From Membranipora membranacea (Eukaryota; Bryozoa; Gymnolaemata; Cheilostomatida; Membraniporidae): a DNA stretch of 64,000 nt. Where the stretch lies: contig OU612071.1 in NCBI GenBank assembly GCA_914767715.1, forward strand, positions 12,383,493-12,447,492. Reading direction: 5' to 3'. The position numbers and the translations under genes are program-made. This document shows positions 1 to 64,000 of this stretch, piece after piece (positions within the stretch are counted from its first letter, which is position 1; every line of letters begins with the position of its first letter). The notes beneath the pieces are model-generated. The model was not told the origin of the DNA. It worked only from the letters and a program-made list of their open reading frames with translations, and did not search any database.

Positions 1-107
1 GGGGGGGGGGGTTAACCCCCACCGAACAAAGCTTGTCAAGACAGGCTACATAGAGTTATGCATGACACGAAGAGAATCCAACAATCAAACAAACCGATGA
101 AAGAAAG
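1..107. other. 5' flank of gene A with terminal poly-G
   Basis: The window opens with 12 G, then a run of C, then a short motif (AAGCTTGTCAAGACAGGCTA) that recurs near 12,664, 21,275 (reverse), 45,705 and 53,115, so it is probably a TE end and not a promoter element. The last 40 bases (gagaatccaacaat...) are clearly similar to the sequence just upstream of the start codon of gene B, which suggests a shared 5' UTR. No TATA box is obvious. Confidence 0.4.
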
Positions 108-3100
108 ATGCCTAGACAAGGACGAGAAAGCTCTCTCAACAAGAATAAGGTGTTAATCGCTCGGTTGACACTGCTGCTTGTATCTGGATTCATCCTTGTA
201 GGAGCGTGCTGTGGGCTTGTACTCACCCAACTGGAAGAGCTCAACATGAAGATGAGCGACATGGAAGGAAAGATTCGTCAAAATACTGACACAATCAACG
301 ACCTAGGTAAGATAATACCACAATCACAGTCCAAAGATCATCAAATACCCTCGTAGGGGAGTATTTGACTTGAATGAAGATATGTTTAGTTAACTTCATG
401 CAAGCCTGCAGCAAGTGTCAGCTAGGTGGTAGCTTTTATAGAATAATACTTGACCACTCTAGGGCGCATTTCTTCAGATCTTGTGAATGCTGTGTATTAT
501 AGTGCATTGAACGGTATTTCTTTCAAATTTAACCAATCGTCAATGCTAAAATATGTTGCAAAATTGTTTGAAGATTGTAATAATGATGATACATACATGA
601 TTTTCATTATTTCAACGTAAAAACAGGGATGAAATTGAACTCTCAACTTTGTTACATTGCAGCTCAAAATTTCATTCATTTGTGTGTTAAGTATATGCAT
701 AGTACTTGGAGTGGAAGCGCCACATCTTGGCCAAGCCATGCCAAGTTTTTCCAGGTCCAACTTGGTCCAATTCAAATTAGATTCCATTCAATCCTAAACT
801 AGGCCAACACAGGAGGTAAATACACCCAAAGGTGCTGGGGGCTTATGCAAGGGATCGTGTAAGCTCCCCCAGTGGGACATGAAGCCACAACCGATGGCAC
901 CATCTCAACTTTGGAATGGTGAGATGGCGCTATTGGTTATTTGTTGCCATACAATTCATGACACATGTGTTGTGGGTCCATTCAGTCATGCGCCATGACA
1001 AGCAACAAAGGTTTTGTTGTGTGAGCTATCAACTTAGATTTAAGAAGAAATTCATCCAGTTCATTATTAGCTTCTCATTTTCAATTGTTGTCTCTCTATG
1101 TATCACATCATGTCCCCATCATGTTAACATGATGTTAATTAATCCAGTGGTTAATAAAGTTCATAATAATAACACGCATGCTTGTAACTATGATAAATAT
1201 TAGGTTATTGTTGTCAACTTCATGAATGTTACTCAAGTAGTTAAGTGTTCTCAAACAAACAAATTTACAACAATTCCGACCAAAACTTAACAAGAACAAT
1301 TGTTTTGATTAAAGGTTGATTAAAAAATCGATGTCTTATCACTCGCCCATCCCGAGGCATGGGCAGCGAAATATTATTGCCTTATTGGCGACGCCGCAAT
1401 ATCTGCGCCAATTTGCTCTCTGTTTGCAGGCAGGTCGGAGCACACCTGGGGGACCAACCAATCCCCAGTAGAAGATGGACTGCAGTGGGATTCGAACCCA
1501 CGACCTTCAACACTTGCGTGTTGAAGTCCGGCGCTCTAACCAACTGAGCCACCTCCTACTCCTACTCTGCTGTGGACAATAGTCAGCAACGAGTTGGAAG
1601 TTTGTTGAGTTGATGCAATGACTATCATTATTATATTTATTAAAGGTGGTACAACAAACTCGCCATATGAAGGTTCGTATCTTATGAATGCTCGCATTGA
1701 TACCCTGTCCACAAAAGCGAATGATGATTATCAGATGCTACAGCGATTCGGTGAGAACCATTAACTCATATAGCTCTGCGCCTATCTCAGTTCTTAAATT
1801 CAATCATTATTGGGTAGTGTCTGTAATAACAGGGTAGTTTCAATACCAAAAAATGCAATAATGTATGGTTTAAAGTATGAAATTGCCTTTGTACATTGAA
1901 AAAACTTGGAACGCAAGGGTCTCGTAAATCACAGGTTGTGCACAAATTGATTCGAAGCAAGCTACGGGCAAGTAGCAAAATAATTGAGAACATCTGCAGG
2001 CACCACAGACCCAGTTCCATGCTTTATCTTCCTTTAACACTTTCATCTTCTTTTCCAGGGGGAACAGAACACCTTGCGAAATACCAAGGATTGTAGATAT
2101 TGCAGCCTTTTGTGAGGCACATTGCCTTGTCAAGCGTCCACTTATTTGGTTTAAGTGGCCGCGTGACAAGGCTAGAGGCTTAATAAATGAAGTTGGACAA
2201 TTAAAATTTTCAAATTGTTTTTTTTATTTGTAGAACGTTACATGAATCAGAGTTTGGCAGAAATCACGAAGCAGCACAAGGAGAGTGACAACGTATTTCA
2301 AAATCTCAGTGAGGGTTTGCTATATACCATTCCACTCCATGACATCATCAGTTACTGAATTCCATAGCAACACATTCAATATTGTCATAGTTTCATGCCA
2401 AAAGTCGACTTGGACCATTGAATAGTGCATTATTAGCAATCAAGCAGCTGTATTGTAGCAGAAAAGTTGTAAAGGTTGTCAGCCACTATAGGTCAGGTCG
2501 TCAGCGACGGTCCTACTCAATCTTTCAGGTTTATTTTCACTTCAATCAAGACGAAAGTTACTGTCAAGTGACAGCAGGGAGAATGGTGACAGGGTATAGT
2601 GATGTTGTTACCATGTTGCACATTGAAATGGCCAATTGACGGTGAGCTGATGATTCTGTTTTTTAAAGGTTACCCAACCAAACAACCAGGAGGAGACACC
2701 ACCGTTCAAGGACATCAAGGAGTGAAACATCAACTGTACCAGCAACTCGGTGAGACCTCACAAACTCATAAAATTCTGCACATATATCAGTTCTTCAATT
2801 CAATCATAATTGGGTGGTTTTACAAATTAGCAATAGATTGATGGAAACAACAAAAGCTGCAGTGGTGTATCAGAAATAATACTAAAAGTTTTCTCCAGTC
2901 TAGATAGGCTACGTTTGATTCAGTGATCCTACATTCTGGGGGGTCTTTCAATTACAATGATCATCCCATTTTCAAGCAAAAGTATCACTATTACCCCGCT
3001 TAAAATTATCGCTGATTTGACCTTTATGCAAGAATAATTTGCTCCCAAGTCGCTCACTCTGAACGTTGTAGCTCTTTCAATGACTAAGCCATTTGTGGAC

Positions 3101-6100
3101 CAGACCCTAGCGATAAGATAACAATTTTGGCTGTCTTTAATTGTAATACTCTCCTTGGTCAGTTTAATTCTATTGGTGAGCCACCTGCAAATAGGACCAT
3201 GTGCTCTCATTTATTTAAAATTAGGAGTCACCATAATTGTAAACAGTGGTAGAAGTCATTAATATACATCCTTGTATATGCCTGCGAACATGTGAAGTAG
3301 AACCAGAAGCAAGGCTGGCCCTTTAGGAGGATGTGATGTATCCTAGAAACTAGGATGGGTTCTGCATCAAATGTAGGGTTGTAACAAACTATATCCTGAT
3401 GGTGCTGATGCTGAATCATAACAATTTGAATATTTATAATTCTGAGTGGTATTTTAATATAATATAATATACAAAGGTGCATTCAAATGCCAAATTTATT
3501 TCCCTACTATACCCCGATGAGTCTTAATGGTGCTAATTCTGATATAGGAAATTTCAATACTATTTTGAGACTAGCTTCTATCTACAATGGGAATATAAGG
3601 CCATTCTCGCAATCTAATCTCATTTTCTCTGGATTGCAGCTATGTCACTCGAGAGATTTGAAACAAATATCAGTAACCAAGCGACTGAAATTGCCAATAT
3701 CAGAACGGATTTGCAAGCAGCCGATGATCGATACAAAGGTACATTCAAATTCCAAAATTATTTCCCATCTATACCCCGATAAGTCTTTATGGCGCTGGTT
3801 CTAAATAATGACAATCTCAGTATACAGTAAATTTCTCTCAAGATATTGGCAATTTCAATACTATTTTGAGACTATCTTCTATCTACAATGGGAATATAAG
3901 GCCATTCTCGCAATCTAATCTCATTTTCTCTGGATTACAGCTATGTCACTAGAGAGATTTGAAACAAAGATCAGTAACCAATCGACCGACATTGCCAATA
4001 TCAGAACGGATTTGCAAGCAGCCGACGATCGATATAAAGGTACATTCAAATGCCAAAACTATTTCCCTACTATACCCCGATAAGTCTTAATGGTGCTGAT
4101 TCTAAATAATGAAAATTTCAGTATACAGTAAATTTTTCTCAAGATATAGGCAATTTCAATACTATTTTGAGACTAGCTTCTATCTGCAATGGGAATCTAA
4201 GGCCATTCTCGCAATCTAAAACTCATTTTCTCTGGATTGCAGCTATGTCACTCGAGAGATTTGAAACAAAGATCAGCAAGCAAGCGACTGACATTGCAAA
4301 CCTCAGAGCAGATTCACAAGCAGCCGACTCTTCAATGATCGTAGACATCACATCGCTAAATGAATCTATAAATCATGAAATCTCACTTCTACATACCATG
4401 TTAGAAGGAATGGATAACGCCTCTGATAGCATGTTGTTCCACGAAGCTAAGTCACATCCTACCACACCCTCGATAGAGATGATTGACCTACTACATACCA
4501 AGGTTGAGAATATGAGCACTGCAATAGTTGAGGTTCAAGAGTTCCTCCATAATGCTACAGCTCTCATGAAATCAATCAATGAATTGGGTTCAAAGGACAG
4601 AAATCTATTATATACTCAACTAAACAACTTAGAAATTCATCTAAATGGTACAAGCCGTGATCAGCAGAATATGCGGGATCGCATCAACTCCATGTACACA
4701 CAGTTAGACAACCTGGGAAGATCCACACCTACGGCAACGGATGAAAGCTTGCAAAACTTCTCGAATAGCTTCAATCATACGCTTGAAGACATTGAATCAA
4801 AGATTGAGATGATAGCGTCAATGAATGACACGGCCTCGGCTGAGAGAAACTCCTTGTACATACAGTTTAACGACCTGGAAAAGTCAACAACAATGGCAAT
4901 GGCTGAAAACTTGCAAAACTTCTCAATTATCTCAAACCATACGCTAGAAAAATTTGAATCAAAGATGAACCAACACATCGAGATGATGGCCTCAATGAAC
5001 GATTCGGCCTCGGCTGAGAGGAACTCCTTGTACGTACAGTTCGAAAACCTGGATCAGTCCACTGCAATGGCAATGGCTGATAACTTGCAAAACGTCTCAA
5101 CCATCTTGAACCATACGCTAGAAGACATTGAATCAAAGATGAACCAACACATTGAGATGATGATGATGATGGCCTCAATGAATGATTCTGCCTCGGCTGA
5201 GATGAACTCCTTGTACATCCAGTTAAAGGACCTGGAAAGGTCCACAACAAGAGCAATGACTGAAACATCGCAAAGCATCTCAACTATCTTGAACCATACT
5301 TTGAACTATCTTGAACCATACTTAGAAAACATTGACTCAAAACTAACCCAACAATCTGCAATGATAGTATCAATGAATGGATCGCATGTACACTTCGACG
5401 ACCTGGCAACTCCTATAGTACGATCCCACTTCTGTGAGTCAATTAAGTCATTCATGCACTTGATCCCATGTTTCGAACTGAAGGCATCTAACGAGTTGTC
5501 CGGTCCTGATATGAAAGAATGGTTATTTCTCTGATGATTCTTAGGCTATACATTATATAGAGCAGCCATAGCTCACATATAGGCGCAGGTATTTCTTTCT
5601 TTTTCCAACAATTGTGGCAGGAAGAGTGTCTGTAAACCAAAACAAGTCCTTTGGTCGTTCAAAAGCTTTTTTTCATGCATTGATGGCACCAAGTAGTTCT
5701 GTGACACCCCAGGTTGCGCTTCAAAAGTGTGTCATTGGCTTATTGTATTATGCCATGATATCAAATCAATCATCTTCTAGCAGTTTATCTGGGAAAAAAC
5801 TATAATGGTAAGAAAGAGGGATGATTATCATTGTGCTCGAAATACACTTGGAACTTTGCACGTTTTTCTGCTCATGCAATGCAATCAATACTTTATTGAT
5901 AACTCATCACTGAGGTTGGGCACCTTAACTCTATTGTGCTATTCTCAGGCACTTTCCCATATGTGGCCTTTATGGCGATCTCTCATGTTGATGCTGGGAA
6001 ATTTGTTTTAATCTTCAATGTATTTTTACAACACTAAATCATCAACTTGTCAATACTACATAGGGTGAATCATTATTTAATAATAGTTATGTTTTTTAAG

Positions 6101-6987
6101 GTGGTAAATGTACCAAGGAGTCAAGCGCTTGCACCATTGGAGAGTTTAAAAAACTCACCTGCAAGAGGGGCTTTCTTAAGTCTCATGATGGCTATGGGCA
6201 AAGTAAATACTCCATTGGTTATACTAAAACATCACTGAAGAATCCGGGATTTAAAGGGCTGAAGATAACACTTCACAAGTTTGACGTTAGTTTAATATTT
6301 TCATGCATGTAGGCTTTTATGGTAGATTAATTCTTTAATGGTTCATGATTTTGGCAGGAAAATGACTAAAATTGTTCCCAACTATTCATGCATTCAAAGT
6401 TTTGACCGTTAAAATTGAATCTGTGCTACGTTTCCATGTGTTAGAAAGTAGGAGAATTTGTAGTGCAGTTCATATGGTGAACAGAGCTTCCCTGCCAAAG
6501 CACACATTAATTTGTTGTGCTCTAACCCCACAATGATTATTTGCTCGAATGGAAAATAGTGGTGTGAATTTCACCTTGATTTAATCGTAAGTGAATAAGT
6601 GTCATATTGATTTAGTTGAGTTGATTTTATTTTTTATGCATATAATTGCGTTATATTGTTACACATTCTCTTCTATAGGTAGAGCCTCCTGTAGACGGTG
6701 TCTGCAAAGACCGTCTGTTCATAGGAGTATATGGTAATCTCAGGACGTTCAGGCACTGTGGCACTGGGATTAGCGATTTAGTATTATACCTTGATGTATC
6801 AGAGGAAGGATTTGATGGTAGTAGATCAATAAATATAGAATTTCATGCTGATAGGGACTACGGTGATAGGAATGACGGCTTTATTATTGAATTCGCTTTC
6901 CAATTAATGCCTTTTACTCAATCAGCTTACCAGGCAACCATAGGTGATGTCGAAGACCATTATGATTATTATGTTTATTGGGCTTAA
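108..6987 (+). CDS. Gene A: type II membrane protein with coiled-coil stalk and CUB-like domain (9 exons)
   Basis: Predicted exons: 108-306, 1646-1750, 2234-2308, 2669-2749, 3640-3738, 3941-4039, 4243-5433, 6101-6285, 6679-6987. All have AG/GT borders; together they give 2343 bases, 780 residues plus TAA. Exons 1-7 join in phase 1; exons 8/9 join in phase 0. Residues 1-19 are a basic cytoplasmic tail, about 20-40 a membrane anchor (signal-anchor, no cleavage site evident), 41-219 short helical linker modules, 220-616 a heptad-rich stalk with many N-glycosylation sequons (NES, NHT, NDS, NFS), and 617-780 a CUB-like domain containing RHCG and a GFIIEFAFQL strand. This implies an extracellular C-terminus at the cell surface. 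The family and ligand are unknown to me; recognition or adhesion is inferred. The open frame beyond 5433 to a stop at 5532-5534 is intron read-through, since donors of the same phase sit at the equivalent point in genes B and C. Confidence 0.72.
1345..1562 (-). mobile_element. tRNA-derived SINE in intron 1 of gene A
   Basis: On the minus strand a tRNA-like head (about 1556-1477) shows an A box (TGGCTCAGTTGG) and a B box (GGTTCGAATCC), followed by a roughly 120 bp unrelated tail (about 1476-1345) ending near CTCGGGATGGGCGAG. A second copy with the same tail lies at 35,527-35,920. The tail and the second copy argue for a SINE and against a functional tRNA gene. Confidence 0.7.
2936..3153. mobile_element. 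Degenerate copy of the GGGGGGTCTTTCAATTA MITE family
   Basis: It begins with CTGGGGGGTCTTTCAATTA and carries the family's internal TTGCTCCCAAGTCGCTCACT block. The far terminal repeat is decayed (TTTAATTGTAATACTCTCC). It lies in the intron between exons 4 and 5 of gene A. Better copies are at 12,990 and 52,568. Confidence 0.55.
3479..4340 (+). repeat. Three tandem intron-exon units (about 300 bp each) in gene A
   Basis: Three successive units each contain the same intron (start GTACATTCAAA, internal TATACCCCGAT, polypyrimidine tract, GGATTGCAG or GGATTACAG) followed by an exon starting CTATGTCACT. The first two exons are 99 bp, phase 1-1, and end in the same DDRYK codons. The third fuses into the 1191 bp stalk exon. 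The right edge of the window (63,975-64,000, minus) ends inside the equivalent exon of gene C. This is direct evidence for exon duplication lengthening the stalk. Confidence 0.8.
4688..5300 (+). repeat. Stalk repeats of gene A (about 58 residues, 174 bp)
   Basis: Inside the large exon the protein repeats a unit with the order STTMAMAENLQN, a sequon such as NHTL, ESKMNQHIEMMASMND, SASAERNSLY. Three to four units are recognisable. One unit has lost the NQH segment and another has an expanded run of Met codons (atgatgatg, 5155-5170), a typical replication-slippage signature. The heptad pattern of Leu/Ile/Met predicts an oligomeric coiled coil. Confidence 0.75.
5534..6100. other. Intron between stalk and CUB exons of gene A
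   Basis: I see no exon here. The segment is shared with the gene C intron (61,990-62,686). There, the minus strand stays open for 79 codons (62,218-62,457), whereas the left copy has stops and frame changes, so it is either an old coding remnant or chance. Confidence 0.4.
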
Positions 6988-7074
6988 TACGCTGCAAATA
7001 ATTATTGTTATAATTAATTATTATCAATTCATGTGAAAAACAAATATGATGATGATGATTTTTAATTTTTTTTT

Positions 7075-7175
7075 AGTTCAATTTCAAAGTAATGCCTTTA
7101 ACTGAATCAGCTTACAATGCAACCACAGATGGTGTGGGATATTATTTGGATTATGTTTTTTTCTTTAGTATTATA
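7075..7175 (+). pseudogene. Duplicated fragment of the last CUB exon in the 3' UTR of gene A
   Basis: About 90 bp downstream of the stop, the final coding block of the CUB exon (FKVMPLTESAYNATT, compare FQLMPFTQSAYQATI in the exon itself) is repeated, preceded by a T-rich tract and AG. The same fragment is present in the right arm (about 60,800-60,890, minus). It could be an alternative last exon or a dead duplicate. Confidence 0.5.
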
Positions 7176-7267
7176 AAACTTACTATTCATGAACATTCTT
7201 TCCATGTGAAAAACCAATATTCAATTTAAACTGTCTTTAATTGTTAACTCTCCTATATCAGAAATTG

Positions 7268-7273
7268 AATAAA
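7268..7273 (+). terminator. Polyadenylation signal AATAAA of gene A
   Basis: AATAAA occurs in the context ATTGAATAAAATCT, 281 bases after the stop. The same hexamer is conserved behind gene B (26,470-26,475, minus) and gene C (60,687-60,692, minus), which supports its use. Confidence 0.6.
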
Positions 7274-7299
7274 ATCTTATTTCAAAGCTTTCACCATTT

Positions 7300-8369
7300 A
7301 TTGCTTATGATGTTAGTACACAGTTAATTCAAAGGATATAAAACTATATGGGAAGCCTTGGGGATGAAAAGACAGCTATATTATGAATGTTTATTGGGTC
7401 AGGCTTCAGAACTCAAAATTCCGTAAAATTATGAATGTAGAATGAAAGCCAAGGCTTTGCATGATGTTGTGAGCTCTCAACAAATCTTATTCCAACAACA
7501 AACAATATTGATCTGATGGGTGTAAGGACAGTCTGAGCCAATTATTGAGTAACTCTGTGTCTGTGATAAATCCTCTCTTTGATATGCCTTGTGTGGCTCT
7601 GGCGCTGGTCCAAGCGATCAATTGATTCATTTAAAGTCGAAAGTGACTGACAAAAAAGTCTAGCTCAAATCAGGGAGAATGGATATGTTTCCCTGCTCAT
7701 ATTGAAGTTTGCTGCCAGTGTAGTGGTCGTTGTTTCCCTGTTTTACAACATAAAAACTACAGCATAGCAGAAGATCCTTCAATTATGAGGTAGGCCTATC
7801 ACTCTCTTTTATCTTGTTTGCAAAGGACATCAATTTTTTTCGCAATTGCACAAGTTGTGCTGTCCACCAGGGAAAAGATATCATGATTCATACCTTGTGC
7901 TGAATCATCTGAACAATTTATAATTGCTTGCCGAATTTTCGTAGGACTAAAGAGTTAACTAGCCTCTGATGCAATAATGTTGGCTGGCTTTTCCTCCCAG
8001 CCACAGGTGTGTTTTCTACCTGGCGCTAACGGGTTTTCAAGCGTTGACAGCACCGGATTGTGGTTTCGTACAGGGACGTAGGGAGTACCCCCGAGCCCCT
8101 GGCCTATCTGGGGTTGAATTTATAACCTAATAATAAGTACAACCCGAGATCAAGCTTGATCCATTTGCTTGCGTTTAAAGTTGCATCCCTCCCTCCCACT
8201 GCAGGCAAAAATGATGGGGCTTGACGAGTAGTTGGGGGCCCACTCCAAACACATCTTGCTGTTCATGATAAGCTGCAGAACTCAATATTTGCCTTTCATT
8301 GGCCACTGAGAACGGCGGGATAGAGGCTTATGGATATTAATTTTTTTACATTGAGAAGTAGGCGGGTTT
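7300..8369. other. Intergenic part of the left arm, no confident gene
   Basis: This stretch matches the right arm at about 59,600-60,640. On the right minus strand, 60,409-60,633 is open for 74 codons and contains KLYGKPWRLEDSYIMNVYW, but the left copy has several stops in the same frame. It looks like an old decayed coding piece downstream of the CUB genes. Confidence 0.4.
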
Positions 8370-8735
8370 TTAGAAGTAGGTTGAAGTGTGATTCCAGGCT
8401 TGATGAAGAGGACTTGGGCCAGTGAATGGTATACTTGCTTGGTGTGGTGTAGAATCATGCAATATACATTCTCCTTTGTTTATTTTGTGGTACATAGCGA
8501 TATAATCTGCATATTTGACGAATAGATGGACAGATGTCATTTGTGAACACATTCCAGGGAGAAGGCCTAAGAACTGTCCCATGGTACTCCTGGAGTTATA
8601 TCCTTGAGAAAGGACATGCATCATCTGATCTTTACACAATGCTGGCAATTGTTCAGAACTCACAATCACACTTAACTTTTTAATTGATGCTCCACTACAT
8701 GAGCTGTCAGATAATAAGACTCCAGATAAAATCAT
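8370..8735 (-). CDS. Short ORF conserved in both arms, unknown
   Basis: A 121-codon frame starts MILSGVLLSDSSCSG and is also open in the right arm (59,155-59,589, plus; 144 codons). The two differ by five substitutions (M/I, S/P, Y/N, Y/N, K/E) and an in-frame eight-residue indel. Keeping the frame through an indel suggests coding, but the substitutions are not conservative and no family is recognised. A TATAG just before the ATG could be a splice acceptor. It may instead be a TE-derived piece. Confidence 0.35.
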   Translation of the reverse strand: MILSGVLLSDSSCSGASIKKLSVIVSSEQLPALCKDQMMHVLSQGYNSRSTMGQFLGLLPGMCSQMTSVHLFVKYADYIAMYHKINKGECILHDSTPHQASIPFTGPSPLHQAWNHTSTYF

Positions 8736-9714
8736 CTATACTTGCCGGTTTTGCTGAGGCGCATTTCAGGAATTGATAGCAGTTGGTGCTAACTCAACGT
8801 CATGATTATTTTTATTCGATTGCGCTCTACGAGAGCTATCATACTAAATGACCTCTTATTATAAAATGTTAATAAATATTTTACTTGTAATAAATATAGG
8901 GATAGTGATTTGTTCTTGATATATTATTCTTGTGCAAAAATTATTAAGATTTTATAACTTCAATACCACAATGCCACTGTATTGCAACATCATCACCACT
9001 TTAACTGAAAATTGAAAATGTGAGCAGAAGTGAAAAATGATTTGATAGCAATCCACTACAAAAATACGTCTAGTCTTAATTTTTACAAGTACAGACAATT
9101 CCCAACTTTAAACCTACACAATAACGCAAAGATACAAAAGTAATATCGGTCATTGATGCAATCAGAGAAAAAGCGGTATCAACAACTGAAAACGGTATAA
9201 AGAAAAATTTGATGCTGCACACCGCATATCAGCTATGAAGGAGGGAGAGAAATATCATTGACTTAAATTATTTGTCCTGATGTCGATAACCTTATAAGGC
9301 TGTCAGTCTAAGAAGAGTTACGCTGCTTGAGTATTTAGGCATTGAAGTCTGAATCGTCATAGCAATATGATGAGCAAGCTACAAAATTAACAGCAAGGTT
9401 GATATTAAGATCATCAATGTTTATCTGTAGATATAACTTGATGAAGTATGAACCAACAATTTATTTACCGACACAAGGGTTAATACTCGAGGTACCAATG
9501 TCATCATTTGACCGCATACGTGTTACTCCTGCCCTATCCGTAATGAGTTGATTCTTAACATTCATATCTCCATGTTTATGATAACAATATGTGTTTTGGC
9601 TTGAGAAGCATTGATTTCGATGTATTACCTAGTTTGCAGAACAGTACAGCCAATATAGCTTTGACACAAGTTTGTTGTCAGAGTGCTTACCTTACTGGAT
9701 CTCGTGTTTATTAT

Positions 9715-10465
9715 TGTGAATGGTATATCTTGTAACTGGTATCCATGACATGACACCCGCAGCAAACCCTAAACAAATCAAAACAGTAAATCAAGAACTA
9801 AGACATCTTTGTCTAAAGTTGCCTAGGTCAAGATGAAGTGGAAGATGATCACATCATCAAAAGTTTAACGTTAAAGGACAACCCTATATGACGGATAGAT
9901 TGGACAAAACACCTCAACTGGTCCAAACTGTTGGGGCAGCGAAACTCAACCTTGTGATTTTTCCAAACCCACCATACCAACTTATGACAATTAAATGGCT
10001 ACATAATCCCAAGCATTCTCCTCTTCTATCAAAGAAGTAGCTGAACTAAAGAGCTAAACCCTAAATATTACGCAACATACCTTTATTATTCTGTTGATGA
10101 ACAGTCGAAGCTGACAGACAGCTTTTTGCCATATCCCTAATTGAGTACATTCTCATTGTCCATCTAGTATCCAAGTGTAGGTGCAAAAAAGCATGCATGA
10201 TGTTCTGCACCAGTGATAAGCTAAGTTATATCCTCGTCAAATATGTTTTTGGATCCGAACCGCTTTGGTAGCTGATGATGGTAGCCATGGTTAGGATTCA
10301 ACAGTAGTTTGGAGAAGCTAAAACGACATAGAAAAGTTCATAGATGATATTTTTTTGAGTTTATACTATAATAATAAAAACAATGCAGCCGCAGGACGGT
10401 GAGTCCCAACAGCAGCCAATATAGGCATATCATTGAAGAGAAAAACGGGTGAGCTTGACTTGACG
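9715..10465. other. Left-arm-specific segment
   Basis: The arms stop matching near 9,715 (right 58,205) and resume near 10,465 (right 55,445). The left version is about 750 bp and the right about 2.76 kb. I see no gene or recognisable repeat in the left version. Confidence 0.5.
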
Positions 10466-10570
10466 CATGAAACTGATGTTTTATTGGCTTTGACCAGTTT
10501 ATATTCATTCTTAACGGGTGTAGTCACATACACAAAGTAATAAATTATATATATATACAAATATATATAA

Positions 10571-11860
10571 ATGAAGACTGACATCTGCTGGTTTTCTGTT
10601 TGCAGACATCTGGTGGCGAGAACAGCTCGAGGAGAGAATGCTAGTATGAGAGTTCTTCAGCCTCAGGCAACCTGCAAAGTTAAAAGTAAACATCAGTCAG
10701 ATAACGGGAGAGAAGCTAAGGGTGTGGGGAACTTTGTGGTTAACATGGATATGATGCTGTATGCGCTGCAAGACTTTCAAAAGGGACACAGGACATTGGA
10801 AACTTGCCAGGATTGTCTCATCGAGATGAGCGTAACAAGAAAGAAAGGCCTTACATGCAGCATTTCGTTAACATGCTGATCAAGAGGCTGCATCGGTTCT
10901 ACAAAGCAGCGCAGGAGAGCAGGAGGGGCAGAAGAGGGTAGCTACCAACAAACAGTTCGGACATGCTGTGCAGGATAGCTGCCTTGGCATGCACGGGGCA
11001 TATCAGCTGCTTGCATCACTAGACATGTCACTGCTGGCCCAATCAAACTGCCAAAAGCTGGCCAAGCTGGTGGACAATGAGATGACAGACATAAAAAACA
11101 GAGACCTGAATAGACTGGCAGGGGAAAAATTTAATGATAACAAACTATGTGGCCTGAGCGGGGGAGGGAGGGGGAGATTGCCATAATCCGTTGACAGCCG
11201 CTACAATTCAGTAAGGTTTGGCAATAAAGAGAAGATTGGCCTATGTGCCACACAAGCGGTAACAACTGCCATCGGACAGCGATGGGCAGGGTGCAAAGCC
11301 CTATCAGGCTTTGATGACAACGAGGCCAGAAAAGTGGACTGTTACAGTCCGACCCCTCTCACCCGGGCAACTCACAGGTTAGAGCTATAAAGAAAGTGAA
11401 TTTCAGGAAAGAGACATTCAGTTGCGCCAGGGTAAAGACAATTCACTCACTTAAGAAGTTGGTGGCAAAAGATGTCAAGTACTGTCTGAGTATTGTTGCG
11501 CAGCAGTTGTCCAAGCTGGGTTTATCAATAATCCAAGTAAATCATCTGGTCAGCACGGCCGTGGAGTGCTTCGGTGGCAATCATTAGATGTGAATTCCAG
11601 ACTGGTTGGCAGCAGCTGCTGCGGGACAGAAGAGGACAACTGGATGCTCAGTAGTTCACCGTTCCGGTCTGGGGTGTATAAACTGCAATGAAGAAGAGAA
11701 AAAAAAACTAGATGTTTTCAATATTCGTCTTCATGCCAACGCCCTTCAAGCGACATAGCTTGGATTTAGTACACAGCGCAACCAGGCATTTAACAGGGCA
11801 TTGATTAAAAATATGCTAAAGAATGTCCTATTTAGTAGCCAAGAGCAAGAACCATGAAGA
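10571..11860 (+). pseudogene. Decayed TE-like coding region
   Basis: Coding-like blocks appear in changing frames: RHLVARTARGEN, GREAKGVGNFVVNMDM, RPYMQHFVNMLIKRLHRF, LDMSLLAQSNCQKLAKLVDN, then further on RNQAFNRALIKNMLK. Frame changes and stops separate them, so no intact protein is made. The style resembles transposon-encoded proteins that are multicopy in invertebrate genomes, but I cannot assign a superfamily. The right arm carries the same decayed unit (54,290-55,345, minus) with different stops. Confidence 0.45.
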
Positions 11861-12434
11861 ACAAAGACTAAGTGTTCTGAGCTTATAAGCATTTAGTTGA
11901 CAAAAATACATTCGAAATCGGACCTTACTCATGGGCCATAGTGTTTTCCATCTTACGTCAACACGTCTGACAGCTGGAAAGATCAGATGAAGCTGATTAG
12001 CTAAAATTCTGAGCAAAACCTTGAACTCTGAAAAGTTGGCGCACCATTTTTCATACAAATGTTAAGACCAGATCATGCTACATAGCATATGTTGTTATGG
12101 CACACACAATATCTGATGGCACGGTATACTGATTAAATTTTATACTTCATTAGTACATGTTGAGTAAAACTCACTGGTTGTAGTGGTAATATTTAGAAAT
12201 AAGAAGGTCTGTTTTTCATACATTATATTTATGTGGAGATGACTCCTATTCTGACCTATGCACAACAGAGAAAAAAGTGAATAGTGCAGTGACGTCGCGT
12301 CACTGAATTAGAGAAGACACTGAGCCACTAGCGGTCGAATCTAATGTTATGAAGAAGGGCAACATTTGTGTCCAGTGACAACTCCACGTAGAAATACAAT
12401 GTTGTAAGGAAATGCAGGCTAGTCATAAATATCT

Positions 12435-12690
12435 AAACCACATTGTTGTTGATTGAAACAGACCCTAGACAAGCAAGGGCCCCTTTGACTAACATGCCTT
12501 TACTTTGCCAACGTCCAGTATCAACAACTCAATGCATCAAACGTTCGGTGTTTTGGGGCTGGTTGATACTGGACATCAGCAAATTACAGGCTTGCATGTC
12601 CATGGGGCCAATGGCACCAACCATTCCCCTTTTAATTATCTCCTCATATGGCCTGTATTGAACAAGCTTGTCAAGACAGGCTAGCTTTCT
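12435..12690. repeat. Small inverted motif GTCCAGTATCAAC / GTTGATACTGGAC
   Basis: A 13 bp perfect stem with a loop of about 38 bases lies near 12,512-12,575 and is kept in the right arm (about 53,221-53,284, one mismatch). A copy of the AAGCTTGTCAAGACAGGCTA motif follows at about 12,664. It is probably the remnant of a small transposon. Confidence 0.35.
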
Positions 12691-12989
12691 TATAGACTTG
12701 CATTGCATCATGTATTTTAAGACTTGATGTAGTGACAATAGGCACTACATTCAAAACTATAGAGTATTTTTAATTGTGTGATATACTTTTTCATCGAGTC
12801 CTCCTTGCCCTATGCTCTACTAATCATTGCCTACCTACCTTAAGTTAACCTATTTGTATTGTAAATTATCTCTCAATAGTCTCAGTGAATGTGATAGTTT
12901 TTGACTGTAGAATTTAATGACTATGTAGTTTGACCAAGATTTAATGTGTAGTGAGGCCATAAGAACAATGAGAAGGAGTCCATTTGATT

Positions 12990-13239
12990 GGGGGGTCTTT
13001 CAATTAGAAACAGCGAAAATTGCAATCTGCTCGCTCACCCAGGGCCAGTGAGTGAGCGACACCTGCTACCGCTACTAGGCTCTCGCTTTCAGCTCACTCA
13101 CTCATGATGGAACTATATACACTTTGAGTGAGCGATTTGGGAGCGATTGTGTCCATTTGAAAGACCAAGTGAGTGATAAATTTTAGCGATGTGATAGTGA
13201 TAACTTGCATCTCTCATCATTCTAATTGAAGCCCCCCTG
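12990..13239. mobile_element. MITE, GGGGGGTCTTTCAATTAGAA family
   Basis: Terminal inverted repeats GGGGGGTCTTTCAATTAGAA and TTCTAATTGAAGCCCCCC enclose about 250 bp rich in alternating GTGAGTGAGCGA and TCGCTCACTC motifs. Its right-arm partner is at 52,568-52,808. Other copies or fragments are at 2,936, 15,228, 15,944, 34,557, 49,150, 50,597, 53,576, 56,318 and 57,500. There is no coding capacity. Confidence 0.8.
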
Positions 13240-13249
13240 GTTAGACCAC

Positions 13250-14512
13250 CCAGCGGGCACATTGTATGCGGCAACATGTTTCCAATGTCGCAATTGGATT
13301 GTTTCTGTGTTGCATGGTACACGTTTAACATTCAATATCTTGTAGAGGCATAAACGGTGCATACAAAGCAACACAGTATTTTCCAATATGGTAACTGCGC
13401 AGTAACTACAGCTACTTTACTAGAGAGTAATTTGCAAGAATACTGGTATCATATGGGATAAAATGCTTCGCAATTTTGCTTGCTAACACTCCGTGTGGCT
13501 CCAAATTGTGTGGAATTCTATTTTGCTCTGTTTTATTCCATTTTCTTAAAATCAAATCTCGTCTCTAAACTGCATGGGAATGATGCGTTTATGACTGCGT
13601 AGAGGCATAAATGGTGCATACAAAGCAACACGGTTTTTCCAATATGGTAACTGCGCAGTAACTACAGCTACTTTACTAGAGAGTAATTTGCAAGAATACT
13701 GGCATCAAATTGGAAAAAATGCTTTGCAATTTGTTTGCTAACACTCTGTGTGGCTCCAAATTGTGTGCAATTCTATTTTGCACTGTTTTATTCTATTTTC
13801 TTAAAATCAAATCTAGTCTCTAAACTGCATGGGAATGATGCTTTTATGGCTGCGTAGCTGTTGAATTTGTATACATTACTCGCATTTATCTCCCCTGGTA
13901 AGCTGCTAACGTTTGGTAAGCCCTTGTGCCAACCCAACAGTGCAATATAATTATTTATATAAACCATTATTCAATAACTTTGAAACATTAATACAGGTCA
14001 GTGTTTTGAAATAGGTTGATATACAGCCAGGGTTTTAATTACCTGCATTAAGCACCGCTTAATGTTCTTCGCGAATGAAGTTGAACCAGATTGTTTCCGG
14101 ACAAACTTATAAGAGTTACACCTTGTATGACTCGATGACATACCTTGCACTAGTGGAAGCCTAATGGGCCTACTAGTCAACATCCACTGTGGACTGAATC
14201 ACTATGAGTAAAACACACCCATTAACACTAATTGATATTAAATGTAATAAATCGTAATTAAAATGAAATACATCTTAACGTATGATATATATTGCGTATA
14301 ATTTTGCTGTTATGAAAACGCATGGTTACTATATATACAAGCCTCTAGTTAGATGTGTAGCAGAGGCAATTTATATATCGTAACAACATCTACTAAAATA
14401 CACAATTCCAACATATAATAGCATGACAGATTGCCACATGAGGCAGACGTAGTTCAGCCTCTAAGGTAAACATCTTTCCAACATAGTTTAGATACAGTTG
14501 TGCCGGCTGGGC
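13250..14512. mobile_element. Left-arm element with CCCAGCGGGCA ends
   Basis: The ends CCCAGCGGGCAC and GTGCCGGCTGGG form inverted repeats. The right arm has a relative with the same ends but a different interior (51,560-52,542), inserted within about 20 bp of the same place. The interior includes two direct 257 bp repeats. No transposase is seen, so it is non-autonomous. Confidence 0.55.
13343..13857 (+). repeat. Two tandem copies of a 257 bp unit
   Basis: Both copies start GTAGAGGCATAAA and end near GGGAATGATGC. They differ at only a few positions (for example one GTAT run and one TTTT run). They are absent from the right arm, so the duplication is specific to the left element. Confidence 0.85.
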
Positions 14513-15098
14513 AAGTAATTGACTCCCTGCTTAGCAATTGTATATTATATAAAGATGATACATAAATAAGAGGATAATGAGTGAATGGATAATACTAAAC
14601 CTGCAGAGTTGAAGGTATAATAGATAAGTTCATCACTGGTATTCAGACTGAAGCTCCTGTAAGTGAGAAATGCTATTTCTTCAGATTGTCTGCTTTTCTG
14701 TTACCTGATAACAATGGATTCTATCTTCTTGTTTCATGTGAGAAGTGTAGACAACTCTGTTGAGTCACAATGAGGTCCAGGAAAATAAAATCACTAAAAC
14801 AACATTGGAGATCAATGAGCAAAAGAGGGAGCTTTGTTTCAAGCAAGGCCCTTCAAGAATCTCACTCCTATTTTATTTCAAGAGTTCTCCTAGTATTATA
14901 TAAGGCCAATGAAATGTAAATAGGAATAGCTCACCAAACCCTCAACTGGGATTCTTATACACAGGTATTTGAGAAAAGGGCTGGAGTTTAGCCATATCTT
15001 CTTTTTTTTTGGAAAAAGAAACTGTTGTTCTAACATTTTATGATTATGATTATATGATTATATGTTAATTATATGAGCAATAGTACCTATATAGAAAT

Positions 15099-16173
15099 TG
15101 TGGAGTGTTCCTATCACAGGGTTTGTCTGTTGTCATGTTGTTGTCTGTTGTGCATGTACCGTGTTCATGTATCTTTGAGTTGTCTTCTCTGTTCATACTA
15201 CTGAGAAATGACCACCATTCTACCAACCCTGGCGGTCTTTCAAGTAGAGACAGGCAAAATCGCAATCTTGTCGCTCTCTCAGTGAGTGAGCGATACCTGC
15301 TAGGGGTCTCGCTTTCAGCATTACAAACTAAAGTACAGTTATGCTGTAGTATGTTGGATAGGCCCTGGGGGCCGATGTCAGGGAGACATGCCCCAATGCA
15401 CCTATGAGGCCTTTTGTTTGATGAACAGAGGAGTACAATGGCAGGCAAAGTGTGCTTGTCTGAATAGATTTTGGATTCGTGTGATTGCATGCTGGGGCGC
15501 GTGTATGCTAGGCTCAATTCTCCACCTCCGCTACACTCTTTTATGGGTATACACAATCCAGCCGCTGCTACGATATGTAGGAACCACTGGTAAAGGGTAT
15601 TTCACAACTGTACTTTATTTTGTAATGAATCGCTCAGTCACTTGATGGAACTATATACATTCTGAGTGAGCGATTTGGGAGCGATTTTCTCTAATTGAAA
15701 CACCAAGTGAGTGTTAATTTTGAGCGATGTGATAGTGATGTGATAGTGATAACTTGCTTTAGTAAAGGATCCCTCTTTCTGATTGAAAGACCCCCCTGAC
15801 CCACTTTATGACAGAGACTGACTTGACCTGTCCTGCGGCTGTAGCCTTAAAAAGAAACACATTAGGCACATTTCTCTACTGCCTTCGACGGTGAGTGGAC
15901 TGCATTGCTATAAGCTAGCCATCCTGCTGAACCCAACCATCTTATCGCTCACTCGACTACTAGTGATCGTTACCTGCTAGGCTCTCGCTTTCATATCACT
16001 CAGTCATTGATGGGACTATATACATTGTTAGTGAGCGATTTGGGAACAAATTTGTCCAGTTGAAAGACCGAGTGAGTGATAATTTTGAGCGATTTGTTAT
16101 AATGGCAACTTGCTTTAATAAAGCAACGCTCCTTCTAATTGGGAGACCCCCTGTTGAACCCAACTTCATCACA
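15099..16173 (+). mobile_element. Old LTR with nested MITEs
   Basis: It starts TGTGGAGTG and ends CAACTTCATCACA. The first 130 bases and several internal blocks match the younger LTR at 16,475 and 17,997. A CGGTATCAGAAGTGG just after the end looks like a primer-binding site with its first base mutated. Two copies of the GGGGGGTCTTTCAATTA MITE are nested at 15,228-15,797 and 15,944-16,152, the first itself split by another MITE (15,319-15,627). The same LTR is in the right arm (49,131-50,981, minus), so it predates the arm split. Confidence 0.7.
15319..15627. mobile_element. MITE with CATTACAAAATAAAGTACAG ends, inserted in another MITE
   Basis: Terminal inverted repeats (CATTACAAACTAAAGTACAG here; the other end reads the same with one change) flank 309 bp. 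The host MITE is uninterrupted at this point in the right arm, which proves insertion after the arms separated. The right arm has its own copy in a different position (49,403-50,463). Confidence 0.75.
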
Positions 16174-16470
16174 CGGTATCAGAAGTGGTCTTTAACCTAA
16201 GTGCTAGGTGAGGATTGGTGGTGAAGGAGAGGTAAGGAGGTGAATGGATAGGAGTTAAGGTGTGATCAAAAAACTCCCTCTCCCCCAGGAGGACAATACA
16301 GACTTATTGTGGGCGTGACATAGTGTGATGTATTGGACCAAGGAGTTAGAAACATAATTGGCCTGTTATTGAATCAACCTTCATAGCATAGGCTAGTTGT
16401 GTTAGAATAATCGGCTCTCATTGTGTACATGCGACTAAACAATCACGACAACAATTCAGAGCAGAACAGA
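16174..16470. other. Leader-like segment after the old LTR
   Basis: It is shared by both arms (right 48,850-49,130). There is no ORF. It is probably the 5' internal leader of the old LTR element plus flanking DNA. Confidence 0.4.
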
Positions 16471-16474
16471 TCAT

Positions 16475-18243
16475 TGTGGAGTAGTCCTATCATAAGGTTT
16501 GTTGTCATGTTGTCATACATGTACTTTGTACATGTATCTTGGAGTTGTCCTCTCTGTACATACTAAGGAGTTATCATCAGCTGCCCTGACCTATATATGA
16601 CAGAGACTGACTTGACCGTGACCTTCATTGAAGAGACACACATGAGTACTTGTCTACTGACTTTCATGGTGAGTGGACTGCTTTATATCTGGTGTATGGG
16701 CAGTGATGCTCGTGAAGTAGTGTCATCGCTTGGTGTTGACTTGTTTTCCACATCTTTGGAGTTCTTAGATGTGTGGAACTTGTTGAGAGAACACTTTGAG
16801 CATGATGAGTCTGAGTATGTTAAGTTGGACAAAGTTGTTACCTGTCAACAACTTGACAATGAAGATGAACGCGCTTATCTTCTGCGTGTTGAAGGACTGA
16901 GTAGGCAATGTGATTTCTCCGGTGGCAATGTCAGGGAGAGATTTGCATTGTTGATCGCAGTAAGAGGTTTGCGTAACTCAAAATTGAAGTTTGAGATGAT
17001 GGCTGATGATGAGTTGAACTGGGTCAAGATCAACAAAGTTTTAAGGGCAAGACTAGCTGCGCAAGAGTCTTTGAATGCCTTAAATAGATCAGACCCGACT
17101 TATGCGCTGTCAGAGAGTAAACAGGTCCCTGCTAAAATACCTGTAAAAGTTGAAGTACACGCTGAGTCTAGTGTAGTTCGTGATCCAATCAATGTTGTAC
17201 CAAATGTTACTGTTATACAGGCGCATGTTGGTGAAGTGAAGTGTTGTCCTCACCGAGAGAGAAGTGATGAGAGTAGTGTAAATAATACTTATCATGATGC
17301 TTATAACCATTCTAATCGAGGTTCTGACAACAAGAGATTTTGTAGTGACAACCATCGTTATAATGGTGATGGTGGGAGTGATCATGATGATTACCCTTCA
17401 CCTGACCGTGAAAGGAGGTATGTAAGTCATAGTAGTAGTCAGCATTCTGGCTGTTATATATGTCATAAAAATGATCATATTGCGCGTTACTGTCCTGAAG
17501 GCGGGTGTTTCAGATGTCAAAGGATGTCACATCACCAGCAGGATTGTACTGATGTTTATAGATGTAGGTTTTGTTTGCGTGAAGGCGTCTCAGCAAGAGA
17601 TTGCAGTTGTAGAGTAAATGGGTGCTCAGACCAGAGGTACAAAGAGCGAACTAAAAGACAGTCATGTGATGATCGCTCTCCACCTAGGCAAAGCTCAGGT
17701 AGTAGTGATAGTAATTGGCGGAGATAACTTCCCTCTGTAAATTCTACCCTAGTGAAGAGCTGTTGTCACCTTGTAAGTAAAAATACTTGTTTTAAGTTGA
17801 CATCCTATCCGCTTTTCGTTATTGCTTGTGTGGTTGCTGACATTTGTCGGTAGTCCCCGTAGTTGTGTGCTAACCCTGATCGTGGGCCACAGAGTATGAG
17901 TAAACATCCCATTCTCAAAGAAAGGGCATATGAAGTCTCTCAACCCTGTTAGGGTTATAGAGTATGTGTCAAAAAACCCTTATAATAGTAAGGTCATGTG
18001 GAGTAGTCCTATCATAAGGATTGTTGTCATGTTGTCATACATGTACTTTGTACATGTATCTTGGAGTTGTCCTCTCTGTACATACTAAGGAGTTATCATC
18101 AGCTGCCCTGACCTATATATGACAGAGACTGACTTGAGCGTGACCTTGATTGAAGAGACACACATGAGTACTTGTCTACTGACTTTCATGGTGAGTGGAC
18201 TGCTTTATATCTTGCCATCCTGATAGAACCCAACTTCGCAACA
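16475..18243 (+). mobile_element. Young, internally deleted LTR retrotransposon with ATCAT target duplication
   Basis: The element runs from TGTGGAG to CGCAACA (TG...CA ends) and is flanked by ATCAT at 16,470-16,474 and 18,244-18,248. The right arm shows the empty site with a single ATCAT. The 3' LTR (17,997-18,243, 247 bp) is complete. The 5' LTR is complete only to 16,690, where it jumps directly into gag, so the LTR end, primer site and leader are missing. No protease, reverse transcriptase or integrase lies between gag and the 3' LTR. This is a non-autonomous deletion derivative of what is probably a Ty3/Gypsy-like element. Confidence 0.85.
16597..17727 (+). CDS. Gag-like protein with CCHC zinc knuckles
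   Basis: 376 codons. The first ~31 codons are read from the truncated 5' LTR, so the N-terminus is an accidental fusion made by the deletion. Residues ~50-165 resemble a retrotransposon Gag capsid region (helical, with DNEDERAYLLRVEGL). The C-terminal third has two canonical zinc knuckles, CYICHKNDHIARYC and CFRCQRMSHHQQDC (C-x2-C-x4-H-x4-C), and a third with the His replaced by Val (CRFCLREGVSARDC). It is followed by an Arg/Ser-rich tail. Gag packages element RNA in the cytoplasm; this copy could at best be mobilised by a relative. Confidence 0.8.
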   Translation: MTETDLTVTFIEETHMSTCLLTFMVSGLLYIWCMGSDAREVVSSLGVDLFSTSLEFLDVWNLLREHFEHDESEYVKLDKVVTCQQLDNEDERAYLLRVEGLSRQCDFSGGNVRERFALLIAVRGLRNSKLKFEMMADDELNWVKINKVLRARLAAQESLNALNRSDPTYALSESKQVPAKIPVKVEVHAESSVVRDPINVVPNVTVIQAHVGEVKCCPHRERSDESSVNNTYHDAYNHSNRGSDNKRFCSDNHRYNGDGGSDHDDYPSPDRERRYVSHSSSQHSGCYICHKNDHIARYCPEGGCFRCQRMSHHQQDCTDVYRCRFCLREGVSARDCSCRVNGCSDQRYKERTKRQSCDDRSPPRQSSGSSDSNWRR

Positions 18244-18305
18244 ATCATGTTCTAGGATTATAGAGGGGGAGTAACTGTATTTGACTACTGCTGTCTCTAA
18301 ATTTG

Positions 18306-18615
18306 GTGCTAAAAATATTGAACTGGTCTGGTTGATTGTTAATTTTTTTCCCGTTTTCAGAGACACTCTTATTTGACTGACATTCATGCAACACCCTGTA
18401 TAAGCCTGCATCACTTGTGTTGAATTATTAATGTGTTTTCATATCTTATATCACATTAAAACAGCATGGTGTCCCTAAATGCGCCATTTGATCTTGCCCA
18501 AGATCCAAGCTGGAAGATATTCGATTCAGTGCTAAAAATATTGAACCTATAGTATAGTTCACCTCTGATTCTTTCTGGTTTTCAGAGACACTCTCATTTG
18601 ACTGACATAACTCAA
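18306..18615 (+). repeat. Two direct repeats with splice-acceptor-like ends
   Basis: GTGCTAAAAATATTGAAC followed by TTTTCAGAGACACTCT and ATTTGACTGACAT occurs twice (18,306-18,385 and 18,530-18,612) and is kept in the right arm (48,480-48,780). It could be a duplicated intron end/exon start, but the frames behind it close within about 20 codons. Confidence 0.35.
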
Positions 18616-18961
18616 TTTGACAAAAACTTCAGGCCATGTTAGGAACAAATGAATAACAGTATGACAGGAAGATTTTAGTGAGTCATTTAATGTTGTTTGC
18701 CATGTCTGATACTCCTGCAACAGGCTGGTATACATTTATATCCCGGACATTCAAAGGATGATATGTAGGCTTGTTGGGGGACTGGATTCAGGGGACTTGT
18801 ATAACAATCATAATAAATGCTTATTACTGAAGAAACTGCAATCCTCCAAACAGTTTTAATTTGCCAATGTGATTTTATTCGATCATTCCATAGAAATTGT
18901 TCTGCCTTCGGATGACTCAAAAGCACAAAAATACAGAGTTTATTGTTTTAACATTCCACAG

Positions 18962-19144
18962 GCCACTGGTACTGGAATCCCATTACCAACAAGTACGCCC
19001 AAAACAAAAGAGTAGCCTGTGATGAGGCTAGTGTATCGTATGCATACGTCAGAGAAAATAATCATCAGTGTGAAATATCAACAAGGATAGCAAGCATATT
19101 TGGCGGAAGGAGGTGCGGGGTGTTTCAATCTGCTCGCTTCTCAG
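18962..19144 (+). CDS. Isolated phase 1-1 exon, unidentified module
   Basis: The borders are TTCCACAG before and GGTAACA after; 183 bp, open, phase 1 at both ends. It encodes HWYWNPITNKYAQNKR, a Cys-containing middle (RVACDEASVS, NNHQCEIS) and IASIFGGRR. The right arm keeps an open exon in the same phase (47,950-48,120, minus; 171 bp), shorter by four codons in frame. Maintenance of frame and phase in both arms supports a real extracellular-type exon. I do not recognise the domain or find adjoining exons. Confidence 0.45.
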
Positions 19145-19741
19145 GTAACATCAAAGTTCAAAACTGCCTCGGTTAATCACACAGCAATAATGCTGAATGA
19201 CTTCATTTTGTTATTTTCAATTGCAGATGTGAATAATTGATGCCAACAATGAGGAAAAAACACTTGCTATAAAGGGTCTGAGGGAGATGAACCTAGAAAG
19301 ATAGCTATATCATTGCATGGAGCAGCAAAGGTAGATGAACTGACGGCTTACAAGGACACAACTTAATTCAAATAGTAAAACACTTCAATATAAGCACTCT
19401 ATCTACAATGTTGGATTGTGATGAACCAAACACACTCATTTAGGTAGGTACCAGCAGGGTTGCCAGTGCAGCCTGATGGGTAATCTTCTGCGGCTTATTT
19501 TGGCCTTATGCCTGTACAAATTATCACATCATATTAATTTTGATTCCTGTTTTTGAGTTGGATAATCTGGTAGGCGTAGTAGCGCTCTGCAACAAAAATA
19601 TTTATTTTGAAATGGTGGGCATTCTGTATTATGCATGTAGCTATACTTCCCAAACCATGCTACACAAAATTATCATTTTTCAAGTACTTTATTTTGAAAA
19701 TAACCGGAACCTCTGGATGTTGAAATTGTAACATTGTCATT

Positions 19742-20450
19742 TTGAATGAGAAAGGCAGATTTGTATCAAACAGCACTCATGTTACAAGTGCTCCTGCCTT
19801 TTGGCTGATATGCCCGCGGTTGTCCCTCATTTCACAAGCATTTGCGAGAATTTTCCTTTTAGCACCCCTCCCGCGCCCAATTGTTCTCTGGCCGAAACCA
19901 GGCGACGTTATTGAGGTAAAGTAGCAGCGCTGGTGAACTTTCATAAAACCTATGTTGTTGGATAGGTAATTAGAAACTAATGAGTGAACAAAAAAATCTT
20001 ATTGCAAATTTAATCATTTATTACAATTACTACGATTGCTGTTACTACTAGCTTGATGACTCGGTAGGGCGTATTGAGTGGACTCTTTAGCTAGCTGAAG
20101 TTTTTGTACATCGGGCCAAATTTATATCGATTGCCTCCTAGTCACAAATTCAAGTTACTCGTATTTCTCTGTCTGCAATTAAGCTCTTCCCCTGGTAATG
20201 GTGGGAAATTTCTATATTAGCATGCAAACCCATTGGTGTATGCAAGGGAACAGATCTGGTGAAGCTTTACGCAAGCACGATGCAGCCTTTGCTTTCTCTA
20301 TATCCCTATTCTATTCATTTTGCAGGTCATCCTACAAGATCATACAAAAAGTAAGGGACCGCGGAGACATTTTAATAAAATGATCCGATTCCGAGAGAAA
20401 GAAAGCTCAAGTTGAAGCGGCAAAACTGGTAAGTGTAAACAAGTGATGAA
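19742..20450 (+). other. Possible decayed exons upstream of ESS2
   Basis: Two coding-like pieces occur: 19,742-19,918, ending PKPGDVIEV before GTAAAG, and about 20,326-20,428 after TTTTGCAG, ending before GTAAGTG. In the right arm the first has an in-frame stop and the second reads SNGQRRHFDKMMRFGE before a stop. The left copy of the second has an A-run length change. They may be remains of an unidentified gene. Confidence 0.25.
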
Positions 20451-20660
20451 TAACTGCTGACATTGTGTGACTGTAGATGTGTAGATTCCTTGTGGAACTC
20501 CCCTAAGTTAACATCAGCAACAGACAGATATTCCCTGGTCAAGACTTTAACCAGAAGAGAGCTCAGGTTATTCAAGCTATCACAAAGCCATTTAATGTGT
20601 TCAGTATTCTTCTCTGCGGAAAATATGGCCGAAAAATTGTCTTCACAATGTCTTGCTATC
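20451..20660 (-). pseudogene. Coding-like remnant on the minus strand
   Basis: The minus strand is open with AEKNTEHIKWLCDSLNNLSS and VKVLTREYLSVADVNLGEF. The right arm's equivalent (46,420-46,590, plus) has two in-frame stops. The composition looks like protein, but no family is recognised. Confidence 0.3.
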
Positions 20661-23600
20661 TACCGAAAACATTGCATATTATTGTGTGATCATCACATAG
20701 ATTGGATCTTTTCGCACGATCGTAAAAGAACCAGGAATAAAAATTAACTCTGACCACATTTTAATGCAAAAGTTTTTTCTGGCCCGAATACGATAACGAC
20801 AACTACCACTAAAGTGATTACTTAGAATTATCCTGATACGGTCAAAGAACAGATAACAACTAATAAATATATAAAAATTTACTCTCTCAAACATACAACA
20901 CAAATCACCTTAGAGTAGTAAAGTTTTGCAGGTAACAGTCCTGCCTCCCAGTCCACATGTTTTAGCACTACAATTGTGAACTTGGTAGTCTGTAAGCTAG
21001 TCCTATGAATAAACTGATTTCTTTTGTGTTTGCTCACTAAGTTAAACATAAATGCCTACAAAAAGAACTTATCTCATGAAGTGTGGACAGCTGGTAACAT
21101 TTTATACCATCATGGTCTGCGACCTTCATGACATTAACCTAGAATATAGCTGAATAAGTTTACTAGCTTTGAGCTGACAAGCCCTGATTTCTATAATTCA
21201 AACTAATTCTCCTGATACATGGTACCCACCTCAAGCGTTCAGATTCTTGTATCTTGTATCTACTTGAGCCCCTCTTGACAAGCTTTGTTGGGGGAGGGGT
21301 TCCCTGCTCAACAATGCCTGACAAGTCAGATTTATACCAACCCTAGAGGAGTAATATAATCACTTGATGATTTGTAAGCTTATTTATAAGTGCTCCAGAT
21401 AGTTTATTTTATACAAATTTTCCAACATGATAAATTCAACAGTTCTTTATCTTCTTTTAGACAGGGTATTACTAAGATCAGAGAACTTCCAGAACCCAGT
21501 CAAGTGACCACAATAATGGTCCTTCTAACAGTATGTATTTCTGTTATGTTCAATTGACGCCACACACATCTGCCTTTTATGGTATATGTGATTTTGATAC
21601 ATTAGCTATACTGCTGAAAGATGGTTATTGTGCATTTTACAGGACATTTCACAGGAACCTAGCAACAAATTTGGCTCAAAATTGTTCAATCCGTTTTGAA
21701 TGCTTGCCTGAAATTTCAAAAATCACACACATTATGACCTGACACGTAAACAGCCTCTTTCGGCTCACTATACATTATTATAAACTAATAGTTGTGATGA
21801 ACGCGACCAGTGGAGTGGGAGCAACTCCAAAAGTATGCAAATTGACAAAATTTGCTTTACCGACTCCCATAAAGTTATTATATAATGACCAACTCCCAGA
21901 AGATACCAATCAACCATTTCAAATATAGGGGTTGTCACTTGTTTTCAAGATCATTAATGCATTTTTGTTAACCAGACCGAATAATCAATTCAATAGCAGA
22001 ACAACAGTACCCCTAGCTTCACAAACTGTCTGCAAGTTTGCTATTGAGATTTCTCCAATGTTTTCTCACATTTCAGACACCACACCAGCTAGTTTTGACT
22101 TTGAGACACCAAACACATCGAGCAGTCAGCTTCCTTGAAGGTGTTAAAGTTAAAAGTAGATCAGCCAGTTCTAATGTTAACTCATCGAGTGGTATGCTAT
22201 ATCCAAATTAACAAAATTAAAAGACTTATCTCCAGTCATCTGATGTTTTGCCATAGCAGATAATTAGTAGTGGCACTTGCGATATCAATAAATACTTACC
22301 TGCTAAGTCATTGAATACTGTAGTCTGGGCAGGTTGTCCCTACCTCCCCACCGATGACAGCCTGCACAGGCCAGTAATGCCGACTAACAAAAATATTACA
22401 TAATGTCATGTAGTAAAATTATTAACTCACTCAGGTATTTGTACATCCTTCTAAGGTCGTAGCTATAGATTTATAATTTTAAATACCAGTTTTTGTATTT
22501 GAATCATATGATTAAATCATATAAAATGGTCTGATTTACTGGAAACGCCACTTGTCCCAACGTCTCACAGTCATACCAAGACAAAGAGCGTCTGTACACA
22601 CAATCCACATGTCTATACTCTCACTCCTAATCTTGTTATATGTTTTTTATAGTTAGAAGATGCACAGTAACCTTTAGCAAGTATAGAAGAGCAGGCAGCT
22701 ATAGAAGGTAACCCAACTAAACTAAAGACATTGACTTATGTAACAGTTAATGCTGTTATATGAGTCTTACTGACCTGTATGGTGTTGTTTTTTTAAGCCT
22801 ATGTAGATCAGGGAGAATGTAAATGTAAATAGAGGCTAATATAGATGGTTAGTGCAATACTTAGATTCAAACTTCAAGGGACTACCTGGTATGTAGGGAT
22901 TGTAGTCTATATTTTTGTATTTGTTGCAGAGATCCATAGTATCAGTTTGATGATTGTTTATGATTGGTACTTTTAGTGTTTTTCTATATATGAATAAAAT
23001 GTGAAAGTCGACTGGCCGATCCTTCTTACTAAAATTTACCCAAATGTAAGTCAGTGTGCATCATTTGAGACTAAGCTGTAGGGAATTTGACATTTATATT
23101 CTCTCCTACAATGGAACACATTGATTCCCTCATAATGAGAAAGCAAAATAAACATCGGATATGCTCAGATCTAAACTAAGACTGAATTTACTCCATTTTT
23201 TTTACTTTCCTAGGTAGAGTTGATATAAGCGAGGAGATTGGACCCCCAACACCTCGGATACGGGGTCATCATTTTGTATCCACCCCTACACCGAACCCCG
23301 ACGCAGCGGGTTCAGAGTGGCCGATTATAACATGGGGAGAGATTCTGTTAGATGCTGGTGCCAAACTGATCAAACCTGTCACATCAGAGCCAGTGTTTAA
23401 GGTATTGTAATGTGACTGCAAACCAACTAGCATTGTTTTTTGTTCAATTTTTGGGTTAAACGCCAGTGTGGTCCTTCAATTGAAAAGTGCCTAAATCAAA
23501 ATCATTCACTGCTTGAAGGAATCATCAATTTTGCAAGTGAGAAATATTAAAAAAATATTAGCCAAATGAGCCCGAGGACTAAAACTGACAATGAGGATAC

Positions 23601-24045
23601 CCTGTAGTATTTATCAGTATTTTAGAGAAAATTAACCTGGACTAGTGTGTTTTTCATGTGAGACTCATATCTAATCTTATGTTAATGTATGGGCAGCTAC
23701 CGAATAACCTTGTATTGATTTGTGTTAGAAATCATGATAAACCTTGTCGGCTTTGGCCTGACCAAACCTAGACCATAGTTTCGAACCTGAGAGTCATATG
23801 AAATGAGTGGATAGCAGATTCTTTTGCAGACAATATTGTGTGCAATAACAGAACAATTGTTATCAAATTACCACTTCACCCCTTCCTGTCATATCTTTGT
23901 TCTGAATAATACTGTAGTTGTGTATTTTATTAGCTGAAGGACGAGCCTAAGAGAGACGGGATCAGGAGAGAGTTAGCTGAAAAGTGGCTAAACAACACAG
24001 TGAGAAAAAAGCTCAGGCTGTTGAGAGGATTAAAGGCCTCAACAC

Positions 24046-24683
24046 GTATCTTTCCAAGTATAGTTATTCTAGCCTAATAAAGATTGACTGTGTCCGGCCA
24101 AAACATGTAGGGATTTAGGATTTAGAGTGGCTCAGTTGAATTGCTTCAGCCTGCCCTTCATATTGATTAAGGCCCTGGATTCACATGCTGCTGCAGTGCA
24201 CTCACTACTTGTATTTGTTTGTGCACAATGGGTTCGCTCAGACTTTCTGCCAACAACTTGATATCATTAATGTAGTCCCTCCTGACATTGTCGCATACAA
24301 TTTTATCACTATCAACACTTTCGAAAGGAGACTCGCAAATATATGGGTTTCCCCCTCATAAAGACGACCTGTAACTCTTATCAAAATCTTTTCTAACAAT
24401 CAAGTGTGGCTTTATTTGACACATATTTTGTGCAACAGTCGATACGCCCAAACCTCAAAACTTTTTGAGTCAGCATCAAACCTGAACATGAATTATAGCT
24501 CTGTATTCGCCAGAGTCGATTAGCTGTACCATTTTCCCTTTGTCATGTGTATCCATTTCACAAGTTGAAATTGATTTGAGTAAAGAAGTTTTTATAAAAG
24601 TTTTCAGTCATTGAACCCTCTGTTACTCATACCCAGCTATACTACTATGCTCTATATAGGTGATGAATTGTTTATGATTACAG
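24046..24683. other. ESS2 intron, left copy
   Basis: No other feature is seen. The inverted homology to the right arm has already ended (at about 23,990), so this is the beginning of the single-copy centre. Confidence 0.5.
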
Positions 24684-25326
24684 CCCTTTGAGGAGACTGT
24701 CCCGGAGTGAGAGATTAGCTACATTGTCACCAGCAGCAAAAGAACTGGCAGCAACTCGCGGTATTCACAACAGCACAGGTATTTATGTAGAATCTCTATC
24801 CAATGTGTTTGCCCAAATTAGCTGATTGGTGGAATGAGAACCGATGTCAGGTAAGATGGTACTTCCGGAAACTACCTATCTGTATATAGCAAGGATGAAA
24901 ATAATAATTTCACTTTCATTATTTCTCGATACGTGCTATCATCAACCTTGCATTGGCTCTCTTCCCCTCTCAGCAACCAATTCGATCAGAGCTAACACAT
25001 TGGCTAATTCTATCTATCCCACACTGATATCGAGACTTCACTATTCTTATGTATCTCTGATAGTTAGAGCGAGTACTACTCATACTACCCGCCCCTTATG
25101 GTACTCCTAAGTGAATTAGCTCACTCTCTATGTAGATATACATACATCATCATCAGTGTGAGTCCTACCTAAACACAGAAAGGATTCATCAGTAGGACTT
25201 TATGCTACATTACTGATATCAAACCAATTGGAAAGAAAGTTGCTAAAAAACCTTTACAAAAGGAGGGAATCTTTGCTTGCAAATACATTAGTTTAGATGT
25301 GATTGACCCGTTGTGATACAAATATA

Positions 25327-25550
25327 GCCATTATATATATATATATATATGTGTGTCTATTAATATATATCTATATACATAACATAAAAAGAGTACTAAC
25401 TACGACCAAGTATAGCACCAACTATCCACCATACAACCGAAGACACACTGCCAGCCCAACTGTGAGATCGCACCCTGACCCTGTCCGAGCCCCATCAAGG
25501 CTATCTATATACATATATATATATATATATATATTATATACATATAAGTA
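25327..25550. repeat. AT microsatellites
   Basis: (AT)n runs at about 25,333-25,350 and 25,509-25,535 lie within the ESS2 intron. There is no other content. Confidence 0.8.
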
Positions 25551-25964
25551 AACATCATCCTGGATGGATGTTTGCCATAAAGCACCAAAGAAGTTACGGC
25601 ACAAAATGACTCAATGAGGCTTTCTCTCTTCCCTTCCTGTTGATTTGAGTATCCTAAAATCTTACAGGCAAATGCAACATAAATTATCTCGTCTTGATGA
25701 TTGTTTACAATATGTTTTATTTTTAGACAAAGCTTTGCAAGCCAGTTATACACCATCGCCACTACACCGACCTACGATCGGATATTACAAAACACAGCAG
25801 CATTTACTCAAGTCGGCTTCATCAACGCCCTCATCTTGTACACCTAAATCAACCAGATCTTGGACACTCCTAACATTACCAACTCAACACAGTCTACAGA
25901 CTTGACTGATAACTTACTGAATCTCCATATGAAACAAAATTCTAAAGCCGCTGATTATTTTTGA

Positions 25965-26469
25965 CAATTTTCCTAGAATTGCAATGTTTCGTATTCATAT
26001 GAAATTTTCTAATCGAGAAAAACAATTAATAGCAGTGTATCGGTTTCATCTTTTAATGAATAACATACAGAACAACTTATTGTCCCAACTAATTATTATA
26101 TTCGTGCATATATCCATATATATTTTTCTTCTTTTTTGTCTATGTGGTCAAAAAGTTATTTTCGTTTGTTTATAACTTGCTTATATATAAAAACCTAATA
26201 AAAAAAAAAACACATAATAATGATTCTTTTATTAAACTTTGTGAATTGAAGCCTGGACCCATAAACATTTATGAAAGTCTTGTGAACAATGCTTGCAGGT
26301 GCCTATGTGTGCAGGTCAGCACATTCAACCATTTCTCCTGCAGATTCATGAACTTGTTGGAACTGTCTTAACAACGCTCAGGCTAAGACATCGCAAAATC
26401 CTGCATCACTTTATGATTTAACTCTGTGCCATCGTCATAAGCAATCCATGATAAGTTTTTCATCGAGAT
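25965..26469. other. Convergent intergenic gap between ESS2 and gene B
   Basis: About 500 bp separate the ESS2 stop (+) and the gene B poly(A) signal (-). No gene is seen. It contains a poly-A tract at 26,200-26,210. Confidence 0.5.
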
Positions 26470-26475
26470 TTTATT
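26470..26475 (-). terminator. Polyadenylation signal of gene B
   Basis: TTTATT on plus equals AATAAA on minus, 352 bases after the stop, in the same AAATAAAATCT context as genes A and C. Confidence 0.6.
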
Positions 26476-26826
26476 TAATTCTTAGTATATGGATTGATAA
26501 AGACAGTTGGAATTATAGAATTAAACTGATCGTTTTTACATGGAAATTCAATTTATGTTTTGACAGGTGATCAAAGTTTCCAATTCAGAATCGGCATTGA
26601 AATCAGGATTGTAGTTTGGAGGAGGCGGGGCCCCTTTTCTTTCTGATTCTAACATTGCTGTCAGCATCACAAAGTCTTTGTTGAAATTCGATTCTCAGTT
26701 ATATACTTGAAGAATTTGGGGGAAGCTTACAATGTTATCCAAAATCCCAGTTAGTGTGACCCAGCCTTTCCGGTAATCTCTCTGGGGCATCGGGCCTTCA
26801 TGATACCTGCCTCCCTATCAATTTTC

Positions 26827-29800
26827 CTAAGAATGATTATCTGGCGGTTCCGTCGCTAGATCCCAATCACTTACATGCTTCACATCATTTATGGTTGCCT
26901 GGTAAGCTGATTCTGTATAAGGGAGTAACTCGAAGTTGAACTCAATCATAAAACCTTTTCTTTTTCCAGTACCATCGGTCTTGAATCGTATGTAGATATC
27001 ATCGACCGCTGATACGTCAAAGTCGAAAACTAAATTTGTAATGCCAGTTCCACAGTGCCGGTATGATTTGTCCAAAATTCCAAATTCAACAAAGTCCTTT
27101 TCACATGTTCCAGACATTTCCTGTACCTATATAAGACAATGTGTAATAATATGATGCAAAAATTCATGCAATATGCAATGTTACATATGTGTGTAAGATA
27201 CAATGCAATGTGCAAAATATATCGATGTCACACACATGCTCTCATGTGACCAAACGGAGACCACTCTCACAATTAAATCAAGGCAACAATCACGCCATTA
27301 TTGCCCATTCAGGTATATTTCAATCTTGGGAATAATTAGAAAACTGATTGATGAATGCTCAGGCAGGGATAGTTTTTCTCAATTTGATCTGCGCTACAAA
27401 TAATGCTCTATTTTCTAACCCATAGAAGCGCATTTTTAATAGTTAAAACTTTGATAAATAATCAGGACGAATAGTGAATTGATTAACTACAAAAGCTTTC
27501 TTTAAGATCTAAATGCCCCTTATTTATCATAAACCATCAAACTGAGCTAAAATGATGGGTAACTATTGCAGGGCCTTAGTTTAGGAAAAATCATAGGAGA
27601 GGCAAAGGTCCCAGGCAAATCTGAAGCGTCACCAGGAGGGGTCCTTTAAGCCCCTCCACAAGAAGTTTGAGGCATATAATTCGCAAATGGAAATCCCAGA
27701 GGAGCTGTTTCTGACATAGATTACTCAATTTTAGTGTTTTTAGGCCACAGTATTTAGCGCTCTAGGGGTGGCAGTGCCTCCCTGCCTCCCCTAGAACTAC
27801 GGGCCTGTATTGGACACATCTGGTAAATATGCTTTGAAGGGTACATTGAATTAGGATTAAAAAACAGTTACTTTCAGTTACTTCTCCCAGAATATCAACC
27901 ATGTGGCAATGTGATTAATTTTCCTGCCAATACAATGTAGCGATCAAGTATCAACTCAATCTACCATAACCCTTCTTGCATGTATGAACTACAAACCTCA
28001 AACGTAGGGAATAAAATACTCAAACGTTTCAATCCTGGATTTTTCAGTATTGTCTCAGAACGTGTATTGTGCTCATAATTTCTGTCTTTCACATATTTTG
28101 AATGTGACTGGATGTAACCACGCTGGCAGAAGATGAAAGGAAGTTCTCCGATGGTACACGGCTTTGTCTGAGTACACTTATCACCTTTTAAACAAAAAAA
28201 TTATAATCATCATAATACCAATGTATCAAATATGTGTATCAAATATTAATAACTATCACATGAATTAGTACTTTTTATACATAGGGATCGCGAGAGAGAC
28301 CACAAATACGAAAGTGCCTGAGAATAAAACAAAGGGGAATCATGGCTGGGTTTAGCGAATCGACTGTTAGAAGACGATTAAAGCAGGGTTATGTTATAAA
28401 CTGCACAGTATTGAAAATTTCTGTCTCTTTAGACCAAAGAGTTAAAAACAACATTCATATGATGGGGAGATACTGTGGCACACTGTAATATTTTCAGAAA
28501 GACACTGAGGCTATCTTTGACGCATCTCCTTGTCTTTAACTCCTAGCTTAGACTAATCGTGAAGTAATACGGTGTACCATGATACACAATGAAAGAGTGA
28601 CCCGGATTTCTACAAAACTGCTTTGGGTAAGTAATTGATAAAACAAATCTTGATTATTCCTGGATCGTCCCTAGAAGCTCTGTCTGCCACAATTGTTCCA
28701 ACAAGAATGAATCAAATAAAAACTCAGGCTCAAGCCACTCAAGCACCTTGACAAAGGTTAACATTGGGTCGGCTTTAATTTTCCTGAATTTTTTGACCAA
28801 TCAAAGACGAGGAAATATTTCAAGCAACCATACATAAACTGCCATATGCTTGTTCACGGTCAGGTATGTTTTGCTAATCCATGAATTTATCACAGTCGAA
28901 TGAATACATTAATGAGGTTATGGCTGCTATATAACTTAAAGATAACTAATTGTTACTGGTTTAAAAAGTAACACTGGCTCCGCCTTAAAATTTAGCAAAT
29001 ACAATATCAGTTGAGAAAGGAGGAGCGGATAACGGTCTTTGGGTAGTCTGCAACAAAAACAATAGTAGGACCTCTTGTTGGTGATTTGTGTCTAAAATCA
29101 AACAATAAAATGTTGAAGATTTTTGTTACAAACCATTACCTTACACATACTAAAAATGCCCAACCTGAATGTATGACTCAATTGACTCACAGCTATGTAG
29201 ACGATACAATCCTTCTCGGAACATCTGGTTCAACTCTGAAACATATAAATGATCAATGTAAGGCGAATCTCCCTAAACAATGTTACTTTGATGAGGGTAA
29301 GCTCTGCCTAGCAATAATGGAATATCACAATCTAGTATAAACTGTATAAATATGCCAGATGATATAATTTTCATTGCACGCCCATCTTGAACAACAGGCC
29401 CAAATTAGTCTGTTGCAGTCAGAGTGATGTTGCTCAGTGAAGTATTTCCAAATGATATGGGCATTGATACCAGCAGCAGCTGCGTACACATCACGTTTAC
29501 AGTTCTACAACATTTAATTCATCTCAACATAAAAATGTGTCAAATTGTGGTTCCTATACACGGTTTGCTCTCACCATCAATATCTGATCCATCAGCTAGG
29601 GACAGCTCTGTCACGTTATGCAATGCCATAACTATCTTTTCAAGCGCAACATCTGTTGCTCGCTTGTTACTTCTTCTCCTTTTTGTAAGTAACTTAAAAT
29701 TTTCATCGATTGTTGTTGCTGTTGATTTATCCGCGTTGTCTAGCTGTGTGTACAAAGAATTTCTCTCGGCCGTAGCTGATTCGTTCATCAGCTCAACCAT

Positions 29801-32800
29801 TGCTGTCTGCTCATTTATTTTCAAGTTGATATTTGAGATATTTCGAGCGGTTTCATCAAATGCTGTGGTTGTGGACTTATCCAGGTTTTGTAGCTGTGCG
29901 TACAAAGAATTTCTCTCAGCCGTGGCTGATTCGTTCATCAGCTCAAGCATTGCTGTCTGCTCATTTATTTCCAAGTTGATATTTGAGATGTTTCGAGCGG
30001 ATTCATCAAATGCTGTGGTTGTGGACTTATCCAGGTTTTGTAGCTGTGCGTACAAAGAATTTCTCTCAGCCGTGGCTGATTCGTTCATCAGCTCGAGCAT
30101 TGCTGTCTGCTCATTTATTTCCAAGTTGATATTTGAGATGTTTCTAGCGGTTTCATCAAATGCTGTGGTTGTGAACTTATCCAGGTTTTGTAGCTGTGCG
30201 TACAAAGAATTTCTCTCAGCCGTGGCTGATTCGTTCATCAGCTCGAGCATTGCTGTCTGCTCATTTATTTCCAAGTTGATATTTGAGATGTTTCGAGCGG
30301 TTTCATCAAATGCTGTGGTTGTGAACTTATCCAGGTTTTGTAGCTGTGCGTACAAAGAATTTCTATCAGCCGTAGCTGATTCGTTCATCAGCTCAAGCAC
30401 TGCTGTCTGCTCATTCATTTTCAAATTGATGTTTTCTAGCATATTTTGCTGATTGCGGCTTGTACCATTAAGATTAATTTCTAAGTTGTTTAGTTGAGTA
30501 TACAATAGATTTCTCTCTGCTAAGCCCGATTCATTGATGGATGTCACGAGCGCCGTAGTATTGTGGAGGAAGTCTTGAAACTCAATTATCGCTGTGCTCA
30601 TATTCTCAATCTTGGTATGCAGTAGGTCAATCATCTCTATCCATGGCGTAGGATTTGGCTTAGATTTGTGGGCGGACGTGCCATCAGACGCTTTATCCAT
30701 TCCGTCCAATATGCTGTGTAATACTGAGATATCAAAATTTAGAGACTCATTTAGCAATGCAAAATCTCCAATCATTGAAGCGTAGGCTGCTCGTAAATCT
30801 GTTCTGATATTCGCAATATCAGTTGTTTGCTGCCCAAATTCATTTTTCAGGTTGCTGACCAAAGTTTCTATTGATGATAAAGTGTGATTCATGATATTTG
30901 AGACGTTTTGTGATGTTTCAGCAATTGCTGTTGTTGTGGACTTTTCTAGGTTGTTTAGCTGTATGCGTAAAAAATTCATCATCTCCAGCATTGCGGTGTT
31001 TTCATTTATTTTGGGGGCAACATTTTCTAGGATGACCTGTTGCTTCTTAAAATCACGTGATGTTCTATTATGATTCTCATCTAAGCTGTTGAGTTGAGTA
31101 TGCAAATTATTTTTCTCAGTTTTCTTTGTTAAACCTGATCCATTACTGGAAGCTATATGAGCAGTAGAGTGTTGTGGGGAACCTTGAGCCTCATGTATTG
31201 CAGAGCTCACATTTTCAATATTGGTAAGCAATGGGTCGACCTTCTCTATTGAGGGCGTGGTAGGATGTGGCCTAGATTTGTGGACCAACATGCTATCAGA
31301 GGCATTATTCATTCCGTCCAACATGCTGTATAGAAGTGAGGTTTCATGATTTATAGATTCATTTAGCGATGCGATGTCTACGATCATTAAAATGTCAGCT
31401 GCTTGTGAATCTGTCCGGAGATTGGCAATGTCGGTTTCTTGGTGCCCAAACTCGTTTTGGAGGTCGCTGATATTAGTTTCCAAACTTTTGACTGATAGAG
31501 CTGCAATCAAGAGAAAGTGTGTTTATGTTGCAAGCCTGTCCTGAGAAACTAGCCCCAAAATAGATATTTCTTGCATTGAATCCAGCAGGTTTCTATCAAT
31601 CAAGCGTTCGCCCAACAGGAAACAGCCGATAACTAGAGGTTTTTGCATATTTGAGAATCAAGGAATCATCTGGTTTTCCTATATTTAAATAATACATATT
31701 ATATCTTTACAAAATATGAAAATCCTTTATTACAAAATACTGGTGCATCACACTGTTTGTCCCATTTGAAAGATGAATCAGGTTTGCAATCCAAGTTGAC
31801 TGAATTTTGAGTTGCCCCCCTCTTTGAGCTGCAGGCAAATGAGGTTTCATAGACCAAATTTGATCCAATTGACCTGCATTGTGACTACCCACATCTAGTA
31901 ATGAGCCACCAGCAATTTCTAGAACTCCATCTATTAGTATAGTCTGGTGGCAGCCTACGCAAAATGTGGCTAGAAATGCAACTGTTTACGATTTTGGATG
32001 GATAGGGTTTGACAGATGTTTCTGGTGAAGTTTTTCATGCTGATCGCAATGGAAATGTTGTACCTTACACCAAGGAGTAAGAGTCTCTAACTCCTTGCTT
32101 ACACTAAGTTGCACAATAAGCATGGTCTAAAAACATCCAAAATCTGAAAGAGCAAGTCATAATCGGTGCATCTACAAGTTTTCATGGGTCTGCTGTCTTT
32201 AAAAGCCGATATTCTGCCAACAGCGGTCACAATGCCCCCTTATATCACCTCTATATAAATAATTATCATCAAAGCGAAACTACTTATTCAGTTTTTCTGC
32301 TGCCTCGAAAACTGGCTTCAGATATTCTTAGAGATTCAATTTTTTTATGGTTGTTTTGTAGTGACATCAAACGGCTATTTATGATAGCAGACCCATGTAA
32401 ACTTGTGGATCCACTAATTGTGACATGCTCTTTCCAATTTTGGATGAATGTTTTTTATTACTTTCCCTTTTGCCATCAGCGTTTTTGGCGATTAGCTGCC
32501 TATTGTGCAACTTAGTGTAAGGTACGATATTACCATCGCGGTCAGCATGTAAAACTCCACCCAAAATCGTATATGGAGGCTGCCACTGGAGTTTTCCAAC
32601 AAATACTGTTTATAGCCACACTGATTGCAGATCGACTCTGTGATACGAGTCTCTCTTCACCGTAGCATTTCGAATAATCCAAATGTGCTTGAGTTCTCAA
32701 ACTGAAAAGTCACCCCACCCAAACTGGTGAACTGGGAACTCAAGCACATTGAATTAATTCAGTCACTACGGTGCAAAGATAACCAACCTGTATGGGTGCA

Positions 32801-35800
32801 CATGCGCAATGTGGTTTATAGTCAAAAACAAAAGATTGCTGCTGCTGGCCCTAAGGAGGGTCGCAAGGTGCTTTAAATCCTCAAACGCAGGGAGGGGGAG
32901 TGGTGGTGTGATGCATCCAGGAATTCAGAATGTATCCTAGAAGTGTGAGGCCATAGGAAAACATCCTTACTGTGTGTGAAGCAAGCAGCCAACACTGGTA
33001 TAAATCAGCACTTATCATTGACTTTTTAATCTTAGCCATTAGGTTGAGTTGTAATTGACACAACTCGTTTAGTCCGTTTCGAGAATACATAAATCTTCAG
33101 TTGTAAGTGTCCAATCTATATTGCCTTATTTTCTCATCCATCCGGATTCAAGTAGTTATAGGTTGTTTAGGATGGGTACATTTGATGATCTCCTATTACA
33201 GCATATATGTCCAGTCCGGGATGGGGGGGGTCATCATTTTAAAGAACTCGAAATTTATACAACCTTGTAGGTTCTTAAGATGCAGACAATTTCTCTGAAA
33301 TTTTGATTTTGAAGTTGCCCCTCAACCTTAGGCTCCAAGTCTGCATTGGAGGCAGTAAGCTTAGAGATCATATCTTATGATATCTAGTATTGGAAGGCAG
33401 TTTTGGATGTTAGCTCTCATACCCATACCTCCTCTCCTCTTCTGCTTCTGATTTCTGCAAGAAGATAAACCCTAAAATCACCTAATGGCCACCCAACAAA
33501 ATCTAGAATTTTTGTAACTCTTTATTTTATGGCAGGTCTGGAGCAGACGATGTGCCTTTGGTTCCCTTGGTCTGATTGAAAGCTTTACAATGATATAAGA
33601 AAATGTATAGGTGTCTCACCTCCTTTTAGGATTTGAAATTTAAGATAACATTTAACATTCAAGTGCAATACAAGCAATCAACTAACCGCCATCTAACCAC
33701 CTGGCATGGCGCCTTTGACCTATATATATATATTTATAATACTTTTATTGTCAGCAACAATTCATTTAGAATGATGTATTTCCTGATATGACATCAATGA
33801 CCTATGAACTTTGACCTTGACAGGTGTACAAACGGTGGATGGTTGCTTTTTGGCATTGCAGCATTTGCATGTTGTCTTATCAAAAGAAACTTGAAAAATT
33901 TGAAAATTAAGATGAGAAATTCAAAAAAAGCTGCCCACTCTTTTTTTAATTTTCTCATCTTAATTTTCAAATTTTTCACAATCTTCACAAATGGTTTCTT
34001 ATGATAAGACAACATGCAAATGCTGCAATACCAAAAAGCAACCATCCACCGTTTGTACACCTGTCAAGGTCAAAGTTCATAGGTCATTGATGTCACATGA
34101 GAAAAACATTAGTCAAAATGAAATGTTGCTGACAATAAAATTATTATAAATATTTTGAAGCTGTAATCATTCAATAATCTGGGATGGTGGGGGGGAGGGA
34201 TTCCTAACCTTCAAGCAATCAACTCTTTTTTTGATTCTTTGATTCCCAAAGAAAACTAACTATACACTTTTCTGTATTGATTATTAAAATCCATGGCTGG
34301 CCATATATGGCAGCTTTCTGCACTCACTCAGTTTTTTTACGATTTTACACTTAACGCAGGACACACTCCAGTTCCAATGATGCATCACACCTTTGTATGG
34401 AAAAGCCGACTTTTTTCTTTGTTCTTAAACAGTTTCCCCAGGCACAAATAGATGTGGAAATTACTGACTTTTTTCAGGGTTGGTAACTCCTACTCATAAA
34501 TATGAGAGAGTTATCAATCCTATTTGTGGGAAGCTCACCAGTAGAATTATAACGACCAAGGGGGTATTTCAATTGTAAACAGCAAAAATCGCTATCTGAT
34601 CTCTAGGGTCTTGCTCACAATTTGCTCACTCATATACGGAACTTAAACATTCTGAGTGAACAATGTAGGAAAAAATTTGAGTAATTGAAAGCCACTTCAT
34701 GAGCGTTAATTTAGAGCGCTGTGATGGGTGACCCTAATTCTAATTGAAAGACCTTCCAGAATGCAGGAAACTAGAAACAAAGGTGATTGAACTATCCGGA
34801 GCTACTAGATTGCAGCTTACTTGCTTTCTAACCATCTAAGCTAAAATTTAATGTAGGTATGAAGTAAGTATGTATGTAAGTATAAAACTACCCAACAATA
34901 TAGTAATGAAAGCATTGAGGCCTATAGTCAGAGCTTTATGAGTTCGTGAGCTCTCACCGAGTTGCTGGTACATTTTATGATTTTCTTCTTGCGCTCTCAA
35001 GAGTTTTGAAAATTGTTCATCTTCTACAACTCTGTCTCCAACTCGCTGCTCGGTTTTGTTACCTTCAATAAATATAACAACCAGATCACGGTCGAGTGGG
35101 AATTTTAATGCGCATCTTGGTAACACCGTCACCAAACCTTGTTATTTCACATTTAATTGCTATTGGATTGGAGTGAAAATAATGTGAAATACGGAGTAGG
35201 GCTGTCACTGACTATCTGTCCAATAGATCAAGTTTATTCCAATTGCCTGCATTCCGAGTTGCTTTCTTCTACGGGTCACGCCAACATGACCAGTGGACCT
35301 GAAGCAACTCGAAATGCAGGCAAATGGACCAAACTTTGTCTAAGTGACTGACAATGTTTATAACTTTCCTGCTACAATGCTTATGCTTGATTCCTAATAA
35401 TGCATTGATATGACCTTTGACGTATTTGACTATTGGGTTATTTCAACAATCCAAGTCACCTTCGTGCTTGAAACTAAAACTCTTTGTGTTAATAAAATTC
35501 ATGACCTGATGATGTCCATAAATTTAGGAGTAGGAGGTGGCGCAGCTGGTTAGGGCGCCAGATCTCAGCAAGCAAGTGTTTTTTTTCGTATTCTACACTA
35601 GGTTTATTTGACCGCCCTATTTAACAGGCCCTCTTAAGCGCATGTGGCTTGTGTGTGGTAGTGACCCTATACCCTTGCCCGCCGTTGCCGGCTACTCTTT
35701 TTTTTCGAAGAGGAAGATGGGGAACTTGCTGCCACACAGTAGACCTCCGGTATTTATGGTCCCGATCTGAACAGCCAGTTGTGGGTTTGAATCCCACTGT

Positions 35801-38800
35801 AGTGCACTGACTACTGGGACTGTGTGTGCTCCGAACTGCCTACAAACTGAGAGCAAATTGGCGCAGACATTGCGTCCTCGCCCTCAAGACACAAAATATT
35901 TTGCCACCCATTCTTCGGAATGATGCCCGTAACTGAATCTTGCAATTTTAACCAACGTGTTTTTAACCAAGCTAAGATGTGAGGATAATACATAGACTTA
36001 ATAATAATCCTAGACAGGGCAATACATACAGATGAAGTGAGGCACTCAATTGTGGGCGACGTAACATCATTGGAAGGTGTAGTAGCATCGGTGTTATCAT
36101 TGATTAACTGTCTATAATCCAGGTTATTTGTTCATCACTCGATCGATTTCGGTCGCATTTTGAGTATGAAAATTGATTTGTAATCAGCAGCAACTTGTTA
36201 TCAACTTGATGTTATTTTTTCCTCAAACAATCTTTTCCCTAAAATTTGTATCAAACTGTTAATGATAAGCTGCTAAATCTATTGTAATTTTCAAACTCAA
36301 AATCCGATCAAAATTGATCGAGTTATCAACAAAAAACCCAATGTCGTTATGTTGCCCACAATTAGAACCCTCAGTGCCCCAGTGCCTCAATGCTGATGCT
36401 CCATATAGTGTCCTGTCTAGGTTTATTGTTAAGTCTTTGGCTAACCAACCATGACTGAGCTGTTCGATCATCAGACTGTGGTCATCTTGTGTCCTGGATA
36501 ACTTGGCTACTTGTTCGACTAAAGTCAAACTGCCAGATTGCTGATTAATGGATAAACCTTCAACAAATATAATAATCATTTGTAGTTTTTAATCATCCAG
36601 CTTAATTTATCAAAAATGGCCGCCAAACCTTCCTATATCACAATACTTCCTGTCCGCCTGAAAGTGAAAATGAAAAATTATGATAGAGCTCAGGTCTGTG
36701 GTGATTTGCTACGCGCCCGGGGCTTGCATCAATGTACTAAGGCTTATTCTCCAATACTGAAACTGTACATTATTAAATTAGTTGGCGTTGAAAATACCCT
36801 GTTGTCATGGATTTTGTGAACTGATTATTTACAGGATATGCAGCTCTCACCGATTTGTTGCAGCATCTGATAGTTTTCTTTTTGGGCTCTTGACAGGGAA
36901 GCAATTCGGGCATTTACCAGAACAGAGCTTCTATATGGCTCATTGATAGTGTCACCTTCAATAAATATGATAATTATTATAATCGTTACACCAAATCGAC
37001 CTACCCTAAGTAAATATTGAGCAGTAATTCTCCCATTAACGGACAACCTGAATAACCTGCAATATCCTCTATGATCACATTCATCTAACTTCCACGGTGC
37101 TGCAAGTTAAATTAACCCAAGATTTTGAGAACACATACGCTCACTGATATATATTCATACACTGATATATATTCATACACTGATATATATTCATACACTG
37201 ATATATATTCATGGATAAGAGGAACATACCTGGCCCTGAACAAGTGTATGGCTATTCATGTTTGATTTCTGGAAACAACTTCCCATCTTGATTACTCCAA
37301 AAGTTCAGTAATGCTACAGCCGACCCCTTGTAAAAATTTGTCAAGTAGCTTGCCTGAGTTTTCAAAAGTCGTTACTGGGACGTCAGTCAATGCATAACGA
37401 TAAAGCTGCCAGAATTTTGGCTACATTCAATTACTGACACAAAGTTATATACTGATGTAATTTCTCCACAAATGGCCATACTGTGTATTTGACCATTAAT
37501 CCATGAATTCATATCAATACATACGCTTCCTCGATAATGGCATTCTCACATCCGTGAATATGCCAACGTATAGTTAAAACATTGATACGACTTCATGGAT
37601 CAGTGGTACAACACATAGCGTGGCTATTTGTGGAGATACTCCATCAGTATAAAGCTTTGTGTCGGGATGTAAATAAAGCTATAAGTCTGGCAGCTTTTAC
37701 GCTTACAAACAACTTCAAAAACTCAGACAAGCTGCTTGACAAAAGTTTACAAGTGTCAGCTATTCTAGATATTGAATTTGTGATCCAATCAAAGAAATGC
37801 AGTCCATCAACCATACATGACTAGCCACATACCCTTGCTCAGGGCAAGGAGTTAAAGACTTTAACTCCTTGCTCAGGGTAAGATTTGTTCCGCTCATCAA
37901 TATAATATATATGTGAGTTTAAAGGATGGACAGTAACATGACACATATAAAGAGTGTTATGAATTAGCTGCCAGTGCGATAGGTTACTCATATACACTGC
38001 CTGCTTTTTTGTTTTCACTTGGTGGTGAAATGAAATTATTTGAATTGCTTTGAATTCAAATAATGTGCAGCCAAATCGAAAAAAAAAATTTTATGATACA
38101 ATAACCTTCATGTTTCCATAACTAGATCAGATGAGAATAACCCCAGAGAGGTCAAAAATTCACCATTTCGCACATGTAAGTAAAGTGCTATTGCTGTCAA
38201 ACCCTCTTCAGTTTGAATACCGTAAGGCCGCGTATTGTAGCCGCATGGTTAATGTCCATGAGTGGTAGAACTTAGTCAAGCATACCGCGGTTATAATAAG
38301 GGCATTGTTTCCAAAAGCTAGAGGCCGGTGGCTAATGAGTGAACATACATACTAACTCAGTTGTTACAAGCTAGCAGCAACGAATCTCTTACTTTTATTA
38401 ACCATATCCAACCTCAAAAAAGACATATAAAACTATTGAGCTCAATGTTTTGACCTTGTCAAGGTCACGCAGTCGTTTGCCTCGTTACAACTATATAAAA
38501 GTATCATCAAATTAGAAACGATCTGACAAATAATTAACCAATTGGCATTCTTCTTCTTCACCAGTCGATGCAACTTCTTATTAATATGGCAGACAGAAAT
38601 TTATTATAATGTTTTATTTTGAAGAAGTTCGTAGGACAGCTGTGGGCAGGTCTGTGCAGTGTGATGGGAGGACATAAGCATGTAACATAAAGTGTGCGCA
38701 TTTCTTGATCATCTTCTTTGATCTGATACTTGGTGCAAACTATCTTCACTCAAGGCGTGCTTCGTATTTACACCCCAAGGATATTTGATGATCTTTAGAC

Positions 38801-39201
38801 CATGATTGTGACCAACCTTACCTAGGTCGCCATTATAATGCCCATACAAGTCTGTTTATTGTGTAGTGTAATATTGTATTCTTGTACTCAAGATGGCCAT
38901 TGATGGTAGACTAACCAAGATGGCTGACAATAACATGTGACTTGGGAGTTGTCTCCATGAGATCAAAGACAACACAACTCTTAACTATATAACACTTACC
39001 TAGGTCATCAACGTCAGCTTTTTGATTCACAGTTCCCTCTATTTTTCTCATCTCAACTTTGAGCTCTTCCAACTGTGTGAGTAGAAGCGCGTAGCACGCT
39101 CCCCCCAAGATGAACCCAGATACAAGGAGCGTTGTTAATCCAATGAGCAACAGCTGAGTCTTGTTGTTGAGAGAGATTTCTCGACCACTTCTGAGCACCA
39201 T
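26827..39201 (-). CDS. Gene B: type II membrane protein with very long coiled-coil stalk and CUB-like domain (7 exons)
   Basis: Exons in order: 39201-39000, 36955-36851, 36557-36456, 35062-34958, 31500-29575, 28184-27997, 27126-26827; 2928 bases, 975 residues. All borders are AG/GT; the donor of exon 3 is poor (GTCATG; an alternative six bases further on gives GTTGGT, also in frame). Residues 1-19 are a basic tail, about 20-42 a membrane anchor (LIGLTTLLVSGFILGGACYA), 68-171 three helical modules, 172-813 the stalk with five near-identical 50-residue repeats, 814-975 the CUB-like domain with CEKDFVEFG, RHCGTG and GFMIEFNFEL. The open frame continues past the donor at 29,574 to a stop at 29,540, which I treat as intron. 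It is a paralogue of genes A and C, with a stalk exon of 642 codons versus 397 and 361. The extracellular recognition role is inferred. Confidence 0.75.
29086..29340 (+). pseudogene. Possible reverse transcriptase fragment
   Basis: An 84-codon frame contains SYVDDTILLGTSGSTLKHIN. YVDD followed by hydrophobics is the RT catalytic box, and the spacing to the following helix is plausible. Nothing else of an RT is visible in any frame around it, so this is either a small remnant in a gene B intron or chance. Confidence 0.25.
29700..30445 (-). repeat. Five 150 bp repeats in the gene B stalk
   Basis: Units of exactly 50 codons follow the order EINEQTAMLELMNES, ATAERNSLYAQLQNLDK, TTTAFDETARNIS. Units two to four differ at only a few bases, so they were duplicated or homogenised recently, while the outer units are more diverged. 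Each unit carries two sequons (NES, NIS). Repeat number is likely to vary between alleles. Confidence 0.88.
31946..32588. mobile_element. Fold-back element in a gene B intron
   Basis: Long imperfect inverted repeats: GTGGCAGCCT...ACGATTTTGG...CATGCTGA at 31,947-32,070 reappears inverted at 32,515-32,587. The middle has no coding potential. Confidence 0.5.
32650..32780. mobile_element. Small palindromic element
   Basis: AATGTGCTTGAGTTC and GAACTCAAGCACATT form a 15 bp perfect stem, with CACCGTAG / CTACGGTG continuing the pairing outward. Confidence 0.55.
33731..34152. repeat. 420 bp near-perfect palindrome at the window centre
   Basis: Two arms of about 205 bp are inverted copies with only scattered differences. 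They include GACCTATGAACTTTGACC, GTGTACAAACGGTGGATGG and AATTTGAAAATTAAGATG, with a spacer of a few bases near 33,940. Most likely a fold-back transposon in the long gene B intron; it sits almost exactly midway between the two big arms. Confidence 0.85.
34557..34760. mobile_element. Degenerate GGGGGGTCTTTCAATTA-family MITE
   Basis: Ends AGGGGGTATTTCAATTGTAA and TTCTAATTGAAAGACCTTCC, with GCTCACTCA inside. It lies 200 bp from gene B exon 4. Confidence 0.7.
35203..35352. mobile_element. Small fold-back element
   Basis: GTCACTGAC...TTGCCTGCATTCCGAGTTGC is followed by its inverted copy GCAACTCGAAATGCAGGCAA...GTGACTGAC. The central ACCAGTGGA motif recurs near 21,810, 42,080 and 45,240. Confidence 0.6.
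35527..35920 (+). mobile_element. tRNA-derived SINE split by an insertion
   Basis: The head (GGAGGTGGCGCAGCTGG) and tail match the SINE at 1,345-1,562, but about 200 bp are inserted in the tRNA-like part after GCAAGCAAGTG. The insert contains GTAGACCTCCGG and TTGCCCGCCGTTGCC and is unlike the SINE; it is probably another short repeat. Confidence 0.65.
37142..37212. repeat. Four 18 bp tandem repeats
   Basis: The unit ACTGATATATATTCATAC is repeated four times with no change, next to gene B exon 2. It is a minisatellite likely to vary in length. Confidence 0.9.
37220..38992. other. Intron 1 of gene B
   Basis: About 1.8 kb with no exon I can support. Confidence 0.5.
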
Positions 39202-39350
39202 CTTTCAACAGCTCACGTGTTGACCAGAACGAGTTTTATTGTTGGATTCTCTCCATGACAACTGAATAAAAGTGCATGCAGCCTTTTGTTAACTATTCAC
39301 AAAATCTAGTTAATGCTGGTACCATTGTCTAAATGATATCAAAGTGCACC

Positions 39351-39602
39351 CATACTTGCCAAATATTTTAAAGTCATCAGTGGATTTAAAATTAACAGCA
39401 ATACTACACCGCATCGATGTGCTTCTAGGGTGCGCAACGACCTTACCAGTAAGTAATCATCAAGTGCTTGGATAGTAACTAAAGAATTGCGATAGGGCTA
39501 TTTTCTCTCAAATCTGGGTGAAATAGTGAGAATTACAAAAAGTGGAAAGTGGGTGTGAAAATCTGAAGGGTCCCATCTAAAGAGGTAGACTTGGCAAGTA
39601 TG
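39351..39602. mobile_element. hAT-like MITE upstream of gene B
   Basis: Perfect 12 bp inverted ends (CATACTTGCCAA / TTGGCAAGTATG), 252 bp, flanked by AGTGCACC and ATTGCACC (7 of 8 bases equal). An 8 bp duplication with CA...TG ends fits hAT. A relative is nested at 49,548-50,274. It lies 150 bp upstream of the gene B start codon and so may affect its promoter. Confidence 0.75.
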
Positions 39603-39734
39603 ATTGCACCTAGTACACATTGCTTTCTATTTTCTCAGTCAGAAATATTTTGTTTAGTTAGTGTGTGTTCAAGTGTAAATGAATTCTAGATTGGATTAAC
39701 CTCATATAGCGCTGATCTATTGATTTTATTGCAG

Positions 39735-39826
39735 ACGCGATTTCCATCTTTACAACAAATCAAGGAACTCTGTGCAACGGTCAATCTCAGATTATTGAAA
39801 TGAACCAATATGAGCTTCAAACTTAA
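39735..39826 (+). other. Exon-like segment of unknown origin
   Basis: After TATTGCAG a frame reads DAISIFTTNQGTLCNGQSQI and ends in TAA at 39,824-39,826. No upstream exons were found, so this may be chance. Confidence 0.2.
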
Positions 39827-40464
39827 AGAGGGATACAGGCCAGGAGGAGTTGATTAACAAATGCTCTTAAATGACACAATGGACCGATGACTCCAGCGTA
39901 TTAAAATGTGCTGACTGAAATGGTGTACCCAGGTGTAGCAATCTTTGTCAGCAACAGTAAGGCAGCATAATATCCCAAATCAGCAGAGCTGAAGACTATG
40001 ATTGGGTTTTAATACAATATTATGTGATTATATCATTTCTTTAGTTGTCAGCATAGAGTTATTATATAATAACTCTACAGTTGTCAGCATTAGCACAACT
40101 ATTCCCTCGCCGGGGGGGGGGGGGGGGCGTCGGGGCAAAAAGTCTGGTGGGCTCAGACTACACTACTGTATATCTCAAAACACTATGCCGTACTTTACCA
40201 TTGAATGAAATTAAGCAAATCTCATGCATCTGAGTTAAAATATTTTGCAATTGTCAATCAGACAGCATTTCAAAGCCAAATCCAATTTAATGCAAGTGGC
40301 AGAACTTCTGTACAAAGTATGTGCAGTCAAGTGAAGTCATGATAATGACGTCTCTTGCTGAAAAGTTCAGGAGCCTTTGAACTCACTCTCAGAGTGTAAC
40401 AAAACAAATAGATTTCAACATTAAAAAGACAATCTGAACCTGGCTACCATAATTATACATTGAA
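39827..40464. other. Gap with a poly-G run
   Basis: A run of 16 G (40,112-40,127) interrupts otherwise AT-rich sequence. No gene is seen. Confidence 0.5.
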
Positions 40465-41789
40465 ACTTTCTCAGCAAACTCTCTCCCAATCCTGCAGTCT
40501 GTCTTAATCTTGTGCCTCAGCTAATAAAATACTTGAGTACAATACTATTTAGAATGAAGATATGACAGGAAGGGGTGAAGTGGTAATTCGATTAAAAGAA
40601 GTGTTTTCTTATTGCATACCACATCGGCAAAAGAATATGCTAGTTGCTTCTTTCAAATGACTGTCAGGTACAAAAACTATGATCTAGGTTTGGTCTGGCC
40701 AAAGCTGACAAGGTCTGTCCGGATATCCGATTTGAGTCACACAAGAACAACACACTAGTCCGGGTTAATTTTCTCTGTACTCATAAATACTACATAAGTT
40801 CCTCATCGTCAGTTTAAGTCCTCTGCCTCTTTTGGCTAACATTTTTCAAATATTTCTCACTTGGAAGATTCGTAATTTCATCAAGCAGTAAATGATTTTG
40901 ATTTAGGACCTGAAGTAGTTTTCGTCCCCTCAGCATGACTGATCAGATAATGTTTTGGGCACTTATCAATTGAAGGACCTCACTGTCATCTAACCCACAA
41001 ATTGAACAAACAACAATTCTAGTTGGTTTGCAGCCACACAACACTGGCCCTGATGTGACAGGTTTGACCGGTTTGTCTGCGGCATCTAACAGGAACGGAG
41101 TACCCTCAATCTCTCCCCATGTTATCATCGGCGACTCTGAGCCCGCTGCGTCAGGGTTCCTTGTAGGGGTGGATACAAAATCATAACCCCCTACCCGAGG
41201 AGTTTTGGGGTCCAATCAACTCTACCAAGGAAAGTAAAAAAAAATGAAGTCAGTCTTAGTTTAGATCTGAGTATATCCAATGTTTAATTTGCTTTCTTAT
41301 TATTAGGGACCCGATGTGCGTTCCATTGTAGGAGATGATATAAATGTCACATTCCTTACAGCTAAGTCTCAAATGATGCGCACCGACTTACATTCGGGTA
41401 AATTTTAGTGAGAAGGATCGGCCAGTCGACTTTCACAATTTATTCATATATAGAAAAACACTAAAGTACCAATCATAAACCATCATCTAACCGAAACTAT
41501 GGATCTCTGCAACAAATACAAAAATATAGATTACAATCCCTACATACCAGGTAGACCCTTGAAGAACTTCGAGTTCTGGCTGCTTGATGCTGCTGGATCT
41601 TCAAATGGGTTCTCATTAAGTTGACTAGCAGTGGGATTTATGACCTTGACCTTACTGGCTAACTCAATCTTCTCCTCAGCTGTTAGCTCCGCCCCTGCTA
41701 CATTATACCTGTGATGGAGCAGTAAGGTATATAAAATCGTTAAGATATTTCCAATATTCTGACACATAAGGTTAAATTCAAGGTTCCCA

Positions 41790-43270
41790 AATCTCAATAG
41801 CAAACTCGCAGACAGTTTGTGAAACTAGGGGTACTGTTGTTCTGCTATTGATATTAATTATTCGGTCTTGTAAACAAAAATGCAATAATCATCTTAATAA
41901 CAAATGATTTCTCTATTATGGAGTTATTACCTCAATATCAATGGCGTGACAACCCCTATTTTTAAATTTGTGATTGGTATCTTCTGGGAGTTGGTCATTA
42001 TATAATAACTTTATGGAGTTGGTAGACCAAATTTGGTCAATTTTCCTACTATTGGAGTTGCTCCCACTCCACTGGTCGTGTTCATCACAATTATTGGTGG
42101 GCGTGGGGCAAAGTCTAAGGCGTTCAGACTAATGGTGAGCCTAAAGTGGCTTCTTACATCAGGTCAAAATGTGTGTTTTTTGAATTTGATGATTTGATGT
42201 GAAATTTCAAGCGACGATTCAAAACAAATTGAGCCAAAATTGAGGCTATGTTCCTCTGAATTATCCTCTAAATGGCACAATAACCATCTTTGAGCAGTAA
42301 TGCTGATGTATCAAGAATACCACATATCATCAAAGGCAAATGTATGTGGCGTCGATTTAACTGACGTCAAACATGCATGCGCGCTAACCGATTGAGTCCA
42401 GATCAATATTTCTCTGTGCTAATAAATACTAGAGGGGATCCTCATCGTAAGTTTAGGGCAGTTTTTTATTGAAGGACCTCACTGTCATTTAACCCGAAAA
42501 TTGAAAAAACAACAATGCTAGTTGGTTTGCAGCCACATTACAGTACCTTAAACACTGGCCCTGGTGTGACAGGTTTGATCAGTTTGTCACCGGCATCTCA
42601 CAAGAATGGAGTACCTTCAATCTCTCCCCATGTTATCATCGGTGTTGGGATGGATACAAAATCGTAACCCCGTATGCGAGGAGATTGGGGTCCAATCTCC
42701 TCGCATATATCATCTACCTAGAAAAGTAAAAAATAATGGAGTAAAATCCGTCTTAGTTTAGATCTGAGCATATCCAATGTTTAATTTGCTTTCTCATTAT
42801 GAGGGACCCAATGTGTTCCATTGTAGTAGAGAATATAAATGTCAAATTCCCTACAGCTTAGTCTCAAATGATGCGCACTGAATTACATTTGGGTAAATTT
42901 TAGTAAGAAGGATCGGCCAGTCGACTTCATGTTTTATTCATATATAGAAAAACACTAAAAGTACCAATCATAAACCATCATCTAACTGATACTATGGATC
43001 TCTGCAACAAATACAAAAATATAGACTACAATCCCTACATACCAGGTAGTCCCTTGAAGAACTTCGTGTTCTGGCTGCTTGATGCCGCTGGATCTTTGAA
43101 TGGATTCTCATTAAGCCGAGTAGCAGTGGGATTTATGACCTTGACTTTACTGGCTAACTCGATCTTCTCCTCAGCTGTTAGCTCCGTCCCTGCTACATTA
43201 TGCCTGCGATGGAGCGGTAAGGTATATAAAATTGATAAGATATTTCACAGATTTTGACATATAAGGTTAA
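41790..43270 (-). repeat. Tandem duplication of two ESS2 exons
   Basis: The exon pair at 43,203/42,717 is repeated at 41,708/41,218. The block between the pairs (41,815-42,400) is a copy of the region upstream of the gene (about 44,975-45,430), so the duplicated unit has an internal deletion, with the junction at about 41,790 (CCCAAATCTCAATAGC). It is absent from the left arm. Confidence 0.7.
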
Positions 43271-43904
43271 ATTCAAGGTTCCCAAACATGTCTGAGAGTG
43301 TGCCACAGAATCCATGTATATCACATGAATTCACCACCTTAATATTCAAAGCAACATTAATGTCGACACGATCATTGAAAGAGGCATATTCCATTTAGCA
43401 AATGACCTTGACATATACCCAAAATAGACACAAGCATTGTATATCACCATGGTTACAATAAAAATAAAGCAGTCATCCAGATTTTAGAGAGTAACTTGAG
43501 AAAGTTGTTCTAAGTTTGAATCTAAGTATTGCACTAACCATCTATATTAGCCTCTATCTACATCTACATTCTCCCTGATCTACATAGGCTTAAAAAAACA
43601 ACATCATTCATGTCAGTAAGTCTCACATGATAGCATTAGCTGTTACATAAGTCCATGTCTGTAGTTTAGTTGGGTTTCCCTTCGATAGCTGCCTGCTCTT
43701 CGATACTTGCTAAAGTTAACTGTACATCTTCTAACTATAAAAACATATAACAAGATTAGGACTCAGAGTATAGACATGTGGATTGTGTGTACAGACGCTC
43801 TTTGTCTTGGTATGACTGTGAGACGTTGAGACAAGTGGCGTTTCCAGTAAATCAGACTATTTTATATGTTTGAATCATATGATTCAAATACACAAACTGG
43901 TATT

Positions 43905-44237
43905 CACTATGTTTCCATGTGTCGATTTTGTGGTTCACTCCAGTTCACTCCAGTGGATTCTAACCATTCCCATGATGGGAAAAACATGAAAAGAATCTGC
44001 CGCGGCGGGACTTGGACCCGGCCTCCCGCGTGTAATCCCTTTGAAGACATTGTGTGCAAGCGCGCTAACCATTCAGCCACCAGCCACGCCGCCAATTAGG
44101 ATATAGGTTGAACAAACACGGTATGGATATTCGCGTTCAAAAAGTTATTCGTCACAATCGGAATTTCAATTTAATGCCGTTTCCATGGGGCGATTACTCC
44201 CGAAATCCTTACAAAATTGACACATGGAAACATAGTG
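43905..44237. mobile_element. CACTA-type MITE carrying a tRNA-like sequence
   Basis: 333 bp with 27 bp terminal inverted repeats starting CACTATGTTTCCATGTGTC (one mismatch), flanked by ATT at 43,902-43,904 and 44,238-44,240. The left arm has the empty site with one ATT. CACTA ends with a 3 bp duplication fit the CACTA/EnSpm superfamily. A tRNA-like stretch with A and B boxes lies inside. Confidence 0.85.
43990..44093 (-). other. tRNA-like sequence inside the CACTA-type MITE
   Basis: The minus strand reads TGGCTGAATGG (A box) and GGTCCAAGTCC (B box) with a long variable region, as in Ser/Leu-type tRNAs. Acceptor-stem pairing is poor, so it is probably not a functional tRNA gene. Confidence 0.5.
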
Positions 44238-44324
44238 ATTTAAAATTATAAATCTATAGCTACGACCTTAGAAGGATGTACAAATACCTGAGTGAGTTAA
44301 CAATTTTACTACATGACATTATGT

Positions 44325-44875
44325 AATATTTTGTTAGTCGGCATTACTGGCCTGTGCAGGCTGTCATCGGTGGGGAGGTAGGGACAACCTGCCCAGACTA
44401 CAGTATTCGATGACTTAGCAGGTAAGCATTTATTGATATAGCAAGTGCCACTACTAATTATCGGCTATGGCAAAACATCGGATGACTGGAGATAAGTCTT
44501 TTAATTTTGTTAATTTGGATATAACGTACCACTCGATGAGTTAACATTAGAACTGGCTGATCTTCTTTTAACTTTAGCACCTTCAAGGAAGCCGACATTA
44601 TGTAATAGTTTTGTTAGTCGGCATTACTGGCCTAGGCAGGCTGTCATCGGTGGGAAGGTGGGGAGGTGGAGACAGCCAGCGGAGACCACAGTTTTCAATG
44701 ACTTAGCAAGCAAGTATTTATTGATATCGCAAGGGGTACTACAAATTATCTGCTATGACACAACATCAACTGACTGGAGATAAGTCTTTTAATTCTGTTA
44801 ATTTGGATATAACATACCACTCGATGAGTTAACATTAGAACTTGCTGATGTAATTTTAACTTTATCACCTTCAAG
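44325..44875 (+). repeat. Right-arm tandem duplication of a ~270 bp block
   Basis: The block from GTTAGTCGGCATTACTGGCC to CTTCAAGGAAG occurs twice (about 44,330-44,590 and 44,600-44,880) with some divergence. The left arm has one copy (22,135-22,395). Confidence 0.8.
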
Positions 44876-45459
44876 GAAGCTCACTGCTCGTTGTGTTTGG
44901 TGTCTCAAAGTCAAGACTAGCTGGTGTGGTCTCTGAAATGTGAGAAAACATTGGAGAAATCTCAATAGCAAACTTGCAGACAATTTGTGAAGCTAGGGGT
45001 ACTGTTGTTCTGCTATTTAATTGATTATTCGGTCTGGTTAACAAAATGCATTAATGATCTTGATATCAAATGATTTCTCTATTTTAGAGTTATTACCTTA
45101 ATATTAATGAAGTGACAACCCCTATATTTGAAATGGGTGATTGGTATCTTCTGGGAGTTGGTCATTATATAATAACTTTATGGGAGTCGGTAGAGAAATT
45201 TTGTCAATTTGCATACTTTTGGAGTTGCTCCCACTCCACTGGTAGCGTTCGTCACAATCATTAGTTTATAATAATATATAGTGAGCCGAAAGTGGCCGTT
45301 TACGTGTCAGGTCAAAATGTGTGTGATTTTTGAAATTTTGAGCCAAAATTGTTGCAAGGTTCCTATGAAATGTCCTGTAAAATGCACAATAACCATCTTT
45401 CAGCAGTATAGCTAATGTATCAAAATCACACATACCAGATGTGTGTGGCGTCAATTGAA

Positions 45460-47949
45460 AACAACATCAAACATGCTGTTAGAAGGACAATTATTGTGGT
45501 CACATGACCAGTTTTAAGAGGTTCTCTGACCATTGTAATACCCTGTCTAGGAGAAGATAATGAATGGTTGAATTTATTATGTTGGAAAATTCATATAAAT
45601 TAAACTATCTGGCTTATGAATCCTCTTGTGAATGTATTACTCCTCTAGGGTTGGTATAAAACTGACATGTCAGGCATTGTTGAGCAGGGAACCCCTCCCC
45701 CACCAAAGCTTGTCAAGAGGGGCTTAAGTAGATACAAGATACAAGAATCTGAACGCTTGAGGTGGGTACCATGTATCAGGAGATTTAGTTTGAATTATAG
45801 AAATCAGGGCTTGTATGCTCAATGCTAGTAAACTTATTCAGCTATATTCTAGGTTAATGGCATGAAGGTCGCAGACCATGATGGTATAAACTAGGTCTAC
45901 TAGTTAATGAGAGAGCAACAGCAGGTATAGTGCAGTGTTATAACAGCTTGGTAGAATGAATGTAATTTAAGAAAACACTGCTGGTGACGTCATGAGCTGG
46001 AAACCATGACTGTTTTCATGAAGCATCAGCATAGAGCATCAACAGATCTGCCTGTGGTAGGTGTAGAGTTTTGTCCAATGGCATAAATGAGAGCTTAGAA
46101 GCTCATGAAAAACATACAGTAAGTTAGAACTGCATTGGGCTCGGCCTTCGAGTGATTTGTTTTGTATGTTAGAGAGAGTAAATTTTTATATATTTACTAG
46201 TTGTTATCTGTTCTTTTACAGTATCGGGATAACTCTTAGTAACCAATTCAATGGTGGTTATCATATCGGGACAGAAATAATTTTTGCGTTAAATTTGGGT
46301 CAGAGTTAATTTCGACTCCTGGTTCATTTACGATCGTGTGAAAAGATACAATCTGAGTGATGATCACACGATAATATGCAATGTTTTAGGTAGATAGCAA
46401 GTCATTGTGAGGCTATTTTTTCGGCCAAAGTTTCCAGACATAGGTAGACTGAAAACACTAAATGGCTTTGTGATAGCTTGAATAACCTGAGCTCTCTTCT
46501 GGTTAAAGTCTTGACCAGCAAATATCTGTCAGTCGCTGATGTTAACTGAGGGGAGCTCCACCAAGAATCTACACACCTATAGTCACACAATATCAGCACT
46601 TATTCAGTACTTGTTAACACTAACCAGTTTACTGCTGATGAACACACCGCTCTCAACATGAGCTTTCTTTCTCTCCGAATCGCATCATTTTATCAAAATG
46701 TCTCCGCTGTCCATTACTTTTGTATGATCTTGTAGCATCACCTGCAATATGAATAGGGATTTAGACAAAGCAAAGGCTGTGCATCATGCTAGCGTAAAGT
46801 TTCACAAGATCTGTTCCCTTGCATACACCAATGGGTTTGCATGCTAATATAGAAATTTCCCACCATTACCAGGGGAAGAGCTTAATTGCAGACAGAGAAA
46901 TATGAGTTACTTAGATTTGTGACTAGGAGGCAATCGATATAAAGTTGGCCCGTTGTACAAAAACTTCAGCATCACTCATTTTGCCCTACCGAGTCATCAA
47001 GCTAGTAGTAACAGCAATCGTAGTAATTGTAATAAATAATTAAATTTGCAATAAGAGTTTTTTGTTCACTCATTAGTTTCTAATTACCTATCCAACAACA
47101 TAGGTTATATGAAAGTTCACCAGCGCTGTTACTTTACCTCAATGACGTCGCCTGGTTTCGGCCAGAGAACAATTGCGTGCGGGAGGGGTGCTCAAAGGAA
47201 AATTCTCGCAAATGCTTGTGGAATGAGGGACAACCTCGAGCATATCAGCCAAAAGACAGGAGCACTTGTAACATGAGAGCTGTTTGATACAAATCTGCCT
47301 TTCTCATTCAAAATGACAATGTTACAATTTCAACATCCAAAGGTTCCGGTTATTTTGAAAATAAAGCACTTGAAAAATGATAATTTTGTGTAGCGTAGTT
47401 TGGGAAGTAGAGCTACATGCATAATACAGAATGCCCACCATTTCAAAATAAATATTTTTGTTGCAGAGCGCTACTATGCCTACCTGATTATCCAACTCCA
47501 GAACAGGAATCAACATTAATATGATGTAGTAATTTGTACAGGCACAAGGCCACAATAAGCCCCAGAAGATTAACCATTAGGCTGCACTGGCAAAAAGATA
47601 AGCAGGTTGCCCACAGCTGGCTTAGTAACCCTGCTGGTACCTATCTAAATTTGTGTTTGGTTCATCACAATCCAACATTGTAGATAGAGTGCTTATATTG
47701 AAGTGTTTTACTATTTGAATTAAGTTGTGTCCTTGTAAGCCGTCAGTTCATCTACCTTTGCTGCTCCATGCAATGATATAGCTATCTTTCTAGGTTCATC
47801 TCCCTCAGACCCTTTATAGCAAGTGTTTTTTCCTCATTGTTGGCATCAATTATTCACATCTGCAATTGAAAATAAAAAAATGAAGTCATTCAGCATTATT
47901 GCTGTTTGATTAACCGAAGGTAGTTTTGAACTTTGATGTTTGATGTTAC
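45460..47949. other. Right-arm sequence matching 19,150-21,530
   Basis: It contains only the decayed equivalents of the left coding-like remnants (stops in both) and no intact gene. Confidence 0.45.
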
Positions 47950-48120
47950 CGGAGAAGCGAGCAGATCGCCCCCACCTCCTTCCGCCAAATATGCTTGCTA
48001 TCCTTATTTCACACTGATGATTATTTTCTCTGACGTATGCATACAATACACTAGCCTCATCACAGGCTAATCTTTTGTTTTGGGGGTACTTGTTGGTAAT
48101 GGGATTCCAGTACCAGTGGC
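47950..48120 (-). CDS. Isolated phase 1-1 exon, right copy
   Basis: Counterpart of 18,962-19,144: same acceptor TTCCACAG, donor GGTAACA, open frame (HWYWNPITNKYPQNKR), 57 codons, with small in-frame deletions relative to the left. Identity unknown. Confidence 0.45.
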
Positions 48121-49402
48121 CTGTGGAATATTAAAACAATAAACTCTGTATATTTGTGCTTTTGAGCCATCCGAAGGCAGAACAATTTCTATGGAATGAT
48201 CGAATAAAATCACATTGGCAAATTAAAACTGTTTGGAGGATTGCAGTTTCTTCAGTAATAAGCATATTATGATTGTTATACAAGTCCCCTGAATCCAGTC
48301 CCCCAACAAGCCTACATATCATCCTTTGTATGTCCGGGATATAAATGTATACCAGCCTGTTGCAGGAGTATCAGACATGGCAAGCAACATTAAATGACTC
48401 ACTAAAATCCTCCTGTCATATTTTTATTCATGTGTTCCTAACATGGCCCGAAGTTTTTGTCAAATTGAGTTATGTCAGTCAAATGAGAGTGTCTCTGAAA
48501 ACCAGAAAGAATTAGCGGTGAACTATACTATAAGGTTCAATATTTTTAGCACCGAATGTCTTCCAGCTTTGATATTGAGCAAGATTAAATGGTGCATTTA
48601 GGGACCCCATGCTGCTTTAATGTGATATAAGATATGATAAGACATTAATAATTCAACACAAGTGATGCAGGCTTATACAGGGTGTTGCAGGAACGTCAGT
48701 CAAATAAGAGTGTCTCTGAAAACGGGAAAAAAATTAACAATCAACCTGACCAGTTCAATATTTTTAGCACCAAATTTATAGAGACAGCAGTAGTCAAATA
48801 CAGTTACTCCCCCTCTATAATCCTAGAACATGATCTGTTCTGCTCTGAATTGTTGTCGTGATTGTTTAGTCACATGTTCACAATAAGAACCGATTATTCT
48901 AACACAAATAGCCTATGCTATGAAGGTTGATTCAATAACAGGCCAATTATGTCTCTAACTCCTTGGTCCAATACATCACACTATGTCACGCCCACTATAA
49001 GTCTGTATTGTCCTTCCTGGGGGAGAGGGAGTTTATTGATCACACCTAACTCCTATCCATTCACCTCCTTACCTCTCCTTCACCACCAATCCTCACCTGG
49101 CACTTAGGTTAAGGACCACTTCTAATACCGTGCGATGAAGTTGGGTTCAACAGGGGGTCTCCCAATTAGAAGGAGCGATGCTTTACTAAAGCAAGTTGTC
49201 ATTATAACAAATCGCTCAAAATTATCACTCACTCGGTCTTTCAGCTGGACAAATTTGTTCCCAAATCGCTCACTAAGAATGTATGTAGTCCCATCAATGA
49301 CTGAGTGATATGAAAGCGAGAGCCTAGCAGGTATCGCTCACTAGTAGTTGAGTGAGCAATAAGATGGTTGGGTTCAGCAGGATGGCTATCTTATAACAAT
49401 CA

Positions 49403-50463
49403 TTACAAAATAAAGTACAGTTGTGAAATACCCTTTACCAGTGGTTCCTACATATCGTAGCAGCGGGTGGATTGTGTATACCCACAAATGTGTGTAGCAA
49501 AAGTAGAGAGCTAAGCCTAGCATACAGGCGCCCCAGCATGCAATCACCATACTTGCCAACCTGTACGCATAAAGCGTTTGTAAACGCTTATTTGACACTA
49601 ATTGAATTTTAAACGCAAAACGCTAGTTGTACTCATTTATGGTTTTTCCAAACGCCTGTTGATCTAATTAGGCAATCACAAACGCATCTTTTATCTTTAG
49701 TGTTTACTTGGTTGTCATGGTTAAATAATAGTCTAAAAATCTGGTATGGGCTGCAGAAAACCATGATGTTGATTTACAGTTGACTTTTTACCTGTCCAAG
49801 TTTTGCATGAGCCAAATTGCAACTTTTCTTCAATGAGACACAACATAACTAGTAATCCATTGTAGAATATGGTGGTTCTGCCAACTTCAACTTTTCTTTA
49901 ATCAGAGTAACAAAGTTGTCTACCTCCTTTTTGGGGTGAGATAACTCAGATGTCCTGCCCCAGTGTTTCAAGGGCAAACCAAGGAGAATGGGCTAACAGG
50001 GTTTCAAATAGCCTGTCTTGTCCAGACAGGCTAGGTTACAAACAACTTCTCATTTATTATAAGCAGATTGCACCTTACAACGCAAAGGGAAAAAGACTAA
50101 TGTTGAGTGACCTGCACTCCTACGCTACTAAGGACTACTTACTGTGATAATAGCATTTTTCGCGCGTTTTTTGGGCGTTTTCTGGTCATTTGGGGCACCC
50201 TGGAGTTTTGTAAGCATTTTTAAGCATTTTGCAAATTTTTGTACTCATTTTGGAAAAATTAGGTTGGCAAGTCTGCAATCACATGAATCCAACATGCAAT
50301 CAGACAAGCACACTTTGCCTGTCATTGTACTCCTTTGTTCACCAAACAAAAGGCCTTTTGTTACTCAACTCTCATAGGTGCATTGGGGCATGTCTCCCTG
50401 ACATCAGCCCCCAGGGCCTATCCAACATGCTACAGCATAGGTGCGCTTTATTTTGTAATGATG
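49403..50463. mobile_element. CATTACA MITE, right copy, split by a nested element
   Basis: The ends CATTACAAAATAAAGTACAG and CTTTATTTTGTAATG match the left element at 15,319-15,627, but the site is different. The left arm shows the empty site (GCAATGCAGTCCACTC at about 15,905). Confidence 0.75.
49548..50274. mobile_element. Nested hAT-like element
   Basis: Inverted ends CATACTTGCCAACCT / AGGTTGGCAAGTCTG; flanks GCAATCAC (49,540-49,547) and GCAATCAC (50,275-50,282). The sister CATTACA MITE in the left arm has a single GCAATCAC at this point. No transposase is visible in 727 bp. Confidence 0.8.
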
Positions 50464-51559
50464 CAGTCCACTCACCGTCGAAGTCAAAGGCATAAAGTCA
50501 TAAAGTCAAAGGCAAAGAAATGTGCCTAATGTGTATTCTTTTTAAGGCTACAGCCACAGGACAGGTCAAGTCAGTCTCTGTCATAATGTGGGTCAGGGGG
50601 GTCTTTCAGTCAGAAAGAGTGATCCTTTACTAAAGCAAGTTATCACTATCACATCACTATCACATCGCTCAAAGTCATCATTCACTTGGTGTTTCAATTA
50701 GAGAACATCGCTCCCAAATCGCTCACTCAGAATGTTTTTATTCCATCAAGTGACTGGGCGATTTGAAAGCGAGACCCCTAGCAGGTATCGCTCACTCAGT
50801 GAGTGAGCGACAAGATTGCGATTTTCCATGTTTCTAATTGAAAGACCCCCAGGGTTGGTAGAATGGTGGTCACTTCTCAGTAGTATGAACAGAGAAGACA
50901 ACTCAAAGATACGTGAACATGGTACATGCACAACAGACAACAACATGACAACAAGCAACCCTGTGATAGGAACACTCCACAATTTCTATATAGGTACTAT
51001 TGCTCATATAAATAACATATATATATATATATTTATAATCATAATCATAAAATGTTAGAACAACAGTTTCTTTTTCCAAAAATAAAAGAAGATATGGCTA
51101 AACTCCAGCCGTTTTCTCAAATACCTGTGTATAGGAATCCTAGTTGGTGAGCTATTCTTATTTACATTTCATTGGCCTTATATAATACTAGGAGAACTCT
51201 TGAAATAAAATAGGAGTGAGATTCTTGAAGAGCCTTGCTTGAAACAAAGCTCCCTCTTTTGCTCATTGATCTCCAATGGTGTTTTGTTAATTTTATTTTC
51301 CTTGACCTCATTGTGACTCAACAGAGTTATCTACACTTTTCACATGAAACAAGAACATAGAATCCATTGTTATCAGGTAACAGAATAGCAGACAATCTGA
51401 AGAAATAGTATTTCTCACTTACAGGAGCTTAAGTCTGAATACCAGTGATGAACTTATCTATTATACCTTCAACTCTGCAGGTTTAATATTATCCACTCAC
51501 TCATTATCCTCTTATTTATGTATCATCTTTATATAATATACAATTGCTAAACAGGGAGC

Positions 51560-52542
51560 CCAGCGGGCAATTAGTTGTCTAAACTGAGTTGGAAAGAGGT
51601 TACCAGAAGAGGCTGAACACTGTTGCCAATTGTATGCCATATGGACCGGTGGAAGAGGTTGCCAAAAGGGATTTTTAGCAACCTCTTCAAGAAGTTTAAT
51701 ATAAGTTTTATATCCTTCTCAGGGAAGGATATAACAGGGATATCTCTATTCAATATTAAAATTGAATAGTTCATTTATTTGTTATATATATTTGTTAATA
51801 TGTTACTCATAAGGCCTGTAGAGGAGGGAGTCAGGGCAGGGAATACTGTCTGAGTGGGTGTGCTGTAGAAGGCTTCTGCCATGCTTAGAGCATTTAGAGT
51901 GTAAAGAGTGTAAAGACTCAGCTGGAATCAATTATTCTTGCGACAACAAATGTATCCTTCCATCACCACCACTTTTTGTGTTGAGTGGCAAGTGGTGCCA
52001 GAAGCAGTTGATTCAATCAAAGGCCACATTTCAAATTTCTTGGATGTGATACTGGTTCACAGGAATGAAATAGGGATGCTGATTTCTCATTTGGTTGTTT
52101 GGTGTCTGGGTGTAGAGAATTCTCAAATATGATCAATCAGCTAGGGGAGATAAATGCTACCTCGGTCTGCAAATTACATCGACCTCGGATTGACAACCAT
52201 TTTTACACTCAGCCTAGACTTCTGTGTACCATTGAAAACAGTGATGAATAAACTGTTCTCATGCTGGAGCCATACTAATAGATGGTATATACATTATAAT
52301 TTAAGTGTTAGCTAAGCTTTGTCAGTCCAGAAAATTGTTTCTGCAACCGCCAACGGCAAGAAAATAAAGTATAAAAGCAGAAGCATCTAAAACCACTTTT
52401 ATCTGTAGCTGGGAAATGGGGATATGTGGCTCCCTCTGGCATACCTATCAAAGACAGGTGATGTCAGAGGATATTGGCCAACAAAAAATCTGCCCATTGG
52501 CAACCTCTTCAAAAGGTTGCTGGCTAAGCCTTGCCGGCTGGG
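51560..52542. mobile_element. Right-arm element with CCCAGCGGGCA ends
   Basis: The ends CCCAGCGGGCAATT and TTGCCGGCTGGG are inverted repeats. The interior differs from the left relative at 13,250-14,512 apart from about 60 bp next to one end. No coding region. Confidence 0.5.
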
Positions 52543-52567
52543 AGGAGTCAATTACTTTGTCTAACCA

Positions 52568-52808
52568 GGGGGGCTTCAATTAGAATGAGAGATGCAAGTT
52601 ATCACTATCACATCGCTAAAAATTATCACTCACTTGGTCTTTAAAATGGACACAATTGCTCCCAAATCGCTCACTCAAAGTGTATATAGTTCTACCATGA
52701 GTGCGTGAGCTGAAAACGAGAGCCTAGTAGCGGTAGCAGGTGTCGCTCACTCACTGGGTGAGCGAGCAGATTGCAATTTCCGCTGTTTCTAATTGAAAGA
52801 CCCCCCAG
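52568..52808. mobile_element. MITE, GGGGGGTCTTTCAATTA family, right copy
   Basis: Inverted partner of 12,990-13,239 at the same locus, so inserted before the arms separated. Confidence 0.8.
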
Positions 52809-54289
52809 TCCAATGGACTCTTTCTCATTGTTCTTATGGCTACACTAAACATTACCTTTTGGTCATACTACATAGTCATTAAATTCTACAGTCAAACACT
52901 ATCACATTCACTGAGACTATTGAGAGATAATTTACAATACAAATAGGTTAAGGTAGGTAGGCAATGATTAGTAGAGCATAGGGCAAGGAGAAGTCGATGA
53001 AAAAGTATATCCCACAATTAAAAATACTCTATAGTTTTGAATGCAGTGCCTATTGTCACTACATCAAGTCTTAAAATACATGATGCAATGCAAGTCTATA
53101 AAAAAGCTAGCCTATCTTGACAAGCTTGTTCAATACAGGATATATGAGGAGATAATTAAAAGGGGAATGAGTGGTTGGTGCCATTGGCCCCGTGGACATG
53201 CAAGCCTGTAGTTTGCTGATGTCCAGTATCAACCAGCCCAAAAACACCGAACGTTTGGTGTATTGAGTTGTTGATACAGGACGTTGGCAAAGTAAAGGCA
53301 TGTTAGTCCAAGGGGCCCTTGCTTGTCTAGGGTCTGTTTCAATCAACAACAATGTGGTTTAGATAATTATGACTAGCCTGCATTTCCTTACAACATTGTA
53401 TTTCTACTTGGAGTTGTCACTGGACACAAATGTTGCCCTTCTTCATAACATTAGATTCGACCGCTACTTCTAAGTGGTTCTGTGTAAGGGGCTAGAACAG
53501 AGGGTATTATAGACTGTCTTCCTCCTTCCTCTTCGCTCTGAGCGCTAATCGCTCTGGATCTTTTCAATAAGAATGACCCAGGGGGAGTTTTAATTGGAAT
53601 AAGCGATGCATTTTCAGCAAAAGTATCTGGGGCAGTTCATTCAAAGTCCAGTTCTTTCAGTCTTTCATTTAGAAAGATTTACATGATTGTTTAATTTACA
53701 AGAACAAAAACTTTATATTCGGTGCATAAATTTGCTAAAGAAAATGAGAATAAGCAAACAAATATATAAAGATTGGTACTGACTGTCTCTATCATAAACA
53801 TATAAATACTCTAGACTGGAAACTATTGGCTATTTGATACAGGCTCAGTGTCTTCTCTAATTCAGTGACGTGTCGTCACTGCGCTATTCACTTTTTCTCT
53901 GTTGTGCATATCTCCACATAAATGTAATGTATGAATAAAAGACCTTATTTCTAAATATTACCACTACAACTGGGTAAAACTGGTGAGTTTTACAGAACAT
54001 GTAATAATGAAGTATAAAATTTGATCAGTATACCGTGCCAACAGATATTGTGTGTGCCATAACAACATATGCTATAGCTTGTTTCTGGTCTTAAAATTTG
54101 TATGAAAAATGGTGCGTCAACTTTTCAGAGTTCAAGGTTTTGCTCAGAATTTTACCTAATTAGCTGCATCTGATCTTTCCAGCTGTCAGACGTGTTGACG
54201 TAATATGGAAAACACTAATGGCCCATGAGTAAGGTCCGATTCAAAATGTATTTTTGTCAACTAAACGCTTAAAAGCTCAGAACACTTTG

Positions 54290-55345
54290 TCTTTGTTCTT
54301 CATGGTTCTTGCTCTTGGCTACTGAATAGGACATTCTTTAGCATATTTTTAATCAATGCCCTGTTAAATGCCTGGTTGCGCTGTATACTAAATTCAAGTT
54401 TGGTCGCTTGAAGGGCGTTGGCATGAAGGCGAATATTGAAAACATCTAACAGATTTTTTTTCTCTTCTTCGTTGCAGTTTATACACCCCAGACCGGAACA
54501 GTGAACTACTGAGCATCCAGTTGTCCTCTTCTGTCCCGCAGCAGCTGCTGCCAACCAGTCTGGAACACATCTGATGATTGTCGCCGAAGCACCCCACGGA
54601 CGTGCTGACCCGATGATTTACTTGGATTATTGGTAGGGCTTTGCACCCTGCCCATCGTTGTCCGATGGCAGTTGTTACCCCTTGTGTGGCACATAGGCCA
54701 ATCTTCTCTTTATTGCCAAACCTTACCGAATTGTAGCGGCTGTCAACGGATTATGGCAATCGCCCCCTCCCACCCCCACTCAGGCCTCATAGTTTGTTAT
54801 CATTAAATTTTTCCCTGCCAGTCCGTTCAGGTCTCTGTTATTTATGTCTGTCATCTCATTGTCCACCAGCTTGGCCAGCTTTTGGCAGTTTGATTGGGCC
54901 AGCAGTGACATGTCTAGTGATGCAAGCAGCTGACATGCCCCGTGCATGCCAAGGCAGCTATCCTGCACAGCATGTCCGAACTGCCCCTCCTGCTCTCCTG
55001 CGCTGCTTTGTAGAACCGATGGAGCCTCTTTACTAGCATGTTAATGAAATGCTGCATGTAAGGCCTTTCTTTCTTGTTACGCTCATCCCGACGATACAAT
55101 CCTGGCAAGTTTCCAATGTCCTGTGTCCCTTTTGGAAGTCCTGCAGCACATACAGTATCATGTCCATGTTAACCACAAAGTTCCCCACACCCTTAGCCTC
55201 TCTCCCGTTATCTAACTGCTGTTTATTTTTATCTTTGCAGGTTGCCTGAGGCTGAAGAACTCTCATACCAGAATTCTCTCCTCGAGCTGTTCTCGCCACC
55301 AGATGTCTGCAAACAGAAAACCAGCAGATGTCAGTCTTCATTTAT
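54290..55345 (-). pseudogene. Decayed TE-like coding region, right copy
   Basis: Counterpart of 10,571-11,860. It keeps RHLVARTARGEN, MQHFINMLVKRLHRF and RNQAFNRALIKNMLKNVLF, in more than one frame. About 230 bp present on the left near 11,250-11,480 are missing here. Confidence 0.45.
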
Positions 55346-55444
55346 ATACATTTGTATATATATATAATTTATTACTTTGTGTATGTGACTACACCCGTTA
55401 AGAATGAATAAAAACTGGTCAACGCCAATAAAACATCAGTTTCA

Positions 55445-58205
55445 TTGCTCAGGCAACCCACAGTTACCTGTAAGCGGGAGTTGCTTGCTCGGGTATCAAG
55501 AGCAGGCAACTCCTTATCCGTTAAAGGCAAAATAGATATTGAAACATACATGGTAGTGTGACTAGAGTCTGCTGTTGACCCCAGTATTACCTTTTTTCAA
55601 CTAGGTATCTGGATGAGGGCACGTTGTTACCGAGGGTGCAATTATCAGATGGTCATATTTCCGAAACTACTGAAAACAGATGGCGGAAAAAGTAAGCGAA
55701 TAATCATCGAGTGCCTGTGTCTAAAACATGTCTGGATATGTCTGTAATGCCCCGATTGTCATAAAATCCCGGTTCCTTGTGGGATGCATGCTCTAGCCTT
55801 CTAGGACAGCATATTTATGTCATTGGAAGTCGCCATGCTCACCATTAGGTAATACACCTGTAATTAAATTAGGTCAACCTGTTGCACCCCTTCTCGAAAT
55901 TAAAATGATTAGTATGACTGATGTCAAAACAGGACCTAGGCAAGTTGATAATACTGCGGTCAGTGATATTGAGGCATGAAAATGTTGCCTGGTGGATTTG
56001 CAATTGAAATTTTGGTGAGAGAGGTTTTAAATGATTTTAGCAAAATCAATTTGGGGCGCTTTATGCAGACGAGTCAGTTTAGGCAAAATTAGCTGGTAAA
56101 CCTGTAAAAATGCACTTGCTGTGTTTGTGGGAGCGCCGAAGAAAATCTTACAATCAGTTTCCATCCGATACTCTCAAGTATGACAGAGCAGAAGCAGTCC
56201 ATTTGAGTGGTCTGGTTAGAGAATTGAAAGAACCTGAAGCAGGCTTTTGGAGGTGAGAAGTCAACATAATTTGCATGTTAAGCAATGGGGAAGTGAAGAG
56301 AGGTGTTGGACCATGATATTTTCATCAGAGCGATGTTTAGGCGCATCTTGTTCTGGATTGCCCAGTCTTGGCATTCATTTATCAATATTTGTCCTATTGC
56401 TCCCAAATAGTTTATTCAGAATGTACATAATCATATATTCATCAAATAGTCGGCCATTGGGAACTGAGATCACTAGCTGGACCCGCATGCTCAGCTCCAC
56501 GATTGGATAGTGATTTTGGCAGTCTCTGATCTTAATTCCCCAAGGGAAGTTTTAATGATTCCCTATCATTAGACGTTCAGCTTAGGGGATTTTTGACTTG
56601 GGATTTTACTGACGTAACTCAGACTATTGTCAATTAATGTATAACCTTTATTGATGAGCTTTACTGAGATTACTACCGTGAAATCTATAAAAGATTTACA
56701 CAAACAATGACTACATGTCATATGTCATTATTAAACAATAATATAAACGCATAACACAGTTCTCAAAAAGTCAACTTTGTACTCTTACTTAACAACTTTT
56801 AAAGTAAAGTGTTATTTCCAAAACGTACAATGATAAGGTGTCAAATTGAGCCTTTACACAATTTAAGGTATATATAATATAATTAATCCTTGAATGAAGA
56901 ATGCAGGTTGCCGTATAATGATAAGATTAATATTCGTACCTTTTGCCTTCTTTCCTCTAAACTGATTTTGTAAAATAGACTTCGATATACTTTCAAAACT
57001 GTCTGAGTTCAATTGCTAATGCGCTGAGTGCACTGACTGATAAAAGAACACTGAAACAGGATAAGTTTTACCAGGTATACAGGGAACACACCAACACAAA
57101 GACCAGGGCGGGCCCAAATCCCCCCAGACCAATCACGGACGGCCAACACCCCATAAAGATGTTGGGAGGTAGCCAGAAGCTGCAACAAATACACTCCTGG
57201 CACAATATTGCACCCTGGATCCCCTGTTTGAAGAGTAAATCACTCTATTGTCCCCCGAAATTGGACTGAACCTAATCCTGCAGATGAGAGCAGTGACAAC
57301 TAGTTTGGAGTTGAAACGAGTCTCCAGCTTAAGCTGGTGAAACAAAAGAACTGTTAATTTGAATACATAATACATAGGTTTGTTACATAATGAATTTTAG
57401 TTTGTTTTTGTTAAGCTGATGAGTATCTTTACAGAAGTCCTTAATTGTCCATAAAAACTGCAAAATGACCGTTCTATCTGCATACTCTTTAGCAAGAGAG
57501 CTTATATGGTCGTTCAATTATAAAGAGCGAAGCTTTTTAAAGCAAATCATCGCTCGCACTTTGCTCAAAATCATCGCTTATTTGGTCTGCCAAATGGGAA
57601 AATTTTTTCCCAAATTGCATATTCTGTGTCTTTTAACAATGACTGCATGATTTGGTAACGAGCTCCCTAACATGTCATGATCACTCAGTTACGGGCAGTT
57701 TTTAATTTTAAAATCCTCCTGATCGCTCACCGCCTGATCAAAAATGCCTCTCCGGAGTGAATGTGAAATCAAATCCACTTGGACTTGAAGTCATGATAAT
57801 GATTTTGGCTGCAAATTTAGTGTGTAAAAATCATAAATCCAAATTGAACAAAAGGTGAGACAAGTTATAGATGCTAGCCTGATGCCTGTAAAACTAAAAA
57901 AACAAAACTAAGCTATGTTATAGTGAGTCTGTTAAAACTGTCAGCTCACAAACAGACTTCTCCAGTTTATTCTTTTTAAAGTAACCCATCATATCTTTGG
58001 TTCCGTACAACAGTCCCCAGACCTATGACCTACCAAAATTAATATGTAATATATATAATTCTGGTGAAATGGGGAGGCTGTGTGGGTGTATCTGAGATGT
58101 GTGTCTCAAATTTCTAATTGACCAAAAGTCATCATCTATAATTGATTTTATCTGATTACAGCAAAACCGAAGCAGGTGAAAGTGATGCAAGGACATGATG
58201 ACACG
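55445..58205. other. Right-arm-specific segment
   Basis: No counterpart in the left arm, where an unrelated 750 bp lies. It contains two degenerate MITE copies (about 56,318-56,560 and 57,500-57,735). No convincing gene. Confidence 0.5.
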
Positions 58206-59154
58206 AGATCCAGTAAGGTAAGCACTCTGACAACAAACTTGTATTAAAGCTATAATGGCTGTACTGTTCTGGAAACTAGGTAATACATTGAAATCAATGC
58301 TTCTCAAGCCAAAAACCCATATTGTTATCATAAACATGGATATATTATGAATGTTAAGAATCAACTCATTCCGGATTGGGCAGGAGTAACACGTATGTGG
58401 TCAAATGATAGCATTGGTACCTCAAGTGTTAACCTTGTTGTTAGTAAACAACTTGTTGGTTCATACTTCATTAAGTTATATCTACAGATAAAGACTTATG
58501 GTCTTACTATCAACCTTGCTGTTTATTTTGTAGCTTGTTCATCATATTGCTATGACAATTCAGACTTCAATGCCTAAATACTCAAGCAGCGTAACTCTTC
58601 TTAGACTGACAGCCTTATAAGGTTATCGACATCAGGACAAATTATTTAAGTCAATGATATTTCTTTCCCTCCTTCATAGCTGATATGCGGTGTGCAGCAT
58701 CAAGTTTTTCTCTACACAGCGTTCAGTTGTTGATACAGCTTTTTCTCTGATTGCATCTATGACCGATATTTCTTTTGCATCTTTGCGTTATTGTGTAGGT
58801 TTAAAGTTGGGAATTGTCTGTACTTGTAAAAATTAAGACTAGACGTATTTTTGTATTTTTCACGTCTGCTCACATTTTCAATTTTCAGTTTAAGTGGTGA
58901 TGATGTTGCAATACAGTTGCATTGTGCTATTAAAGTTATAAAATCTTAATAATTTTTGCACAAGAATATATCAAGAACAAATCACTATACCTATATTTAT
59001 TACAAGTAAAATATTTATTAACATTTTATAATAAGAGGTCGTTTAGTATGATAGCTCTCGTAGAGCGCAATCGAATAAAAATAATCATGACGTTGAGTTA
59101 GCACCAACTGCTATCAATTCCTGAAATGCGCCTCAGCAAAACCGGCAAGTATAG

Positions 59155-59589
59155 ATGATTTTATCTGGAGTCTTATTATCTGACAGCTCATGTAGTGGAG
59201 CATCAATTAAAAAGTTAAGTGTGATTGTGAGTTCTGAACAATTGCCAGCATTGTGTAAAGATCAGATGATACATGTCCTTTCTCAAGGATATAACCCCAG
59301 GAGTACCATGGGACAGTTCTTAGGCCTTCTCCCTGGAATGTGTTCACAAATGACTTCTGTCCATCTATTTGTCAAATATGCAGATAATATTGCTATGAAT
59401 CACAAAATAAACGAAGGAGAATGTATATTGCATGATTCTACACCACACCAAGCAAGTCCTCTTCATCAAGCCTGGAATCATACTTCAACCTACTTCTCAA
59501 AAAACCCGCCTACTTCTCAATGTAAAAAAATTAACATCCATAAGCCTCTATCCCGCCGTTCTCAGTGGCCATCGAAAGGCAAATATTGA
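59155..59589 (+). CDS. Short ORF conserved in both arms, right copy
   Basis: 144 codons, same start as the left 121-codon frame (8,735-8,370), with a longer C-terminus because the left stop is absent. See the left copy for differences. Unknown function. Confidence 0.35.
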   Translation: MILSGVLLSDSSCSGASIKKLSVIVSSEQLPALCKDQMIHVLSQGYNPRSTMGQFLGLLPGMCSQMTSVHLFVKYADNIAMNHKINEGECILHDSTPHQASPLHQAWNHTSTYFSKNPPTSQCKKINIHKPLSRRSQWPSKGKY

Positions 59590-60172
59590 GTTCTGCAGCT
59601 TATCATGAACAGCAAGATGTGTTTGGAGTGGGCCCCCAACTACTGGTCAAGCCCCATCATTTTTGCCTGCAGTGTGACCAGTGTAGGGAGGGGGGGTGGG
59701 GTGCAACCAATGAACTATTTTAGCAAATGAATCAAGCTTGATCTCGTGTTTAGCTTATTATTAGGTTACAAATTCAACCACAGATATGTTTGGGGTAACT
59801 CTCTACGCCCCTGTACAGAACCACAATCCGCTTGAAAACCGTTAGCGCCAGGTTGAAAACACACCTGTGGCTGGAGGGAAAAGCCAGCCAACAGTATTGC
59901 ATCAGAGGCTCGATAACTCTTTAGTCCTACGAAAGTTCTGCAAGCAATAATGAATAAATTGTTCAGACAATTTAGCACAAGGTATGATTCATGATGTCTT
60001 TTTTCTGGTGGACAGCACAGCTCGTGCAATTGCGAAAACAAATTGATGTCCTTAGACAAAAGAGAGTGATAGGCCTACCTCATAATTGAAGGATCTTCTG
60101 CTATACTGTAGTTTTTATGTTGTAAAACAGGGAAAAAACTACCACTACACTGGCAGAAGACTTCGATCTGAG

Positions 60173-60240
60173 CACAATCAGCCCTTAAAAGCATATGGGA
60201 TGGCGATCGCCATCCCGGACGCTTTTAAGGGCTAGCTGTG
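60173..60240. mobile_element. 68 bp palindromic hAT-like MITE
   Basis: Ends CACAATCAGCCCTTAAAAGC and GCTTTTAAGGGCTAGCTGTG are inverted repeats, the centre GGATGGCGATCGCCATCC is a perfect palindrome, and the flanks GATCTGAG and AATCTGAG are an 8 bp duplication (7 of 8). The left arm has the empty site near 7,705. It is extraordinarily short for a mobile element. Confidence 0.8.
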
Positions 60241-60686
60241 AATCTGAGCAGGAAAAATTTTCCATTCTCCCTGATCTGAGCCAGACTTTTGTCAGTCGCT
60301 TTCGATTTTAAATGAATCAATTGATCGCTTGGACCAGCGCCAGAGCCACACAAGAGAGGATCTATCACAGAGTTACTCAATAATTGGCTCAGACTGTCCT
60401 TACACCCATCAGATCAATATTGTTTGTTGTCGGAATAAGATTTGTTGAGAGCTCACAACATCATGCAAAACCTTTCCAGATAAAGAGATGAACTCAGGGG
60501 TTGGCTTTCCTTCTATTTCTACATGCATAATTTTATGAAATTTTGAGTTCTGAAACCTGACCCAATAAACATTCATAATATAGCTGTCTTCTAATCGCCA
60601 AGGCTTCCCATATAATTTTATATCCTTATGCATTAACTCTGTACTGACATCATAAGCAATAACTAATGAAAGCTTTGAAATAAGAT

Positions 60687-60692
60687 TTTATT
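60687..60692 (-). terminator. Polyadenylation signal of gene C
   Basis: AATAAA on minus, 229 bases after the stop, in the same context as in genes A and B. Confidence 0.6.
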
Positions 60693-60920
60693 CAATTTCT
60701 TATGAATTAAAATAAGACAGTTAAAATTAAATTAGACATATTGGTTTTTCACATGGAAAAAAAGTTCATGAATAATAAGTTTCATAATACTCAAAAAAAT
60801 AAACAGCATAATCCAAATAATATTCCACACCATCTGTGGTTGCATTGTAAGCTGATTCAGTTAAACGCATTAATTTGAAATTGAACTAAAAAAAATTAAA
60901 AATCATCATCATCATAATAC

Positions 60921-63900
60921 TCATGGACCCACATAAAAAACTACCACATCATTCTCGGTTGATTTGTAAGCTGATTCAGGAAAAGGCATTAATTGGAAAT
61001 CGAACTCAATCATAAAACCGGAATATACGTTGTCAGTTAGACCCAAAAACCTTATCTGTATGAATCCTTCACCTATCGCTGATACATCAAAGTATAATAC
61101 TAAATCACTAATTGCAGTGCCACAGTGCTTAAAGTTCTTTTCAGATACGGTTATTGCGATTTCATCTGATTCGCATGCGTCGTTAGTTGGAGGGTTTGAC
61201 TATAAAAGAGAATGTGTAACAATATAACGCAAAATGCATCAAAAAAATAAAATCAACTCAACTAAATCAATATGACACTCATTCTCTCACAATTAAATCA
61301 AGGTGAAATTCATGCCACTATTGCCCATTTGAGCAAATTATCATTGTGGGGTTATAGCACAACAAATTAATGTGTGCTTTGGCAGGGATGCTTTTTTCAC
61401 CATATGAACTGCACTACAAATTCTCCTATATTCTAACATATGGAAACGTAGCACATATTAGATTTTAACAGTCAAAATATTGAATGCAGAAATAATTGGG
61501 AACAATTTGTGTATTTATCAACAGTAGAAACTTTCTTATTGATCAGAATGTCCCTTATTTATCTGGAATTATATTAAACTGAGCTAAGACTCAATTTTGT
61601 GGATAACTATTAACATGTGCATCTGGAGAAATGGACTTAGAATGGTATGAATTATAACGAGACAATCAGTTTCTACCAGAATATCAACTATATATCATAC
61701 ACAGAGCAGCAGCGTGGGTCATTTTCCTGCCAAAATGATGAACCATTCAAGAATCAATCTACCATGAAAGTCTTCATGTATATAAATACTCAACTAACAT
61801 CAAACTGGTGAAGTGTAATCTTGAGTCCTTTAAATCCCGGATTCTTCAGATCTGTTCTAATTTGACCAAAGGAGGTGTATGTACTTCGATTATCAAAGCC
61901 ATCATGAGACTTAAAAAAGCCCCTCTGGCAGGTGAGTTCTGAATAGTCTCCAAGTGTGCAAGCGCTTGACTCATTGGTACACTTACCACCTTAAAAAAAA
62001 ATTATAATTTTTATTAAGTAATGATTCACCCTATGTAGTATTGATAAGTTGATGATTTAGTGTTGTAGAAAGGCATTGAAGATTATCGCAAATTTCACAG
62101 CATCAACACTGAGCATCAACATGAGGGATCGCCATAAAGACCACATATGGGAAAGTGCCTGAGAATAGCACAATAGAGTTAAGGTGCCCAACCTCAGTGA
62201 TGAGATCATAACCCACTTTAGCATCTATTCCAAGAATCATCGCTCATTGAAAGGTCTTTTAGCAAAAGGTCGTGGTTGTTGGCACCAAATATTGGACGGT
62301 ATCTATCAATCAAGTCTTGATTGCATTGCATGAGCAGAAAAACGTTCTCAGTATATTTTGAGCACAATGATTGACATCCCTCTTTCTTACCATTATAGTT
62401 CTGTCCCAATGGACTGCTAGAAGATGATTGATTTGATATCGTGACAAAATGACACACTTTTGTAGCGTAAGCTAGTGTTTAACATGAGTACTTGGGGCCA
62501 GCAATGCATAATAAAAACTTGATAATGACCCAATGACTAAATTTGGTAAACAGGAGCACACGTTCCTGGATGCTCTTCCGGCTAAAATTGTCCTAACAAG
62601 AATGAAATACTTGCGCCTACATATGCCCTATGGCTCCTCTTTATAATACATAACATAAGTGTATACGAATGACTCAATTCACTCACAGGAGTAGGCTTTC
62701 ACCATAGTATTTGACACTTTCATCAAATCTATCATTGCTGCCTGCTCATTAATTGTCATGTTGATGTTCGAGATGTGTTGGGAGGTTTCATTGATTGCCG
62801 TGGTTGTTGACTTATCCAGGTTTTCTAACTGTGCGTACAAGGAGTACCTCTCAGCCGAGGCCGAATCGTTCATTGAGGCCATCATCTCAATGTGTTGGTT
62901 CATGTTTGATTCAATTTTTTCTAACGTATGGTTAAAGATAGTTGAGATGTTTTGCAAGTTATCAGCCATTGCCATTGTAGTGGACTTATCCAGGTTTTCT
63001 AACTCAGTGTACAAGGAGCTCCTCTCAGCCGAGGCGGAATCGTTCATTGATGCCATCATCTCGATATGTTGGTTCATGTTTGATTCAATGTTTTCTAGGG
63101 ATTGGTTCAGGATAGTTGAGACGTTTTGCAAGTTTTCAGCTATTGCCATCGTTGTTGACTTGTCCAGGTTATTTAACTGTATGTACAAGGAGTTTCTCTC
63201 AGCCGAGGCCGTGACATTCATTGAGGCCATCATCTCAATGTGTTGGTTCATCTTTGATTCAATGTTTTCAAGCGTATGGTTGAAGCTATTCGAGAAGTTT
63301 TGCAAGCTTTCATCCATTGCCGTAGGTGTGGATTTTTCCAGATTATCTAACTGTGTGTACAAGGAGTTGATGTTTTCTCGCATATTCTGCTGATCACGGC
63401 TTGTCCCATTTAGATGAATTTCTAAGTTATGTAATTGAGAATAGAATAGATTTCTGTCCGTTGGTGTTATGAGTGCTGTAGCATTGTGGAGGAAGTCTTG
63501 AACCTCAACTATTGCAGTGCTCATATTCTCAACCTTGGTATGAAGAAGGGCAATCATCTCTATCGAGGGTGTGGTAGGATGTGACTTAGCTTTCTGGAAC
63601 AACATGCCATCAGAGGCGTTATCCATTCTGTCCAACACGTTGTGCAGAAGTGAGAGTTCATAATTTATAGATTCATTTAGCGATGCGATGTTTACGTTTA
63701 TTAAAGCGTCGGCTGCTTGTGAATCTGTACGGAGATTGGCAATGTCAGTCTCACTGTTGAGTGGCATAGCTGCAATACAGAGAAAATGAGATTAGATTGC
63801 GAGAATGGCCTTATATTCCCATTGTAGATAGAAGCTAGTCACAAAATAGTATTGAAATTGCCTATATCTTGAGAAAAATCAACCATATTATATTAAAGTT

Positions 63901-64000
63901 GTCACGATTTAGAATCAGCACCATTGCAACTCATCTTGGTAAAGTAGGGAAATTATTTTGGTGTTTGAATGCACCTTTGTATCGATCGTCGGCTGCTTGT
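60921..64000 (-). CDS. Gene C (3' part): coiled-coil stalk and CUB-like domain
   Basis: Visible exons in order: 64000-63975 (3' end of a small DDRYK exon, continues outside), 63769-62687 (stalk, 361 codons), 61989-61799 and 61199-60921 (CUB-like, stop TGA). Phases and splice motifs equal those of gene A. The stalk repeats the 58-residue unit with NQHIEMMASMN. The CUB part has ACESDEIAI, KHCGTA and GFMIEFDFQL. It is the counterpart of gene A, but the CUB exons have patches of strong divergence while the surrounding introns are nearly the same. The intron between the CUB exons is about 200 bp longer than in gene A. Membrane anchor and start are outside the window. Confidence 0.72.
62700..63370 (-). 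repeat. Stalk repeats of gene C
   Basis: Four units of about 174 bp. Compared with gene A, the last unit ends in a gene B-like segment (INEQAAMIDLM), suggesting exchange between family members. Confidence 0.7.

Follow-up and report, generated by a model that had tools for sequence, protein, structure and literature searches.

The locus and its gene models

Three genes of one family lie in the window, the whole 64,000-base stretch of Membranipora membranacea DNA that was analysed (C7 12,383,493-12,447,492, in an animal genome of 339,339,785 bases and 18 contigs). The DNA is animal DNA with spliced genes. Gene A occupies the left end, gene B lies between, and gene C stands at the right end with its 5′ part outside the window. 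The exons and the one intron considered here are as follows.

108..306, + strand: gene A exon 1, cytoplasmic tail and transmembrane helix (by hydropathy), 94-98% identical in 10 other array genes
1646..1750, + strand: gene A exon 2, stalk, phase 1-1, unaligned in three of the paralogues compared
2234..2308, + strand: gene A exon 3, stalk
2669..2749, + strand: gene A exon 4, stalk
3640..3738, + strand: gene A exon 5, stalk repeat
3941..4039, + strand: gene A exon 6, stalk repeat
4243..5433, + strand: gene A exon 7, long coiled-coil stalk, predicted from helical periodicity
6101..6285, + strand: gene A exon 8, first half of the CUB head, with a variable patch
6286..6678, + strand: gene A intron 8, where paralogues are more alike than in the exons; the switch point of paralogue L020 lies in the same intron
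6679..6987, + strand: gene A exon 9, second half of the CUB head, with two hypervariable patches and a variable tail
39000..39201, - strand: gene B exon 1, tail and transmembrane helix (boundaries by eye)
34958..35062, - strand: gene B stalk exon, the exon 4 equivalent
29575..31500, - strand: gene B long stalk exon, with 50-residue repeats
29191..29235, - strand: gene B small stalk exon
27997..28184, - strand: gene B first CUB exon
26827..27126, - strand: gene B last CUB exon (Pfam CUB at 29.2 bits over both CUB exons)
62687..63769, - strand: gene C long stalk exon
61799..61989, - strand: gene C first CUB exon
60921..61199, - strand: gene C last CUB exon

The nine exons of gene A encode 780 residues with no internal stop, and the sequence predicts, in order, a short tail, a membrane helix, a coiled-coil stalk and a C-terminal CUB head. 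The tail has 14 residues and no tyrosine, so that no signal of the ITIM/ITAM type is visible; the hydropathy maximum reaches 2.38 from residue 20. Twenty N-glycosylation sequons lie N-terminal to the head, and the helical periodicity of the stalk exceeds that of 300 of 300 shuffles. With anchor, stalk and head all found, gene A is predicted to encode a type II membrane receptor with a coiled-coil stalk. Tandem repeats are present in stalk exons at window positions 29701-30434 and 4686-5305, with a length of about 50 residues in B and, judged by eye, of 50-58 residues in A and C; their number differs between genes, and stalk length varies as a result.

The Pfam cut-off for CUB (PF00431) is passed by gene B only (29.2 against 21.4 bits), one of the three heads matches CUB in a scan at E up to 10, and A and C are assigned to CUB because they are homologous to B. 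Protein identity over the CUB head is 44% between A and B, 40% between C and B, and 60% (90/151) between A and C. Sushi domains are absent from the Pfam matches of the three heads and of the A stalk. A protein homologue search with residues 600-780 of A returned 113 candidates, all with E above 1, and one with the last exon alone returned no candidate, both in a library that possibly lacks this animal. Neither gene A nor a three-sequence profile found anything below E 0.05 among solved structures; the best CUB matches, to C1r (E 0.098) and to neuropilin-2 (E 0.065, with B as query), were used solely for residue mapping. A structure predicted for the last exon of B with the A and C alignment had a mean pLDDT of 55 and was left unused.

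A paralogue array on C7

Genome searches with the A and B heads place the window inside an array of about 0.88 Mb on C7 holding 31 paralogues, a count that is a lower bound (at least 31 genes). Their first CUB exons run from 11.607 to 12.476 Mb, 27 genes on one strand and 4 on the other, with a spacing of 21-36 kb except for 53 kb at the left edge. Family copies off the array are L010 on C1, L029 (a first exon) on C6 and the remote L037 on C8. Every array gene (31/31) has a membrane-exon match at most 14 kb upstream on the same strand, which in L032 is split into two pieces 92-93% identical to exon 1 of gene A; the 5′ parts of array genes were taken from 12 loci, about 10 kb each. Both CUB exons are open in 29 of the 31 genes, and open with canonical splice sites in 28. 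L036 has open CUB exons and has lost the GT donor 3′ of the first of them, L014 lacks the 5′ part of its last CUB exon, and L028 lacks part of its first. Complete heads number 30, 29 from the array plus that of L010, and amount to 25 distinct proteins, composed from 16 distinct first CUB exons and 22 distinct last CUB exons.

Further matches were recorded elsewhere. A partial exon 1 between L022 and L023 (C7:12104174-12104299), 83% identical to that of A over 42 residues, has no CUB exons of its own among the genome-search matches. Contig C2 holds seven matches to the membrane exon, six of them at 6.21-6.43 Mb (including L050 and L051); in the 10-kb stretches of L050 and L051, exon 1 is repeated beside retroelement-like frames, with no CUB exon better than E 0.4. 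Weak matches to single CUB exons form loose groups on C8 (8.9-10.8 and 13.8 Mb) and on C3 (9.98-10.45 Mb), which are perhaps remote relatives of the family.

The window itself is a large imperfect inverted duplication, or palindrome, with two arms.

4015..23985, + strand: left arm of the inverted duplication, aligning collinearly with the right arm in pieces of 74.6-95.5% identity that are separated by unaligned gaps
40465..63999, - strand: right arm of the inverted duplication, with gene C

As the 5′ part of gene C falls outside the window, the left arm begins within gene A. An assembly artefact, in which haplotypes or chimeric reads appear as an array or the palindrome is a spurious inverted repeat, would sit well with the palindromic layout, with the single CUB protein shared by L031-L035 and with the identical intron 8 of L016, L017 and L019. 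We regard it as highly improbable: many units differ by 2-50%, the spacing between them ranges over 21-36 kb and is 53 kb in one case, and the two arms differ by 4.5-25% where they align and contain stretches unique to one of them.

Divergence along genes A and C

The splice sites of the CUB exons of A and C match and their frames are open, and comparison of the two genes bears out the main observation of a preliminary description of this DNA, namely in-frame hypervariable patches in genuine CUB exons at the coordinates it had given. Intron 8 is 0.88 identical over 392 aligned bases (K2P 0.13), and is longer in C by 207 bases; its last 210 bases are 0.895 identical, so that the high identity claimed for this segment holds at a lower figure than the 92% given. 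The first CUB exon (0.843 identical) has, as described, similar flanks (0.88-0.90) around a differing middle (0.72), with length changes of 6 bases in total. The last CUB exon is 0.675 identical (K2P 0.43), or 0.65 by codon alignment, and it also agrees with the description in keeping its core, from HCG to DVS (0.91), between diverged segments before HCG (0.52) and after DVS (0.59). The proposal that exons diverge more than introns is thus upheld for the last exon (65-68% identity, against 88% in intron 8), as it is in other pairs; the overall protein identity of 40-50% was an underestimate, given the 60% measured over the CUB head.

On alignable bases along the genes, A and C differ by 3-4% over the 5′ flank, exon 1 and the beginning of intron 1, by 3-5% across exon 3 to exon 4, and by 9-17% in the remaining exons and introns as far as intron 8 (10-16% over the stretch that runs from intron 7 through intron 8). 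Divergence reaches 27% on the alignable sites of exon 9 (35% by codon alignment), and falls to 6-7% in the next kilobase 3′ of the gene and to 4-6.5% further on. Being flanked on both sides by lower divergence, the last exon is a local peak.

Codon models give dS 0.25 and dN 0.135 for exon 7 of this pair, and dS 0.23 and dN 0.10 for the conserved CUB parts. The first-exon patch (15 codons) has dS 0 and dN 0.63. In the two last-exon patches dS is about 1.5 and dN 0.85, an omega of 0.56 that is not different from 1. The silent sites of these patches are thus either saturated or far older than the introns, which would account for the low omega. Taken alone, the A-C pair is consistent with old patches set as a mosaic into a homogenised background. 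Positive selection as the whole cause of the A-C contrast was considered and rejected, the silent sites of the patches being too diverged.

Exchange between array genes

Several array genes combine parts of different paralogues, which supports the earlier suggestion of gene conversion. L020 joins a first CUB exon of L021 type to a last exon of L007 type, tracking L021 for 35 consecutive informative sites, which cover most of the first CUB exon, and L007 for 74, which extend from late intron 8 over most of the last exon. L019 shares intron 8 and the last exon with L016 (0% and 0.4% apart) and has a different upstream part; L025 passes from L026-like to L015-like shortly 3′ of the stop codon, L017 from L016-like to L021-like within the 3′ flank, and L015 alternates patchily between L016-like and L025-like. 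For each of these five genes the runs against its two parents are fewer than in any of 5000 shuffles, with parents picked by the analyst and with runs that may also mirror uneven rates along the gene. Gene A was likewise tried as a mosaic of C and L007 types and rejected, as few runs occurring in 487 of 5000 shuffles.

The 5′ ends point the same way. Exon 1 falls into two main classes, 92-100% (class I) and 55-61% (class II) identical to exon 1 of A, and the C-type last exon occurs with both, in L022, L023 and L024 (gene C) with class I and in L021 with class II. L021 and L024 have identical last exons and introns 8 that are 0.5% apart, with exon 1 of different classes. Conversely, A and the L034 gene, both of class I, are 1% apart in exon 1 and 3.5% apart at the start of intron 1, and their last exons yield no blastn alignment. 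These chimeric genes support the exchange of N-termini and of CUB exons between array genes, as read from their sequences.

Selection in younger paralogues

Paralogues closer to each other than A is to C allow the patches to be compared at lower silent divergence. Between gene C (L024) and each of L016, L015 and L025, and between L007 and L010, introns are 2-3.4% and last exons 10-17% apart. In L024-L016, 16 of 595 bases of intron 8 differ (2.7%), set beside 22.5 changes at 99.4 nonsynonymous sites and 2.5 at 32.6 synonymous sites in the two last-exon patches (P1 and P2 together); L007-L010 behaves in the same way. For L024-L015, P2 has 12.5/44.8 nonsynonymous and 1.5/15.2 synonymous changes, with 12/598 in the intron. 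L015-L025 also has an amino-acid excess in the patches, but its silent change too is above that of the intron (p=0.003). The last-exon patches of L001-L002, L011-L013 and L019-L027 show no excess over the intron, and L019-L027 shows one in the first-exon patch (11.5/35.0 against 20/533 in the intron, p=6e-8).

The six disjoint pairs L024-L016, L007-L010, L015-L025, L001-L002, L011-L013 and L019-L027, picked by the analyst within subfamilies, were also treated together, and amino-acid change in the patches exceeds intron change in three of them. Pooled, nonsynonymous change in the patches (78.5/616) is above intron change (99/3319, p=2e-20) and above synonymous change in the same patches (10.5/194, p=0.002), the latter showing no difference from the intron (p=0.13); nonsynonymous change in the cores is 7/462. 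Within the patches of the three pairs with an excess, nonsynonymous against synonymous change gives p 0.06, 0.17 and 0.046.

Codon models on exon trees of three nested sets, with patches delimited from A and C ahead of testing, estimate omega for P1 and P2 at 2.1 over 16 distinct sequences (p=0.0027; core 0.31), at 3.0 over 13 sequences without the A-type genes (p=2e-4; core 0.31) and at 4.1 over 8 C-type sequences (p=4e-4; core 0.44, not significantly below 1), the p values being raw over several partitions tried and the models assuming a single tree, an assumption that recombination breaks. The estimate is weaker over all 30 genes (23 distinct sequences; omega 1.45, p=0.049; core 0.35). It is highest for P2 in the C group (14.9, p=0.001), where there are no indels and the value is therefore independent of gaps. 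Tests of the first-exon patch are weak in the ingroups (p 0.08, 0.44 and 0.26), with p 0.015 over all 30.

The last-exon patches of the younger paralogues show the signature of positive selection (omega above 1, cores below 1), and they are putatively exposed. The diversifying selection put forward in the preliminary description is supported for the last-exon patches when other paralogues are brought in (omega 2.1-4.1, cores 0.31-0.44), with weak signal in the first-exon patch. It does not extend to the A-C pair, for which that description had itself counted a dN/dS below 1 in the patches against its reading, and whose last-exon patches gave 0.56 with dS about 1.5.

The same data bear on an account without positive selection, in which the head exons are old and loosely constrained, and in which gene conversion has recently homogenised introns and flanks, exon divergence and indels having blocked pairing. 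It would draw on the near-saturated silent sites of the A-C last-exon patches (synonymous 0.53-0.55, against 0.16 in the intron), on the raised silent change of P1 in L025 (6.0/17.5 against L024), on the L015-L025 patches (p=0.003 above) and on the support for mosaic exchange. Against this account, patch silent change is no different from intron change in L024-L016 and L007-L010, with amino-acid change 8 and 5 times higher; P2 of L024-L015 has its changes concentrated at nonsynonymous sites (the 12.5/44.8 and 1.5/15.2 given above); and an omega above 1 is not expected from relaxed constraint alone. We consider it improbable.

Position of the patches on the CUB domain

Gene B aligns to the CUB domain of neuropilin-2 over residues 23-127 (a weak match, E 0.065). 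On this weak map, P1 covers the equivalents of C1s Glu45 to Asp53 and P2 corresponds to the Asp98-Ser100 region, where we take C1s and neuropilin residue numbering to be equivalent. A study of C1s describes Glu45, Asp98 and Ser100 as contacts of a lysine ligand and Asp53 as part of the calcium site (PMC4222235). The Asp53 equivalent is D in all 22 distinct last exons. The Glu45 equivalent varies across the family (E, N, K, A, Q), as does that of Asp98 (D, E, F, K, L, N, V), and the residues beside these two are among the most variable of the family. By the same weak neuropilin-2 alignment (E 0.065) and the same equation of numbering, the Glu/Asp/Asp triad that marks calcium-binding CUB domains (cbCUB) would be complete in A-type and L031-type copies, and by that mapping Glu45 and Asp98 equivalents are both replaced in the C, L007, L016 and L025 types. 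The patches thus appear to be located on the ligand and calcium edge of the CUB domain, and a hypervariable face may have arisen here from an edge used for calcium-dependent binding.

Interpretation and known systems

The array is probably best explained as a tandem family of type II membrane proteins that diversifies its heads for recognition, through selection on patches and exchange across the array. In each protein a cytoplasmic tail, tyrosine-free in A, would be followed by a membrane helix, by a long coiled-coil stalk with many N-glycosylation sequons and by one CUB head at the C-terminus. Positive selection would fix changes in patches along one side of the CUB domain, the strands between them staying conserved. 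Array genes would keep their 5′ ends, introns and flanks alike through unequal crossing-over or gene conversion with one another, and exchange would move CUB exons, singly or together, onto other backbones; the outcome would be new combinations of head patch and backbone on a uniform scaffold. The patches presumably bind partners, the protein would stand at the cell surface as an oligomer, and it may serve non-self recognition, of microbe, symbiont, conspecific tissue or gamete. Recognition of varying partners is the most likely role, and on general grounds only, immune or symbiont recognition is somewhat more likely than allorecognition or gamete recognition.

A more specific version, which we hold to be doubtful, sees in the array a self/non-self recognition complex not described so far: the ligand edge of CUB, which depends on calcium, would have become hypervariable, and intron-mediated exchange would deal head halves and N-termini among 31 linked genes, producing haplotype-specific repertoires.

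Two particular roles were weighed beside it, and both seem unlikely. As a gamete-recognition system, the proteins would be sperm or egg-coat receptors diversifying by sexual conflict or self-sterility; positive selection, exchange and many paralogues would fit, and one account places CUB domains in the sea-urchin egg bindin receptor EBR1 and in gamete proteases of ascidians, whose sperm carry type II membrane Tast proteins (PMC9265791), but all of these have other architectures. As an allorecognition complex, heads would bind each other between colonies or tissues. The dense array, the hypervariable heads and the chimeras are compatible with this role, and a report on fester, of the FuHC histocompatibility locus of Botryllus, likewise gives omega above 1 for a minority of codons (15-27), with most of the protein under purifying selection (PMC3549757).

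Compared with other families, the proteins outlined under the probable reading of a diversifying recognition family are close in layout to class A scavenger receptors such as MARCO and to C-type-lectin NK receptors, which share the short tail, membrane helix, coiled-coil stalk and C-terminal recognition domain. Clusters of the Ly49 type are also tandem and diversify by exchange. The present family departs from scavenger and NK receptors in carrying a CUB head where they have SRCR, collagen or lectin, and in the tail of A, which has no tyrosine. The head of fester consists of sushi repeats, so that head type differs there too, and the role of fester comes from experiment, whereas here it would follow by inference. 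In venom multigene families, exons of tandem paralogues diverge faster than introns, as here, but the protein of this family is predicted to be membrane-anchored and stalked, not a small secreted toxin. The 185/333 genes of sea urchin are closely linked and similar, with diversification ascribed to gene conversion and recombination; they are small two-exon genes built as mosaics of elements, with an intron more diverse than the exons (PMC1988830). Gene A, by contrast, has nine exons, and here exons diverge more than introns. C1r/C1s and neuropilin have the CUB domain in common with the family by sequence, and on the weak map above the patches coincide with the ligand-binding Glu45-Asp53-Asp98 edge of C1s; the differences are the single stalked head and the hypervariable equivalents of Glu45 and Asp98, which many copies have replaced.

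Searches of open-access papers found no such CUB family described by title or abstract. If confirmed, a CUB-headed stalk receptor would join the invertebrate families that diversify by positive selection and gene exchange, and the array would offer a clear case of paralogue introns serving as a neutral yardstick beside selected exons. Since the patches predict partner-binding residues, ligand tests become direct.

Other elements in the window

Direct repeats of 223 bp, 97.8% identical, lie in the stretch 16468-18212 and flank an open frame (16567-17727) whose cysteine-histidine motifs resemble zinc knuckles and which matched no Pfam family at E up to 1. The corresponding position of the C arm lacks this stretch, which from its sequence looks like a gag-only LTR element. 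In the left arm, an exon at 23217-23402 resembles the nuclear protein Es2 (PF09751, E 0.012, below the cut-off), and its duplicated counterpart lies in the right arm at about 41000-43200.
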